DNA from: Oscillospiraceae bacterium
GTDB taxonomy: Bacteria; Bacillota; Clostridia; Oscillospirales; Oscillospiraceae
Direction of reading: 5' to 3'
NCBI GenBank assembly: GCA_017435525.1
Contig: JAFSEW010000054.1
Location: forward strand, 1 to 49,547
DNA: 49,547 nucleotides
Part shown: positions 1-49,547 of the stretch, one piece after another
Numbering within the stretch: the first letter of the stretch is position 1
Layout of the letters: every line of letters starts with the position of its first letter
The notes under the pieces: model-generated
The model's input: only the letters and a program-made list of their open reading frames with translations
Database searches by the model: none
Told to the model about the DNA's origin: nothing
Program-made: the position numbers and the translations under genes

Positions 1-891
1 GATCTGCCCATGCGTCTGGGCGAGACTTCCACCCTGTTCCGCAACGAGGATTCCGGCGAGATGCACGGCCTGATCCGTGTCCGCCAGTTCACCATTTCCG
101 AAGGCCATCTGGTGCTGCGCCCCGATCAGCTGGAAGAAGAGTTCCGTGGCTGCCTGGAGCTGGCTAAGTATGTGCTGGATACCGTGGGCATGCTGGAAAA
201 CTGTTCCTTCCGCTTCAGCCAGTGGGATCCTGCCAAGGCCGGCATCAAATATGAAGGCACCGCCGAACAGTGGGAAGCCGCCCAGGCTACCATGAAGGAA
301 ATTCTGGACAATATCGGCCTGGAGTATGAAGTTGGCATCGACGAGGCCGCTTTCTACGGCCCCAAGCTGGACATCCAGTACAAGAATGTCTTCGGCAAGG
401 AAGATACCATCGTTACCATCCAGATCGACATGCTGCTGGCCCAGAAGTTCGGCATGGAATACACCGATGCCGACGGCCAGAAGAAGATCCCCTATATCAT
501 CCACCGCACTTCCCTGGGCTGCTACGAGCGCACCCTGGCTTACCTGATCGAGCGTTACGCCGGTGCCCTGCCCCTGTGGATGATGCCCACCCAGGTCAAG
601 GTTCTGCCCATTACCGACCGTGCCCACGGCTATGCCAAGGAGCTGGCTGAGAAGCTGAACGCTGTGAACATCCACGCAGAGACTGACTGCCGCAGCGAGA
701 AGCTGGGCTACAAGATCCGTGAAGCTCAGATGCAGAAGATCCCCTACATGCTGGTCATCGGCGACCGGGATATGGAAGCCGGCACCGTTTCCGTCCGTAC
801 CCGCAAGGGTGAGGATCTGGGTGCCATGACCCCCGATGCCTTCATCGCCAAGTGCCTGATGGAGATCGCCACCAAGAGCAAGGAAGTTTAA
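1..891 (+). CDS. thrS: Threonine--tRNA ligase, C-terminal part (5' end outside window)
   Basis: The open frame runs in from base 1 and stops at 889-891, so only the C-terminal ~296 residues are present. Visible are the end of the class II catalytic core, including the ISEGHLV, GPKLDIQ and HRTSLGCYERTLAYLIE segments (the last is motif 3, which binds ATP and the class II active site), followed by the anticodon-binding domain opening with PTQVKVLPITDRA. The enzyme charges tRNA-Thr in the cytoplasm. The frame is intact to the end and is followed 15 nt later by a terminator, so this is the last gene of its transcript. The identification rests on the family-typical order of core then anticodon-binding domain and is secure; the start is not visible. 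Confidence 0.96.
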   Translation, partial: DLPMRLGETSTLFRNEDSGEMHGLIRVRQFTISEGHLVLRPDQLEEEFRGCLELAKYVLDTVGMLENCSFRFSQWDPAKAGIKYEGTAEQWEAAQATMKEILDNIGLEYEVGIDEAAFYGPKLDIQYKNVFGKEDTIVTIQIDMLLAQKFGMEYTDADGQKKIPYIIHRTSLGCYERTLAYLIERYAGALPLWMMPTQVKVLPITDRAHGYAKELAEKLNAVNIHAETDCRSEKLGYKIREAQMQKIPYMLVIGDRDMEAGTVSVRTRKGEDLGAMTPDAFIAKCLMEIATKSKEV

Positions 892-905
892 CTTTTTATG
901 AAGAA

Positions 906-940
906 ACAAGCCATCCTATCGGGATGGCTTGTTTTCTTTT
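906..940 (+). terminator. Rho-independent terminator after thrS
   Basis: An 11-bp stem (906-916 with 922-932) has a 5-nt loop and is followed by a T-rich run to 940. It separates thrS from the next gene and argues against any start codon for that gene inside the stem. Confidence 0.9.
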
Positions 941-997
941 CCAAGCTGTGATAAAATGGCGTCAGTTCCTTTCCCGCTTTCCCCGTTGGAGGTATCT

Positions 998-1777
998 ATG
1001 AAGCTGAAAATTCCAAAAATTTCTCCCGTTTGGCTGCTGTGCGGCCTGCTGGCGGTATTTGCCTATATCCTGAAATTCTGTCTGCCGGGCTACGGCTTTT
1101 CCGCCCTGGTTTGTGTGGGCATCATCGGTGTCATTGCCTTCTACACCCTGAGTAAACATCTGCTGCCCCGGTTTCCCCGGGCCATGAAATGGCTGCGCCG
1201 GTTTTTTACAGTCTTTCTGTGCATTGGTCTGATTCTCGCCGGTATCACAGAAGGCATCATTCTCCACGCCAGTTTGGGCGATCCCGATGCCCATTGCGAC
1301 TATATGGTGGTGCTGGGGGCGAAAGTGCGAAATTCCGGCCCCTCTGTGTCTCTCTGGGATCGGATCTACGCTGCCCGGGATTACATGCAGGCGCACCCGG
1401 ATGTGATTGCTGTGGTATCCGGCGGCCAGGGTGCTGACGAACCTATGAGCGAAGCCCGGGCCATGTACGAAAAGCTGGTAGCACTGGGCATCGAAGCGGA
1501 CCGGATCTGGATCGAAGATCAGGCCAGCTCCACCTGGGCCAACCTGAATTATTCTTTGAACCTCATTGAAGAAAAAACCGGCACCCGCCCGGATACCCTG
1601 GGCGTAGTCTCCAGCGAATACCACATGTACCGCGCAGGCCTGCAAGCCAAAGACTGCGGCGTGGAATTCGTAGGCATCCCCGCAAAAACTTCCCGGCTTT
1701 CCCAGGCTATCAACCACTTTATGCGGGAAATCGCCGGTGTGTGGCACTATATGATTTTAGGAGGACAGTATGATTAG
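998..1777 (+). CDS. YdcF/SanA-like DUF218 membrane protein
   Basis: A protein of 259 residues. The N-terminus has several hydrophobic segments (about residues 10-70 and another before residue 85), followed by a soluble DUF218-type domain: YMVVLGAKV strand, VVSGGQG turn, the acidic SEARAMYEKL segment, and EDQASSTWANL then VVSSEYHMYR. Known members (SanA, ElyC, YdcF) are membrane-anchored proteins linked to envelope or peptidoglycan-precursor metabolism; the precise reaction is not settled. The ATG at 998 is chosen because GGAGG lies at 988-992; an upstream ATG at 929 would lie inside the thrS terminator. The stop overlaps the start of the next gene by 8 nt, so the two are translationally coupled. 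Confidence 0.85.
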   Translation: MKLKIPKISPVWLLCGLLAVFAYILKFCLPGYGFSALVCVGIIGVIAFYTLSKHLLPRFPRAMKWLRRFFTVFLCIGLILAGITEGIILHASLGDPDAHCDYMVVLGAKVRNSGPSVSLWDRIYAARDYMQAHPDVIAVVSGGQGADEPMSEARAMYEKLVALGIEADRIWIEDQASSTWANLNYSLNLIEEKTGTRPDTLGVVSSEYHMYRAGLQAKDCGVEFVGIPAKTSRLSQAINHFMREIAGVWHYMILGGQYD

Positions 1778-2810
1778 CAAGTCTTATGCAGATTTTTCCT
1801 GGGAGCAGGCAGCCGCGCTTCTGGCCATTGACTCTCCCACCGGCTTTACCCACATGGCCGCTGCCTGGGTAAAGGATGCCTTTGAAAACCTGGGCTATCA
1901 TGCCGAAATCACCACCAAGGGCGGTGTCCTGGTGGATCTGGGTGGCGAAAATGCCCAGGACGGCCTGCTGCTGGCAGCCCACACCGACACTCTGGGCGCC
2001 ATGGTAGCCGAAGTGAAGGGCAACGGCCGCCTGCGGCTGACTCCCCTGGGTGGCATGAATGCCAACAACGGCGAAGCCGAAAATGTGAGAGTTTACACCC
2101 GCTGCGGCAAAGTCATGGAAGGCACCGCGCAGCTGTGCAACGCTTCCGTCCATGTCAACGGCGACTACAGCAGCGCCAAACGCAGCTTTGACACCGTGGA
2201 AGTGGTGCTGGATGAAGATGTGCATTCCGCCGCCGATACCAGGGCTCTGGGCATTGAAGTGGGCGATATCGTCTGCTTCGACCCCCGTACCCGCCGCACC
2301 GCATCCGGCTATCTCAAGAGCCGTTTTCTGGATGACAAGCTCTCCGTGGGCATCCTGCTGGGCTTTGCTAAGTACTGCGCCGACAACGCCATTATCCTTC
2401 CCCGCCGCACCTGGGTCCATGTGACAGTCTACGAAGAAGTAGGTCACGGCGGCAGCGGCAGTCTGCCTGCCGGTGTCACCGAAGCCATTTCCGTGGATAT
2501 GGGCTGCGTGGGCAGCGGCCTGCAGTGCACGGAAAAGCAGGTAAGCATCTGCGCCAAGGATTCCGGCGGCCCCTACAGCTATCAGGTAGTAGGCAAGCTG
2601 ATCGAAGCCGCAAAAGCCACAGCTGCCGACTATGCCGTGGATGTGTACCCCTACTACGGCTCCGATGTGGAAGCTACTCTCCGGGCAGGCTTTGACATCC
2701 GCCATGGCCTCATCGGTGCCGGTGTTTACGCCAGCCACGGCTATGAGCGCAGCCACATTGACGGCGTGCATAACACTCTGAAAGTTCTGTGCGGCTACCT
2801 GGGCGTATAA
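1770..2810 (+). CDS. M42 family metallopeptidase (glutamyl aminopeptidase/endoglucanase-type)
   Basis: A protein of 346 residues, normal for M42 cytosolic aminopeptidases, which form large tetrahedral particles and trim peptides using two metal ions. Expected landmarks are present in order: AAHTDTLGAMV (first metal His and Asp), SRFLDDK (bridging Asp), YEEVGHGGSG (catalytic and metal Glu pair), VDMGCVGSG (metal Asp), and the C-terminal SHGYERSHIDGVHNT with the last metal His. GGAGG sits at 1760-1764 and the start overlaps the upstream DUF218 gene. A terminator follows. Family assignment is firm; substrate preference cannot be read. Confidence 0.93.
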   Translation: MISKSYADFSWEQAAALLAIDSPTGFTHMAAAWVKDAFENLGYHAEITTKGGVLVDLGGENAQDGLLLAAHTDTLGAMVAEVKGNGRLRLTPLGGMNANNGEAENVRVYTRCGKVMEGTAQLCNASVHVNGDYSSAKRSFDTVEVVLDEDVHSAADTRALGIEVGDIVCFDPRTRRTASGYLKSRFLDDKLSVGILLGFAKYCADNAIILPRRTWVHVTVYEEVGHGGSGSLPAGVTEAISVDMGCVGSGLQCTEKQVSICAKDSGGPYSYQVVGKLIEAAKATAADYAVDVYPYYGSDVEATLRAGFDIRHGLIGAGVYASHGYERSHIDGVHNTLKVLCGYLGV

Positions 2811-2826
2811 TTTACTGAAATATGGG

Positions 2827-2855
2827 TTGACAAACACGAAGAAAAGGAGTATGGT
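2827..2855 (+). promoter_or_regulatory. Probable sigma-A promoter of the first MATE gene
   Basis: TTGACA at 2827-2832, 17-nt spacer, TATGGT at 2850-2855. The predicted start near 2862 falls in the loop of the upstream gene's terminator, so new transcripts would carry only the descending arm and escape it. Confidence 0.7.
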
Positions 2856-2882
2856 GCAGAAGAAGCGCCATACTCCTTTTTT
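2842..2882 (+). terminator. Terminator of the M42 peptidase operon
   Basis: A perfect 13-bp stem (2842-2854 with 2868-2880) whose descending arm ends in a T run. It overlaps the promoter of the next gene. Confidence 0.85.
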
Positions 2883-2902
2883 GACCTTCAGGAGGTAGTA
2901 TT

Positions 2903-4261
2903 ATGGAAGCAACCGAACCCCGACCACAGCTGTTTTCCAACCGTGCCCTGGTGGGGCTGATGATCCCCATCATTCTGGATGCCCTGCTTTCGATCATCGC
3001 AGGCATGGTGGACTCCGCCATGGTATCCTCCGCCGGTGAAGCCGCGGTCAGCGCCGTTTCTCTGGTGGATTCTATCAATGTTCTGTTCATTTCCATGTTT
3101 GCATCCATTGCCGTGGGCGGCAGTGTGATCACCACCCAGTATGTGGGCAGCCGGAATTATAAGCAGGGCTGCATCAGCGCCAACCAGCTGTTCTATGCCG
3201 GTTTTACCATTTCCACTGTGCTGATGCTGGTGCTGCTTGTCATGAAAGAGTCCATCCTGCATATGATCTACGGCAATATTGAGGCGGATGTGCTGGAAAA
3301 CGCCATCACCTATTTTTCCATCACCCTGCTGGGCTACCCCTTCTCCGCTGTGGGTAACGCCTCCACCGCGATCCTGCGCTCCATGGGCAAGAACCGCCAG
3401 GCAGTCACCACCACCATTGCCTTTAATGTGATCAATGTCATCGGCAACGCCACTCTGATTTACGGTTTTCACCTGGGTGTGGCAGGCGCGGCCATCTCCA
3501 CCACCTTCAGCCGCATGGTTTTTGCCGTCTGGGGTCTGGCGCTGGCCCACAGCAAGAAGCTGCCGGTGCATTTTTCCAAGCTGCTGCACATCCGGCTGGA
3601 CTTTGACATTATGCGCCGGGTTCTGCGGATCGGCCTGTCCAACGGCATGGAAAGCAGCCTGTTCCATATTGGCAAGATCCTGATTTCCAGCCTGGTGTCT
3701 TCCTTCGGCACCATCTTTATTGCTGCCAACTCCGTGGCATTTACCATCAACAACATCGGCTGGACCATCGTAGGCAGCATGGGCACCGTTCTGCTGACCG
3801 TGGTAGGCCAGTGTATCGGTGCCGGAGAGCCCGAACAGGCCAAACGCTACACCAAAAAGCTGCTTACCGTTGCCACCGTGTTTATGTTCGTTATGTTCAG
3901 CGTGGTGTTCCTGCTGCGGCATCAACTGGTGCGTCTGTTTGATTTCAGTGAGGAAGCGTTGGAGGTTTCCGCCTACTATACAGGTGTCAGCGCGCTGTTC
4001 TCGATTCTTTCTCTCTACTCCTTCTCTTTTGTTCCCATGAGCGCCTTCCGGGCAGCAGGGGATATCCGCTACGCCATTACGGTTTCCATCTTTTCCATGT
4101 TTGCCTTCCGTGTAGCCTCCTGCTATCTGATCAACGCCCTGTTCCCCTCTCTGGGGCTCATGTGCGTATATATCGGCATGGCCCTGGACTGGGCTTTCCG
4201 GGCCGTGTGCAATATCCGCCGCTACCGCAGCGGCAAATGGCTGCACAAAAAGTTGATATAA
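2903..4261 (+). CDS. MATE family efflux transporter (copy 1)
   Basis: A polytopic inner-membrane protein of 452 residues with about 12 hydrophobic segments, the usual MATE size and topology: two six-helix bundles. Each half carries the family's conserved pattern: an N-terminal stretch around MVDSAMVSSAGEAAVSAVSLVDS, and the second-half equivalent SLVSSFGTIFIAANSVAFTINNIG followed by VVGQCIGAGEPEQAKRY. MATE proteins export drugs or metabolites using Na+ or H+ gradients; the substrate is unknown here. AGGAGGT at 2890-2896 supports ATG 2903. A paralogue of identical length follows in the same direction at 4388. Copies differ mainly in the terminal regions and some loops. Confidence 0.95.
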   Translation: MEATEPRPQLFSNRALVGLMIPIILDALLSIIAGMVDSAMVSSAGEAAVSAVSLVDSINVLFISMFASIAVGGSVITTQYVGSRNYKQGCISANQLFYAGFTISTVLMLVLLVMKESILHMIYGNIEADVLENAITYFSITLLGYPFSAVGNASTAILRSMGKNRQAVTTTIAFNVINVIGNATLIYGFHLGVAGAAISTTFSRMVFAVWGLALAHSKKLPVHFSKLLHIRLDFDIMRRVLRIGLSNGMESSLFHIGKILISSLVSSFGTIFIAANSVAFTINNIGWTIVGSMGTVLLTVVGQCIGAGEPEQAKRYTKKLLTVATVFMFVMFSVVFLLRHQLVRLFDFSEEALEVSAYYTGVSALFSILSLYSFSFVPMSAFRAAGDIRYAITVSIFSMFAFRVASCYLINALFPSLGLMCVYIGMALDWAFRAVCNIRRYRSGKWLHKKLI

Positions 4262-4265
4262 CGCA

Positions 4266-4300
4266 AAATCCGGCTGCGAATTTCGCGGCCGGATTTCTGT
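4266..4300 (+). terminator. Terminator-like hairpin between the two MATE genes
   Basis: Stem of 9 bp (4266-4274 with 4288-4296), possibly extended by an inner GCGAA/TTCGC pairing, then a short T-rich tail. It sits just before an independent promoter. Confidence 0.6.
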
Positions 4301-4309
4301 ATTCCGGGA

Positions 4310-4338
4310 TTGACAAATCCCCAAAAACAATGTATGTT
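4310..4338 (+). promoter_or_regulatory. Probable sigma-A promoter of the second MATE gene
   Basis: TTGACA at 4310-4315, 17-nt spacer, TATGTT at 4333-4338, followed by AAGGAGA and ATG 4388. The second exporter is therefore probably transcribed separately from the first. Confidence 0.7.
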
Positions 4339-4387
4339 GCTTTTAATAGGTTCTGTTACACCATTGCACAGTAGAAGGAGACCTGCT

Positions 4388-5746
4388 ATGGATACTGCCA
4401 GCATCCAGCCTCCGCTGTTTACCAACCGGAAACTTGTCAGCCTGACCATCCCTGTGGTGTTGGACGCCATGCTTGCCATCCTGGTGGGCATGGTGGACTC
4501 TGCCATGGTTTCTTCCGCAGGAGAAGCCGCCGTGGGTGCCGTATCCCTGGTGGATTCCCTGAACTGGCTGTTTCTGTCCATGTTCTCTGCCCTTGGGGTG
4601 GGCGGCTCTGTAGTCACAGCCCAATACATCGGCAACCGGAACTATCGCGGTGCTTCCGACAGTGCAAACCAGCTGTTCTATCTGGTGACTATCCTGTCTT
4701 CGGCGTGTATGCTCCTTCTGCTATGCCTGCGCAGGCCCATTTTGCACATTGTTTACGGCAGCATTGCCCCGGATGTTTTCGCCCATGCCGAACGGTATTT
4801 CTTCTTCACCCTGTTGGGCTACCCGCTGTTCTCCATCGGCGCGGCCTGCGGCTCGATCCTGCGGGCCATGGGCAAAAACCGGCAGGCCGTTTCCATTACC
4901 GTCATTGCCAATCTGTGCAATGTTGTGGGCAATGCCACATTTATCTTCGGCTTTCACATGGGTGCCGCCGGTGCCGGACTTTCCACCACCTTGTGCCGCG
5001 TGGTCTATGCGGGTCTGGGCATCTACCTGGTGCATTCCAAAGACCTTCCCGCCAGGTTTGAAAAACTGCTGCACCTGCGGATCGATTTTGGCATGATGAA
5101 GCGGGTGCTGCGCATCGGCCTTTCCAACGGCCTGGAAAGCGGCCTGTTCCAGGTGGGCAAACTGCTGGTGGCCAGTCTGGTCTCTTCCCTGGGCACCATT
5201 GCCATTGCCGCAAATTCCGTTACCTTTACCATCAATAATATCGGCTGGTCTGCGGTGAACGCCTTCGGTACGGTGCTGCTTACGGTGGTTGGGCAGTGCA
5301 TCGGTGCCGGGCAGCCGGAGCAGGCAAAGGCCTATATCCGTAAATTCCTCCGGGCAGCAATCTGCTGCTGCGTTATCCTATTCAGCACCATATTCCTGCT
5401 GCGGTATCAGATTGTGCGGCTGTTCAGCTTCGGCCCGGAAGCCCGGGAAACCGCCGCCTATTATATCGGCTTCTGCGCTTTGGGTGCCATCTTCTCCGGT
5501 TTTCCCTTCTCCTTTATCCCCACCAACGCGTTCCGGGCCGCCGGCGATGTCCGCTACCCCATCATACTTTCGGTTTGCTCCATGTTTGCCTTCCGGGTGG
5601 CGCTGTGCTATTTGCTGAACGCCCTGTTCCCTTCCCTGGGTCTTATGTGCGTCTATATCGGCATGTTGGCCGATTGGGGCGTCCGGGCGACCCTGAATCT
5701 GCTCCGTTTCCGCAGCGGAAAATGGCTGAAAAAAGCCCTGATATAA
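4388..5746 (+). CDS. MATE family efflux transporter (copy 2, tandem paralogue)
   Basis: Also 452 residues with about 12 membrane segments and closely similar to the preceding gene over its whole length, for example FTNRKLVSLTIPVVLDAML, MVDSAMVSSAGEAAVGAVS and LLTVVGQCIGAGQPEQAK. The frame is open upstream to 4310, but ATG 4388 is preferred: AAGGAGA lies just upstream, the N-terminus then aligns with copy 1, and the earlier codons overlap the promoter. Tandem MATE paralogues with separate promoters suggest either gene dosage or two related substrates with different control; which one cannot be told. Ends 38 nt from a convergent rubrerythrin gene. Confidence 0.95.
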   Translation: MDTASIQPPLFTNRKLVSLTIPVVLDAMLAILVGMVDSAMVSSAGEAAVGAVSLVDSLNWLFLSMFSALGVGGSVVTAQYIGNRNYRGASDSANQLFYLVTILSSACMLLLLCLRRPILHIVYGSIAPDVFAHAERYFFFTLLGYPLFSIGAACGSILRAMGKNRQAVSITVIANLCNVVGNATFIFGFHMGAAGAGLSTTLCRVVYAGLGIYLVHSKDLPARFEKLLHLRIDFGMMKRVLRIGLSNGLESGLFQVGKLLVASLVSSLGTIAIAANSVTFTINNIGWSAVNAFGTVLLTVVGQCIGAGQPEQAKAYIRKFLRAAICCCVILFSTIFLLRYQIVRLFSFGPEARETAAYYIGFCALGAIFSGFPFSFIPTNAFRAAGDVRYPIILSVCSMFAFRVALCYLLNALFPSLGLMCVYIGMLADWGVRATLNLLRFRSGKWLKKALI

Positions 5747-5778
5747 AAAAGAGGGAAGCAGATGCTTCCCTCTTTTTT
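5745..5778. terminator. Bidirectional terminator between MATE copy 2 and rubrerythrin
   Basis: A perfect 16-bp stem (5745-5760 with 5763-5778) with an A run on one side and a T run on the other, so it works in both directions for the two convergent genes. Confidence 0.92.
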
Positions 5779-5783
5779 GATTC

Positions 5784-6323
5784 TTAGTAGTTCTCAGCGT
5801 TGACTTCGAAGTAGGCCTTGGGATGGGCGCAGGTGGGGCACAGCTCGGGAGCCTTGGTGCCAACAACCAGGTGACCGCAGTTGCGGCATTCCCAGATCTT
5901 CACTTCGCTCTTCTCAAAGACCTGCATGGTTTCCACATTCTGCAGCAGCTTGCGGTAACGCTCTTCGTGGTGCTTCTCAATGGCAGCAACCAGGCGGAAC
6001 TTGGCTGCCAGCTCCTTGAAGCCTTCCTCCTCAGCAGTCTTGGCAAAGCCTGCATACATATCGGTCCACTCGTAGTTCTCGCCTTCTGCAGCGTGCAGCA
6101 GGTTTTCAGCGGTATCACCGATGCCGTTCAATTCCTTGAACCACAGCTTTGCATGTTCCTTTTCGTTTTCGGCAGTCTTCAGGAACAGGGCTGCGATCTG
6201 CTCGAAGCCTTCCTTCTTAGCCTTGGATGCAAAATAGGTATACTTGTTTCTGGCCTGGGATTCGCCAGCGAAAGCGGCTTCCAGGTTTTTCTCGGTCTGG
6301 GTGCCTGCATATTTGTTAGCCAT
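5784..6323 (-). CDS. rbr: Rubrerythrin
   Basis: A protein of 179 residues with the two classic domains. The N-terminal ferritin-like four-helix bundle (to about residue 135) carries diiron-ligand segments including E21 in [11 protein letters not shown]54/H57 in ENEKEH, and the second-half EKHHEERY. The C-terminal rubredoxin-like Fe(SCys)4 knuckles are C146-x2-C149 and C162-x2-C165. Rubrerythrin reduces hydrogen peroxide in anaerobes with electrons from rubredoxin or NADH-dependent partners. TAGGAGGA lies just upstream of the start. It stands alone between two terminator or promoter regions. PerR control is common in Clostridia, but no PerR box could be confirmed by eye. Confidence 0.97.
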
Positions 6324-6396
6324 AAAAAAATCCTCCTAAGCTTTTTGTGATACATAAATTTTAGCATAGCTTTTCGGTTTTGGCTAGTGGAAATTT

Positions 6397-6864
6397 TTAA
6401 TTTAGCAGGAAAACTCCCAGGTTCAGATACCAGGCAAAGGTCACCCAGAGAATATAGGGAATCAGCAGATCCCCTGCCGGTTCATCTGTTTCAGAGAAAG
6501 CCCGGATGGTCAGGAAAATCAGCACCCACAGCAGCGTCAGCAGAATCAGCGCCGCCAGATACATCTGCCCCCCAAAGAACAGCAGCGGCCACAGAAAATT
6601 CGCCGCCAGCTGCAATCCGTAGAAAATCCACGCCTTGCGAATCTTTGCAGGCTCCGCACCGGATTCCAGCACCCGGTAGGAAGCGTAGCCCATCAGCAGA
6701 TACAGCAGCGACCATACAACGGGAAATACCCATCCCGGCGGCGAAAGAGGCGGCCTGTCCAATTCTTTGTAAAGGTCCATGCCCCCGGACAACAGTGACG
6801 CCAGTCCGCCTACAGCCAGGGGCAGCGCCAGGCAAAGAAGCAGCTTTTTCCAGTTGATTTTCAT
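6397..6864 (-). CDS. tspO: TspO/MBR (translocator) family membrane protein
   Basis: A protein of 155 residues with five predicted membrane helices, standard for TspO. The N-terminal part contains the signature PPLSPPGWVFPVVWSLLY and LMGYASYRV; later helices include NFLWPLLFFGG and the C-terminal PYILWVTFAWYLN. TspO proteins bind porphyrins or similar ligands and modulate stress responses; the role in anaerobes is unclear. Start chosen at ATG 6864, because GGGAGGGA precedes it by 6 nt; an upstream in-frame start would read through a hairpin. The gene lies 55 nt downstream of thioredoxin on the same strand, with a long hairpin covering its ribosome site. Confidence 0.93.
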   Translation of the reverse strand: MKINWKKLLLCLALPLAVGGLASLLSGGMDLYKELDRPPLSPPGWVFPVVWSLLYLLMGYASYRVLESGAEPAKIRKAWIFYGLQLAANFLWPLLFFGGQMYLAALILLTLLWVLIFLTIRAFSETDEPAGDLLIPYILWVTFAWYLNLGVFLLN

Positions 6865-6868
6865 AGCA

Positions 6869-6906
6869 AATCCCTCCCATGATACTGCTAGTATATGGGA
6901 GGGATT
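6869..6906 (-). promoter_or_regulatory. Long hairpin that covers the tspO ribosome-binding site
   Basis: Bases 6869-6880 pair perfectly with 6895-6906, and 6882-6886 pair with 6890-6894, giving 17 bp with one bulged base and a 3-nt loop. On the minus strand the 3' arm contains the tspO Shine-Dalgarno GGGAGGGA. It begins 13 nt after the thioredoxin stop. There is no real U tract, so it may act as an RBS-sequestering switch or an mRNA-stabilising end rather than as a plain terminator. Confidence 0.65.
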
Positions 6907-6919
6907 CCAAACTATGCAC

Positions 6920-7231
6920 TTACAGGCCCAGCGCCTTGAGCAGATCCGCCTTGGGGCGGTAGCCAATCACCTTGGCTGCCACCTCGCCGCCATCCATCAC
7001 GATCAGGGTCGGAATGCTGGCAACGCCGAACTGGATTGCCAGAGGGGCTTCCTCATCCACATTGACCTTACCAACCTGGATATTTTCATTCTCCTCGGCG
7101 ATCTCATCCACAATGGGCGCCACCATCCGGCAGGGTCCGCACCAGGGTGCCCAAAAGTCCAGCAGCACCTTCTTAGGGTTCTTCAGAACAGTCTCTTCAA
7201 AATTGGCCTGGGTAATTTCTATCACAGCCAT
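6920..7231 (-). CDS. trxA: Thioredoxin
   Basis: A protein of 103 residues, typical for thioredoxin 1. The active-site WCGPC has redox cysteines C31 and C34, followed by the family's VNVDEEAPLAIQFGVASIPTL block with the cis-proline. It reduces protein disulfides in the cytoplasm. ATG 7231 is chosen because AGGAG lies about 8 nt upstream; a GTG three codons earlier belongs to the spacer. It lies upstream of tspO on the same strand. No thioredoxin reductase is nearby. Confidence 0.95.
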   Translation of the reverse strand: MAVIEITQANFEETVLKNPKKVLLDFWAPWCGPCRMVAPIVDEIAEENENIQVGKVNVDEEAPLAIQFGVASIPTLIVMDGGEVAAKVIGYRPKADLLKALGL

Positions 7232-7294
7232 GGCAAACACTCCTTTTTTCTTTCAGTATACCGCATCCCGCCGCCCGGTGCAACAGAAATTTAT

Positions 7295-7324
7295 TTGACA
7301 GCGTCTGTAAAAATCGGTTATACT
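7295..7324 (+). promoter_or_regulatory. Probable promoter of the Cys-rich small protein gene
   Basis: TTGACA at 7295-7300, 18-nt spacer, TATACT at 7319-7324. The predicted start lies almost on the GGAGGCG ribosome site at 7331, so the leader is extremely short. Confidence 0.65.
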
Positions 7325-7343
7325 ATCCCCGGAGGCGATAGAT

Positions 7344-7712
7344 ATGGAACATTCCTGCAGCGGTAACTGCGGCAGCTGCGGCGGCTGCGCCAAAGAACTG
7401 GTGCTGACCCCCATGGAAATGGACATGCTGCAAACCCTGGCCCAGATCCCCTTTCTGCCTGTAGTCCGAAAAGCCGATGATATGACCCCCGTGTATTTGG
7501 AAGATACCCGCTATACCCGGGAAGAATACAGTTTGATTCTGGCATGCCTGGAAAAGAAGGGCCTCATTGATATCGACTACCGCCAGAGTCTTTCCGGTTT
7601 TGACTACAGCGCCTATGCAGCATTCCCCTGCCACGGCACCATTGCCCTGACGGGGCGGGGGCAAACCGTGCTGGAAATGCTGGAGCTGCAGGGATTTGGC
7701 GTAGAGATGTAA
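7344..7712 (+). CDS. Uncharacterised 122-residue protein with Cys-rich N-terminus
   Basis: Not assigned to a family. The first 16 residues hold four cysteines in CSGNCGSCGGC spacing, which could bind a metal or cluster. The remainder (about residues 20-122) reads as helices followed by a LTGRGQTVLEML segment reminiscent of the last helix of a winged-helix domain, with EEYSLILACLEKKGLIDID in the recognition-helix area. A small metal-binding transcription factor is possible but unproven. It has its own promoter and a clear GGAGGCG site, and lies directly before tRNA-Leu. The frame is intact with host-like codon use. Confidence 0.75.
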   Translation: MEHSCSGNCGSCGGCAKELVLTPMEMDMLQTLAQIPFLPVVRKADDMTPVYLEDTRYTREEYSLILACLEKKGLIDIDYRQSLSGFDYSAYAAFPCHGTIALTGRGQTVLEMLELQGFGVEM

Positions 7713-7720
7713 GATTTCTC

Positions 7721-7749
7721 TTGCCATTTGGAAAAAGATAGTGTATAAT
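7721..7749 (+). promoter_or_regulatory. Promoter of tRNA-Leu
   Basis: TTGCCA at 7721-7726, 17-nt spacer, perfect TATAAT at 7744-7749, placed 12 nt before the mature tRNA 5' end. Confidence 0.85.
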
Positions 7750-7761
7750 ACCATAGCACCT

Positions 7762-7847
7762 GCCGGTGTGATGGAATGGTAGACGTAGTGGACTCAAAAT
7801 CCACCGCTGGCGACAGCGTACCGGTTCGAGTCCGGTCACCGGCACCA
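7762..7847 (+). tRNA. tRNA-Leu (anticodon CAA)
   Basis: A complete class II tRNA of 86 nt. The acceptor stem GCCGGTG pairs with CACCGGC (7837-7843); the anticodon arm GTGGA/TCCAC encloses loop CTCAAAA, giving anticodon CAA. There is a long variable arm, the T arm has TTCGAGT in its loop, and ACCA is encoded at the 3' end. It is flanked by its own promoter and terminator. Bases 7826-7849 occur again at 49150-49173 in the same orientation. Confidence 0.97.
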
Positions 7848-7848
7848 T

Positions 7849-7899
7849 AATACCTACCCTTATTTGATACAATGGTATCAGCAAGGGTAGGTATTTTTA
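7849..7899 (+). terminator. Terminator of tRNA-Leu
   Basis: Outer stem of 13 bp (7849-7861 with 7883-7895) with an inner GATAC/GTATC pairing and a T run. It starts right after the encoded CCA. Confidence 0.9.
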
Positions 7900-8021
7900 T
7901 ATGCATTTTTACCCCAAAACAGGACGAATTCCTAAACTTTGCAACGCATTTTCCTTTCCGTTGCCTAGCAATTGTGGTTTTACAGTGTGTTTGGAATGCT
8001 AAAACCCCACATATTGCGCTT

Positions 8022-8078
8022 TCAATTCGTTAAAATACCGCAATTCGTTAAACAACTGGCTATTCGTTATACAGCCGA
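8022..8078. repeat. Three iteron-like tandem repeats containing ATTCGTTA
   Basis: ATTCGTTA occurs at 8025-8032, 8043-8050 and 8062-8069, with periods of 18 and 19 nt. The flanks are also similar (CA before and AA after in the first two). This fits a repeated protein-binding site (operator, iteron or recombinase accessory site) at the left edge of the accessory region. The rest of 7900-8176 has no gene; a 7-bp inverted repeat (8094-8100 with 8120-8126) is the only other structure seen. Confidence 0.6.
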
Positions 8079-8176
8079 AATTTCCGGAAAAGAGCAAGTA
8101 TATTTGGTAAACTTGGCTACTTGCAATACCTGAACAGCAGAGTTAACACCACACCCACACTTGGGAGGTGATGACA

Positions 8177-8488
8177 ATGCAACCACTTTTAGACCTACTG
8201 AAACGCTGCGCCGAGAACTACACCTTTGACACCGGCGATCCGGATTGCGAAACGGTGCTGGATCAGCTATACCATGCTTACACAGGATCATGAGAACGAT
8301 TCACCGGGTATCGTGAAGGCTTCAAAGAACTGGAATCATTTTTAGAGGTTCTACCCCTGGATAATAACAACGCAGTATTCAATCTCTGCTGCCGGATCTG
8401 CGTAGCCTATGAACACAAAGCCTTCATCGACGGCTTCCGTTACGGCATACATTTTGTAAAAGAATTAACCGAAAACAGTGTAGCATAA
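8177..8488 (+). pseudogene. Small protein gene interrupted by an in-frame TGA (DUF6809-like)
   Basis: From ATG 8177, preceded by GGGAGGTGATGACA, the frame reads 38 codons (ending YHAYTGS) to TGA at 8291-8293, then continues open in the same frame for 64 more residues (from ERFTGYREGF to VKELTENSVA) and stops with TAA at 8486-8488. The whole reads as one ~103-residue helical protein ending in a GFRYGIHFVKEL segment, like the small DUF6809-type proteins common in clostridial mobile elements. That match is from memory. A single base change would restore it. It is most likely a nonsense pseudogene; stop readthrough is possible but unsupported. A terminator follows at 8538. Confidence 0.7.
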
Positions 8489-8537
8489 ATACCACATAGC
8501 AGCTTTACATAAGCAAAAACATTATTGGTAAGTAGGT

Positions 8538-8569
8538 ACACCGCTCATTATAGTGAGCGGTGTGTTTTT
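8538..8569 (+). terminator. Terminator after the interrupted small gene
   Basis: A perfect 10-bp stem (8538-8547 with 8554-8563) with a 6-nt loop and TGTTTTTA tail. Confidence 0.85.
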
Positions 8570-8602
8570 ATATGTGGAGGGATAGCAGATTACTGGTAAC
8601 TG

Positions 8603-8611
8603 TGATATAAT
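8603..8611 (+). promoter_or_regulatory. Extended -10 promoter of the nuclease-like gene
   Basis: TG-A-TATAAT at 8603-8611 with no good -35, followed by GGGAGGGG at 8620-8627 and ATG 8633. Confidence 0.55.
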
Positions 8612-8632
8612 TATTTTTAGGGAGGGGATAAC

Positions 8633-10168
8633 ATGGAATCAGTGGAAGAATTGGAAGAACGGGATGCCAGCAAGGCCAATGATCAATACTGTCAGTATAA
8701 AAATTTACCAACTCTTTTGAAAAGATTTTCTTTCCAGGAGAAAATGGGTATTGCTACTATATATTCTAGCCATGTTATCCTTTTTGGTAGTGACATGCGA
8801 AAAAACAAGAACCGGGGCGCACTTCCTTGGTGCTTGGAAACGTTTGTAATGCTTGCGATGGAAGCCTATGAATATACAGACGGAACTTTTGATGGAAGAA
8901 ACAAAAACAAGTTTATCAAGATGTACAACGCAATATGGGATGCGTCATCCGTGGTGGCCAAAACCCCGTGCGGAAGATTTGACTTTATCGATACTTTTAT
9001 GGCTGCGACTGCACTAAATCAATTTCACATGCAAGAAGTGCCGTGGATTAGACAATATAGGTATTGGAATGTGTTTAATGATGAGTCAGATCCGGTACAT
9101 ATGAAAACTGTTTTTATGCGAAAAATGGGTGCAGCCTATGAGGACTTTTTGACTTTAGGATACCTTCTGCAACTGCTGTTTATTGCTCAGGCGAATAGTA
9201 CGCCCATTGTCATACCGCAAAAAACATTGTATTATCTACTCAATGTACGGTTTCCGGAGGCAGCAAAGCATTTGCGAATTACTAGGGCTGAATACATTGC
9301 GTTACAAAGAAAATTCATTGCTGGTTCTTCGGATCCATACAAATATGTATATTCGTTGTCGCCATCATACCAATATACTTTTGTAGAGGAAGGGGACTCT
9401 ATTTATTTTCCGTTACCGCACTTGATAAATCAAAATGTTACATCATCCTTGTTGTATAGGTTAACAGAAGGAGATAATGTACTACGCAATCAGATGGGAA
9501 AACACATTTGGGAGAAGTATTTATTAAATCTTGTTTCCGAAGCAGGTGTATATCAGGAGGTTTTTCCGGAGCAATTGTATGTGTATTCAGGAAGCAACTC
9601 TCATAGCCCCGATGTTCTTGCACGGCAAAACCGAGATGTGCTTTTTATTGATAGTAAGTCAACAGTACCCAATATTGGTATTAGGTTATTGGATGCTGAT
9701 TCTTATGAGGACAACATTCGAATTGTAGCCGAAAACATTGTGAAACTGTATAAGCAGATGCACAGATTTGATCGGTACGATCCGTTCATTGGGCAAGCGT
9801 CCAAGAATATGAAGGACCATTGGGGGATTGTTGTCGTATTAGAAGACGCTTATATCAGACGAGCCCGGTACTTTGAAAAGGCCAGAGAAGACCTCGACAT
9901 TCAGAATGATTCTGAAGAATGGAAATGGTTGATAGAGCACATAAAGGTGGTCAGCCTATATGAAATAGAACGGGTTTGCCTTGGAGGGAATAGTCTTATT
10001 GACGCTTGCCGTGATTCTTATGGTGATGACCCTTTCAATTTTACATTCATGGGATTTCCGCCCAAAGGGAGTAAGTTTACCAATAAGGGATATCTTAGTT
10101 TCCGGAAAATGTTTGATGATAAAGTAATGGGCATCATTGAGGAAATGAAGGAAACAGGTGCGATATAA
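8633..10168 (+). CDS. Orphan 511-residue protein with PD-(D/E)XK-like nuclease motif
   Basis: No family is recognised for the whole protein. Residues 290-345 have the layout of a PD-(D/E)XK nuclease core: a helix GKHIWEKYLLNL with acidic E294, a beta region, SPD at 325-327, then VLFIDSKS giving D340-x-K342. The N-terminal ~250 residues look mostly helical with aromatic-rich stretches (VPWIRQYRYWNVF). The C-terminal part is mixed. There is no signal peptide or membrane segment. Codon use is clearly more AT-rich than flanking host genes, indicating recent acquisition. It has its own promoter, a strong GGGAGGGG site and a terminator, and sits alone between a broken small gene and a recombinase pair. 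A standalone defence or DNA-processing enzyme is plausible; the motif is seen, the function inferred. Confidence 0.7.
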   Translation: MESVEELEERDASKANDQYCQYKNLPTLLKRFSFQEKMGIATIYSSHVILFGSDMRKNKNRGALPWCLETFVMLAMEAYEYTDGTFDGRNKNKFIKMYNAIWDASSVVAKTPCGRFDFIDTFMAATALNQFHMQEVPWIRQYRYWNVFNDESDPVHMKTVFMRKMGAAYEDFLTLGYLLQLLFIAQANSTPIVIPQKTLYYLLNVRFPEAAKHLRITRAEYIALQRKFIAGSSDPYKYVYSLSPSYQYTFVEEGDSIYFPLPHLINQNVTSSLLYRLTEGDNVLRNQMGKHIWEKYLLNLVSEAGVYQEVFPEQLYVYSGSNSHSPDVLARQNRDVLFIDSKSTVPNIGIRLLDADSYEDNIRIVAENIVKLYKQMHRFDRYDPFIGQASKNMKDHWGIVVVLEDAYIRRARYFEKAREDLDIQNDSEEWKWLIEHIKVVSLYEIERVCLGGNSLIDACRDSYGDDPFNFTFMGFPPKGSKFTNKGYLSFRKMFDDKVMGIIEEMKETGAI

Positions 10169-10172
10169 AAAG

Positions 10173-10204
10173 CTCAGGCTAGTAAAATCATCTACTAACC
10201 TGAG
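10173..10204. terminator. Terminator between convergent genes
   Basis: CTCAGG (10173-10178) pairs with CCTGAG (10199-10204), with an inner TAGTA/TACTA pairing. An A run precedes and a T-containing tail follows, so it could serve both strands. Confidence 0.6.
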
Positions 10205-10225
10205 TCCCTTTCTGTTGTTGGGTGG

Positions 10226-11815
10226 CTACATTTGCACTATCTTTTCTGCGCCGTTTTTGAAATGGAACATCAGGCGACTATCGGCATACAACATTACGTG
10301 GTCGACTATCGTATTCCATAATGCATCCGTGAAGGTGATTTCCAGCAGATCCAATTCTTCCAAGGCTGTAAGGCAGTTGCCGATCGCCTCGGCTTGGATC
10401 TGCCGCCGTTCCTTTTGCTGGAGCAGAGCATCGTATTCTGCCTGCAGTTTTTCATATCGTTCAACCAGGGAATTGTACCGATCCGCATAGGCGACTTGGT
10501 CAGTTGCCTGGTTTGCGTTTTCGTTCACCATCTGTCGAATCATCCCGGCTACCACATCCATCTCCTGCAGTGTTCTGTTGCTGTCGGCATCAAGGGTGGC
10601 GGTATCCAGCAGGTCGTTTAGGATCAGTCTGCCGTCCTCCAAAAGGGCGGTGCGGTCGGTGAGCAGTTGGCTCAGCGCAGTTATGAAATACCGCTTCAGA
10701 TCATCTTCATAAAGGTGGGGCGTTCTGCAAAGATCGCCGCTTCCGTACTTGGCATTACACCGCCAAATGGTTCTGCGGTACTTGCTGGTGCTGTGCCATA
10801 CCTTTGATCCGTAGATCTCACCGCAATCTCCGCAGATGATTTTTCCGGCAAAGGGACTATTGCACACCGTGTACCGCGAGCTATTCTTCCGTCGTGCCAG
10901 TTCCAACTGCACCTTATCCCATTCGGCTGGCTTAATGATTGCCTCATGGCTATGCTCCACATAGTACTGGGGCACTTCACCCTCGTTGACCTTCATTTTC
11001 TTCTGCAAAAAATCCACTGTAAAGGATTTTTGCAGCAAGGCAGCGCCTTTATATTTTTCATTACGGAGAATGCTTTCCACCGTGGCTTTTTGCCATACAG
11101 TTTTCTTTGCCGGGGTGGGAATACCTTGCTGGGTCAACTGCCGTGCAATGGCATTGGTGGATTGCCCCTCAATGCACATCCGGTAAATGGTGCGGACGAT
11201 CTCCGCTTCCTCCGGTACGATCTCCGGTATGCCATTTGCGCCTTTTCGGTAACCAAGGAAATGGCCGTAAGGAATGCTGACCTTACCATCGGCAAAGCGC
11301 TTCCGCTGACCCCAGGTGACATTCTCGGAAATGGATTGGCTCTCCTCCTGAGCAAGGGACGACATGATGGTAATCAGCAGTTCGCCCTTGGAATCCAGTG
11401 TCCATATATTTTCTTTTTCATAATAGACCTCTACACCGGCATCTTTCAACTTACGAACGGTGGTAAGGCTATCCACGGTGTTCCGGGCGAAGCGGCTGAC
11501 ACTCTTGGTCACGATGAGATCAATTTTACCGTCCAGCGCATCCGCCACCATGCGGTTAAAAGCTTCTCGTTTCTTGGTGTTGGTGGCGGAGATGCCTTCG
11601 TCTGTATACACATCCACAAACTGCCAATCAGGTTTGTTGTGTATGTAGCGGGTGTAGTAATCCACCTGAGCCTCATAACTGGTCAACTGTTCCTCGCTAT
11701 CTGTGGACACACGGGCATGGGCAGCCACCCGGCGGAGTTGAATGGCCGTTTTAGGCAGTCGGGTCAGCGGATTGATAGTCGCTGGAATTACTGTGATATT
11801 TTTACTGTTTGTCAT
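10226..11815 (-). CDS. Large serine recombinase (second of an overlapping pair)
   Basis: A protein of 529 residues. The N-terminal resolvase catalytic domain has RRVAAHARVS with the nucleophile S37 and the conserved SRFARNT (107-113). A recombinase (DNA-binding) domain follows, then a zinc ribbon (CGDCG and a later pair around WRCNAKYGSGDLC) and a coiled coil near the C-terminus (about residues 420-480). Such enzymes integrate and excise phages and conjugative or mobilisable elements. Its start overlaps the end of the upstream recombinase by 14 nt, so they are co-translated. Both proteins keep their catalytic serine. The attachment sites could not be identified by eye. Confidence 0.93.
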   Translation of the reverse strand: MTNSKNITVIPATINPLTRLPKTAIQLRRVAAHARVSTDSEEQLTSYEAQVDYYTRYIHNKPDWQFVDVYTDEGISATNTKKREAFNRMVADALDGKIDLIVTKSVSRFARNTVDSLTTVRKLKDAGVEVYYEKENIWTLDSKGELLITIMSSLAQEESQSISENVTWGQRKRFADGKVSIPYGHFLGYRKGANGIPEIVPEEAEIVRTIYRMCIEGQSTNAIARQLTQQGIPTPAKKTVWQKATVESILRNEKYKGAALLQKSFTVDFLQKKMKVNEGEVPQYYVEHSHEAIIKPAEWDKVQLELARRKNSSRYTVCNSPFAGKIICGDCGEIYGSKVWHSTSKYRRTIWRCNAKYGSGDLCRTPHLYEDDLKRYFITALSQLLTDRTALLEDGRLILNDLLDTATLDADSNRTLQEMDVVAGMIRQMVNENANQATDQVAYADRYNSLVERYEKLQAEYDALLQQKERRQIQAEAIGNCLTALEELDLLEITFTDALWNTIVDHVMLYADSRLMFHFKNGAEKIVQM

Positions 11816-13100
11816 GATGTGACCTCCGTTCCAATTCTTTCTGCCGTGCCGTTTCCTTCATCTCCGGAGTCCAGCTTTCCCGCCGGGAGCGATCCTGCCA
11901 TCGTCTAACGGTTTCTATTCCATCGGGATAACGGAATACCAGGGTGTTATCATTCTCCACTCTCACAGCCGTTATTTTACAGCCAAGGGCATCCAGGCTT
12001 CCAACCACTTCCTTGGTGGCGGCAATCAGAATGTCTTCCGGGATCTGCTTGGATTGGCAGAATGCTTTCCCACGGGAATTGAAGGTTGGACAAATCCAGA
12101 CCGCTCCGGTTGCTGTGTTTTTCCGTCTGTAATTCTTGCCGCATCCGGCGCAGACCAGCAGCCCGGAAAAAGGGTACTTTCCTTTATTGCGGTGGGGTGT
12201 GTAATACTTTTCTGCCCTCCGCTTAATCTCATCCTGGACTGCGTTAAACTGCTCCAGAGGAATGATTGCTTCATGGGCATTCTGTATGTGGTATATGGGA
12301 AACTCGCCGTTATTCCGCTGCCTGCACTTGGTGAGGTGGTTTTCTGAAAAGGTCTGCTGTAGCAGAAGATTCCTGGTATAGGTGTAGTTGCGCAGAATAC
12401 GCATTACGCCGGTCGGACCACATTCATTGCCATAACGGGTAATACGGTTGCTTGCGTTCAGCTTTTTTACAATGGCCATGATTCCGTCACCCTGCAAATA
12501 GCTGTCAAAAATCATACGAACGGTTTCCGCTTCCTCCGGCTCGATGATATAGGTACCGTGGTCGTAACGGTAACCGAGGATTGTGCCGTTCCAGGCAAGA
12601 CCGTTCTCATAATTGTGGCGGACTCGCCATTTTTGATTTTCGCTGGCGGAGAGGCTTTCTTCCTGTGCATAGCTTGCCAGGATCGTCAGCATCAGTTCCC
12701 CGTCAGCAGAAAGGGAGTGGATGTTCTGCTCCTCAAAGTAAACATCCACGCCCATAGTTTTCAGTTCCCGAACGGTCTCCAGCAGCGTTACGGTGTTACG
12801 GGCAAAGCGGGAGATACTCTTGGTAAGTACCAGATCTATCTTGCCCGCTCTGCAGTCAGCCAGTAACCGTTGGAAATTATCTCTGTTGTCCTTGGTGCCG
12901 GTCAGCGCTTCATCGGCATAGACACCTGCGTACTGCCAGCCGCTGTGGTTTTGAATCAGATCGCTGTAATAGCTGACCTGTGCAGACAGGGAGTGCAGCA
13001 TAGCGTCCTTGCCACTGGACACTCTTGCATACGCAGCCACACGCTTCAACTGTGGGATATTTGCCTTGGGGAAGTGCCGCTGCACTACGATTCGTTCCAT
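11802..13100 (-). CDS. Large serine recombinase (first of an overlapping pair)
   Basis: A protein of 432 residues. Catalytic domain: KRVAAYARVSSG with nucleophile S28 and SRFARNT further on. A recombinase domain contains the GYRYDHGTYIIEPEEAETVRMIF segment, and the zinc ribbon has CAGCG and later cysteines. It lacks the long C-terminal coiled coil of its partner, which is shorter-than-average for the class. AAAGGAGG precedes the ATG. Paired, dissimilar serine recombinases are known in clostridial mobile elements, where both may be needed for excision or integration. Small partner genes lie upstream on the same strand. Confidence 0.93.
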   Translation of the reverse strand: MERIVVQRHFPKANIPQLKRVAAYARVSSGKDAMLHSLSAQVSYYSDLIQNHSGWQYAGVYADEALTGTKDNRDNFQRLLADCRAGKIDLVLTKSISRFARNTVTLLETVRELKTMGVDVYFEEQNIHSLSADGELMLTILASYAQEESLSASENQKWRVRHNYENGLAWNGTILGYRYDHGTYIIEPEEAETVRMIFDSYLQGDGIMAIVKKLNASNRITRYGNECGPTGVMRILRNYTYTRNLLLQQTFSENHLTKCRQRNNGEFPIYHIQNAHEAIIPLEQFNAVQDEIKRRAEKYYTPHRNKGKYPFSGLLVCAGCGKNYRRKNTATGAVWICPTFNSRGKAFCQSKQIPEDILIAATKEVVGSLDALGCKITAVRVENDNTLVFRYPDGIETVRRWQDRSRRESWTPEMKETARQKELERRSHHDKQ

Positions 13101-13160
13101 GTGTTTTCCTCCTTTGTATCATATTGGGGTAGTTCATATTCGCTCTGACCGGGCCATATA

Positions 13161-13349
13161 TCAAGCACATTCTGCGAAAATACTATCCGAAGATAGCCCA
13201 TACTTTTTGTTCAGTATGGTGCGGATGTGACAATACTCATCCTCATTGAAAACACCCTGATCTGTCATATTTCTGTACAATGCCAGAGAGGTGCGGTACA
13301 GGATCAGGTTATTGGGATCATATTTATTCCGTCTGTCGGGATGCAACAT
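13161..13349 (-). CDS. SHOCT-like small protein upstream of the recombinases
   Basis: A protein of about 62 residues from ATG 13349. Its second half (LYRNMTDQGVFNEDEYCHIRTILNKKYG) has the SHOCT-like pattern of a short helical hairpin, with NEDEY in the place of the usual EEEF/Y. Similar small proteins typically precede serine recombinases in clostridial elements. The frame is open further upstream (to 13490), but that part overlaps the preceding gene and looks like shadow. The chosen start overlaps the upstream stop by 26 nt and has only a weak ribosome site, so the exact start is uncertain. Confidence 0.6.
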   Translation of the reverse strand: MLHPDRRNKYDPNNLILYRTSLALYRNMTDQGVFNEDEYCHIRTILNKKYGLSSDSIFAECA

Positions 13350-13698
13350 AACATGCCCGGCAGCAGTATTTGCGGTTTTTGTTGCCATAGCTCTCAAACT
13401 CCTTTCCGCAGTGCTGGCATATAAGATTGTAATAGGCTTTTCTGCTGACATCCTCCTGGTGGCTGTTCCACCATGCCATCCGGCAGGCATCGGAGCAGAA
13501 CTTTTTCTCCCGGCGGCCTTTTGGTTGTATCAGCGGTCTGCCGCAATTCTGACAAGCTTTTGTGCCTGGGATAACCGGGTTGCGATGGATGTGCGAACGC
13601 ACCGTTCCGTTGGGTAGTCCCAGTGTTGCGGCAATCACGGAAGGACTGTGTCCCTCCAGCCGCATATTGTTGATAGCGATTTTATCCTGCAGTTTCAT
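13324..13698 (-). CDS. HTH and zinc-finger protein of the mobile element
   Basis: A protein of 124 residues. The N-terminus (about residues 1-45) reads as a sigma-70-like helix-turn-helix: MKLQDKIAINNMRLEGHSP then IAATLGLPNGTVRSHIHR. Two Cys-based zinc fingers follow: CQNCG with CSDAC, and CQHCG with CCRAC. AAGGAGTG lies 8 nt before ATG 13698; the extra upstream frame to 13758 lacks a site. Such proteins are commonly found just before recombinase pairs and probably regulate them. DNA binding is inferred. Confidence 0.8.
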   Translation of the reverse strand: MKLQDKIAINNMRLEGHSPSVIAATLGLPNGTVRSHIHRNPVIPGTKACQNCGRPLIQPKGRREKKFCSDACRMAWWNSHQEDVSRKAYYNLICQHCGKEFESYGNKNRKYCCRACYVASRQTE

Positions 13699-13773
13699 AG
13701 TGACACTCCTTCCGTCATGACCGCAAAAGTGGTGGGGAGAGCAGCCTTGGTAGGCCACCCTCCCTGGCTTGTG

Positions 13774-14331
13774 TTATCGTCTCCCCGCTAATCGAGCAGC
13801 GAGTAATCGTTCCATTACATCGTCCTGGGGCGTTCTGTCACCCAGATCGATGGTACAGTTTTCTTTGACCACCTGGTAGATCTGATACCAGGCAGTATTG
13901 GCCTGCTTCATGTATTCACGGGCCATGGTGACATAGGGAGAAGAAATAACGGTACCCGTAGGCTTCTTTGCCAGAAAGCCAAACTCGGACACCGCTTCTT
14001 CACATTGGATCCACCGGGCAATGGACATGACATATTGCTCGATCTGCTGCACGGGGATCAGATGGTCGCATTTGCGCTCATGCAGCCATTCCCAGGTTTC
14101 TTTATAGATTTCCTCGGCGCAGGTGACGCTGCCGTCTTTCTGCTTTGCCTTCAGATATTCCTTCACAGGCGGCATATCGCTGCCTCTCAGATTCACAGCT
14201 TCGTCACCGAAGTCCACAACCATCAGCGACCTGCCGCCGGGATTCCCGGATGCTATCTTTTCCGAGATCGCTTTGGGTTTTCTGCCTGCTCCGGGACGGG
14301 CACCGCCGCGATTCGTACCGTCTTTCGACAT
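13774..14331 (-). CDS. Phage terminase small subunit, P27 family
   Basis: A protein of 185 residues starting MSKDGTNRGGARPGAGRKP, the basic Gly/Arg-rich start typical of P27-type small terminases. The helical body includes YKETWEWLHERK and YVMSIARWIQCEEAV, with a C-terminal QDDVMERLLAARLAGRR. It recognises phage DNA for packaging. GGAG lies 8 nt before ATG 14331. No large subunit, portal or capsid gene is nearby, so it is a remnant of a prophage or a cargo gene carried with the recombinases. Confidence 0.85.
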   Translation of the reverse strand: MSKDGTNRGGARPGAGRKPKAISEKIASGNPGGRSLMVVDFGDEAVNLRGSDMPPVKEYLKAKQKDGSVTCAEEIYKETWEWLHERKCDHLIPVQQIEQYVMSIARWIQCEEAVSEFGFLAKKPTGTVISSPYVTMAREYMKQANTAWYQIYQVVKENCTIDLGDRTPQDDVMERLLAARLAGRR

Positions 14332-14481
14332 ACGGTTCACTCCTTTCTCCATATGGGTTATTTATTTGATTTTCCTGTTTTTTACCTTTGAATTCGCAAA
14401 AAATTAGCGTGAGCCCTCGGCACCGTTTCCCAAGGCAAAGGTCGTAGAGATTTAGACCCCCCTACCCCCTCCCCCTGGGGG

Positions 14482-14724
14482 TCACAGGGGAGGACCAAAG
14501 GGTTTCTTGAACTTTCTGCTCGCATAGTAGTCCATAAGCTGCTGAGCAGTGTCGAAGTAGTGGCCACCGCCCATATATTCCAGGCACCAGTGGGGATCAT
14601 TCTTGTCATTGCTGTACATGATGATGACCGCATTGTGCTTGTCCTGGGGGATGATCCTCACCACAGAGTACCGCTTCAGGTCGAGGCCTTTCCAGAGATA
14701 CCGGGACAGATCTTTATTCTTCAT
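14482..14724 (-). CDS. Small uncharacterised mobile-element protein
   Basis: A protein of 80 residues with no recognised family. It is basic at the N-terminus (MKNKDLSRYLWKGLDLKRY), has a central AVIIMYSNDKNDPHWCLEYMGGG and ends KKPFGPPL. AAGGAGGTG precedes ATG 14724, and the start overlaps the stop of the gene upstream by 11 nt, so translation is coupled. The 128-nt spacer that follows (14353-14481) is unusually G/C-run-rich and has no gene. Confidence 0.6.
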   Translation of the reverse strand: MKNKDLSRYLWKGLDLKRYSVVRIIPQDKHNAVIIMYSNDKNDPHWCLEYMGGGHYFDTAQQLMDYYASRKFKKPFGPPL

Positions 14725-14899
14725 AAATAGCACCTCCTTCCAAGGTCATATCCATCACATGTCCACAGCGGGGACATTCCTGCCAATGGTTAGGTGTGTG
14801 CTTGCCATCATAGAACTGATGCATCTCCTGACCACAGAAGGGGCAGGAATCCTTTCCGACTACAAAGCACCGGTCGCACAGTTCCCATGTGCCGTCCAT
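14714..14899 (-). CDS. Zinc-ribbon small protein
   Basis: A protein of about 61 residues with three CxxC units (CDRC, CPFC and CPRC), so one or two zinc ribbons can form. ATG 14899 is preferred because GGAG lies 6 nt upstream; the frame is open to 14965 but that part overlaps the 5' end of the oppositely oriented gene. It is coupled to the following small gene. Function unknown; such rubredoxin-like ribbons are common in phage accessory genes. Confidence 0.6.
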   Translation of the reverse strand: MDGTWELCDRCFVVGKDSCPFCGQEMHQFYDGKHTPNHWQECPRCGHVMDMTLEGGAIYEE

Positions 14900-14942
14900 G
14901 CCGATCTCCATCAGCTCCAGACGGTGACACAGGCGGGAGAAT

Positions 14943-16031
14943 ATGCCATACGATGCATACGGCAACTATGTGCCGTCAAAAGCAAACAACAGAACAGATG
15001 TATTCGGGTATGATGCAATCGGCGGTGTAGGTCAGCTGATTTACCATCTGGTTCACTTTAAGGAATACGAACTGGATTACACAGAATCCTACGGGCTGAT
15101 CGCCCGTCCTTATTGCCAGAAGGGTTATGCGCCGGAGCTATATACCAAAGATTCTCCCAGTGGCGCAGATCTTACCGCTAGCATTTATAACCTGGCTAAA
15201 AAAATAGACGACCCCTCCGAAGAGAGGTCGTACACGGATTTGATTATAGAATGGTGCAAGCAGTATGGTCACCCCTATGCCATTGATTCGCTCCATGCGT
15301 ATCTGACTGATCCACAGTACAAGCTGGAGGAAGACGGATACTTTATTGAGAAGGATGGCACTTTCCGCATCGAGGACTTTATGCGAAACCTGGAACGGTT
15401 CTACCAGGGAATGCGGATGCACTTTGCCTTTGAGCATATGTGCCTGGATAATGATGAACAGGCCCTTGCACTGCATAAGGATGGCAAGCACTTTGCCGGT
15501 CTGCCGTTCTTTGAGCAATACAAATATGATCCCGACGATGCCCCGGAAATTGACTATTCTTCTGCTGACGGCGACCTTGTAAAAATGATGCAGATGGACG
15601 CAGCTGCGGCTAATGCTGTCGAACATACTGATGATTTTTCCAGAGTTGTATTTGACTATTATGAGGAACTGCAGGAAAAACTGGTTGACCTGATTCCGGA
15701 TTTCCGGATGCGTCTGAAGGTCAATCCCAAAACAAGAAAAATGGTCTTTGCCGCGGATGTGCATTCCGTATTTGATATTTGCTGGTATACCTTTGCCCGG
15801 AAACTGTCTGAGGATGTTGCACCGGAAGACAAGGGCCGTGCTTCAGCAAAACCAAAAGAAACGGAAGCTGTTGTCATGTCCTGCCCATTCTGTGGTGAGG
15901 CTTTTATTCGCAGATGGAATCGCACAATCACTTGTGGAAAACCGGAATGCCATAAAGCTCGTAAGGCTATGAACCAGCGAAATAGCCGAAAAAAGAGAAA
16001 AATAGACAGAGTCGGTGTTAATATAATTTGA
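14943..16031 (+). CDS. Uncharacterised 362-residue protein with C-terminal zinc finger
   Basis: No function recognised. The body (about residues 1-310) is mostly helical with many Tyr/Asp residues (YELDYTESYG, MRNLERFYQGMRMHFAFEHM). The last 60 residues carry CPFCGEAF...CGKPECHKARK, a CxxC plus CxxxxC zinc-finger pattern, then a basic tail RKKRKIDR. GGGAG lies just before ATG 14943. It is divergent from the phage-like genes to its left, and the 5' ends nearly abut. Related proteins in clostridial accessory DNA are annotated only as domains of unknown function. The start is moderately sure, the frame is intact. Confidence 0.65.
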   Translation: MPYDAYGNYVPSKANNRTDVFGYDAIGGVGQLIYHLVHFKEYELDYTESYGLIARPYCQKGYAPELYTKDSPSGADLTASIYNLAKKIDDPSEERSYTDLIIEWCKQYGHPYAIDSLHAYLTDPQYKLEEDGYFIEKDGTFRIEDFMRNLERFYQGMRMHFAFEHMCLDNDEQALALHKDGKHFAGLPFFEQYKYDPDDAPEIDYSSADGDLVKMMQMDAAAANAVEHTDDFSRVVFDYYEELQEKLVDLIPDFRMRLKVNPKTRKMVFAADVHSVFDICWYTFARKLSEDVAPEDKGRASAKPKETEAVVMSCPFCGEAFIRRWNRTITCGKPECHKARKAMNQRNSRKKRKIDRVGVNII

Positions 16032-16534
16032 CGCTGAAGAAATACTTGGATATTGTGGCGCAACAACTCAAAATACTGCACCGCAAGTTCGACCAATAAG
16101 TAAGACACAGTCGCCGGGCAAGAAGCAGTAAGAACACCAACGATCTACATCTAAATTATTGTAGCATCAATATATATATTTGAAGCAAAGGCAAGTAACA
16201 TCGTATCGTTACCAGGACACCGCGGGAGGCATACTAACGCCTATCACGAATTTATAGACATTAAAAGTTAAAAGTGGTGGAATGCTGTGAAACTTTCCAC
16301 CACTATTTTCTCATGCTTGTTTATCCTCTGTCACATTTGACGCTTACTTTAGTGGCAGCAGAGCGTGACTTAGAACTCCAAAGTAGCCTGCTTCATTGGC
16401 ACACAATTATTCCACGAGCAGCCTCCTTTGATAGCATCCGATACGTTATCCTTCTGAGACATAGTCCATCACTCTGAGAACATGAGGCAGTCCCGAACTG
16501 TGGTGAACATATCAGTGCGTCAAACTATTCCACA
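16032..16534. other. Non-coding gap with one terminator-like hairpin
   Basis: No credible gene in about 500 nt. A perfect 10-bp stem at 16273-16282 with 16295-16304, followed by ATTTTCTC, could terminate the gene ending at 16031. The rest has no obvious structure, and no terminator was seen for the minus-strand operon ending at 16535. Confidence 0.5.
16273..16310 (+). terminator. Terminator-like hairpin
   Basis: AGTGGTGGAA pairs with TTCCACCACT across a 12-nt loop; a moderate T-rich tail follows. Confidence 0.55.
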
Positions 16535-17644
16535 TCAGAGACTATAGAGCGTAGCGCAAGATTTGTAGCAGCCTTCCTCACAGACCCAGTGGTACATCAA
16601 AAGATTCCCGTCACGCAAACGAATGGCAGCAGGCTGGCCAAACTTTAGGAAGGAGAAAATCTCAGCGAACCGATTGTCCTTGGTCATGGGGACTACAGGT
16701 GTCCAGATCCGTTCAAAGCTCTCTTGCTTCCACTGGCCACCAGCTACATCTGCGATGCAGGCATAGATGCCGGGTTCGTCCGTATCACGGCGGAGTGCAT
16801 GCAGTGACAGTACGCGGGTGCCTTCCAGTGCCATAATGGAGGATGCCTGTCCCTGAATGCCCGTGTCGACCGGCGCTGAAAACGTCTTACCGTTATCAAA
16901 GGAAAAAGCTACATGGTTATGCAGTCGCTCTCCTGTTTTTGTGTCTTCGTTCCAGCCAATAACGACCAGTGTTCCGTCCGCCAACTGGCACATCCTCTGC
17001 TCATAACAAGTGACTGTGTTGCCAGGAAACTCCAAGCATACGGTATCATCATTCCATGTCTGACCGTTATCATAGCTACGGAGTAGCCGACCACACAGGC
17101 GGGAGACCATAGTGCCATCCCATGTGGGGAAACCGCTGATGGGCGTGGCCCAGCTTCCATCCTGCAGGATATAGAGCGGCGCAGAGGCCTCAGTGCTGGC
17201 GGTCCAGGTCGTTGGAATTTCCACGTCCTCCGACCAGGTGTGGCCGCCATCCTCAGAGATACAATAGAACACCTTGTCCTTAAGTACGCCGCCAGTGACC
17301 TGACTCGCCACCGGCAGATCCGGGTCAGGACGTTGCATTTTATAGCCGAACATCAGGAGTCGGCCGTCCGGAAGATATGTCAGCTTGCCACCGCCGCTCT
17401 CCGGGATGCCATCCTTACCCTTTCGAACCGGAAATGCCTGCCAGGATGGAGACCAAGTGCGACCGCCGTCCGTGCTTTCTGAGATGTACGCTGTCTGATC
17501 GGCGCTTTCAAATGCCTCACCCAAAACATGCGTTGCCAACAGCCGTCCGTCAGGCAACTCAATGCATTGCACAAAAGCGGACTGACGGGATCGCAACTGG
17601 GGGATAGGATTGTCATACACGTAAGAAGCATGCAGTTTTTTCAT
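16535..17644 (-). CDS. Sialidase-like BNR/Asp-box protein (cytoplasmic)
   Basis: A protein of 369 residues with a six-bladed-propeller pattern: Asp boxes at about 57-64 (STDGGRTW), 130-137 (SEDGGHTW), 190-197 (SYDNGQTW) and a degenerate one at 248-255 (SFDNGKTF). The N-terminal strand is QLRSRQSAFVQ where sialidases usually have an RIP motif, so catalytic function is less certain. No signal peptide or sorting signal, so it should act inside the cell on imported substrate. ATG 17644 is preferred over an upstream in-frame ATG because AGAGGGG lies before it. It is the last gene of the operon with YhcH and lyase-like genes, which supports a sialic-acid role. Confidence 0.7.
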   Translation of the reverse strand: MKKLHASYVYDNPIPQLRSRQSAFVQCIELPDGRLLATHVLGEAFESADQTAYISESTDGGRTWSPSWQAFPVRKGKDGIPESGGGKLTYLPDGRLLMFGYKMQRPDPDLPVASQVTGGVLKDKVFYCISEDGGHTWSEDVEIPTTWTASTEASAPLYILQDGSWATPISGFPTWDGTMVSRLCGRLLRSYDNGQTWNDDTVCLEFPGNTVTCYEQRMCQLADGTLVVIGWNEDTKTGERLHNHVAFSFDNGKTFSAPVDTGIQGQASSIMALEGTRVLSLHALRRDTDEPGIYACIADVAGGQWKQESFERIWTPVVPMTKDNRFAEIFSFLKFGQPAAIRLRDGNLLMYHWVCEEGCYKSCATLYSL

Positions 17645-17692
17645 AAAAAAATACCCCTCTCTAGTCAATTTTTACCTTTTCGATAATCTTTT

Positions 17693-18124
17693 TCACCCTT
17701 GCAGTTCCGTCAATTCCCCAACAGGCTGGGCAATGAGCGTCCGCGGAAAAAGAATGAAAAAACTTCCAGTCTGCAAAAGAATGGCGGTGGAGTCACTGTC
17801 TGAGTCAGCCAAGAGCGCGTCATCAACGGAGTCGCAAGGTCTTGTGATGCTTTTCGGCCACACCGTGGACTTCACATAAATCCTCTCGCTTCCGTCCACC
17901 ATATACATGACATCCAGATACTGACGATGCGCTTCCATCTCGGCTTCCACCGGGTTAGCAGTCTCATACTCATTAAGAAGCAGAAACAAGGAGTCTCCGT
18001 CTATATTCATGCGACCTCTCGTATAGCTCTCTGCAGTATAGGCCTGCATAGCCTGTAACGCGCAACATACTTTCGGATATGCATCCCGATACTGTTCCAG
18101 ATGATCCATGGTATCCAAAATCAT
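17693..18124 (-). CDS. YhcH/YjgK/YiaL (NanQ-like) family protein
   Basis: A protein of 143 residues, normal for the DUF386 cupin-like family; the E. coli member NanQ speeds sialic acid anomer conversion. The family block EAHRQYLDVMYMVDGSERI is present with its His. The later motif, usually an FPxDxHxP with a metal-binding His, reads FPRTLIAQP here, so that His is missing. Activity may be altered or lost. It lies between the lyase-like and sialidase-like genes, which points to a sialic acid or related substrate. Start taken at the only good ATG. Confidence 0.8.
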   Translation of the reverse strand: MILDTMDHLEQYRDAYPKVCCALQAMQAYTAESYTRGRMNIDGDSLFLLLNEYETANPVEAEMEAHRQYLDVMYMVDGSERIYVKSTVWPKSITRPCDSVDDALLADSDSDSTAILLQTGSFFILFPRTLIAQPVGELTELQG

Positions 18125-18156
18125 ATGGTACAGCCCTGTTTCAGATCGTCAGCGGC

Positions 18157-19038
18157 TTATAGCTCACCGATGCGGACCAATTCCTGGCGGACAAGGTCTT
18201 TATTCTCCGGAGCGATGGGGAGATTGAAATCCGGGTCAGAAATGCCTTCATAACCCAGCAGATTCATGGCGTAGGAGCAGCAGGGCCAAAAGTCATAAGC
18301 AAACATGAAATCACGGAAGTCTAGGATGTTATTTAGACACTGGCCGGCTGTCGCATAGTCTCCCTCCGCCATAGAGCTGAACAGCTTGCCGGTGTTCTTC
18401 GGCGTGAGGGGCAGCATACCGTCAAGACAGTTGGTGATGCCCCACTTATAAGCCACGTCGAAGGTGTCAAGACCAGAGTAGACCAGGATGAAGTCATCGG
18501 ACACATCTGAATTCAGTTTCACCTTGCGGAACATCGCCATATCTGCGGATTTAATACCGATCAAGTTCGGAATATAGCGGATCAGGTCCAACAGCATGTT
18601 GTAAGTGACCTTGGCCTGGGTGACGCTGGGCAGGTCATAGAGCATGATGTTATGCTTTGTGGCCTTCGCAACACCCTTGAAGTAGTTGACCATCTGCGTG
18701 GGCGAAACAGCGCTGTAATACGGAGCTGTGAAGACGAACGCAGCCACATTCAGATCTTCCATGGCGGCCATGCGCTCAGTGGCCCGGCGGATGGAGCAAT
18801 CCATGGCACCAACAAACACTGGCACTCGGCCCGCAGCCGCGTCGATGGCCACACGGGCGATCTCACGGCAGACAGATGTCGAGAGGAAAGCCTGCTGACC
18901 CATGGAGCCCATACTCAGTAGGCCCACGGCACCTGCCTGAATCATGTCTTCGATCTGCTTGCGGTAGCTGGCCTCCACCAGTTTTCCATTCTCATCCAGC
19001 GGGGTAATCAACGCGGGAACAAAACCTGCTTTTTTCAT
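18157..19038 (-). CDS. Dihydrodipicolinate synthase/N-acetylneuraminate lyase family aldolase
   Basis: A class I aldolase TIM barrel of 293 residues. Schiff-base Lys is K163 in IGIKSADM and the catalytic Tyr is Y134 in MLYDLPS. The carboxylate-binding loop normally GSTGE or GTTGE reads GSMGQQ here, an unusual version. With YhcH and a sialidase-like gene beside it, N-acetylneuraminate lyase (sialic acid to N-acetylmannosamine and pyruvate) is the favoured role, but other 2-keto-3-deoxy acids are possible. GGAGG lies before ATG 19038; the upstream extension to 19095 lacks support. No nanE or nanK homologue is in the window. Confidence 0.8.
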   Translation of the reverse strand: MKKAGFVPALITPLDENGKLVEASYRKQIEDMIQAGAVGLLSMGSMGQQAFLSTSVCREIARVAIDAAAGRVPVFVGAMDCSIRRATERMAAMEDLNVAAFVFTAPYYSAVSPTQMVNYFKGVAKATKHNIMLYDLPSVTQAKVTYNMLLDLIRYIPNLIGIKSADMAMFRKVKLNSDVSDDFILVYSGLDTFDVAYKWGITNCLDGMLPLTPKNTGKLFSSMAEGDYATAGQCLNNILDFRDFMFAYDFWPCCSYAMNLLGYEGISDPDFNLPIAPENKDLVRQELVRIGEL

Positions 19039-19148
19039 GATACAATGACCTCCTACAGAACGTAATATGACAAAGGCGTAATAATTGCGCCCCATGTGTT
19101 GGAATCACCATAACAAAGGATGGTTATCATACCTTACCACCATGATTA

Positions 19149-20141
19149 TTACACAAGATGGCAGGCCACACAGTGATCACCGCTGATCGTACGAAGCTCC
19201 GGTTTCTTCGTCTTGCAGATATCCATACATCGGCTGCACCGGGGATGGAACAAGCAGCCGGAGGGCGGATCTATCGGAGAAGGAACATCTCCAGTCAGAA
19301 TGATGCGGCTCTTCTGCGTACCGTAGACAGGCATAGGAACAGCAGAGAGCAACGCCTCCGTATAGGGATGCAACCGATTGTTGTAGAGATCGTCCGCTTC
19401 GGCCATTTCAACAATCTGTCCAAGATACATGACTGCAATACGATCAGACATGTACTGCACGACACTGAGGTCATGCGCAATAAACATAAATGCTAGATCA
19501 TACTTCTTTTGGAGATCACGCATAAGGTTCAGGATCTGGGCTTGGATAGAGACATCTAGTGCGGAGACGGGTTCATCGCAGATGATCAGCTTTGGCTGGA
19601 GAGCCAGTGCTTTGGCAATGCAGATACGCTGGCGCTGACCTCCGGAAAACTCATGCGGATACCGGTACATGTACTCCGGCTGCAGATTCACCGCACGCAG
19701 AGACTCTGCAATGAGTTCCTTGCGTTTTTCCTTATTTCCGCCACCGATGTTGTGGACGCGCATTGGCTCATCAAACGCTTCAAAAATATTGTGCATGGGA
19801 TTTAGCGAAGCGTAGGGATCCTGAAAGACAATCTGCAGATTCTTCCGGAGTGCAAAGCTTTCCTCTCTCCCCAACTTCAGAATGTCCTTCATCTCACCAT
19901 TATCATTGTAGTAGATATTGCCGGCCGAAGGGTCGTATAGACGGACAATACACTTACCGAGCGTCGTCTTGCCGCAACCGGACTCGCCGACAACGCCGAA
20001 GGTCTCACCTTGCCGTATAAAAAAAGAGACGTTATTGACGGCCTTGACACTTGGCTTCGCTTTCTCAAACAGGCGGTGGGTACTCTTGAACTCCATGCTC
20101 AGGTTCTCCACAACAAGCAGCTTGTCACGTGTTTCAAGCAT
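19149..20141 (-). CDS. Oligopeptide-type ABC transporter ATPase (OppF/DppF-like)
   Basis: A protein of 330 residues. Walker A GESGCGKT at about 52-59, signature SGGQRQR, Walker B LIICDEPVSALDV and a C-terminal oligopeptide-transporter region with four Cys (CLFHPRCSRCMDIC), which in this family holds an iron-sulfur cluster. It powers import through OppB/OppC. GGAGGTGA precedes the ATG, and the start overlaps the stop of the OppD gene by 8 nt. Confidence 0.93.
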   Translation of the reverse strand: MLETRDKLLVVENLSMEFKSTHRLFEKAKPSVKAVNNVSFFIRQGETFGVVGESGCGKTTLGKCIVRLYDPSAGNIYYNDNGEMKDILKLGREESFALRKNLQIVFQDPYASLNPMHNIFEAFDEPMRVHNIGGGNKEKRKELIAESLRAVNLQPEYMYRYPHEFSGGQRQRICIAKALALQPKLIICDEPVSALDVSIQAQILNLMRDLQKKYDLAFMFIAHDLSVVQYMSDRIAVMYLGQIVEMAEADDLYNNRLHPYTEALLSAVPMPVYGTQKSRIILTGDVPSPIDPPSGCLFHPRCSRCMDICKTKKPELRTISGDHCVACHLV

Positions 20142-21150
20142 CTTTCGTCACCTCCTCAAACAGCAAGCAGCGGACTGCGTGGCCGTCCTCCAGGACGGTC
20201 TCCACCGGAAAGTGGTTTCTGCATGCATCTGTAGCAAACTCGCACCGGTCTGCAAATTCACAGCCGGTGAATACAGTTGAGGCATCGGGGGTACTGCCTT
20301 CGATAGTTTGCAGTTTATTTCCCTTGGCCATACCGAGAACCGGTACTGAGCGCATCAGAGCCTTGGTATATGGATGCAACGGGTTAGTGAACACCTGCTC
20401 AAGAGAGCCGAATTCCACGACACGTCCCATATACATGACGGCCACATCATCCGCGATTTCTGCCACGATGCCCATGTTATGGGTAATGAACATGATGGAG
20501 GTGCCGTATTCCTTCTGCATGTTCCGCATTAAATCCAGGATCTGCGCCTGGATTGTTACGTCCAACGCAGTGGTGGGTTCATCCGCAATCAGGATTTTTG
20601 GGTTGCAGATCATGGCAATGGCGATCATAACACGTTGCTTCATACCGCCGGAAAACTCGTGCGGATACTGATTGAGGCGTGTCTCCGGTGTCGGGATCCC
20701 TAAGTCTCCCAGCAGTTTTATGATCCGTCCTCTAGCCTCGGCTTTACTGAGCGATTCATGGCTGCGGAGGTTCTCCATGATCTGATTACCGACAGTGTAC
20801 ACCGGGTTTAGGGTCGACATGGGATCCTGAAAGATCATGGCGATGTCCTTACCCCGGATTGAGCGGATGTCTCTGCCGCTGCGGGAGTACTCGCTGAGGA
20901 TCTTAGCTTCACTGTCAGTTTCGGGATAATAAGTAACGGTTCCACCTTCTAATATACCGTTACGCGGGAGGAGCTGCAGAATCGAATGGGCAGTGACACT
21001 CTTGCCACAGCCGGACTCACCGACGACGCAGAGTGTCTTTCCCCGCCGCAGCGAATAGGTGACGCCGTTGACGGCGTGGACTTTCTTTCGCCCTACCTTG
21101 AAGGTGGTCTTCAAATCCTTAACTTCCAGAATAATTTCTTTTTCACGCAT
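20134..21150 (-). CDS. Oligopeptide-type ABC transporter ATPase (OppD/DppD-like)
   Basis: A protein of 338 residues. Walker A GESGCGKS at 44-51, Q-loop MIFQDPM, signature SGGMKQRV, Walker B ILIADEPTTALDV. The C-terminal region has the Opp/Dpp Cys pattern (CEFADRCEFATDAC). It forms a heterodimer with the next gene. AAGGAGGGGA precedes the start. Transporters of this class carry peptides, nickel, or (as in the SatABCD system of Haemophilus ducreyi) sialic acid; context favours a sialic-acid-like substrate. Confidence 0.93.
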   Translation of the reverse strand: MREKEIILEVKDLKTTFKVGRKKVHAVNGVTYSLRRGKTLCVVGESGCGKSVTAHSILQLLPRNGILEGGTVTYYPETDSEAKILSEYSRSGRDIRSIRGKDIAMIFQDPMSTLNPVYTVGNQIMENLRSHESLSKAEARGRIIKLLGDLGIPTPETRLNQYPHEFSGGMKQRVMIAIAMICNPKILIADEPTTALDVTIQAQILDLMRNMQKEYGTSIMFITHNMGIVAEIADDVAVMYMGRVVEFGSLEQVFTNPLHPYTKALMRSVPVLGMAKGNKLQTIEGSTPDASTVFTGCEFADRCEFATDACRNHFPVETVLEDGHAVRCLLFEEVTKDA

Positions 21151-21162
21151 GCTGTCCCCTCC

Positions 21163-22023
21163 TTACAGCGCCGAGGGATCTAGCACATCCCGCAGACCGT
21201 CACCGAAGAAATTAATACTCAGCACAAACAGGCAGATGGCAGCGCCGGGGGCAATCCAGAGTATCGGCTGGGTCTGGATAATGTCTAGGCGCTTGGCCGC
21301 ATTCATGATATTTCCCCAAGTGACAACCGTGTCAGGAACGCCCATACCCAGGAAGCTCAAGCTCGCTTCAGAAAGAATGTACGAGGCAACGCGCAAGGTA
21401 GCGTTGACGATGACGGGACCCAAGGTGTTCGGCAGCAGGTGATGGAACATAATAGACACGGGACGAAGCCCGTTTGCACGGCAGCTCTCTACGAAGGGTT
21501 CCTGCTTAAGGGAGAAAATCTTGCTTCGCACAACACGCATCATAAGCGGCCAGCCGGTCAAAATGAAGATCAGAAATAAATTCCGGGTGCTTTGTCCTAT
21601 CAGTCCCACACACAGTAAAATCAGCAGGTAATATGGGAATGACTGGAACAGCTCCGCAATATATAGGAGTATCTTATCCACCCAGCCGCCGTAATAACCG
21701 GAGATGCAGCCCAGAATCACGCCCAGCAAGGTCGCGCCGACCGCACTTACTACACCGATAAAGATGGACATACGTCCGCCGTAAAGAATGCGGGCAAACA
21801 GATCACGCCCCATGCGGTCGGTACCCAGCGGATGCTCCCAAGAACAAGGCAAATTCTTCTGCTTTAGATCAATTAGAAGAGGGTCATGGGGTGTCAATAG
21901 AGGCGCACAAATACAAGCAAGCAGAATGATCAACAGAATCGTCCCGCCGAGAACGGCCATATGATTTCTCATGAACTTGCTGATGTTCCGCTTGGCAAGA
22001 GAAGATTTTGTATTATTTTCCAT
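21163..22023 (-). CDS. Oligopeptide-type ABC permease (OppC/DppC-like)
   Basis: A protein of 286 residues with a N-terminal hydrophobic segment, a large periplasmic loop with the family's LLTPHDPLLID block, then LGTDRMGRDLFARILYGGRMS and four or five more helices. The EAA loop (about ESCRANGLRPVSIMFHHLLPN) contacts the ATPase. It lies just upstream of oppD with a 12-nt gap. Confidence 0.93.
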   Translation of the reverse strand: MENNTKSSLAKRNISKFMRNHMAVLGGTILLIILLACICAPLLTPHDPLLIDLKQKNLPCSWEHPLGTDRMGRDLFARILYGGRMSIFIGVVSAVGATLLGVILGCISGYYGGWVDKILLYIAELFQSFPYYLLILLCVGLIGQSTRNLFLIFILTGWPLMMRVVRSKIFSLKQEPFVESCRANGLRPVSIMFHHLLPNTLGPVIVNATLRVASYILSEASLSFLGMGVPDTVVTWGNIMNAAKRLDIIQTQPILWIAPGAAICLFVLSINFFGDGLRDVLDPSAL

Positions 22024-22090
22024 ATTGTTCCTCCCCTCTGATAGAGCGATTTGGCACTGTCGGCCGTGTGGTTTTGAGACGGTGCTCGAA

Positions 22091-22537
22091 TCATTTCTCG
22101 TTTTCGGCGAGGTACTTCAATCCTTTGCACTCAGCGTGGTCTACGCCGGAATTATCGTTGACCGCGATGATGCCATACTTCCGGAGAATCCGGGTATACA
22201 GCACATTGCAGTGACCGCAGTAGTCGTAATACGGCTCCATGTGCTTGAGACTTAGCAGAAGGCCCTTCGACGGGCAGTACCGCATGTGCGAGATGATCTC
22301 CTGTTTTTCATCGTCGTACTCATAATAGATGTCCGCTGCCTCCTCCGAGAGTGCTCTTGTCCAGTACTCCCAGGCACCCGCCATACCTTTTTCCTTTACC
22401 AACGGCTCCAGCAGCATGGAAACATAGTTATCGTCCACATACTCCCAGTACCTGACAACTGCATCGTGGTCCTTTTTATCCTCAATGAATTTGAAAAGCT
22501 CGCTGTAAAGCGGAATAAACTCTGTACAGGATACCAT
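22091..22537 (-). CDS. Uncharacterised 148-residue protein between permease genes
   Basis: Family not recognised with confidence. Soluble, acidic, rich in Tyr and Glu, with Cys at CTEF, YCPSKG, YCGHC and AECKG. The CxxC could bind metal. A distant resemblance to the L-2-amino-thiazoline-4-carboxylic acid hydrolase-type fold is possible but is only an impression. AGGAGGT precedes ATG 22537, which shares one base with the stop of the upstream gene, so the two are coupled and probably interact. Location inside the transporter operon, between oppB and oppC, is unusual and suggests a role with the imported substrate. Confidence 0.65.
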   Translation of the reverse strand: MVSCTEFIPLYSELFKFIEDKKDHDAVVRYWEYVDDNYVSMLLEPLVKEKGMAGAWEYWTRALSEEAADIYYEYDDEKQEIISHMRYCPSKGLLLSLKHMEPYYDYCGHCNVLYTRILRKYGIIAVNDNSGVDHAECKGLKYLAENEK

Positions 22538-23010
22538 TAGAAAGACCTCCTGAAATAGCGATATTTTGCTGCGCCGGTTTGTTCGTCGTAAGAGATGAGA
22601 GAGAAGCCCAGATCGCACAGGTCGGCAATGGTCTCATTGACTGTGCGGGTCAGCTCGATATACCAGGGGGAGGGCGCGTAGTCCTGCTTGCGGAAATAGG
22701 TGATGGCAGGGCAGCGATCTACGGTAACCACCAGATCGTTGTCGCTGAGCTCCGCATGGAAGGCCTCAGGCATCTCCTCAGTCTCGTAGAGCTTCTGCTG
22801 CTGCTCCATCAGCGCCACAAGCCCCCGGGCCTTGAAATCCTCAATGAGCGGCTTGTAATAGGCGGTGGCGAAGGTGCGCAGATACTCCTTGACACCGTTA
22901 TCGCCATAATTTTCACCCACATAACGCAGACCGCAGTCACCGCTCATGTGGAAATCCCGGTGAAGATACTTATTGTCGGACGCGCGCACGTCCATAATAT
23001 GTTTCGCCAT
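22537..23010 (-). CDS. Uncharacterised 157-residue protein between permease genes
   Basis: No confident family. Soluble with DCGLRYVGENYGDNGVKEYLRTFA, a helical KPLIEDFKARGLVALMEQQQKLYE and a beta-rich ITYFRKQ segment. It starts at ATG 23010, then shares its stop with the next gene's start (TAATG), so translation of the two is coupled. The pair sits between oppB and oppC. Possible relationship to the small ATC-hydrolase-like proteins seen with amino-acid or sugar-acid loci; function not assigned. Confidence 0.65.
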   Translation of the reverse strand: MAKHIMDVRASDNKYLHRDFHMSGDCGLRYVGENYGDNGVKEYLRTFATAYYKPLIEDFKARGLVALMEQQQKLYETEEMPEAFHAELSDNDLVVTVDRCPAITYFRKQDYAPSPWYIELTRTVNETIADLCDLGFSLISYDEQTGAAKYRYFRRSF

Positions 23011-23152
23011 GGTTGTTACTTATCCTTTCACACTGCCGGCGGCTTTGCCACCGATACGTTTTGGGGAAGATTACGTACAGTACGATATGAAGCCCGCCAG
23101 CGCCGTCGCTTGCAAGAAACAGACGCCGTTACCGGCGTAACAGGTGGTTTGT

Positions 23153-24115
23153 TCACTCAAGCCGGACCCGAGGATCCAACAAGGCTGTCACTATATCAAT
23201 CAGCGTGCTGGCCAGCAGAGTCACAATGGAAATCATCATTGTAGTGATCATAACGACCGGCATATCGCTGGCGGAAATCGCATCCAACACCATGCTGCCC
23301 ATGGCTGGGTAATTGTAGACAGTTTCAACGATAACAACGCCACTAACAAGCGCCGGTAACTGGGAGATGACGAGAACAAGCACCGGCGTAAGCGCATTGC
23401 GAAGACCGTGCTTCAGATTCACGGTAGTTTCACTGAGGCCCTTGCTGCGGGCAGTCTTGATGTAGTCTTTGTTCAGCACATCCAGCATGGAGCCGCGGGT
23501 ATATCGGGCATAGGATGCCATCAGGTGAATACTGAGCGTAAAAGCCGGTAGAACGATATAGGGGAAGCGGGAGAAAAAGTCCGCACTCCCCCGTGGATCC
23601 ATACGTCCACCGGTGGGAAACCATTTGAGATGCAATGCAAAAATCAAGATAAATACGATACCAACAAAAAACTCTGGAACAGAGGTGCCAACAACGCCGA
23701 AAGCAGTGCACCCATAATCTACGATAGAGTTCTTGTGGGTAGAGGCAATGAAGCCAAATATGATGCCCAGAACACAGGCAAATATCAGAGCCCAGGCTGC
23801 CAGTTCCATGGTGTAGGGCAATCGGGTGGCCAGCATGACGGCAATATTGGAGCCGGTGGACTGGGAGTATCCGAAATCTCCCCGGAGAAGATTCCAAAGC
23901 CAGCGAAAATACTGCACAGGCAGTGGATCGTTCAGGCCGGCATTCTCGCGCATCTCTTCAATCTGTTCCTGCGACAAAATCTCAAGCTGCTTAGGAGTGA
24001 GCGAGCGAGTAACCGCGTCTCCGGGGAGTGCCTCCAAGCCGATAAAAATAATAATGGAGATTAGCAGGAGCTTCGGGATCAGTGCCAGGAGCCTGCGCAG
24101 GGTATACTTGATCAT
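23153..24115 (-). CDS. Oligopeptide-type ABC permease (OppB/DppB-like)
   Basis: A protein of 320 residues with an N-terminal membrane anchor (ALIPKLLLISIIIFIGLEAL), the large extracellular loop with NAGLNDPLPVQYFRWLWNLL and GDFGYS, and five further helices. The EAA loop includes ARSKGLSE. AAAGGTG precedes ATG 24115; the upstream ATG 24148 would add residues without a site. A terminator-like hairpin upstream separates it from the binding-protein gene. Confidence 0.92.
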   Translation of the reverse strand: MIKYTLRRLLALIPKLLLISIIIFIGLEALPGDAVTRSLTPKQLEILSQEQIEEMRENAGLNDPLPVQYFRWLWNLLRGDFGYSQSTGSNIAVMLATRLPYTMELAAWALIFACVLGIIFGFIASTHKNSIVDYGCTAFGVVGTSVPEFFVGIVFILIFALHLKWFPTGGRMDPRGSADFFSRFPYIVLPAFTLSIHLMASYARYTRGSMLDVLNKDYIKTARSKGLSETTVNLKHGLRNALTPVLVLVISQLPALVSGVVIVETVYNYPAMGSMVLDAISASDMPVVMITTMMISIVTLLASTLIDIVTALLDPRVRLE

Positions 24116-24177
24116 AGGCGAACACCTTTCTTCCCATAAGAGGGGCATCCCTCTTAAAACAGCGTTCCTGTGTTTTC

Positions 24178-24225
24178 AAAAAAGCAACTGTGCGCCGCAG
24201 CTGCGAAAAGGACCGCGGCGCACAG
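24178..24225 (-). terminator. Hairpin between binding-protein and permease genes
   Basis: A perfect 11-bp GC-rich stem (24188-24198 with 24215-24225) with T-rich tail on the minus strand. As in other binding-protein operons it probably ends most transcripts so that the binding protein is made in excess, with partial readthrough into the transporter. Confidence 0.8.
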
Positions 24226-24268
24226 CCCGCTTAAGTATTGTGACTGATAACGATTATGTTGTTAGGAC

Positions 24269-25978
24269 TTAGCCAATCAGGCTCCAATCCTCAAACAGCC
24301 AGTTGCGGCCGGTCTCGCTGTCGATTTCGAAAATCGGCTCGGGGATGGACACTCTGGAGCTGTTGTAGTAATACATAGAGTTCAGGGAGTATGCAGGGAT
24401 TTTGAACGCAGCCTCACGGGCAGCAACCTGCAGGGCATCGCCGGCTTCCTTGGCGTCAGCATCGTCCATGCAGGTGATGTATGCGTCGTAGAAGGGATCG
24501 ATTGCCTTGGCGCGCTCTTCCTCCAGACCGATGGTGTTCGCATTGGTGGAGAGCTGAGATTCGTACATGGTGAGGGGGTCAACAGCGCCGGAGTCGCCGC
24601 CGTAGGACAGGTCATAGTTGCGGTCAACATTCAGCAGGGCGTTCAGGTCGCCGGTCAGCAGGTGGGTCTCAACGGTGATGCCAGCCTTGGCGAAATCCTG
24701 CTTGATGAGGGCCATAACATCCAGCGTAGTCTGATCATCATAGTAGTGGCAGATATCAATGACCTGGCTGAAATCGTAGTTTACGGACTTGAGCAGTGCA
24801 ACAGCACCGTCGATATCCTGCTCAGGCAGCGGAATATCATCATTGTACAGGTCGCTGACAGGATTGACAAAGGTGGAAAGACCGACAGCCTGGCCGGTAT
24901 AGAAGGAGGCAATGGCATTCTTGTCAAAGATCATATCGAAAGCCTGGCGAACCACGGGGTTCTTCAGGTCTTCCTTCAGCTTGCCGTCAGCGCGGTAAGA
25001 GCAGTTGAAGGCGAAGGAACGGGTATAGAAGGAGGGCACAAGCTGGGCAGTGATGTCACTGTTCTGACTGGTAACGTTATTGGCAACCTCGATATCATTG
25101 AGGGCGTTCTTCCAGGCAAAGTCCAGATTGCCTGCGATCAGTGCAGCAACGACTGCATCGTTACCGCCGGCAGCATAGTTGGTGAACAGGACCTTGGGGA
25201 TACCAGGCTGCTCGCCGTAGTACTTAGCATTTGCGGTCAGAATTACGTAATCCGGGAAGGAGACTTCTTCAATGACGTACTGGCCACAGGTAACAGGATT
25301 GCTCCAGAAGGGCTCATAGGTGGTGATGTCAGCATAGGCGACATTCTTGAGCAGATGTGCAGGCAGGATCTTGACCACAGCCAGGCCATAGAGCAGGCCG
25401 CGATCCGGGCTGGCAAGATTCAGAATCACATTATTGCCTTCCACAGAGATACCACTCATCTCGGTGGCTTTACCGGAGGCAACATCTGCATAGCCGAGAA
25501 TCTTGCCGAGAGGGGCACAGTAGCTGGAGGCAGAACCGACACAAGCATTCAGAGACCAAACGATATCCTCAGTGGTCACAGGCGTGCCATCGGACCATAC
25601 GGCATCTTCACGGATGGTGAAAGTATATGTCTTACCGTCTCCGGAAACACTGTAGTTGCTGGCAAGCTTGTTCTCGTAAGTACCGTCTGCATTCTGGACG
25701 ATCAAGGAATCGTACAGCATGAAGGGAATCAGGCTCTGAAGGTCCAACCAGGGGTTCTCAAACACAGTGTCGATACCGATACCCTGATGCCACTGAGCCA
25801 TCATAATAGCTTCTTCATCATCTTCAGAACCGGCCGCCTCGCCATCGTTGGCATTGCCGGGATTCTTGTTCTCGTTGGGGGTGGGGGGATCAGTCTCGAC
25901 AGGTCCATTGCCGGCACCACAGGCAGCTAGGCTAAAGAGCATAGCCAGAACCAGCAAAAACGAAAGCAGTTTTTTCAT
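24269..25978 (-). CDS. Extracellular solute-binding protein family 5 (OppA/SatA-like lipoprotein)
   Basis: A protein of 569 residues. Signal peptide MKKLLSFLLVLAMLFSLAAC with lipobox LAAC gives a lipid anchor at the Cys. A Glu/Asn/Gly-rich linker follows, then the large family 5 binding domain with YTFTIREDAVWSDGTPVTTEDI and the late RQAFDMIFDKNAIASF. Family members bind peptides, nickel, sugars or sialic acid. It is the first gene of the operon, divergent from the histidine kinase. ATG 25978 has GGAGGAAT upstream; the frame starts at 25984 but that ATA/ATG choice adds only two residues. Confidence 0.92.
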   Translation of the reverse strand: MKKLLSFLLVLAMLFSLAACGAGNGPVETDPPTPNENKNPGNANDGEAAGSEDDEEAIMMAQWHQGIGIDTVFENPWLDLQSLIPFMLYDSLIVQNADGTYENKLASNYSVSGDGKTYTFTIREDAVWSDGTPVTTEDIVWSLNACVGSASSYCAPLGKILGYADVASGKATEMSGISVEGNNVILNLASPDRGLLYGLAVVKILPAHLLKNVAYADITTYEPFWSNPVTCGQYVIEEVSFPDYVILTANAKYYGEQPGIPKVLFTNYAAGGNDAVVAALIAGNLDFAWKNALNDIEVANNVTSQNSDITAQLVPSFYTRSFAFNCSYRADGKLKEDLKNPVVRQAFDMIFDKNAIASFYTGQAVGLSTFVNPVSDLYNDDIPLPEQDIDGAVALLKSVNYDFSQVIDICHYYDDQTTLDVMALIKQDFAKAGITVETHLLTGDLNALLNVDRNYDLSYGGDSGAVDPLTMYESQLSTNANTIGLEEERAKAIDPFYDAYITCMDDADAKEAGDALQVAAREAAFKIPAYSLNSMYYYNSSRVSIPEPIFEIDSETGRNWLFEDWSLIG

Positions 25979-26054
25979 AATCAAATTCCTCCATTTCTTT
26001 CTCTTTAGTGTTTTGGTGTTGTTCGGCTTTATTGAAGATTACCGACCTGCTGCA

Positions 26055-26084
26055 ATCATAGCATAGACAAATTTGCACGGTCAA
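26055..26084 (-). promoter_or_regulatory. Probable promoter of the binding-protein operon
   Basis: On the minus strand, TTGACC (26079-26084), 18-nt spacer, TATGAT (26055-26060). The start would lie about 70 nt before the gene. Operator sites for the neighbouring YesN-like regulator would be expected in 25979-26295 but none was recognised. Confidence 0.6.
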
Positions 26085-26295
26085 TCGTCTCCCGTCAATA
26101 GGATAATTATTCGGGGAAAATACTAACTGAACAGGTGTCGAATCAGAAAAACTTATGGTATGATGTGTATGTAAAGAGGCAGCGTATTAGGCATCCTTGC
26201 CAAACCTTCCTTAACAAACACATGCAATTATAGTAATTTGATATAAAAATCCAGCCACTTTCCCATCCATTTTTATATTTCTGATTAGGTGTGCT

Positions 26296-28140
26296 ATGAG
26301 AAAAAAACAGAGAAAAAACCGCCGTCCAGCAATTTCCAGAACGCGTATTCGCACCCGGATTATGCTTTCTTTGCTTTCCCTTTCCCTGGCTATGATTATA
26401 TATGTGGGTTTTGCCTCCTATCGCCTTGCTTCCGAAAAAGTCACTGAAGTGAGCCTTCGTCTTTCAGAGAGTTACACAAACTCCGCAACTACGGCGCTGA
26501 ATAAAGCATTGATGGAGGTGCGGTCGTGGTCGCTTCAGTTTCTGTCTCTCCCCCAGCTTCAGGATGCGGTCTATGGCAACGGAACGGTACGGGACAGCAG
26601 CGAACTGCAGCGCAATGCGGCACTGCTAATGGCGTCCGCAGAAGCAAATGGCCCCAAAATGGAATTCGTCTCCCTGCTTTCAGCAAACGACAGCTTTTCT
26701 GTTTTTTTATCTGACTATACGCTGCCCTTTTCCGATTATGCAAGCTGCATCGATTATTTTTCCCAGCAGGATGAAAAAGTGCTTTACGACTACACCAGTC
26801 CCCGGTGGCTGCTATGTACGGCAGAAGGAAAGCAGGGATCGCACAATGTACTGGTCTTCCTTCGCTTCATCTATCAACCGATCGGCATGCAAAAAATGGG
26901 AGCCATGGTCTTCGGTATCTCCGAGGACTGGCTAAGCGACGTCTACACCACCTATGCCGAGGATGCCTTCATTATTGCAAAAGACGGTGTTTTTTTCTCA
27001 TCCGGCGGCAACGAACGGCTTGTGGGAAAAGCGTTCCAGCAGAACGAAGCCATGCTGGAGGCAATCCGAAGCGAAGGAGCGAAAGGAGCAGCAAGTGCCC
27101 AATATAAGGAAAGGAACGGCCGCGAACAGATCGTATCCTACCAGCAGCTTTCCAATACGCACGCTTACCTGGTTGTTCCCTTCGACCTGTACGAAGGAAT
27201 CAGTGCACAGGAAATGAAAGCCTTCCTTCACTCCGTCATCCTTATGGGAGCGATCGGACTGCTGACTACAGCAGTGCTGTCCTGGCTGGTGGCCAACAGG
27301 CTCTCCCGATCCATTGCGGAGCTCACCGGATTCACCAAGCGAGTTGAGCGTGGCGAGACAAGTCTGCGCTATGGGCCGGTCGGCCATGATGAGGTCGCCT
27401 ATCTGGGCAAACAGATCAACAACATGCTTGACCAGCTCCAAACGGCTGCGCAGCAGCGCGAGGAGGATCTCCGTGCAAATCAAGAGCTGGCGTTACAGCT
27501 CAACCAGATGCAGATCAATCCCCACCTGCTGTATAACAGTCTAGACGCACTGCTGTGGGTGCTGGGCCAGGAGCGTTTGCAGGATGCATGGGATCTGACG
27601 GTCTCACTGAGCGAATTCTTCAAAACAACGCTCTCTCGCGGTCGGACGAAAATCCCACTCTTCAAAGAGCTAGAGCTGATCCACCACTATATCAGCATCC
27701 AGCGAATGGCCCGCCAAAAGCAATATTCTGTGGAATTTAACATCGCACCGGAACTGAAAGCCCTTCCGGTCATCAAGTTGACAATACAGCCACTGGTAGA
27801 AAACTCGGTGATTCACGGTTTTGCAGGCTATCGGGATAACGGAACAATTCAAATATCTGCCGCACGGTGCGGAGATTTTGTAGATATTTTGGTGAGGGAC
27901 AACGGGATCGGCATGCTACCAGAGGAAGTCGTGAAGATCAATAATATCATGCAACGCACAATCCTGCCGGATGACTTCCAGCATTTCGGCCTGTTCAACA
28001 TCAACCGTCGTATCGTGCAGGCTTACGGGAAAGGGTGCGGCCTGTGCATCGAGAGCGAAATCAGTGTCTATACGACCATCCGCATGCGCATCCCGTACCA
28101 ACCCGGAGAGCCAGTACCGGAATCCCCGCCCGACCCCTAA
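26296..28140 (+). CDS. YesM-like sensor histidine kinase
   Basis: A protein of 614 residues. Membrane helix at about 23-42, extracellular sensor of ~260 residues, second helix near 310-335, HAMP linker, then the His_kinase domain with H410 in QINPHLLYNSLDALLW (the phosphorylated His) and a C-terminal ATPase with LVENSVIHGF (N box) and DNGIGML (G1). It probably senses an extracellular sugar and phosphorylates the regulator immediately downstream. The start has a modest site (AGGTG). It is transcribed away from the transporter operon, the usual arrangement for such a pair and its target. Confidence 0.93.
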   Translation: MRKKQRKNRRPAISRTRIRTRIMLSLLSLSLAMIIYVGFASYRLASEKVTEVSLRLSESYTNSATTALNKALMEVRSWSLQFLSLPQLQDAVYGNGTVRDSSELQRNAALLMASAEANGPKMEFVSLLSANDSFSVFLSDYTLPFSDYASCIDYFSQQDEKVLYDYTSPRWLLCTAEGKQGSHNVLVFLRFIYQPIGMQKMGAMVFGISEDWLSDVYTTYAEDAFIIAKDGVFFSSGGNERLVGKAFQQNEAMLEAIRSEGAKGAASAQYKERNGREQIVSYQQLSNTHAYLVVPFDLYEGISAQEMKAFLHSVILMGAIGLLTTAVLSWLVANRLSRSIAELTGFTKRVERGETSLRYGPVGHDEVAYLGKQINNMLDQLQTAAQQREEDLRANQELALQLNQMQINPHLLYNSLDALLWVLGQERLQDAWDLTVSLSEFFKTTLSRGRTKIPLFKELELIHHYISIQRMARQKQYSVEFNIAPELKALPVIKLTIQPLVENSVIHGFAGYRDNGTIQISAARCGDFVDILVRDNGIGMLPEEVVKINNIMQRTILPDDFQHFGLFNINRRIVQAYGKGCGLCIESEISVYTTIRMRIPYQPGEPVPESPPDP

Positions 28141-28154
28141 AAAGGAGAAAGCTT

Positions 28155-29744
28155 ATGTTTGACGTTATGATTGTTGAAGATGATCAACAAGCCAGAGATC
28201 GCCTGAAAACGATTATCGACTGGGAAACGCTGCCAGTTCGACTGGCCTGCGAAGCAGCGGACAGCAACACTGCGATGGAGCTGTATCTGCTGCACCGTCC
28301 TAAGATCCTTATCACCGACATCCGCATCCCTATCATCTCTGGCGTGGAGCTGGCAGAAATGCTGAAGAAAGAAGACCCAGATCTGCAGATAATCGTGATC
28401 ACCGGCTATGAAGATTTCGAAATGGCCCGGCGTAGCGTGAATGTGGGTGTTGTGGATCTGTTGCGCAAACCGATCTTCAAGGATGCGATCAACAGCAGCC
28501 TGAAAAAGGTGGTAGATCACTTCTGGAACAAACAGCAGGAGCGCTACTCCGCAAACTTTCTGGAGCAATTGATTGAGGAACACCTGCCACAGCTGCAGGA
28601 GACATTTATCGCCAACCTCCTCCGGAAACCAACGGTTGATGCCGCCAGAATCGAGGCACAGTTCCAACAACTGGGTATCCGCTGCGAGGGCCCATACTAC
28701 GCCGTCGTTATGCTGATGGTACAGCTTCCAGAGGGAATCTCTCTCGGCCACGAGACGATGTTGCTACAAGATGCGCTCTCAGCCAATCTGCTTGAGAACG
28801 GCTTTCAGGTGTATTCCTTTGTCGACTCCCATTCCCGGCTGAGCGGCATCATTAGCTCTCCCACCGCCGACCCGGACAACGCCATTGAGGAGATACTGAT
28901 CCGCACGAGAGATCAGGTCAGTTTCTTGATAGGTGCGCAGGTGCTAGCCGGCATCGGCCACACCGTTAATAGTCTCTCGCAGCTGCACGAGTCCCGCTCA
29001 GGTGCACTGACGGCGCTCAACTATCAGTGCATACTCGGCAGCGACTCCATTATGCACTTCAAAAACATGGAACAGATGGACACAGTATTCCACACGCAGG
29101 AGTCCATCCACGCCTATCTGCTACAAAAGTTCCGGGAGAATAACTTCCCCGCTATCACGACTGCCGTGCACAATCACATCACCGTCCTATCCGCCTACGG
29201 AAATCCGTTGAAAAATATCAAGAGCTTCCTGTTTGAATACGTGCAGAACATCACGAATGAGGCGCTGCGGCTGGATCTGGAGTTGTACCGCATTGAGTCC
29301 TATGTACCGGCTATCCTGCATCTAATACAGAACGACCCGGCTGAGGTCTGCGCAGAGGAGATACTCCACCTCACCGAGCAGCTTCTAAACGCCCTATTCT
29401 TTCGAAGAGAGACGAAGAGCAGCTATCTGATCAGTATGGCAAAAGATTATATCCAGTCTAATTTGGGAAATGAACGGCTGAATCTGGAAGCCGTTAGCGA
29501 CCATGTAGGGCTATCGCGCATCTATTTCTGCAAGCTCTTCCATCAAGTGGAGGGAATCAGCTTCAGCAGCTATCTTCGTCAGGAGCGCATCAAAAAGGCA
29601 AAGGAACTGCTGCTGACGACAAATTTGAAAGTCTTCGAGGTCAGCGACGCAGTCGGTTTTTCAAACGCAAAGTATTTCAGTTTTGCGTTCAAGCAGTTCA
29701 CCGGGCTAACGCCGTTGGAATTCAAGAATCAGCCACGAAACTGA
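28155..29744 (+). CDS. YesN-like response regulator with AraC-type HTH
   Basis: A protein of 529 residues. The receiver domain has the acidic pocket VEDD, phospho-acceptor D55 in ITDIRIP and K105 in RKPIF. A long middle region (about 130-420) links to the C-terminal AraC/XylS DNA-binding domain, whose two helix-turn-helix units include LEAVSDHVGLSRIYFCKLFH and VFEVSDAVGFSNAKYFSFAFK. AAAGGAGAAAG precedes ATG 28155; the frame is open back to 28035, but that overlaps the kinase gene. It should activate the divergent transporter operon. Stop lies 95 nt before the IS element. Confidence 0.93.
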   Translation: MFDVMIVEDDQQARDRLKTIIDWETLPVRLACEAADSNTAMELYLLHRPKILITDIRIPIISGVELAEMLKKEDPDLQIIVITGYEDFEMARRSVNVGVVDLLRKPIFKDAINSSLKKVVDHFWNKQQERYSANFLEQLIEEHLPQLQETFIANLLRKPTVDAARIEAQFQQLGIRCEGPYYAVVMLMVQLPEGISLGHETMLLQDALSANLLENGFQVYSFVDSHSRLSGIISSPTADPDNAIEEILIRTRDQVSFLIGAQVLAGIGHTVNSLSQLHESRSGALTALNYQCILGSDSIMHFKNMEQMDTVFHTQESIHAYLLQKFRENNFPAITTAVHNHITVLSAYGNPLKNIKSFLFEYVQNITNEALRLDLELYRIESYVPAILHLIQNDPAEVCAEEILHLTEQLLNALFFRRETKSSYLISMAKDYIQSNLGNERLNLEAVSDHVGLSRIYFCKLFHQVEGISFSSYLRQERIKKAKELLLTTNLKVFEVSDAVGFSNAKYFSFAFKQFTGLTPLEFKNQPRN

Positions 29745-29876
29745 AGCTCCTGCCAAGTGATGTAGAAGGCATTCCCCCACCGACTATCATCTGCCTCGCT
29801 GCTGTGATGCTTAAGTCATGACCTCCGGCCAAGTGCATCTGTCAAGGAAAAGTAGACACTGAAAAACACCATAGTT

Positions 29877-30653
29877 TTAGAAGTCCAGTTCGGTCTTATA
29901 CTGAACTGGGCTTTTATAGCCCAAGGCGGCCGCAGGTCGCCTGTTATTGAAGTAATGTACATACTTGTCCAAGAGCAAGGTGACATTCTCCGCAGAAGCC
30001 AAACCAAAGTCAAGATAGAGTTCTTCTTTCATCCATCCGTTTAATGCTTCAATTATTGGATTATCTGTTGGAGTTCCCTCTCGCGACATTGACCGAAGTA
30101 TGTTATAATGTTCGTGGGCCTGGCAAAAAGCCCGTGAGGAGTAGACGGAACCCTGGTCGGTGTGGAAGACTACCTGGGGTGTCTGCTCCTCTTTCTTTCC
30201 AACGAGCAACATCAACTGATCCAAACAATGGTAATATGGTTTATTGGTTACGATCTTTTCTAACGGTCTCTCAGATCTGAAATTTCGGCTCAATATATTG
30301 GCATATCTCGCGTGTTCTGCTCCTTCGGCAACCGGCACCTTACGACGAGGAAAATACCCTTTAATTCCTAGCCTTTTCATAGATTTCCAGACTGTAGGAT
30401 CACTAACAACCCAGCCAAATTCAAGGCACAACTTGTCCCTGATCTGTCGGTATCCCATCATAGGATGATGGTTGTGAATGTCTAATACAAAGTTATCCAA
30501 TATCTGATTTGTTTTTTCGTAACGATTTATCTGGCCATCTCTCCTTAACCACTTGTAGTAGCCACTACGAGAGACACCGTAAATACCGCATAATTCGCTG
30601 ACCGAGTGTTTATCTGTCTGCCTTTGAATTTCGGCATACATCTCTTGGATCAT
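29877..30653 (-). CDS. IS3-family transposase OrfB with internal deletion
   Basis: A protein of 258 residues, about 40-50 shorter than typical OrfB. The N-terminal HTH_21 part (SVSELCGIYGVSRSGYYKWL) and the C-terminal DDE part (FHTDQGSVYSS, SREGTPTDN, catalytic Glu in WMKEELY) are present. The expected stretch from the first catalytic Asp (usually WVTDIT...) to a conserved YLD is missing: LEKIVT runs straight into NKPYYHCLDQLM. This is an in-frame deletion removing the first metal-binding residue. The frame is otherwise open. It is expressed as a fusion with OrfA by -1 frameshift. Confidence 0.88.
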   Translation of the reverse strand: MIQEMYAEIQRQTDKHSVSELCGIYGVSRSGYYKWLRRDGQINRYEKTNQILDNFVLDIHNHHPMMGYRQIRDKLCLEFGWVVSDPTVWKSMKRLGIKGYFPRRKVPVAEGAEHARYANILSRNFRSERPLEKIVTNKPYYHCLDQLMLLVGKKEEQTPQVVFHTDQGSVYSSRAFCQAHEHYNILRSMSREGTPTDNPIIEALNGWMKEELYLDFGLASAENVTLLLDKYVHYFNNRRPAAALGYKSPVQYKTELDF

Positions 30654-30997
30654 CTTCTTCGGGCATCGCCCCCTTTTCGTTCGTTCAGTTTTTTTAGGCG
30701 AAGCACCTCAGCATCCTTTTTGACCAATTCGCGTTTGAGTATCTCTATTTGATACTGCAGTTGTTCTTCGTAGGTCAGTTCTTTCTTTTGTATGTATCGA
30801 GATAAGGGATTACCAGGCTTCTTCTTGGGTTCAAGCCCTGCTTCTCCTTCTGCAAGATACCGATTCGTCCACCTGAGAACCTGGCTTTGATTGCAGCCAA
30901 TCTCCCTTGCCAACTCTCTGCAAGTTTCTCCTGCTAAGTTTCTCTTTACAATGGATAGTTTTTCTTCTTTTGTTCTGACAGTATACTCTCTTGCCAT
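30650..30997 (-). CDS. IS3-family OrfA
   Basis: A protein of 115 residues: HTH region VKRNLAGETCRELAREIGCNQSQVLRWTNRY followed by a leucine-zipper-like helix ending KKDAEVLRLKKLNERK. ATG 30997 is preferred to an upstream extension. Near the end, minus-strand AAAAGGGGG (30669-30677) followed by GGGC/GCCC stem makes a -1 frameshift signal of the IS3 type, and the -1 frame joins OrfB without a stop. Confidence 0.88.
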   Translation of the reverse strand: MAREYTVRTKEEKLSIVKRNLAGETCRELAREIGCNQSQVLRWTNRYLAEGEAGLEPKKKPGNPLSRYIQKKELTYEEQLQYQIEILKRELVKKDAEVLRLKKLNERKGGDARRR

Positions 30998-31026
30998 ATT
31001 TCTACCTCCAATTCTATAATAGCACA

Positions 31027-31064
31027 AAAATGATGGCAGGCACGTTTGTGTCTACCATCATTTT
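31027..31064. terminator. Hairpin at the right end of the IS element
   Basis: A perfect 10-bp stem AAAATGATGG (31027-31036) with CCATCATTTT (31055-31064). It may protect the element from outside transcription. Confidence 0.5.
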
Positions 31065-31122
31065 ATCACTTCACGTGGAAATAGCGTTGCATTGTATCAA
31101 ATTGTGTAGTATATGCCACGAG

Positions 31123-31158
31123 AGAAAGAGGAAGCATATGCTTCCTCTTTCTTTTATT
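31123..31158 (+). terminator. Terminator beyond the IS element
   Basis: A near-perfect 15-bp palindrome (31123-31137 with 31139-31153) with T run. It is likely the original terminator of the regulator gene, displaced by the IS insertion. Confidence 0.7.
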
Positions 31159-31221
31159 TTGAAGTGGGAAACGAACGGTTAAGTGCGGCGCGGTCGGAAA
31201 CAGGTCCCACCCCCGGCGGCA

Positions 31222-31262
31222 AATAAGCAGATGCCCCAATGAGGTGTCTGCTTATTCTTTTA
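31222..31262 (+). terminator. Second terminator-like hairpin
   Basis: AATAAGCAGA (31222-31231) pairs with TCTGCTTATT (31247-31256), followed by CTTTTA. It lies between the IS element and the collagen-like pseudogene. Confidence 0.6.
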
Positions 31263-31313
31263 CAAGAAAGCAGCATCATTCCGGCATGGAATCGTGCTGC
31301 AGTCATCAAGAGG

Positions 31314-31974
31314 TTATTGAATCTGCGTGATTACCAAGTGAGCAGATACTGGGCGGGTCCCGCCAGCCAGCGGGGTAATTGTCAGGGCTGCTGCAGTTCC
31401 TTCAGGGTTTCGCACAGTCAAAACAGAGTTGATAACGGTTGTTTCCACAATCGCCATTCCAACAATTTGGGAGACTCCTGTCGCACGGCCTGCCACTGTA
31501 TATGCTAAATCTTCTCCATTCAAGGTCAGAATCAGCTGCCCGCCTCGGTCACACTTACCTGGAACAACACCTGATAGGTGCCAATTTCTGCCAAGTTGAA
31601 TGAGCTGGGGCCGGATCGGATAATGCCGGATCCATTGTTGGGACCATCCTGCGGGAAACTGACATCCGTACCAGGTGCCACGGTTGCAGCGTTGTCAGGA
31701 GGCATTAACGCAAAGAAATCTGCATAGTTCAACACGCCACCGGCAGGGCCAGCGACACCAGCGGGACCTTGCGGACCGGCAGGGCCTGCTATACCGGAAG
31801 GTCCCTGAGGGCCAACGGGACCTGTGGACCGGCGGGTCCCGGCGGGCAATTCGTACAGCAGAAACTGTAATTCCTATCCGTGCAACCACACTCTTTGGGA
31901 TGGTGGCGTTTGCACGAATTATCATCGAATTGTGAATCACACTTTCTATCATCAAAGTCATTGTATCTGTTCAA
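31314..31974 (-). pseudogene. Collagen-like (BclA-type) protein gene with two single-base deletions
   Basis: Three minus-strand frames join into one protein. The N-terminal part (TTG start at 31974, AGAGGG upstream) is Cys-rich, ending CPPGPAGPQ. Near 31821 one G is missing, and the next frame continues GPVGPQGPSGIAGPAGPQ, the collagen Gly-X-Y repeat, then VLNYADFFALMPPDNAATV. At about 31537 another base is missing, after which the last frame continues NGEDLAYTVAGRATG to HLVITQIQ. The C-terminal domain is the BclA/exosporium-like trimerisation type. Both lesions are 1-base losses in short G/C runs. It is either a pseudogene or, less likely, a sequencing error or phase-variable gene. Confidence 0.85.
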
Positions 31975-32073
31975 TAGAAACCCTCTTCAAATTAAATTTG
32001 TACTTCATCTTATGTGATTTCGACATGATCTGACACAACAACCAGTGGCTGGACCGTTCAAATTGCTTTGTTA

Positions 32074-32357
32074 TTACTCGATATCCATGTGAACATAGTA
32101 CGCATCTATTGCATAAGCATACCGCACTTCCGGTTGCTTCTGTACCCAGGCAAGCGTCTGCCTTGCAGATTTCCCTTCAACGCGCAGATCAATTGCTTTA
32201 CCGCTTAAATGTAGGCTGTCTGACATACAGCCTACATTGCATTGTCCTTTTGAAAGCTGACGGTGGCAGCTTTGGATCCTGCTCCCCAAATTCCGTCGAT
32301 CTCGCCGCCATAATATCCGAGATAGTATAGCTGCCGCTGCTTTTGCTTTGTGGTCAT
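32074..32357 (-). pseudogene. Remnant of a peptidoglycan-binding and M15 peptidase gene
   Basis: ATG 32357 with GGGGAGGGC upstream starts a 41-residue peptidoglycan-binding-like fragment (GYYGGEIDGIWGAGSKAATVSFQ) that stops at 32232. Without a normal link the C-terminal end of an M15 D,D-carboxypeptidase appears in another frame: SLHLSGKAIDLRVEGKS and YYVHMDIE, which hold the zinc-binding pattern HxxGxAxD and the final His. The middle, including a zinc ligand, is missing. A 12-bp inverted repeat lies at the junction. This is clearly a decayed lysin or D,D-peptidase gene. Confidence 0.8.
32208..32238. repeat. 12-bp inverted repeat at the deletion junction
   Basis: AATGTAGGCTGT (32208-32219) is the exact reverse complement of 32227-32238, loop 7 nt. 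It lies exactly where the two peptidase fragments meet and includes the premature stop. Confidence 0.75.
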
Positions 32358-32509
32358 GCTGCCCTCCCCTTTCCTTAACGGCATCGTCCTATTATATGAA
32401 CTAAGGGAACTGAATGTGCAGATCTGAATATAATGTCTAAAAGTAATAGGGAAATGTCTCTCAGATTCATTATGAACCCGCAACATGCAGACAAAATCAT
32501 AGCTGCTGT

Positions 32510-32537
32510 AAAAGCGGTGCTGTTAAGCACCGCTTTT
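32510..32537 (-). terminator. Terminator that contains the yesL stop codon
   Basis: A perfect 12-bp stem (32510-32521 with 32526-32537), 4-nt loop TAAC on the minus strand. The TAA stop of the yesL gene (32523-32525) is in the loop. Confidence 0.85.
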
Positions 32538-33167
32538 GGTTTCTTCGGGAATATATTTTTTGAACACCGGCCACAGTATCCACACGATGCCATAGGCAAT
32601 GGCACCGGGAGCCAGCACCGTCCACAAAAACAGCAGGCTCATAAACAGCTCATAGAAAATCTCCCGGGCAATCAGCGGCAGCATCAGCAGGGCACAGGCA
32701 GGAATGGAGCTGCGCAAATGACCCAGACCCATTGCCAGAGCATTGCGCACGGTACCGGCCACGGTATTTTCAAAGTAGGCAGTCAGCGGGAAGATGTAAA
32801 CCGCAGCAATGAAGGTCACGAAGAACATGGCGCTGAACACCAGCATCAGCACCAGCCGGATCAAATTGCTTTCCACCAGGGCGATGAGCCAGAAAAGCAC
32901 CAGCAGCGCCACTGCCACAGCCAGCAGGATCAGCCATAGCACTGTAGCCTTCTTGAAATTATCCCGGAATGCCCGGAAAAAGTCCGTTACCTTGGTGCTG
33001 CGGTCTTCTTTCATGTTGAACATCATCCGAAACAGCGCCGCGCTGGACGCGCCTGCCGTCAGAATCGGCAGACAGCATAAGATCCAAAGCACCGTAAAGA
33101 TCATCAATTCCCCCACCCGGGTCATAAACCGAACCACCGGGGAATCCAGGCCGAATATCTTACCCAT
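32523..33167 (-). CDS. YesL family (DUF624) membrane protein
   Basis: A protein of 214 residues with about five hydrophobic segments and the family opening FGLDSPVVRFMTRVGELM and LWILCCLPILTAGASSAALF. YesL-type proteins travel with carbohydrate ABC transporters and YesM/YesN regulators; function unknown, perhaps assisting a sugar permease. AGGAGGCTCAT precedes the ATG. It lies behind a terminator of the upstream operon, so it may have separate or readthrough expression. Confidence 0.88.
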   Translation of the reverse strand: MGKIFGLDSPVVRFMTRVGELMIFTVLWILCCLPILTAGASSAALFRMMFNMKEDRSTKVTDFFRAFRDNFKKATVLWLILLAVAVALLVLFWLIALVESNLIRLVLMLVFSAMFFVTFIAAVYIFPLTAYFENTVAGTVRNALAMGLGHLRSSIPACALLMLPLIAREIFYELFMSLLFLWTVLAPGAIAYGIVWILWPVFKKYIPEETKSGA

Positions 33168-33183
33168 ATGAGCCTCCTATGAA

Positions 33184-33215
33184 AACGGCAGATTGGCGAT
33201 GGCCAATCTGCCGTT
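33184..33215 (-). terminator. Terminator at the end of the carbohydrate operon
   Basis: A perfect 14-bp stem (33184-33197 with 33202-33215), 4-nt loop, T run on the minus strand. It follows yjbQ. Confidence 0.88.
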
Positions 33216-33228
33216 ACGCGCGTTCAAA

Positions 33229-33723
33229 TTATTCGCCAATGATCATAACCTGCACGGTTCTCTTGCGGCCGCGGGTCTGATCCCAGTCGATGAAGTGGAT
33301 GCGGCCGAATTCGCCCAGATCCATCTCGCCGTCCACAGCCACGATGGTCACATTGCGGCCGATAACGGAGGAGCGCAGATGGGCATCGGTGTTGTGGCAG
33401 CCGAAATTATCTTCGCCATGCTCTTCCGCGAATACCAGTGCCTTGGGGCCGGGATGCAGGTACTGGCCCTCATAACGGCAGGTGGGCATCCACGCTTCAA
33501 AAGCGTTTACCAGATCCTGCTGCAGGGTCTCCAGGCCGGTCATGGACATATCAAAGGCACACTCTTGGGTGATAACGGAGCAGGTGGTGTGGTGAGAATA
33601 TACCACCACGATGCCGTCGCGCATGCCGGAAGCGGCGAAGATCTCCTTGACCTTATCGGTAACATCGTGGAAAGAGACCGCGCGATGGCGGGATTCCAGC
33701 TTAAAAGACTCTTTATAGATCAT
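33229..33723 (-). CDS. YjbQ/UPF0047 family protein
   Basis: A protein of 164 residues, slightly longer than typical. Conserved blocks: VVVYSHHTTCSVITQE, the central HNTDAHLRSSVIG and the C-terminal GEMDLGEFGRIHFIDWDQTRGRKRTV. The family is annotated as secondary thiamine-phosphate synthase but the physiological role is unsettled. It lies 3 nt after the TIM-like gene, so it belongs to the sugar operon, which is unusual for a vitamin gene and hints at a metabolic-repair or sugar-phosphate role. Confidence 0.9.
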   Translation of the reverse strand: MIYKESFKLESRHRAVSFHDVTDKVKEIFAASGMRDGIVVVYSHHTTCSVITQECAFDMSMTGLETLQQDLVNAFEAWMPTCRYEGQYLHPGPKALVFAEEHGEDNFGCHNTDAHLRSSVIGRNVTIVAVDGEMDLGEFGRIHFIDWDQTRGRKRTVQVMIIGE

Positions 33724-33726
33724 TGA

Positions 33727-34434
33727 TTAGCCCTCCAGTTTCTTCAGGTCGTCAGCTGCCCGGCGGGTAGCAGCGATCATTTCGTCGATCATAGCAATGG
33801 GGTCTGCAGCGTTCATGATACCGGAGGCAGCGCCTGCGGCTTCAGAGCCGGCCATAATGAAATCATAGACCTGCTGGCCGTTGGTAATGCCCGCAGCCTG
33901 CTCTACCATGATATCGGGGTAGATATCCTTAATGACGCGGATGGAATCCTTCACATAAGCCATAGGGCTGACACCGTTGCCGCCGCCGATGATATCGGAG
34001 GGTTCGGGGTTAATGATATCGGGGTGCAGCTGGGCAATGGCCTTGGCCTCGGCAATGGTATCGGCACAGGCGAACACCAGGAAGTCCAGTTCCTTGGCCC
34101 GGTCGATGACAGCCTTCATCTGTGGCAGGCTCATGGGCTTCTCGCAGTGGTTGATCACCACGCCCTGGGCACCGGCAGCCTTCAGGCCTTCCGGCAGAAT
34201 GTCTGCCATGCCGCGGCCGGGACGGAGAGTATCCATGTAGGGAGCCAGAACAATCAGATTCTTGGTGTTCTCGCAGACGCGGCGAATCTCAATGGGAGAG
34301 CAGATGAACAGCACATCGATGTCATACTTCTGGGCAGCCTTGTCGGCGGCGATGGCATATTCCAGCAGCTGGTCGCCGTAGACATAGTTCTTGGTGCCCA
34401 CTTCAAAATAAGGGGCGCGGATTACAGGTTTCAT
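33727..34434 (-). CDS. Triosephosphate-isomerase-like enzyme
   Basis: A protein of 235 residues, shorter than the glycolytic enzyme. TIM-like segments: NHCEKPM, FACADTIAEA, PEPSDIIGGG, the flexible-loop area GITNGQQ and GSEAAGAASG. The first strand is VIRAPYFEVGTKNY with Lys near residue 15. Such TIM-like proteins isomerise dihydroxyacetone phosphate or tetrulose phosphates in dedicated catabolic loci. In this operon, a triose or tetrose phosphate product of the pathway is its likely substrate. The ordinary tpiA is presumably elsewhere. Confidence 0.8.
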   Translation of the reverse strand: MKPVIRAPYFEVGTKNYVYGDQLLEYAIAADKAAQKYDIDVLFICSPIEIRRVCENTKNLIVLAPYMDTLRPGRGMADILPEGLKAAGAQGVVINHCEKPMSLPQMKAVIDRAKELDFLVFACADTIAEAKAIAQLHPDIINPEPSDIIGGGNGVSPMAYVKDSIRVIKDIYPDIMVEQAAGITNGQQVYDFIMAGSEAAGAASGIMNAADPIAMIDEMIAATRRAADDLKKLEG

Positions 34435-34446
34435 GGCAATAACCTC

Positions 34447-35253
34447 TCAATCTACGATTTTCATGGTGTATGTGGCTGGCCGCACATTGGCACAGACCAC
34501 CCGGACATTGTTTTGTTTCAACTGATACAGGGTCTCATCGCTGATGCCGCTGTCAGTGATAACGGTGTGAAGCCTTTGCACCGGTGCATAGGCCACATGA
34601 GATGTGATATTAAATTTGGAAGAATCCACCAGCATAAAAGTCTTTTCCGAGTTGCGCATTGCGATTTCATTGATTCGCAGAGTCTCGTAATCCGTGGTGG
34701 TGAATTGTTTGCCCCGGGCGCAGCCGTCCGCGCCCACGAAGCTCTTGGTAAAATACAGTCCGTTCAGAGCCTGCTCGGTCATATAGCCGCAGAAATCCTT
34801 TCGGTTTACCCGGTATTCGCCGCCCACCAGCTTCACCGTCATATAAGGAGACAGCAGCTCCAGGTTTGCCAGGGAGTTGGTGTAGAGGATAATATCCAGT
34901 TTTTCGTTCTGCAGCCGCTGTACCAGCTGGGCGCAGAAGCACTGCATGGTGGTACCGGAATCGCAGAAGATCACATCGCCGTCTTCCAGGCAATCGCAGG
35001 CTGCCTTGCCGATGGCGGTTTTCTGCTCAATGTTGGTTCTGGCGCCGTGTTCAAAGGAGTAGGAGGCCATGGCGTGATTGACATTCTGGATGCCGCCGTG
35101 GGTACGGATCACTTTGCCATCCTGCTCCAACCGCGTAAACATCCGGCGGGCAGTGGATTCCGAGATATTCAGAAGCTCCATGGCTTCACTCAGAGAAATC
35201 TTCTGCACCAGAGCAAGTCTGGCCAGCAGTTCCTGTTCCCGGTTCTGTTTCAC
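34447..35253 (-). CDS. DeoR family transcriptional regulator
   Basis: A protein of 268 residues. N-terminal HTH ISLSEAMELLNISESTARRMFTRLEQDGKVIRTHGG, the DeoR signature, then the sugar-phosphate-sensing domain with IFCDSGTTM, NSLANL and VGADG. It starts at GTG 35253 with AGGAGGTGATACC upstream. As a member of the operon it most likely represses or controls it in response to a phosphorylated intermediate. Confidence 0.93.
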   Translation of the reverse strand: MKQNREQELLARLALVQKISLSEAMELLNISESTARRMFTRLEQDGKVIRTHGGIQNVNHAMASYSFEHGARTNIEQKTAIGKAACDCLEDGDVIFCDSGTTMQCFCAQLVQRLQNEKLDIILYTNSLANLELLSPYMTVKLVGGEYRVNRKDFCGYMTEQALNGLYFTKSFVGADGCARGKQFTTTDYETLRINEIAMRNSEKTFMLVDSSKFNITSHVAYAPVQRLHTVITDSGISDETLYQLKQNNVRVVCANVRPATYTMKIVD

Positions 35254-35288
35254 GGTATCACCTCCTGACCGGGGATAAGTAGACGAAT

Positions 35289-36299
35289 TTACAGATTGGC
35301 AATGAACTGACGAATCTCCGTCATGCCCTCCAGTACGCCCAGCTCCAGATGGTTTTCCACGCTGGAATAAGCGGGCAGCACGGCGATCTTACCCTGGGCA
35401 ATAGCGTCATCCCGGTTCAGGCCGCAGGTGTTGCAGGGTTCGATGGCCAGCACATAGTCGTGGGATTTCATATTCTTCCATTCCAGGCAGTTGGGCAGAT
35501 TCTTGGTATCGAAGGCCACATAGGCACCCAGTTCCAGAGCCTCATTGTAGATCACGCCGCAGGCTCGGTCACCCAGGTTGGTGCGGAAATACAGCTCCTC
35601 GCCCCGGCCGTCCACCGGATCCATCATATGCACCGGGTCTGTGGACATGGGATTCATGGGGGTAATATCCGCCTTGGACACTTCCACGCAGCTGTCTGCC
35701 TGAAGCAGAGGATATCCGAAGTTGAAGTGGTACAGGAGCATATAGGGCTCATCCGCAGCATCAAAGTTGGTCAGAACATCGTGGATCTTCACGACCTTTT
35801 CGTCCAGGCCGGTTTCAATGGTACGGCGGATGGACAGATGGCGGCTGTACATCTTGGTCTGATGCACTTCACCGGTAGCCCGGAGCACATAGCGCTCACC
35901 ATCCCAATAGGTCTCGGTGCCAAAATTCTTGGCAGGCACATGGGAGGTCCGGCCGTGGGTGGGGAAGATACCGCCCTGGCTGGCATGGCCGCCTACATTG
36001 TCCAGGCCGCAGGTGACCAGCATGCCGCCGGGCCACTGCTCTGCAAACTCGCCGTTGGCAGCGGAGAATGCCTGGGGAGAGGTAAGGCCGTTCTTGCTCT
36101 GGAAGGACAGGTTGATGCCCTTGTAGGAGAAGTCAAACAGATCCATACAGCGATCCGGCACCACGGTGAAGCGCAGGCCTGCCGCATTATAGAATTCGGC
36201 GATCTGGATCTGCTGACCACGGCCCCGGAGCAGCTGAGACTCCCGGATACCGGCGATCTGATCCATATTGCCAAGCTTTTTGAGAAGTTCAATATTCAT
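35289..36299 (-). CDS. DUF4432 family aldose-epimerase-like protein
   Basis: A protein of 336 residues in the galactose-mutarotase-like fold (DUF4432). Landmarks: FTVVPDRCMDLFDFSYKGINL, VTCGLDNVGG, PTHGRTSHVPAK, LLYHFNFGYPLL and the acidic AIEPCNTCGL. It probably converts sugar anomers or isomerises a lyxose-like or deoxy sugar. ATG 36299 with AGAGGAACC upstream is preferred over 36314. Between the isomerase and the DeoR gene. Confidence 0.88.
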   Translation of the reverse strand: MNIELLKKLGNMDQIAGIRESQLLRGRGQQIQIAEFYNAAGLRFTVVPDRCMDLFDFSYKGINLSFQSKNGLTSPQAFSAANGEFAEQWPGGMLVTCGLDNVGGHASQGGIFPTHGRTSHVPAKNFGTETYWDGERYVLRATGEVHQTKMYSRHLSIRRTIETGLDEKVVKIHDVLTNFDAADEPYMLLYHFNFGYPLLQADSCVEVSKADITPMNPMSTDPVHMMDPVDGRGEELYFRTNLGDRACGVIYNEALELGAYVAFDTKNLPNCLEWKNMKSHDYVLAIEPCNTCGLNRDDAIAQGKIAVLPAYSSVENHLELGVLEGMTEIRQFIANL

Positions 36300-36319
36300 A
36301 ATGGTTCCTCTCATCGGGG

Positions 36320-36343
36320 CAGGAAGGGCCGAAGCCCTTCCTG
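36320..36343 (-). promoter_or_regulatory. Intergenic UUCG-tetraloop hairpin
   Basis: On the minus strand a 10-bp stem (36320-36329 with 36334-36343) closes a UUCG loop between the isomerase and DUF4432 genes. No T run follows. It likely stabilises or processes the operon mRNA. Confidence 0.6.
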
Positions 36344-36355
36344 ATTATTTCGTGA

Positions 36356-37750
36356 TTACTCCACAACGATCACATTGAAGCCCATCATCTGACCGAAGGC
36401 CTTCAGCTCTTCGATGTCTACATCGTAGACCATGGCAGAGTGGTGGGTGCCGCCGGCCAGGGAGTACTCCTTCAGGAACTGAGGCAGGGGCTTGTTGGGC
36501 TTGAACCAACCCTGGGTGGCATCCTTGTAGGCGCCGCGCTCCAGGCCGATATCCAGCATCTTGCCGGGGCACAGGATCAGGTTGAAGCTGTCGTTCATGG
36601 GAGCCAGGTTCACGATGGTGGCATTGCCGGAACGGGCGCAGGTGTAAACGCCCACAGTGTTACCACAGGAGTTGTAGTTGAAGGGCTTGTCGCACAGCAC
36701 AGGCTTCCACTGGGCCAGGTTGGGGTTGCTTTCGCCCATGTGGCTCATGAGGATCACATCCTGCTCCCAGTCGGGGCAGAACATTTCGGTGAAGGTGGTT
36801 GCGGGGTAAGCGGCAAACAGAGAGCCAACCAGGCCGGCAGTGAGGACGTCACCTTCACCGGCGTAGCCCTGGCCGCGCTCCAGCACCTTGCAGCACTCGG
36901 GGAAGGGCATCTTGGGCAGGCCGCAGATATCCATGGTCAGGAAGTTGCAGGTAACGGAGCCGATACCCTTCTCCTCCATCCACTTACGGACAGCCAGACC
37001 GGACTTGGTGGCAGCGCGGTACTCTTCCTGCCAGGTGACCTGCACATTGTACTTGGCAGCGTCAGCAGCAATCTCGGCTTCCACTTCTTCATCGGTAACC
37101 TTGGCAATGTACTCGGCAACCACTTCGGGAGTCATGTACAGCACTTCGGAGCCGATATCGTTCTTGTAACGCTCGTCGGAGATCAGGAAGTCACCCATGC
37201 CGGTGAAGCTGCCGCCCACGGAACCGATCTTCATGGTCTCATAAGCCTTCTTCACAGCGGCGGCGCGGCACATACCGGCCAGCTCGGCAACTACTTCAGA
37301 GTGCAGGGCGTGGCCTGCGCAGATGTAGTAGGGCTTGCCGTTGCGCTTAAGCAGGTTGCACATATCCTGCACGCCATGGATACCGTGGTTGGGACCGATC
37401 TTGCCCTTGAAAGCGGCAGACTTGATCAGCTCATAGTCGGGCGTGGAGTCGAAGACGATGATGGGAGCCTTCAGGCTCAGCAGAGCCTCGATAGACTCCA
37501 GGGAGGGAGAGTAAGCCAGATGCATGGTGACAACGGCATCCACATCGGCTTCGTTGAACATAGCGGCAGCGGCATCAAACTCGGGCTTGATACGGCAGAC
37601 GTCGGACAGCACCACATCAATACCCTGAGCCTCCAGCATATTGATGGCCATGTGCATATACTTTTCCATGGGAGCGCGGTAGCCGACGCCGTTGGCATCG
37701 TCATACAGCTTGATATACAGGGGCAGGAAACCTACTTTGATCTTTTTCAT
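36356..37750 (-). CDS. L-fucose/L-arabinose isomerase-like protein
   Basis: A protein of 464 residues. Manganese and catalytic positions of the AraA/FucI superfamily are recognisable: E299 in GYAGEGDVLTAG, E322 in FTEMF, H337 in LMSHMGE and H436 in AGGTHHSAM. It should interconvert an aldose and a ketose. The N-terminal domain (1-160) is the substrate-recognition Rossmann-like part. The substrate is not readable; both L-arabinose-like and fucose-like sugars fit. AAGGAG precedes the ATG. Located between the amidohydrolases and the epimerase-like gene. Confidence 0.88.
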   Translation of the reverse strand: MKKIKVGFLPLYIKLYDDANGVGYRAPMEKYMHMAINMLEAQGIDVVLSDVCRIKPEFDAAAAMFNEADVDAVVTMHLAYSPSLESIEALLSLKAPIIVFDSTPDYELIKSAAFKGKIGPNHGIHGVQDMCNLLKRNGKPYYICAGHALHSEVVAELAGMCRAAAVKKAYETMKIGSVGGSFTGMGDFLISDERYKNDIGSEVLYMTPEVVAEYIAKVTDEEVEAEIAADAAKYNVQVTWQEEYRAATKSGLAVRKWMEEKGIGSVTCNFLTMDICGLPKMPFPECCKVLERGQGYAGEGDVLTAGLVGSLFAAYPATTFTEMFCPDWEQDVILMSHMGESNPNLAQWKPVLCDKPFNYNSCGNTVGVYTCARSGNATIVNLAPMNDSFNLILCPGKMLDIGLERGAYKDATQGWFKPNKPLPQFLKEYSLAGGTHHSAMVYDVDIEELKAFGQMMGFNVIVVE

Positions 37751-37763
37751 GGTAAATTACTCC

Positions 37764-38825
37764 TTATTCACCGTAGATTGATTTGCGTGCTTCCTCAATG
37801 AGGTTCACGGCGTTGTTATGCATAATGTCTTCAATGTCTTCCTTGCTCAGGTTCAGGGTCTTGGCAGCCCGCTTCAGAGCCAGCAGTTCTTCGTAGGCAA
37901 AGAAGGTAATCTTCTCGGCTTCCTCAGGGGAAACTTCCCTTAAGTGGGAGTCCTGGCTGGGGTCACCGTAAAGTCCGGGGGGAATCAGGTTGATGTAGGT
38001 GCCGTTCTCCTCGATGCGGTGGGTACGCATACGCAGGATGGGAAGATCCAGGCCGAACATCACATGCTTGACACCCACATTGCGGATCAGCTCCGTAATG
38101 GCGTACTCGCAGCAGTTGGCGCAGAAATCGTACATCAGGTCAGGTGCCTGGGTCAGATACTCGAAGGCATTGCCCACATCACCCTTGGTATAGGCTCTGC
38201 CGATATGGGCGATGATCAGCTTCACATTGGGGAATTCCCGCTTGATCTCCAGGATCTGCTGGATATTCACCTGATCCTTCAGCCGGCCATGCCGGGGAAT
38301 GTGCAGCATGCAGATAGCGCCCATTTCATCAAGCTTTGCCAGCTGGTGCTTGGGGAAGAAATCGAAGATACGGATCTCTGCTTCCGGCAGATACTTGGGG
38401 GACAGATCCAGATAGGATTTAAGGCCCAGGAAGCCGCCTTCGCGGATCTTCTGCTCGATCTCTTCCGCGGACTGATTGGGGTGGGAGTAGTACAGAGCCG
38501 GGAAGCCGCTTCTGCGGGAAGCATCGGCCACATAGTTGTTGATCTCCACGCCGTGGCCGGCATCGGAGAATACCAGAGCCTTGCACTGCTTGCCGGGGAA
38601 GAACAGCGCATAGGTCTCCTGCAGATCCTCGATGGAATTCTGCTTGGCCACCAAGCTGGGCCAGGTGACGGTACGCTTGACCTCACCGGGATTTAAAGGT
38701 GCGGGCTTTTTATGCTTCTGCAGAGCGATATGGCAGTGGACATCGAAGATCTTCTCGGGCAGGAAATCTCTCAACTCTTCCTCGTAGATCCTTCTGTCGT
38801 TGGCAGTTACTTCAAAAAGCGCCAT
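37764..38825 (-). CDS. Amidohydrolase-2 family protein (paralogue 3 of 3)
   Basis: A TIM-barrel metal hydrolase of 353 residues. Metal ligands: H30-x-H32 (DVHCH), H175 (HIPRHGR), H207 (IAHIGR) and D260 (FGLDLP). Very similar, with identical length and same ending (RKSIYGE), to the copy at 39898. Amidohydrolase-2 members include lactonases, decarboxylases and other hydrolases. In a sugar operon lactone hydrolysis or C-C bond cleavage is plausible, but not shown. AAGGAGAC precedes the ATG. Confidence 0.85.
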   Translation of the reverse strand: MALFEVTANDRRIYEEELRDFLPEKIFDVHCHIALQKHKKPAPLNPGEVKRTVTWPSLVAKQNSIEDLQETYALFFPGKQCKALVFSDAGHGVEINNYVADASRRSGFPALYYSHPNQSAEEIEQKIREGGFLGLKSYLDLSPKYLPEAEIRIFDFFPKHQLAKLDEMGAICMLHIPRHGRLKDQVNIQQILEIKREFPNVKLIIAHIGRAYTKGDVGNAFEYLTQAPDLMYDFCANCCEYAITELIRNVGVKHVMFGLDLPILRMRTHRIEENGTYINLIPPGLYGDPSQDSHLREVSPEEAEKITFFAYEELLALKRAAKTLNLSKEDIEDIMHNNAVNLIEEARKSIYGE

Positions 38826-38835
38826 AGTTGTCTCC

Positions 38836-39882
38836 TTATTTCACGCCGAAAATACGGGCGGAATTGCTGTAGAAGATTTTCTCCACATCTTCCTTACCCA
38901 GGCCCAGACGCTGGCAGGCCAGCCGGCAGGCATTCATCTCTTCGTAGATAAAGAAGGTGATCTTCTCAGCCTCGGGATAGGGGATCTCACGCATGTGGGC
39001 ATCGCCCTTAATAGATTCGTAGGGGAACTGACCCTGGGGAATCTCGTTGATGTACACGCCGTTTTCCACAGTGCGGCGGGACTTCATCCGGAAGATGGGG
39101 AAGTCGGAGCCGTAGATGAACCGGTCAGAGCCAAAGCGCTCCAGCACCTGCTCCATCACCCAGTCGTTGGTGTTGGCGGTGAAATCCCAAACGGTCTTTT
39201 CGGTATTTTTCAGATAATCCAGGGCATCGCCCACATCCTCATTGGCATAGGCTCTGCCCAGATGGGCCACGATCAGCTGCAGATTGGGATAATTCTGCTC
39301 AATCTCCAGCAGCTGGATGTAGTTGACCGGGTCAGCCAGGCGCTTGGGGCGGGCAATATGCAGCTGCACCACCCAGCCGTGCTTGTCGCAGACCGCCAGA
39401 TGCTCCTTAGTCAGGAAGTCATAGATGCGAATCTCGTCGGCAGGGATATAGCCGGGTGCGAACTGCAGATAGACCTTGATGCCCTTAAACACAGGGTTTT
39501 CCAGGATGGTACGCTCCAGCTCCTCGGGATCTGTGTCGGGATGGCACAGGTACAGCGCTGGGAAATCGTTCTCGATGGCTTTCTTGGCAACATAGGCGTT
39601 GACTGCAGGCCGATTGATGGACACGGCGCAGTCGCCGTACAGCGTCGAGATCACCGTATTATCCGGGAACAGCAGCCGGTTGGTCTCCAGAAGATCCTCG
39701 ATGGAATTCTCCTTAGCCACCAGGCCGGGCCAGTTCTGGGTGCCTGCCCGGAGGGTCTTGTTGGGGTCATGCTCCATAAGCCACACATGGGTGTGGCAGT
39801 CGATAAACTTCTGGGGCAGGAAAGGTTTCAGAATTTCTTCGTAATACTGCTTATCATAGGGTTTTACATCCAGCAGTGCCAT
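38836..39882 (-). CDS. Amidohydrolase-2 family protein (paralogue 2 of 3)
   Basis: 348 residues with the same five metal-ligand positions, H30, H32, H175, H207 and D260, as its two neighbours, but clearly more divergent in sequence: HIARPKR replaces HIPRHGR and YGSDFP replaces FGLDLP. The C-terminus also differs, ending SARIFGVK. GGAGGTAACA precedes the ATG and the gaps to both neighbours are only 10 and 15 nt. A different substrate or partner subunit from the flanking pair is likely. Confidence 0.85.
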   Translation of the reverse strand: MALLDVKPYDKQYYEEILKPFLPQKFIDCHTHVWLMEHDPNKTLRAGTQNWPGLVAKENSIEDLLETNRLLFPDNTVISTLYGDCAVSINRPAVNAYVAKKAIENDFPALYLCHPDTDPEELERTILENPVFKGIKVYLQFAPGYIPADEIRIYDFLTKEHLAVCDKHGWVVQLHIARPKRLADPVNYIQLLEIEQNYPNLQLIVAHLGRAYANEDVGDALDYLKNTEKTVWDFTANTNDWVMEQVLERFGSDRFIYGSDFPIFRMKSRRTVENGVYINEIPQGQFPYESIKGDAHMREIPYPEAEKITFFIYEEMNACRLACQRLGLGKEDVEKIFYSNSARIFGVK

Positions 39883-39897
39883 TGGTGTTACCTCCGA

Positions 39898-40959
39898 TTA
39901 TTCGCCGTAAATGGACTTACGGGCGTCCTCGATCATGTTCACGGCGTTGTTGTACATCACATCTTCCACATCCTGGCGGCTGAGGCCCAGCTTTTCTGCG
40001 GCCCGCTTGAAGGCCAGCAGTTCTTCGTAGGCAAAGAAGGTGATCTTCTCAGCTTCCTCGGCAGTGACTTCCCGCAGGTGAGGATCCTGGCTGGGGTCGC
40101 CGTACAGTCCGGGAGGCACCAGGTTGATGTAGGTGTTGTTCTCCTCGATGCGGTGGGTACGCATGCGCAGGATGGGCATATCGGTGCCGAACATCACATG
40201 CTTGGGACCTGCGTGCTTCAGCACTTCGGTAATGGCGTACTCGCAGCAGTTGGCGCAGAAATCATACATCAGATCCGGCACCTGATCCAGGGTATCAAAG
40301 GCGTTTCCCACATCGTAAGCGGTGTAAGCGCGGCCGATGTGCGCGATGACCAGCTTCACCTTGGGGAATTCCCGCTTCAGCTCCAGAATCTGGGCCAGGT
40401 TTACGGGATCCTTTAATCTGCCGTGACGGGGAATGTGCAGCATGGCGATAGCGCCCATGCGGTCCAGCACTTCCAGATGGTTCTTGGGGAAGAAGTCGAA
40501 AATGCGGATCTCTGCCTCAGGCAGATACATGGGGGTACGGTTCAGGTAGCACTTGACACCAAGGAAGCCGCCCTCGCGGATATGCTTTTCCAGATCCGCA
40601 GCGGATTCCGCGGGATCGGAATAGTACAGGGCCGGCCAGCCGGTCTTCCGGGAGCATTCGGAAACATAGGCGTTGTTTTTCTCCCAGGCGCCGCGGCTGG
40701 TAAACATCAGAGCCTTCACATCCTTACCGGGGAACATGAGCCGATAGGTCTCCTGGAGGTCTTCGATAGAATTGTCCAGCGCCACCAGAGAAGGCCAGGT
40801 AACGGTGCGCTTGACGAAACCGGGCTGCGGGGGCTTCTTCTCCAGGAACTTATCCAGCCACACATGGGTATGGACGTCCAGAATCTTGTCGGGCAGAAAA
40901 TCCTTCAGCTCTTCTTCGTAAATTTTCTTGTCATAGGCAGTAACTTCAAAAAGTGCCAT
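39898..40959 (-). CDS. Amidohydrolase-2 family protein (paralogue 1 of 3)
   Basis: A 353-residue metal-dependent hydrolase with H30-x-H32 (DVHTH), H175 (HIPRHGR), H207 (IAHIGR) and D260 (FGTDMP). It closely matches the gene at 37764 along its length, so these two arose by duplication, with the more divergent copy lying between them. The C-terminal CANCCEYAITE stretch and IPPGLYGD-like VPPGLYGDPSQD are shared only by this pair. First amidohydrolase after the permeases. AAAGGAAAG precedes the ATG. Confidence 0.85.
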   Translation of the reverse strand: MALFEVTAYDKKIYEEELKDFLPDKILDVHTHVWLDKFLEKKPPQPGFVKRTVTWPSLVALDNSIEDLQETYRLMFPGKDVKALMFTSRGAWEKNNAYVSECSRKTGWPALYYSDPAESAADLEKHIREGGFLGVKCYLNRTPMYLPEAEIRIFDFFPKNHLEVLDRMGAIAMLHIPRHGRLKDPVNLAQILELKREFPKVKLVIAHIGRAYTAYDVGNAFDTLDQVPDLMYDFCANCCEYAITEVLKHAGPKHVMFGTDMPILRMRTHRIEENNTYINLVPPGLYGDPSQDPHLREVTAEEAEKITFFAYEELLAFKRAAEKLGLSRQDVEDVMYNNAVNMIEDARKSIYGE

Positions 40960-40977
40960 AATTCTTTCCTTTCTGAA

Positions 40978-41811
40978 TTAACCCTTCACTGCACCGGCAG
41001 CGATACCCTTGATAAAGTACTTCTGCAGGAACAGGAACAGAATGACCATGGGAATGGAAACCAGCAGCACACCGGTCATGGCGTAGGCCAGCTCGGAGCC
41101 GCGGGAGCCGAAGAAGCCGGTGATACCAACCATCAAGGTGGGATTCTTGTTTTCATTCAGCAGGGTGCGGGAAACCAGATAGTCGTTCCACATGCCGACG
41201 CCCTGGCGAATGGCGCAGGTGGCGGTGACAGGGGCCAGCAGGGGCAGGAAGATCCGGGCAAAGACACCCACCGGCTTACAGCCATCCAGATAGGCGGCTT
41301 CTTCCAGTTCCACCGGGATGCCCTGCATAAATCCGGTGTAGAGGAACACCGAGAATGGCATATTCCAGGCCGCCTGGATCAGAATGCAGCCCCAAATGGA
41401 GTTGTACAGGCCCAGCTTCACGGAGATGGTGGTCAGAGGCAGCAGGCAGCCGATGAAGGGAATGACCATCAGGGTAACGATGATCTTATAGTAGCCGGAG
41501 AAGATCTTGTGGCGGCATCTGGCGATGGCGAAGCCTGCCAGAGATGCCAGAATAATGACGATGATCAGCGCCATTGCAGTAATAAACGCGGTATTTGCCA
41601 TGGCCTGCCAATACTTCATCTTGCCGATGACGTAAGGGAAGTTGTCCAGGGTAAAGGTTTCCGCAGTGATTGTCAAAGGAAATTTAATAACGTCTTTACG
41701 GTTTTTAAAAGAACTGATCACGAAGTAGTAGACCGGGATCATCATAACCAGAGTGGCGATGGCCAGGCCGATTTCGGAGAGGAATTTATTGAGCTTATCT
41801 TTCTTAGTCAT
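40978..41811 (-). CDS. Carbohydrate ABC permease, MalG-like
   Basis: A protein of 277 residues with about six helices and the sugar-permease EAA motif (EEAAYLDGCKPVGVFARIFLPLL). It belongs to the CUT1 type. The ATG overlaps the stop of the preceding permease by one base (TAATG), with GGAGGATA upstream, so the pair is coupled. No ATPase gene is in the operon; CUT1 importers often share MsmK-type ATPases encoded elsewhere. Confidence 0.93.
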   Translation of the reverse strand: MTKKDKLNKFLSEIGLAIATLVMMIPVYYFVISSFKNRKDVIKFPLTITAETFTLDNFPYVIGKMKYWQAMANTAFITAMALIIVIILASLAGFAIARCRHKIFSGYYKIIVTLMVIPFIGCLLPLTTISVKLGLYNSIWGCILIQAAWNMPFSVFLYTGFMQGIPVELEEAAYLDGCKPVGVFARIFLPLLAPVTATCAIRQGVGMWNDYLVSRTLLNENKNPTLMVGITGFFGSRGSELAYAMTGVLLVSIPMVILFLFLQKYFIKGIAAGAVKG

Positions 41812-42737
41812 TAGTAGATATCCTCCCTCTTCTTAAGATAGATCAGCTGGATCAGGGAAATGGCTGCTATGATCAGCAGCAGGAATACCGATAGCGCCGA
41901 TCCAAGTCCGTAGTCAAAGTCCTGGAAGCCAAAGAAGAAGATTCTCTGGGTCATCAGCAGGGTGGACTTGCCGGGCATGCCCTTGGAAATGTTGTAGGGC
42001 AGTTCGTAGGCCTTGAAGCCTGCGATGGTGGTGGTGATCACATTGATGGTGATGGAGGAAGCCATCATGGGCAAGGTAATATGCCACAGCTGCTGGCGGG
42101 GCACAGCACCGTCGATGGCAGCAGCTTCGTAAAGTTCCTGGGGAATGCTCTGCAGGCCGGCCATGAACACGATGACGCACATGCCGATCTGCACCCAGGT
42201 AGAGCCGACGATAACGGCGATATTGGTCAGGCCGCGGGTTTCCAGCCAGTTGATCTTTTCCAGGCCCATGGAAACCAGAACCTTGTTGATCATGCCGTTA
42301 TTGAAGTTGTACATAATTCGCCACAGCATACCGACAACGGTGCCGGAAAGCAGGGCGGGCAGGAACCACAGAGAGCGCATCAGACCGCGGTTGATGCGGC
42401 CTTTGCCCTTCTTATCCAGTGCCAGGGCGGTAATGAAGGAGATCACGACAGTGAGGATTGTGGTGCCGATGGCGAAGGTGATGGTGGCGATCATCATTTC
42501 ATTGAAGCCATCGATCTTGGATATCTCCATGTAGTTCTTTAATGCCACATAGTTATATTCTGCATTTACGCCGTTCCAGTCGGTGAAGCTGTAGCGGACG
42601 ACCTCAGTCAGGGGCCACAGCATAAACATGGCGCACAGAATCACAGAAGGCAGAATAAACAGCATGCCAGCCCGATTTTTTCCGCGCTCCAGGGCATTGC
42701 CTCTGCGCTTGGGCAGTGTGAGCGTAGCGTTTTTCAT
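41811..42737 (-). CDS. Carbohydrate ABC permease, MalF-like
   Basis: A protein of 308 residues with an N-terminal helix, GVNAEYNYVALKNYMEI loop and the EAA motif YEAAAIDGAVPRQQLWHITLPMM. It pairs with the MalG-like protein downstream. ATG 42737 is chosen with GAGGG upstream; the frame is open to 42911, but that includes the hairpin region. Spacer to the binding-protein gene is 252 nt. Confidence 0.92.
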   Translation of the reverse strand: MKNATLTLPKRRGNALERGKNRAGMLFILPSVILCAMFMLWPLTEVVRYSFTDWNGVNAEYNYVALKNYMEISKIDGFNEMMIATITFAIGTTILTVVISFITALALDKKGKGRINRGLMRSLWFLPALLSGTVVGMLWRIMYNFNNGMINKVLVSMGLEKINWLETRGLTNIAVIVGSTWVQIGMCVIVFMAGLQSIPQELYEAAAIDGAVPRQQLWHITLPMMASSITINVITTTIAGFKAYELPYNISKGMPGKSTLLMTQRIFFFGFQDFDYGLGSALSVFLLLIIAAISLIQLIYLKKREDIY

Positions 42738-42903
42738 AGGATCCCTCATTTCATATGGTGTGTATCTCTCAGGCACTGATAAAGCGCATAGCGCAGCACA
42801 GCAATCAGTATCCTTTTTCTTATCTCTCTTCAGCGGTTTTGCGTCAGCAGGAAAGCAGTTGGTCGGAGAATTTCCAAAAACTGGTCGCGTGCTGTTTGAA
42901 TTT

Positions 42904-42938
42904 TGCCCCACTGGAGGGCAGGAACCTCCAGTGGGGCA
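42904..42938 (-). promoter_or_regulatory. Strong hairpin between binding-protein and permease genes
   Basis: A perfect 14-bp stem (42904-42917 with 42925-42938), 7-nt loop, no T run on the minus strand. Such structures often stabilise the upstream binding-protein mRNA. The remaining 42738-42989 spacer has no gene. Confidence 0.7.
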
Positions 42939-42989
42939 GTGTTTCCCTCAATTAGTCAGGTATTGCTTTGATCAGAATCCAAATGATGC

Positions 42990-44318
42990 TTACTGGTTCT
43001 TGTAGGACTTGGGCATCATTTCGACCATCTTGTCGACCATAGCCTGAGCGTCGTTGTCGCCGGACAGCAGGCCCTTGATCATGCCGTTGGCAGCATCGGA
43101 GAACTCAGCAGCCCACAGGTTGAAGCCCATCAGAGTTGCAGGAGCAGCACCCATCTGAGCAGCCACAGGGATCATGCACTCGGGCAGCTTGATCTGGTCT
43201 TCGGTCATGCTGGTGACAACGGGAACGGTGCCACGGGCATTCTGGATGTAAGCGAAGTTCTCGCCGACGAACAGCCAGTTGAAGAAGGTCTCAACAGCGG
43301 CCTGCTCAGCAGCGGTACGGTTGGGGTTCTCGGTGACGCAGAATGCGTCCTCGGGGGAGTTGGAGATCCAGTTCACGCTGTCGCCGAAGGGAGGCAGGGA
43401 AGCGGAGATGTTCTCAACAACATTGGAGATCATGCCGGCGTTCCAGTTACCAGCCAGGCACATTGCGGCCAGGCCGTCGCCCATAGCGGTAGCAGCATCT
43501 TCTTCCAGCATGGAAGCGGAGCCTTCCAGGAAGTAAGGAGCGATCTGGTCCATTCTCTCAACCAGACCGGGGACGCCAGCCCAATCAAAGGTGCCGTTCT
43601 TGAAGTCTTCCTGATATGCCTTAACGGCATCAGCGTCGTTGAGCAGGTTGGCCAGAACCAGCTCCAGGATCATCCAGGAGGTAGTGGTCTTGCCGGCAGC
43701 GGTAACCAGAGGAGCAGCGTCGGTCTTGGCTTCGATGTCAGCGCAGCACTGCATCAGCTCAGTCCAGTTCTTGGGAGCCTCAGTCCAGCCTGCTGCGTTC
43801 AGGATGTCCATGTTGTAGAACATGCAGGAGAAAGCAGCGCCCTGGCACATACCCACGAACTTGCCGCCATGGGTGAAAGCATTCTTATAGGTGTCGGGCA
43901 TCAGAGCAGCCACATCCCAGCTGGACAGATCGGTCAGCATGTTGCCGGCGATCATGGTGTCCATGTTCTGGTTGTTGTTGCACTGAATGACATCGGGCAG
44001 GTCATTGGCAGCGATACGGGTGGTCAGGAAGGTTGCGTCTTCACCCAGGCCAACGTGCTCGACCTTGATGTTGGGGTACTCTTCTTCGAACTTAGCTTCC
44101 ATGGCATCCCATGCGTCTGCCCAGTCAACCTGAGCGATCCACACTTCGATGGTCACTTCTTCCTGCGCATCATTGCCAGCAGGAGCTTCGGGAGCCTTGG
44201 TCTGCTCGGGAGTCTTGTCATTCTCGGGAGCCTTAGTCTGCTCGGGAGCCTTCTGGCCACAAGCGACCAGACTGAAGACCATTACCAGAGCCAGCAGCAG
44301 AGCGATCAACTTTTTCAT
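42990..44318 (-). CDS. Carbohydrate-binding lipoprotein of an ABC importer (family 1)
   Basis: A protein of 442 residues. Signal peptide MKKLIALLLALVMVFSLVAC with lipobox LVAC. A low-complexity linker of APEQTK/TKAPE-like repeats (about 25-50) follows, then the sugar-binding fold with IEVWIAQVDWADAWDAMEAKFEEEYP, FVGMCQGAAFSCMFYN and MCLAGNWNAGMIS. It hands the substrate to the MalFG-like permeases. Trp and aromatic residues suggest a sugar ligand. GGAGGAAATGACAA precedes the ATG. Confidence 0.93.
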   Translation of the reverse strand: MKKLIALLLALVMVFSLVACGQKAPEQTKAPENDKTPEQTKAPEAPAGNDAQEEVTIEVWIAQVDWADAWDAMEAKFEEEYPNIKVEHVGLGEDATFLTTRIAANDLPDVIQCNNNQNMDTMIAGNMLTDLSSWDVAALMPDTYKNAFTHGGKFVGMCQGAAFSCMFYNMDILNAAGWTEAPKNWTELMQCCADIEAKTDAAPLVTAAGKTTTSWMILELVLANLLNDADAVKAYQEDFKNGTFDWAGVPGLVERMDQIAPYFLEGSASMLEEDAATAMGDGLAAMCLAGNWNAGMISNVVENISASLPPFGDSVNWISNSPEDAFCVTENPNRTAAEQAAVETFFNWLFVGENFAYIQNARGTVPVVTSMTEDQIKLPECMIPVAAQMGAAPATLMGFNLWAAEFSDAANGMIKGLLSGDNDAQAMVDKMVEMMPKSYKNQ

Positions 44319-44357
44319 TTGTCATTTCCTCCTTGATTTAGCTTTTTTACTGCGGTT

Positions 44358-45842
44358 TTACAGGCCGTAAACTGTGCCCAGCAGGTTCGCTTTCTGCTTA
44401 TACTCCGCATAAAGCGGGGCATACTTTGCAGCATTCGCGGGGTCAGGATAAATCACCCGCTCGCGAACAGCCAGACGTTTATATCCTTCTTCGACATTGG
44501 GATAGATCCCACAGCCCGTTCCCGCCATAATGGCAGCGCCCACGCACGCAAGGTCGGCGACCTCTGGAATTCGGACAGGCAGATTTGCTATGTCCGCCAC
44601 CATCTGACACCAAAGTGCACTCTTGGAGGCGCCTCCTGCGAGTTTCAGACCCTCTTTGGACGGCTTCGTCTTGAAAGACTCCATCATCCACAGTGCCTGG
44701 AACGCAACACCTTCCATAATGGCGCGGGCAATATCAAAACGGTCATGGGAAAGATCCAAGCCGATGAAAGACGCTTTGGAGAATTTGCGGCCGGGCGCCG
44801 CATTGCCGGAGAAGGGGTAGAAGAACAGACCGTCTTCCGCCGCTTTCCGCTTTGCCACCTCTTCGTTGATCACATCGAAGGGAAGCAGGCTGCCGTCGGG
44901 GGCAACCGTCAGGTTCCTGCGCCACCACTCCAGGCAGACACCGCCGGAGGACAGACTCAGCAGGCTGCCCCATTTTCCGGGAACTGCCGAAATGGACTGG
45001 GCAAGACCGGTCTCAAAGGCAGGCTCGTCGCCGATGGCGGTAACCACCCAGCAGGTACCGGAGCCGATGAGGATGTCGCCGTCCTTCAGCGCACCCGCGC
45101 CCAGAGCCACAGCGTACTGATCGTGGGCACCGGCCACCAGAACCGTGTCGGTGCTCAGGCCCAGGGCCTGAGCTGCTTCCTCGGTAAGGTTGCCGATGAC
45201 ATCGCCGGAGCGGACGATCTTGGGCAGCCGGTCTTCAGTGACACCGGCAAATTCCAGAATCTCAGGATCGTACTGACCGGTGCGGATATTGATCAGCTGG
45301 TTGTTGCCTCCGTCAGACAGGTCCACAGCGGGAATACCGGTCATTTTCATGGATATGTAGTCCGGCACGGAGAGGAACTTGGCCGTTTTCTCATAGAGCT
45401 CCGGCTCATTTTCCCGCATCCAGCGGATCTCAATGGCAAGCATTGCCTTGCCCAACCGCCAGCCGGTTTTCTGATACATGGTATCGGCTTCGCCGACCTC
45501 GCGAATATAGGCTTCTTTCTGCGCTTCTCCACGGCCGTCATTCCATACCATTGCAGGCCGGACAGGATTTCCATCCTTGTCAACCGCCACCATGGTGCCG
45601 CCCTGCAGCGACAGGGAGATGGCTGCTACCGCCTTGCCGATCTCAGGGTCTGCACAGACCTCCCGAACGGTTTCGCAGACGGCGTTCCACCAGTCCTCGG
45701 CGTTCTGCTCGCTGTAGCCCACCTGAGGGGTATGCAGCGCATAAGGCCGGTATGCATGGCCCAACAGTTCTCCGTCGGCGGAGAACAGCAGCGTCTTAGT
45801 GCCGGTGGTACCCACATCGATACCCAGCAAATATTGCTTCAT
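44358..45842 (-). CDS. FGGY family carbohydrate kinase (xylulokinase-like)
   Basis: A protein of 494 residues. Phosphate-1 DVGTTGTKTLLFS, substrate-binding LQGGTMVAVD, WNDGRG and VAGAHDQYAVALGAG, adenosine GGASKSALWCQMVADI and C-terminal VGAAIMAGTGCG. It phosphorylates a ketose or related substrate with ATP. First gene of the operon, 39 nt before the binding-protein gene; TTGGAGGTACAAGC precedes ATG. Substrate not identifiable: the operon's isomerase product is likely. Confidence 0.93.
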   Translation of the reverse strand: MKQYLLGIDVGTTGTKTLLFSADGELLGHAYRPYALHTPQVGYSEQNAEDWWNAVCETVREVCADPEIGKAVAAISLSLQGGTMVAVDKDGNPVRPAMVWNDGRGEAQKEAYIREVGEADTMYQKTGWRLGKAMLAIEIRWMRENEPELYEKTAKFLSVPDYISMKMTGIPAVDLSDGGNNQLINIRTGQYDPEILEFAGVTEDRLPKIVRSGDVIGNLTEEAAQALGLSTDTVLVAGAHDQYAVALGAGALKDGDILIGSGTCWVVTAIGDEPAFETGLAQSISAVPGKWGSLLSLSSGGVCLEWWRRNLTVAPDGSLLPFDVINEEVAKRKAAEDGLFFYPFSGNAAPGRKFSKASFIGLDLSHDRFDIARAIMEGVAFQALWMMESFKTKPSKEGLKLAGGASKSALWCQMVADIANLPVRIPEVADLACVGAAIMAGTGCGIYPNVEEGYKRLAVRERVIYPDPANAAKYAPLYAEYKQKANLLGTVYGL

Positions 45843-45857
45843 GCTTGTACCTCCAAA

Positions 45858-45876
45858 TCCCGGTATAACACCGGGA
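45858..45876 (-). promoter_or_regulatory. Leader hairpin before the kinase ribosome site
   Basis: TCCCGGT (45858-45864) pairs with ACCGGGA (45870-45876), loop 5 nt, immediately before the Shine-Dalgarno sequence on the minus-strand transcript. Confidence 0.5.
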
Positions 45877-45903
45877 CAGCGATAACATTCTACTGATAAG
45901 CTA

Positions 45904-45932
45904 AGATTAGCGCGATTTTTCTATTTTGTCAA
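45904..45932 (-). promoter_or_regulatory. Promoter of the carbohydrate operon
   Basis: On the minus strand: TTGACA (45927-45932), 17-nt spacer, TAATCT (45904-45909). Leader of about 55 nt before the kinase start. It is likely the main promoter for the 12 genes down to yjbQ. Confidence 0.8.
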
Positions 45933-45939
45933 TTTATAT

Positions 45940-46025
45940 TGACCGATTCATTCAATTATCAGCTACTTGCACAAATGAATCTTAGGAAAATTGTAGTAAT
46001 CGTCAAGGGGAAACTGACCGATTCA
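45940..46025. repeat. Two direct repeats, TGACCGATTCA, in the divergent spacer
   Basis: TGACCGATTCA at 45940-45950 and 46015-46025, 75 nt apart and in the same orientation, flanking the region upstream of the operon promoter. A shared regulator, perhaps the DeoR protein, could bind them. Confidence 0.55.
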
Positions 46026-46169
46026 GCCAAGTAAAACTCCGCCCCGAACAGGCAGCCTCCTCCCAGGGATTTATACACGCCAATGCGGATCCTTTCGTGA
46101 AAATCAAACAAAAAAAGTGATTCCGTTTTTTGAAAATGGGAGAATCCCTTTCCCCTCACCGGTTTTTCA

Positions 46170-46198
46170 TTGACAAGAAAAGTGAAAACTTTTATAGT
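46170..46198 (+). promoter_or_regulatory. Promoter of the nag-type operon
   Basis: TTGACA (46170-46175), 17-nt spacer, TATAGT (46193-46198), about 90 nt before the nagB-like start. Confidence 0.8.
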
Positions 46199-46294
46199 TA
46201 AAGCATCGCAGAGGCTGTGAACGCAAGTATCATCAGGATATGACAGAACTCTGTGCTGATCGGCGCCATTTAGTAAAATAAGGAGAATGCAACA

Positions 46295-47263
46295 ATGGGA
46301 CTTTACGATGAATTCCGCTTCCATCCCGCCCCCTGGCTGCCCCACAGCGATCTGCCGCTGGAAGAGCTGGAGCGCATCCGCAATATCAAGCGCGAGGACA
46401 TGGAATACACCAATGAAAACGGCTACAGCGTCAAGGTGGTCATTGACCCCACGCTGCACATGGTGCAGGATATGTTCTACCGGATTCTGATGTCCGATCT
46501 CAACGACACCCCCTTCTCCATGATCTGCCCTAACCAGTGGCCCGGCGCTTACAGCTCTGTTGCCAACATGCTCAACAAATTCAATGTTTCCGCCCGGAAT
46601 GTCCATGCCTTTGCCATGGATGAGTGGGCAGACGAAGATGGCAATGTGGCTCCCCTGACCTACGGCGCAGGTCTGGGCTACTCCTTTATCAACCATTTCT
46701 ATGGCCGCATCCGGGAGGATCTCCGCCCTTCCATAGAGAACTGGCATGTCCATACCAACGAGAACAAGGGTACCAATGTCTATTCCGACATGATCGACGA
46801 GATTACCGGCGGCGGCGTGGATGTGGTTTATACGGCCACCGGCTGGCCCGGCCATACTGCCTTTATCGATCCCAGAACCGAAGAATTCAAAGCTGACACG
46901 CTGGAAGAATTCTGCCGGCTTGGCTCCCGAATCGTCACCACCACGCCCCTGACCGTTTGTGAGAACTCCCTGTTCAGCCCCATGGGTGCCTCCGGCGATG
47001 TCTGGGCAGTGCCCTACAAGGCCGCCACCATCGGCCCCAGAGACATCATGCACGCCAAAGAGCGTGTGGAGCTGCACAACTTTGTCAATGCAGACGGCAG
47101 TTCCTGGCAGCGGATGGTCTCCCGGCTGGAGCTGTACGGCCCCATCACCAAGGACTTCCCCGCCTCCATTCTTCGTCTGGGCAAGGGCACCTGCTATGTG
47201 TCCGAAGCCATTGCAAAGCCCTTTGCCAGCTGGCACTGCGGTATTGAAGATAAGGATATCTGA
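46295..47263 (+). CDS. NagB-like glucosamine-6-phosphate deaminase family protein
   Basis: A protein of 322 residues, longer and more divergent than E. coli NagB (~266). The fold's landmarks: FAMDEWAD with D109/E110 in the position of the catalytic Asp region, and ATGWPGHTAFIDP where NagB has a GIGxDGHIAFNEP-type loop. It should convert glucosamine-6-phosphate to fructose-6-phosphate and ammonia, or a related amino-sugar phosphate. First gene of an operon with a GNAT protein and nagA. AAGGAGAA lies ahead of ATG 46295. A substrate variation is possible because of the divergence. Confidence 0.85.
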   Translation: MGLYDEFRFHPAPWLPHSDLPLEELERIRNIKREDMEYTNENGYSVKVVIDPTLHMVQDMFYRILMSDLNDTPFSMICPNQWPGAYSSVANMLNKFNVSARNVHAFAMDEWADEDGNVAPLTYGAGLGYSFINHFYGRIREDLRPSIENWHVHTNENKGTNVYSDMIDEITGGGVDVVYTATGWPGHTAFIDPRTEEFKADTLEEFCRLGSRIVTTTPLTVCENSLFSPMGASGDVWAVPYKAATIGPRDIMHAKERVELHNFVNADGSSWQRMVSRLELYGPITKDFPASILRLGKGTCYVSEAIAKPFASWHCGIEDKDI

Positions 47264-47270
47264 TTGCGCG

Positions 47271-47303
47271 CCGCCCTGTAAGGCATTCTTACAGGGCGGT
47301 TTT
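47271..47303 (+). terminator. Terminator-like hairpin after the nagB-like gene
   Basis: A perfect 12-bp stem (47271-47282 with 47288-47299), 5-nt loop and TTTT tail. The GNAT and nagA genes follow without another clear promoter, so partial readthrough is likely. Confidence 0.8.
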
Positions 47304-47322
47304 CCAAAAAGGAGTAACAGCA

Positions 47323-47781
47323 ATGGAAATCAAACAGGTTTTTGAAAACAAGAAGCAGTATATGGCGCTGCTGTTTCTGGCTGACGAGCAGGAGGACATG
47401 ATCGACCGCTACCTGGATGACGGTGAGATGTTTGTGCTGCTGGATCCGGAGCCGGTAGCGGAGTGTGTGGTGTGCGATCTGGGAGACGGCGTCTTTGAGA
47501 TCAAAAACATTGCCACAGACCCGGCTTTCCAGGGAAAGGGCTACGGCCGGAAGCTCATCGAATTTGTGCTGGATCACTATAAGGATCGCTGCACCCAAAT
47601 GCTGGTAGGCACCGGTGACAGTCCTCTGACAGTGCCCTTCTATAAAAAGTGCGGCTTTACGGAGCATCACCGGGTGAAGAATTTCTTTACGGACAATTAC
47701 GACCATCCCATTTTTGAGGCCGGTGTGCAGTTGGTGGATATGGTGTACCTGGTCAGGACTTATCCGGAGGGTAATGTATGA
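47323..47781 (+). CDS. GNAT family N-acetyltransferase
   Basis: A protein of 152 residues with the acetyl-CoA binding core NIATDPAFQGKGYGRKLIEF (the Q/R-x-x-G-x-G/A loop) and the late FYKKCGF. It transfers an acetyl group to an unknown small molecule or protein. AAAAAGGAGTAACAGCA precedes ATG. Its stop overlaps the nagA start by 4 nt (ATGA), so it is coupled to amino-sugar catabolism. Confidence 0.93.
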   Translation: MEIKQVFENKKQYMALLFLADEQEDMIDRYLDDGEMFVLLDPEPVAECVVCDLGDGVFEIKNIATDPAFQGKGYGRKLIEFVLDHYKDRCTQMLVGTGDSPLTVPFYKKCGFTEHHRVKNFFTDNYDHPIFEAGVQLVDMVYLVRTYPEGNV

Positions 47782-48971
47782 CTGCCATCGTCAATACCAA
47801 TCTCATCCTGGAAGACAGCATCATCTATGACGGCGTGCTGACCTTTGAAAACGGCATGATCTGCGCCCTGGGCAAGGCAGGGCAGGTAGAAATTCCCAAA
47901 GATGCCGAGATTATTGATGCCCGGGGACGCTACACAGCCCCCGGCCTCATCGATATCCACAATCACGGCGGCTGTGACCGGCTCTTCCATGAAGACCCCC
48001 GGCACTGCTGTGAATTTTTCCTGGCTCACGGCCAGACTACGGTGCTTCCTACCTTCTACTGCAACCTTACCGCAGAGCAGATGCTGGAAGGTCTTGCCAA
48101 AATCCGCAAGACCCGGCAGACGCTCCCGGGCAAGATCATCGGCGGCATCTACATGGAAGGCCCCTACATGGGCGGCTTCGGCAGCAATCAAAAACACATC
48201 CTTTGGGGCGGTGCAATCGATCCTGAGGAATACGGCCCGGTGCTGGAAGCCTTCGCAGGTTTTGCGAAAATTTGGGCCATTGATCCCGGCAGACCCGGCA
48301 TCCAGAGCTTTATGCGGGATGTCAAGGCCGCTGATCCCAATGCCATCTTTACCCTGGGGCACTCCCGGGCAACTGCCGCCCAGTGCCACCAGGTGAAAAA
48401 GTACGGCGTAAAGTTGCAGACCCACCACAACGATTCCGGCAAGGCGCCGGGTCGGGCGCAGGGTACCATGGGTGCCGGCTGCGATGAATTCACCCTCTAT
48501 GATCCCGACATCTACATGGAGCTGATCTGCGATGAAAACGGCATCCATGTGGATCCGGAGCTGATCCGGATGGTGGTGCGTGCCAAGGGTGTGGAGCGGG
48601 TGATCCTGATCACCGACCACATGGCCGACAAGGACCATTTCACCAACAACGAAGCTGAGGGCATCCTCTATGGCCCGGACCTGAACTACGATTACGAAGG
48701 ACATCTTGCCGGCAGCCATCTGACCCTGGATAACGCCTGCCGCAACCTGATGGCCCACAGTGGCTACGGTCTGTGCCACGCCATCCGCATGGCCTCCCTG
48801 AATCCGGCCAGATTACTGGGCATCGAAGATCAGGTGGGTTCTTTGGAGCCTGGCAAGAAGGCCAACCTGATCCTGATCGACGACCTGGTACATGTGGATT
48901 CCGTGTTCCTGGAAGGCCAACCCGTTGCCGGAGATGGCAAGTTGACCTTGCCGCATCAGGATCGCGGATAA
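47778..48971 (+). CDS. nagA: N-acetylglucosamine-6-phosphate deacetylase
   Basis: A protein of 397 residues. Metal-binding HxH is H61/H63 in LIDIHNHGG; the metal Glu is in YMEGPYMGGFG; later His ligands are in TLGHSRATAAQ and the THHNDS segment; and the catalytic Asp is in LITDHMADKD. It removes acetate from N-acetylglucosamine-6-phosphate, feeding the nagB-like enzyme. The start overlaps the GNAT stop (ATGA); GGAGG lies just upstream. Its terminator follows. Confidence 0.94.
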   Translation: MTAIVNTNLILEDSIIYDGVLTFENGMICALGKAGQVEIPKDAEIIDARGRYTAPGLIDIHNHGGCDRLFHEDPRHCCEFFLAHGQTTVLPTFYCNLTAEQMLEGLAKIRKTRQTLPGKIIGGIYMEGPYMGGFGSNQKHILWGGAIDPEEYGPVLEAFAGFAKIWAIDPGRPGIQSFMRDVKAADPNAIFTLGHSRATAAQCHQVKKYGVKLQTHHNDSGKAPGRAQGTMGAGCDEFTLYDPDIYMELICDENGIHVDPELIRMVVRAKGVERVILITDHMADKDHFTNNEAEGILYGPDLNYDYEGHLAGSHLTLDNACRNLMAHSGYGLCHAIRMASLNPARLLGIEDQVGSLEPGKKANLILIDDLVHVDSVFLEGQPVAGDGKLTLPHQDRG

Positions 48972-48990
48972 TACAATCGTGCAGTATCTG

Positions 48991-49034
48991 CCAAATAAAA
49001 AAAGAGAGGCATCTGCCTCTCTTTTTTTATTTGG
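48991..49034. terminator. Terminator of nagA
   Basis: A perfect 21-bp stem (48991-49011 with 49014-49034) with a 2-nt loop, with A-run and T-run sides. Bidirectional; it also fits the 3' end of the minus-strand tRNA fragment next to it. Confidence 0.92.
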
Positions 49035-49060
49035 TATAGGAGAACGGACTCGAACCGATC
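49032..49060 (-). other. tRNA 3'-end fragment on the minus strand
   Basis: Reading the minus strand gives a T-arm-like segment with TTCGAGT followed by a seven-base arm and ACCA at 49032-49035. No 5' half is present, and one T-stem pair is a mismatch. It is a remnant or mimic, not a functional tRNA. Confidence 0.6.
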
Positions 49061-49066
49061 TCAAAT

Positions 49067-49144
49067 GCAAGTGTCCAGTGGACACTTGCTGCCACCAGTG
49101 CAAACACTGGTGGCTACCTCTATTTTCTGCCGTCGGCAGAAAAT
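49067..49144. repeat. Row of three palindromes, each with a 10-bp stem
   Basis: Stems: 49067-49076 with 49080-49089 (loop AGT), 49091-49100 with 49105-49114 (loop CAAA) and 49122-49131 with 49135-49144 (loop GTC). All three stems are perfect and exactly 10 bp, but different in sequence, spaced by 1 and 7 nt. They lie between the two tRNA fragments. Confidence 0.85.
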
Positions 49145-49149
49145 GCAAA

Positions 49150-49173
49150 TCGAGTCCGGTCACCGGCACCATA
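49150..49173 (+). repeat. 24-nt copy of the tRNA-Leu 3' end and flank
   Basis: Identical to 7826-7849, the T-loop-to-CCA end of tRNA-Leu plus two flanking bases, same orientation. The 5' T-stem half is absent. It may be an attachment-site scar or a tRNA remnant. Confidence 0.85.
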
Positions 49174-49220
49174 TCGAGTGTTCATAACGGACTTAAGTTA
49201 TGGACACTCGATTTTCTTTT
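49173..49220 (+). terminator. Terminator after the tRNA-Leu fragment
   Basis: A 16-bp stem with one G-U pair (49173-49188 with 49197-49212), 8-nt loop, TTTTCTTTTT tail. It is placed as at the intact tRNA-Leu gene. The following 49221-49383 shows no gene. Confidence 0.9.
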
Positions 49221-49383
49221 TCAGCAATTTTACTGGCAGAAATGGAATTTGTATGTACAAATTCCCTGCTTGTTACGGTATCGGACAGCAACGCACCGTG
49301 CACTTTAAGCACAATCAACTTACGGTTGAGTGAAAAGTTACTGTTTGGTTGTGTAATTGCGACCTCAATCAACCTTTAAGCCA

Positions 49384-49412
49384 TTCACAAGCAGCTTTTC
49401 ACCAGTTATAAT
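49384..49412 (+). promoter_or_regulatory. Promoter of the XRE regulator gene
   Basis: TTCACA (49384-49389), 17-nt spacer, perfect TATAAT (49407-49412). Confidence 0.75.
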
Positions 49413-49442
49413 GAGGCCATCAACAACAAGGAGGCAATTGCA

Positions 49443-49547
49443 ATGGAAATGACAATTGGCAAAAGAATTGCTGCTCTGCGGCGGGAAAAGAACCTGAAAC
49501 AGGATGATTTGGCACAGATGCTGGAGGTCAGCCCTCAAGCAGTCAGC
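49443..49547 (+). CDS. XRE family HTH regulator, N-terminal part (cut by window end)
   Basis: The frame starts at ATG 49443 with AAGGAGG at 49428-49434 and runs off the window after 35 codons. It reads MEMTIGKRIAALRREKNLKQ, then DDLAQMLEVSPQAVS, a classic Cro/C1-type helix-turn-helix with helix 2 and the start of the recognition helix visible. The rest of the protein, and so its ligand domain, is not in the window. Confidence 0.9.
   Translation, partial: MEMTIGKRIAALRREKNLKQDDLAQMLEVSPQAVS

Follow-up and report, generated by a model that had tools for sequence, protein, structure and literature searches.

A sugar operon without a recognisable aldolase that carries TIM-like and YjbQ genes: a possible catabolic route by stepwise carbonyl movement

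The operons for L-arabinose, L-fucose and L-rhamnose combine an isomerase and an FGGY-type kinase with an aldolase or epimerase of family PF00596. In tetritol (erythritol/L-threitol) catabolism, a ketose-1-phosphate made by a kinase is converted by two sugar-phosphate isomerases into an intermediate of the pentose phosphate pathway: LerI and DerI lead from L-erythrulose-1-phosphate to erythrose-4-phosphate (PMC10733421), and in Brucella deoR tpiA2 rpiB lie directly downstream of eryABCD (PMC3522698). In this work we analyzed an operon within a stretch of 49,547 nucleotides from an Oscillospiraceae bacterium, referred to as the window. It shares isomerase, kinase and regulator with the L-arabinose, L-fucose and L-rhamnose operons, but has a TIM-like gene and yjbQ where these carry PF00596. 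Compared with tetritol catabolism, its TIM is of the archaeal type, YjbQ takes the place of RpiB and an aldose isomerase that of the polyol dehydrogenase, and the loci studied here additionally feature a SIS isomerase and amidohydrolases. A candidate for a TIM-type ketose-1-phosphate isomerase is the operon's protein of the TIM family, whose catalytic residues are intact; LerI itself is related to TIM. The literature searched, mostly without subscription journals, yielded no published sugar pathway with a TIM-like protein and YjbQ, in agreement with an earlier sequence-only reading of this DNA, which did not recognise the combination as a described pathway.

Gene content of the operon and clues to its substrate

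Thirteen open frames run on one strand from 45842 to 32523 (ORF list and Pfam; Table 1), separated by 12 gaps of -1 to 78 bp, seven of them below 20 bp. The sequence-only reading had counted twelve genes behind one strong promoter; the families that it named were all recovered, together with a DUF624 membrane protein, but the strong promoter was not supported. At 45904-45932, a perfect TTGACA hexamer is followed by a poor second one. In the orientation of the operon, the promoter scan listed a single 9-of-12 site ahead of the kinase gene (46006-45979). Its top site (11 of 12; 46170-46198) has the opposite orientation, and the region holds 11 promoter-like sites versus 8.4 +/- 3.3 in shuffles. 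The possible operator TGAATCGGTCA, present in two exact copies, has two more one-mismatch copies elsewhere, and at least four matches occurred in 5 of 100 shuffles. A stable hairpin lies between yjbQ and the DUF624 gene, so that yjbQ may be the last gene of the main transcript.

Table 1 Features of the operon and its flanks (coordinates of the window).
Feature	Position	Strand	Remarks
FGGY carbohydrate kinase, 494 aa	44358..45842	-	best NCBIfam score xylulokinase, under cut-off
ABC sugar-binding protein (SBP_bac_1/SBP_bac_8)	42990..44318	-	family search
MalF-like permease (BPD_transp_1)	41811..42911	-	ORF opened at GTG; true start probably ATG near 42737, read from translation
MalG-like permease (BPD_transp_1)	40978..41811	-	
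AH1, Amidohydro_2 family	39898..40959	-	
AH2, Amidohydro_2 paralogue	38836..39882	-	subgroup other than that of AH1
AH3, Amidohydro_2 paralogue	37764..38825	-	near AH1
AraA-type sugar isomerase, 464 aa	36356..37750	-	
DUF4432 protein	35289..36314	-	Pfam
DeoR-family regulator	34447..35253	-	GTG start
TIM-like isomerase, archaeal TIM subfamily	33727..34434	-	catalytic Lys, NHxE, Glu kept
YjbQ/UPF0047 protein, 164 aa	33229..33723	-	putative second isomerase
DUF624 membrane protein	32523..33167	-	downstream of stable hairpin
Candidate promoter TTGACA, 17 nt, TAATCT	45904..45932	-	second hexamer weak; absent from promoter scan's list
Possible operators, TGAATCGGTCA x2 exact	45940..46025	-	45940-45950 and 46015-46025
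Terminator-like hairpin then TTTT, yjbQ/DUF624 gap	33168..33228	-	-27.8 kcal/mol for 73 nt; missing from scan list

The presence of isomerase, kinase, DUF4432 protein (which we take to be possibly a mutarotase), ABC importer and DeoR regulator bears out the description as a dedicated sugar operon, and Pfam searches on all 13 proteins revealed no recognisable aldolase family, as the sequence-only reading had stated; its interpretation thus stands for a sugar operon without aldolase, but not for an amidohydrolase as the central step (see below). Two further genomes (L008 and L038) share the gene order permF-permG-AH-AH-AH-ISO-DUF4432-DeoR-TIM-YjbQ-DUF624, there with one or two additional ORFs among the AH genes.

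The kinase passed the FGGY_N and FGGY_C cut-offs and missed the XylB equivalog (324 vs 380.25 bits), and the isomerase missed both the AraA (106.6 vs 622 bits) and the sulfoquinovose isomerase SftI (31.3 vs 700 bits) equivalogs. Pfam detected among the 13 proteins neither PF00596, of which one gene lies elsewhere in the genome (C28:24491-25015), nor tetritol dehydrogenase or RpiB/DerI families, and the operon contains no SIS gene. The D-apiose/apionate pathways use apiose dehydrogenase or apulose-phosphate transketolase, and no dehydrogenase or transketolase family was present in the 13 proteins. We also scanned 81 of the 145 unlabelled operonic ORFs in 80 relatives; among the 25 listed of the 82 families found, the commonest were GFO/IDH/MocA oxidoreductases (7/81), followed by M20 peptidases and AP_endonuc_2 (5 each). 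Deducing the substrate from neighbour genes led nowhere, as single matches to GH43 (L017), a GH28-like (L175) and a heparinase II-like protein (L058) disagree and give no common direction.

The TIM-like and YjbQ proteins and their linkage across genomes

In alignment, the TIM-like protein of the window keeps the catalytic Lys, His and Glu of triosephosphate isomerase. The K, NHxE and E motifs were found in all 80 TIM-like proteins of the kept relatives and in the 15 rows of a diverse alignment including two archaeal TIMs; the idea of a dead enzyme was discarded, the catalytic lysine being present. The protein scored above the cut-off of subfamily PRK04302 (146.4 vs 132 bits) and below that of the TIM equivalog TIGR00419 (61.8 vs 130.6 bits). 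It resembles archaeal triosephosphate isomerase (PDB 1hg3, 2h6r; PRK04302) in about 30% identity and the three catalytic residues, but differs in being linked to YjbQ and sugar genes, in a host with a separate, ordinary tpiA (307 bits, contig C46) besides two TIM-like genes. The remark of the sequence-only reading that TIM-like enzymes handle tetrose phosphates was its best lead.

The YjbQ protein belongs to TIGR00149 (YjbQ/UPF0047; 75.9 bits vs a cut-off of 67.75). Its predicted structure (pLDDT 93.9) gave 17 Foldseek matches in the PDB at E <= 0.001, all of the YjbQ family, and fold comparison provided no clue to its chemistry. The YjbQ proteins studied here share fold and family score with known members, but are mostly longer (164-206 aa vs 129-151 aa in the PDB chains). 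Residues that are invariant in the alignment (His, Asp, Glu, Asn) could bind metal. In the literature, YjbQ is reported to have a low thiamin phosphate synthase activity of secondary nature and, when overexpressed, to rescue a pdxB mutant; according to a 2021 review, the function of YjbQ/UPF0047 is unknown. No sugar role appeared in the titles or abstract openings of the literature found on YjbQ; unlike the YjbQ with low thiamin phosphate synthase activity, that of the loci read lies beside sugar genes. YjbQ/UPF0047 was also present in 10 of 14 control genomes.

Of 183 confirmed stretches with a TIM-like gene, many of them from ruminant-gut metagenomes to judge by their titles, the 80 best served as relatives, which biases this set to close relatives. 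YjbQ and the TIM-like gene lay no more than 1.5 kb apart in 80/80 of these kept relatives, in 24/30 places of a class-wide set and in 14/15 of a phylum set (38/45 together in these two Bacillota sets). The 30 places of the class-wide set fall in 29 loci and are fewer than were first listed; one of them, L150, coincides with L125 of the phylum set. Among its six exceptions, (i) L142 and L151 are near contig ends, (ii) YjbQ is 1.7 kb off at L150 and about 11 kb off, on the same contig, at L149, and (iii) L141 and L146 (L185 and L186) have none in 20 kb and copies elsewhere in the genome. RpiB as a substitute at L185 was rejected, the small neighbour being a low-molecular-weight phosphatase. Fourteen plasmid records matched and six were read, five of which carry the pair (YjbQ within 1.5 kb at 5/5 places), while the haloarchaeal record has no annotated YjbQ nearby; no phage copies were found. 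At the genome level, YjbQ (E <= 1e-20) occurred in 43 of 45 TIM-like-positive genomes, two giving none, versus 0 of 34 negative ones, and KdsD/HxlB-like SIS (E <= 1e-35) in 37/45 versus 0/34; a Fisher test was computed, but the genomes are related and hence not independent. All 34 negative genomes were named in search listings rather than drawn at random, and weaker YjbQ or SIS below the cut-offs went uncounted.

SIS genes were found in 20 of the 80 loci by ORF clustering and in 28 by tblastn within 5 kb, a method-dependent count. These partners are KdsD/GutQ-like, with arabinose-5-phosphate isomerase as the best score, and the window's genome has a second locus (contig C28) with a SIS gene and its own TIM-like/YjbQ pair. 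HxlB was scored at one locus (L130; 205 bits vs a cut-off of 160), together with Rpe, and seen by eye at a second (L128), features shared with the ribulose monophosphate pathway (HxlA, HxlB), although HxlA was unseen among the few neighbours scanned at these loci. FSA-type transaldolase occurred in 3/80 loci. Sugar gene clusters with the pair occur in Clostridia, lactobacilli, enterococci and Shinella. What lies upstream differs between loci (isomerase, dehydrogenase or PTS; kinase), as does the ketose-making step, which may be AraA-type, SftI/FucI-like, a zinc dehydrogenase (L132) or, in the Shinella cluster of SDR, ketose-epimerase-like protein, TIM-like, YjbQ and FGGY, the first two of these; the TIM-like/YjbQ pair is constant. 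Class II aldolase lay within 5 kb of the TIM-like gene at 8/15 phylum-set and 3/5 plasmid places, and YjbQ was present there too.

A possible route by carbonyl movement and its alternatives

We tentatively propose, at somewhat less than even confidence, that this operon replaces the cleavage step of sugar catabolism by stepwise movement of the carbonyl group, extending the L-erythrulose-1-phosphate route. The sugar would be taken up by the ABC importer, converted to a ketose by the AraA-type isomerase and to a ketose-1-phosphate by the FGGY kinase. The TIM-like enzyme would then shift the carbonyl from C2 to C3, next to the phosphate-bearing carbon (cf. L-erythrulose-1-phosphate isomerase), YjbQ would move it one more carbon along, and a KdsD/HxlB-like SIS isomerase, here at the C28 locus, would carry it further where chain length demands. 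Numbered from the other end, the end product would be an ordinary 2-ketose 5- or 6-phosphate and enter the pentose phosphate pathway. We infer phosphorylation at C1, each of these reactions, the isomerase role of YjbQ, and the chain length, substrate and induction. The amidohydrolases have no reaction in this scheme and are tentatively placed upstream of the kinase or among side activities.

Several results count for this route: the TIM-like proteins keep their catalytic motifs, YjbQ and SIS accompany them in linkage and genome-wide occurrence, LerI and DerI provide a precedent, the recurrent partners are sugar-phosphate isomerases and epimerases (SIS, HxlB, Rpe), the host has its own tpiA, the ketose-making enzymes are exchangeable around a constant pair, and the combination of amidohydrolase, isomerase and FGGY kinase with class II aldolase at L174 fits a ketose-1-phosphate. 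Against it stand the class II aldolases near the TIM-like gene, a setting that an ordinary triose isomerase would suit as well, the amidohydrolases without a role in the scheme (51/80 loci), the lack of a SIS gene in the window's operon, the best score of SIS as arabinose-5-phosphate isomerase, with HxlB scored at one locus and seen by eye at one other, the printed activities of YjbQ, the class-wide places without YjbQ nearby and the two TIM-like-positive genomes that gave none.

Isomerase-kinase pairs are reminiscent of the fucose and rhamnose operons, and the resemblance would also suit a hidden aldolase: YjbQ, with its possible metal ligands, or an amidohydrolase would split the ketose-1-phosphate into DHAP plus an aldehyde, with the TIM-like protein serving as a dedicated triosephosphate isomerase for this DHAP, consistent with its conserved catalytic residues and its association with class II aldolases in the phylum set. 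We consider this unlikely, since YjbQ accompanies the aldolase at all eight phylum-set and three plasmid places and is therefore no aldolase stand-in, the TIM-like protein falls under the TIM equivalog cut-off in a genome with ordinary tpiA, and a hidden aldolase would not explain why SIS, Rpe and HxlB recur as partners. More improbable is a four-carbon substrate, with the TIM-like protein catalysing the LerI and YjbQ the DerI reaction to erythrose-4-phosphate. A tetrulose-1-phosphate needs only two isomerases, the Shinella cluster resembles tetritol catabolism with YjbQ in place of RpiB, and the LerI/DerI precedent exists (PMC10733421); nevertheless, SIS, Rpe and FSA as partners speak for a substrate of five or six carbons. 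Moreover, tetroses are not known to be common sugars of the gut, whereas many of the 183 TIM-like stretches come, by their titles, from ruminant-gut metagenomes.

Least probable, in our view, is the proposal of the sequence-only reading that an amidohydrolase provides lactone hydrolysis or C-C cleavage. AH1 is 73% identical to AH3 and 44% to AH2, and NCBIfam assigned no family to them. Their metal-ligand positions are kept (HxH, K, H, H and D invariant across 45 aligned rows for AH1; 51/55 proteins passing a strict motif test), and the predicted AH1 model (pLDDT 94) has dihydroxybenzoate-type decarboxylases as its best PDB folds, with decarboxylases, a putative 2-pyrone-4,6-dicarboxylate hydrolase, LigY and LigJ among the 50 matches listed; these are weak matches, however (TM normalised by query 0.47-0.55). 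The proposal is supported by L175, which has amidohydrolase, isomerase and kinase but shows no aldolase and no TIM/YjbQ in view, whereas at L174, in a genome of the same taxonomic order, the class II aldolase adjoins amidohydrolase, isomerase and kinase, with TIM/YjbQ absent from the 19.9 kb read. Moreover, in 35 of the 80 relatives the sequence extends for 6 kb or more in both directions from the TIM-like gene; 8 of these 35 lack the amidohydrolase in the locus, while YjbQ is there in 35/35, and the operon (13 proteins, Pfam) has no dehydrogenase to form a lactone. TIM-like and YjbQ genes were in view in one of eight amidohydrolase regions (L178 among L174-L181); the pair is therefore not a fixed companion of the amidohydrolase family.

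Beyond this operon, it is doubtful, yet conceivable, that the TIM-like protein, YjbQ and SIS form a general stereochemistry-erasing route acting on nearly any ketose-1-phosphate, in which each carbon passed would be reset and L- and rare sugars would emerge as D-ketose phosphates; YjbQ, an orphan family in bacteria and archaea, would then be a new class of sugar-phosphate isomerase. YjbQ/UPF0047 is common and its structures are solved, yet it has no agreed main function, and the pairing with the TIM-like protein gives the family a testable job. If the proposed carbonyl movement is true, it would allow gut and rumen bacteria to use rare sugars without an aldolase, and could be useful for rare-sugar synthesis.

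Gene content and surroundings of the operon

Between 45842 and 32523, the minus strand carries 13 ORFs in tandem. Pfam, applied to all 13 proteins, and NCBIfam, applied to 10 of them, assign the products to an FGGY kinase, the binding protein and two permeases of an ABC importer, three members of Amidohydro_2, an AraA-type isomerase, DUF4432, DeoR, TIM, UPF0047/YjbQ and DUF624. The sequence-only reading had named 12 of these 13 correctly. The operon is real and, as far as our literature searches show, of an undescribed type. Hairpins were found at three spots: the gap between the binding-protein and permease genes, the gap that separates the isomerase gene from the DUF4432 gene, and 3' of yjbQ. 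The host genome comprises 2.06 Mb, with completeness rated at 77%, and the window is its contig C47.

The strong promoter that had been proposed in front of the operon is not supported; neither of the two candidate sites is prominent in the promoter scan (see table). Divergently from the kinase gene, a trio of genes (46295-48971, plus strand) encodes a remote relative of NagB that matches no Pfam family (nagB score 37.5 bits, cut-off 236.9), a GNAT acetyltransferase, and a protein resembling NagA (154.9 bits, cut-off 225.65). Relatives of the latter with at least 50% identity share a locus with a TIM-like gene in 8 of 80 cases (L009-L013, L016, L027, L029), so the trio may be part of the operon's sugar system. 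Downstream of the operon, IS3-type transposase genes, recognized by eye from translations (29877-31027, minus strand), adjoin a collagen-like ORF (31532-31849).

Candidate regulatory features upstream of the kinase gene
Feature	Position	Strand	Source
Possible promoter: perfect TTGACA, poor second hexamer	45904-45932	-	sequence
Possible promoter, 9-of-12 site	46006-45979	-	promoter scan
Two exact copies of TGAATCGGTCA, 75 bp apart; candidate DeoR operators	45940-45950, 46015-46025	-	

Conservation of the TIM-like/YjbQ pair

Scanning GTDB species genomes with the TIM-like protein confirmed 183 relatives; the analysis used the best 80 loci, whose titles mark them as metagenome assemblies, many from ruminant guts. 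YjbQ lies within 1.5 kb of the TIM-like gene in all of these best 80 of 183. In 77 of them, ORF calls put yjbQ on the strand of the TIM-like gene, with its start -30 to 200 nt downstream; of the other three, L051 is at a contig end, and L021 and L075 have ORF starts apparently drawn too early. The same best 80 loci contain an FGGY kinase in 54 cases, an amidohydrolase in 51, an isomerase in 50, a second, longer YjbQ in 30, an FSA-type transaldolase in 3, and a KdsD/HxlB-like sugar-phosphate isomerase (SIS) in 20 by ORF calls versus 28 by tblastn. Where 6 kb were available on both sides (35 of the 80), the counts are 29, 27, 26, 14, 2 and 8, respectively. It is the TIM-like/YjbQ pair, rather than the amidohydrolases, that forms the conserved core. 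The fullest small set, L072, comprises DeoR, FSA-type transaldolase, SIS, long YjbQ, TIM-like protein, short YjbQ, isomerase, amidohydrolase and kinase. Three relatives carry a protein of about 1000 aa immediately 3' of YjbQ (L048:3914-6889, L052:11220-14195, L057:11217-14216); for the copy at L052, neither Pfam nor NCBIfam gives a match.

The Lys, NHxE and Glu of the TIM-like proteins are kept in 80 of these best 80 of 183 relatives and in 15 of 15 rows of a diverse alignment. Invariants of the YjbQ clade (37 rows) include H45, E54, D70, N111, D113, H115, D146 and R155, and the YjbQ model (pLDDT 93.9) has, at E <= 0.001, matches to YjbQ structures only.

The TIM-like protein was detected in 14 of 398 genomes of a phylum-wide sample and, when the host's second copy (TIM-B) served as query, in 45 of 392 of a class-wide sample. 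In the loci taken from these samples, YjbQ is no more than 1.5 kb away at 14 of 15 places (phylum-wide) and 24 of 30 (class-wide). In plasmid records, all 5 places carry the pair (two in Shinella, and one each in Enterococcus raffinosus, E. faecium and Lacticaseibacillus paracasei); beside a haloarchaeal TIM gene (L173), no YjbQ is annotated. Genome-wide, YjbQ (E <= 1e-20) occurs in 43 of 45 TIM-like-positive versus 0 of 34 negative genomes (Fisher p ~2e-20) and SIS (E <= 1e-35) in 37 of 45 versus 0 of 34 (p ~5e-15), the genomes being related to each other and the negatives being the 34 listed.

The sugar genes accompanying the pair include AraA-type isomerases, SftI/FucI-like isomerases (L006, L122), a zinc alcohol dehydrogenase with an FGGY kinase (L132) and, in Shinella, an SDR dehydrogenase, an IolO/psicose-epimerase-like protein and an FGGY kinase. 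Other loci combine the pair with a class II ketose-phosphate aldolase, several of them also having a PTS (L127, L169, L170 and others) whose IIC is GatC-like by eye. KdsD/GutQ-type SIS isomerases are near the pair in some loci, HxlB plus Rpe in L130 and, by eye, L128, and Rpe plus SIS in L183. The host's second set, on contig C28 (L122), consists of long YjbQ, TIM-B, SIS, DeoR, SftI/FucI-like isomerase and FGGY kinase. At L133, a GmhA-like gene (12239-12793; phosphoheptose isomerase-like by eye) adjoins a class II aldolase gene near the pair.

The missing aldolase and a possible stepwise isomerization

None of the operon proteins has a Pfam match to an aldolase family, which bears out the earlier remark that no aldolase is evident. 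Elsewhere the host genome carries a single gene for a class II fructose-bisphosphate aldolase (C54), a single PF00596 gene (C28) and an ordinary tpiA (C46); transaldolase/FSA was not found in it, an absence made weak by the 77% completeness. That an amidohydrolase might supply the missing step, as had been suggested, is unlikely. Amidohydrolases, present in three copies in the window operon, are found in 51 of the best 80 of 183 relatives and also away from the pair. In L174, from a genome of the same taxonomic order, a gene for a class II aldolase and one resembling aminotransferase genes take the place of TIM/YjbQ beside amidohydrolase, isomerase and kinase, an arrangement that fits a ketose-1-phosphate intermediate; L175 has these three genes with neither class II aldolase nor TIM/YjbQ within 19.9 kb. 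The model of the first amidohydrolase (pLDDT 94) best matches dihydroxybenzoate-type decarboxylases; further hits among the 50 matches listed are LigY, LigJ and a putative 2-pyrone-4,6-dicarboxylate hydrolase, all with query TM of 0.47-0.55; these predicted fold matches do not fix the reaction. Amidohydrolase relatives also neighbour oxidoreductases of the GFO/IDH/MocA type and a protein resembling class III aminotransferases at L176:8065-15339 (by eye) and L174:8611-13886 (scanned), a different, uncharacterized context for this family.

PMC10733421 describes conversion of L-erythrulose-1-phosphate to erythrose-4-phosphate by LerI and then DerI, and PMC3522698 places tpiA2 and rpiB downstream of eryABCD in Brucella. 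The LerI/DerI route shifts the carbonyl a single carbon per step. Gene content suggests the same stepping by TIM-like protein, YjbQ and SIS, here on longer chains; everything beyond gene content we infer. Swappable upstream enzymes around a constant pair would be expected if different sugars entered as ketose phosphate and shared an isomerizing arm. The TIM-like protein would act on the carbon pair adjoining the phosphate, YjbQ on the next and SIS on the last, with Rpe or FSA completing the conversion; KdsD-like SIS plus Rpe would favour a five-carbon chain, and HxlB plus FSA a six-carbon chain.

Class II aldolases near TIM-like genes count against this carbonyl walk and allow an ordinary triose-isomerase role for the TIM-like protein. 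Further points against the walk are that the window operon has no SIS, that the scheme leaves the amidohydrolases unexplained, and that the literature searches turned up no report of YjbQ isomerizing a sugar phosphate. The failed guess that RpiB stands in for YjbQ at L185 also counts against it. Altogether, we rate the operon as related to the tetritol-type isomerase route, with a fair chance of leading to an assigned function for YjbQ.
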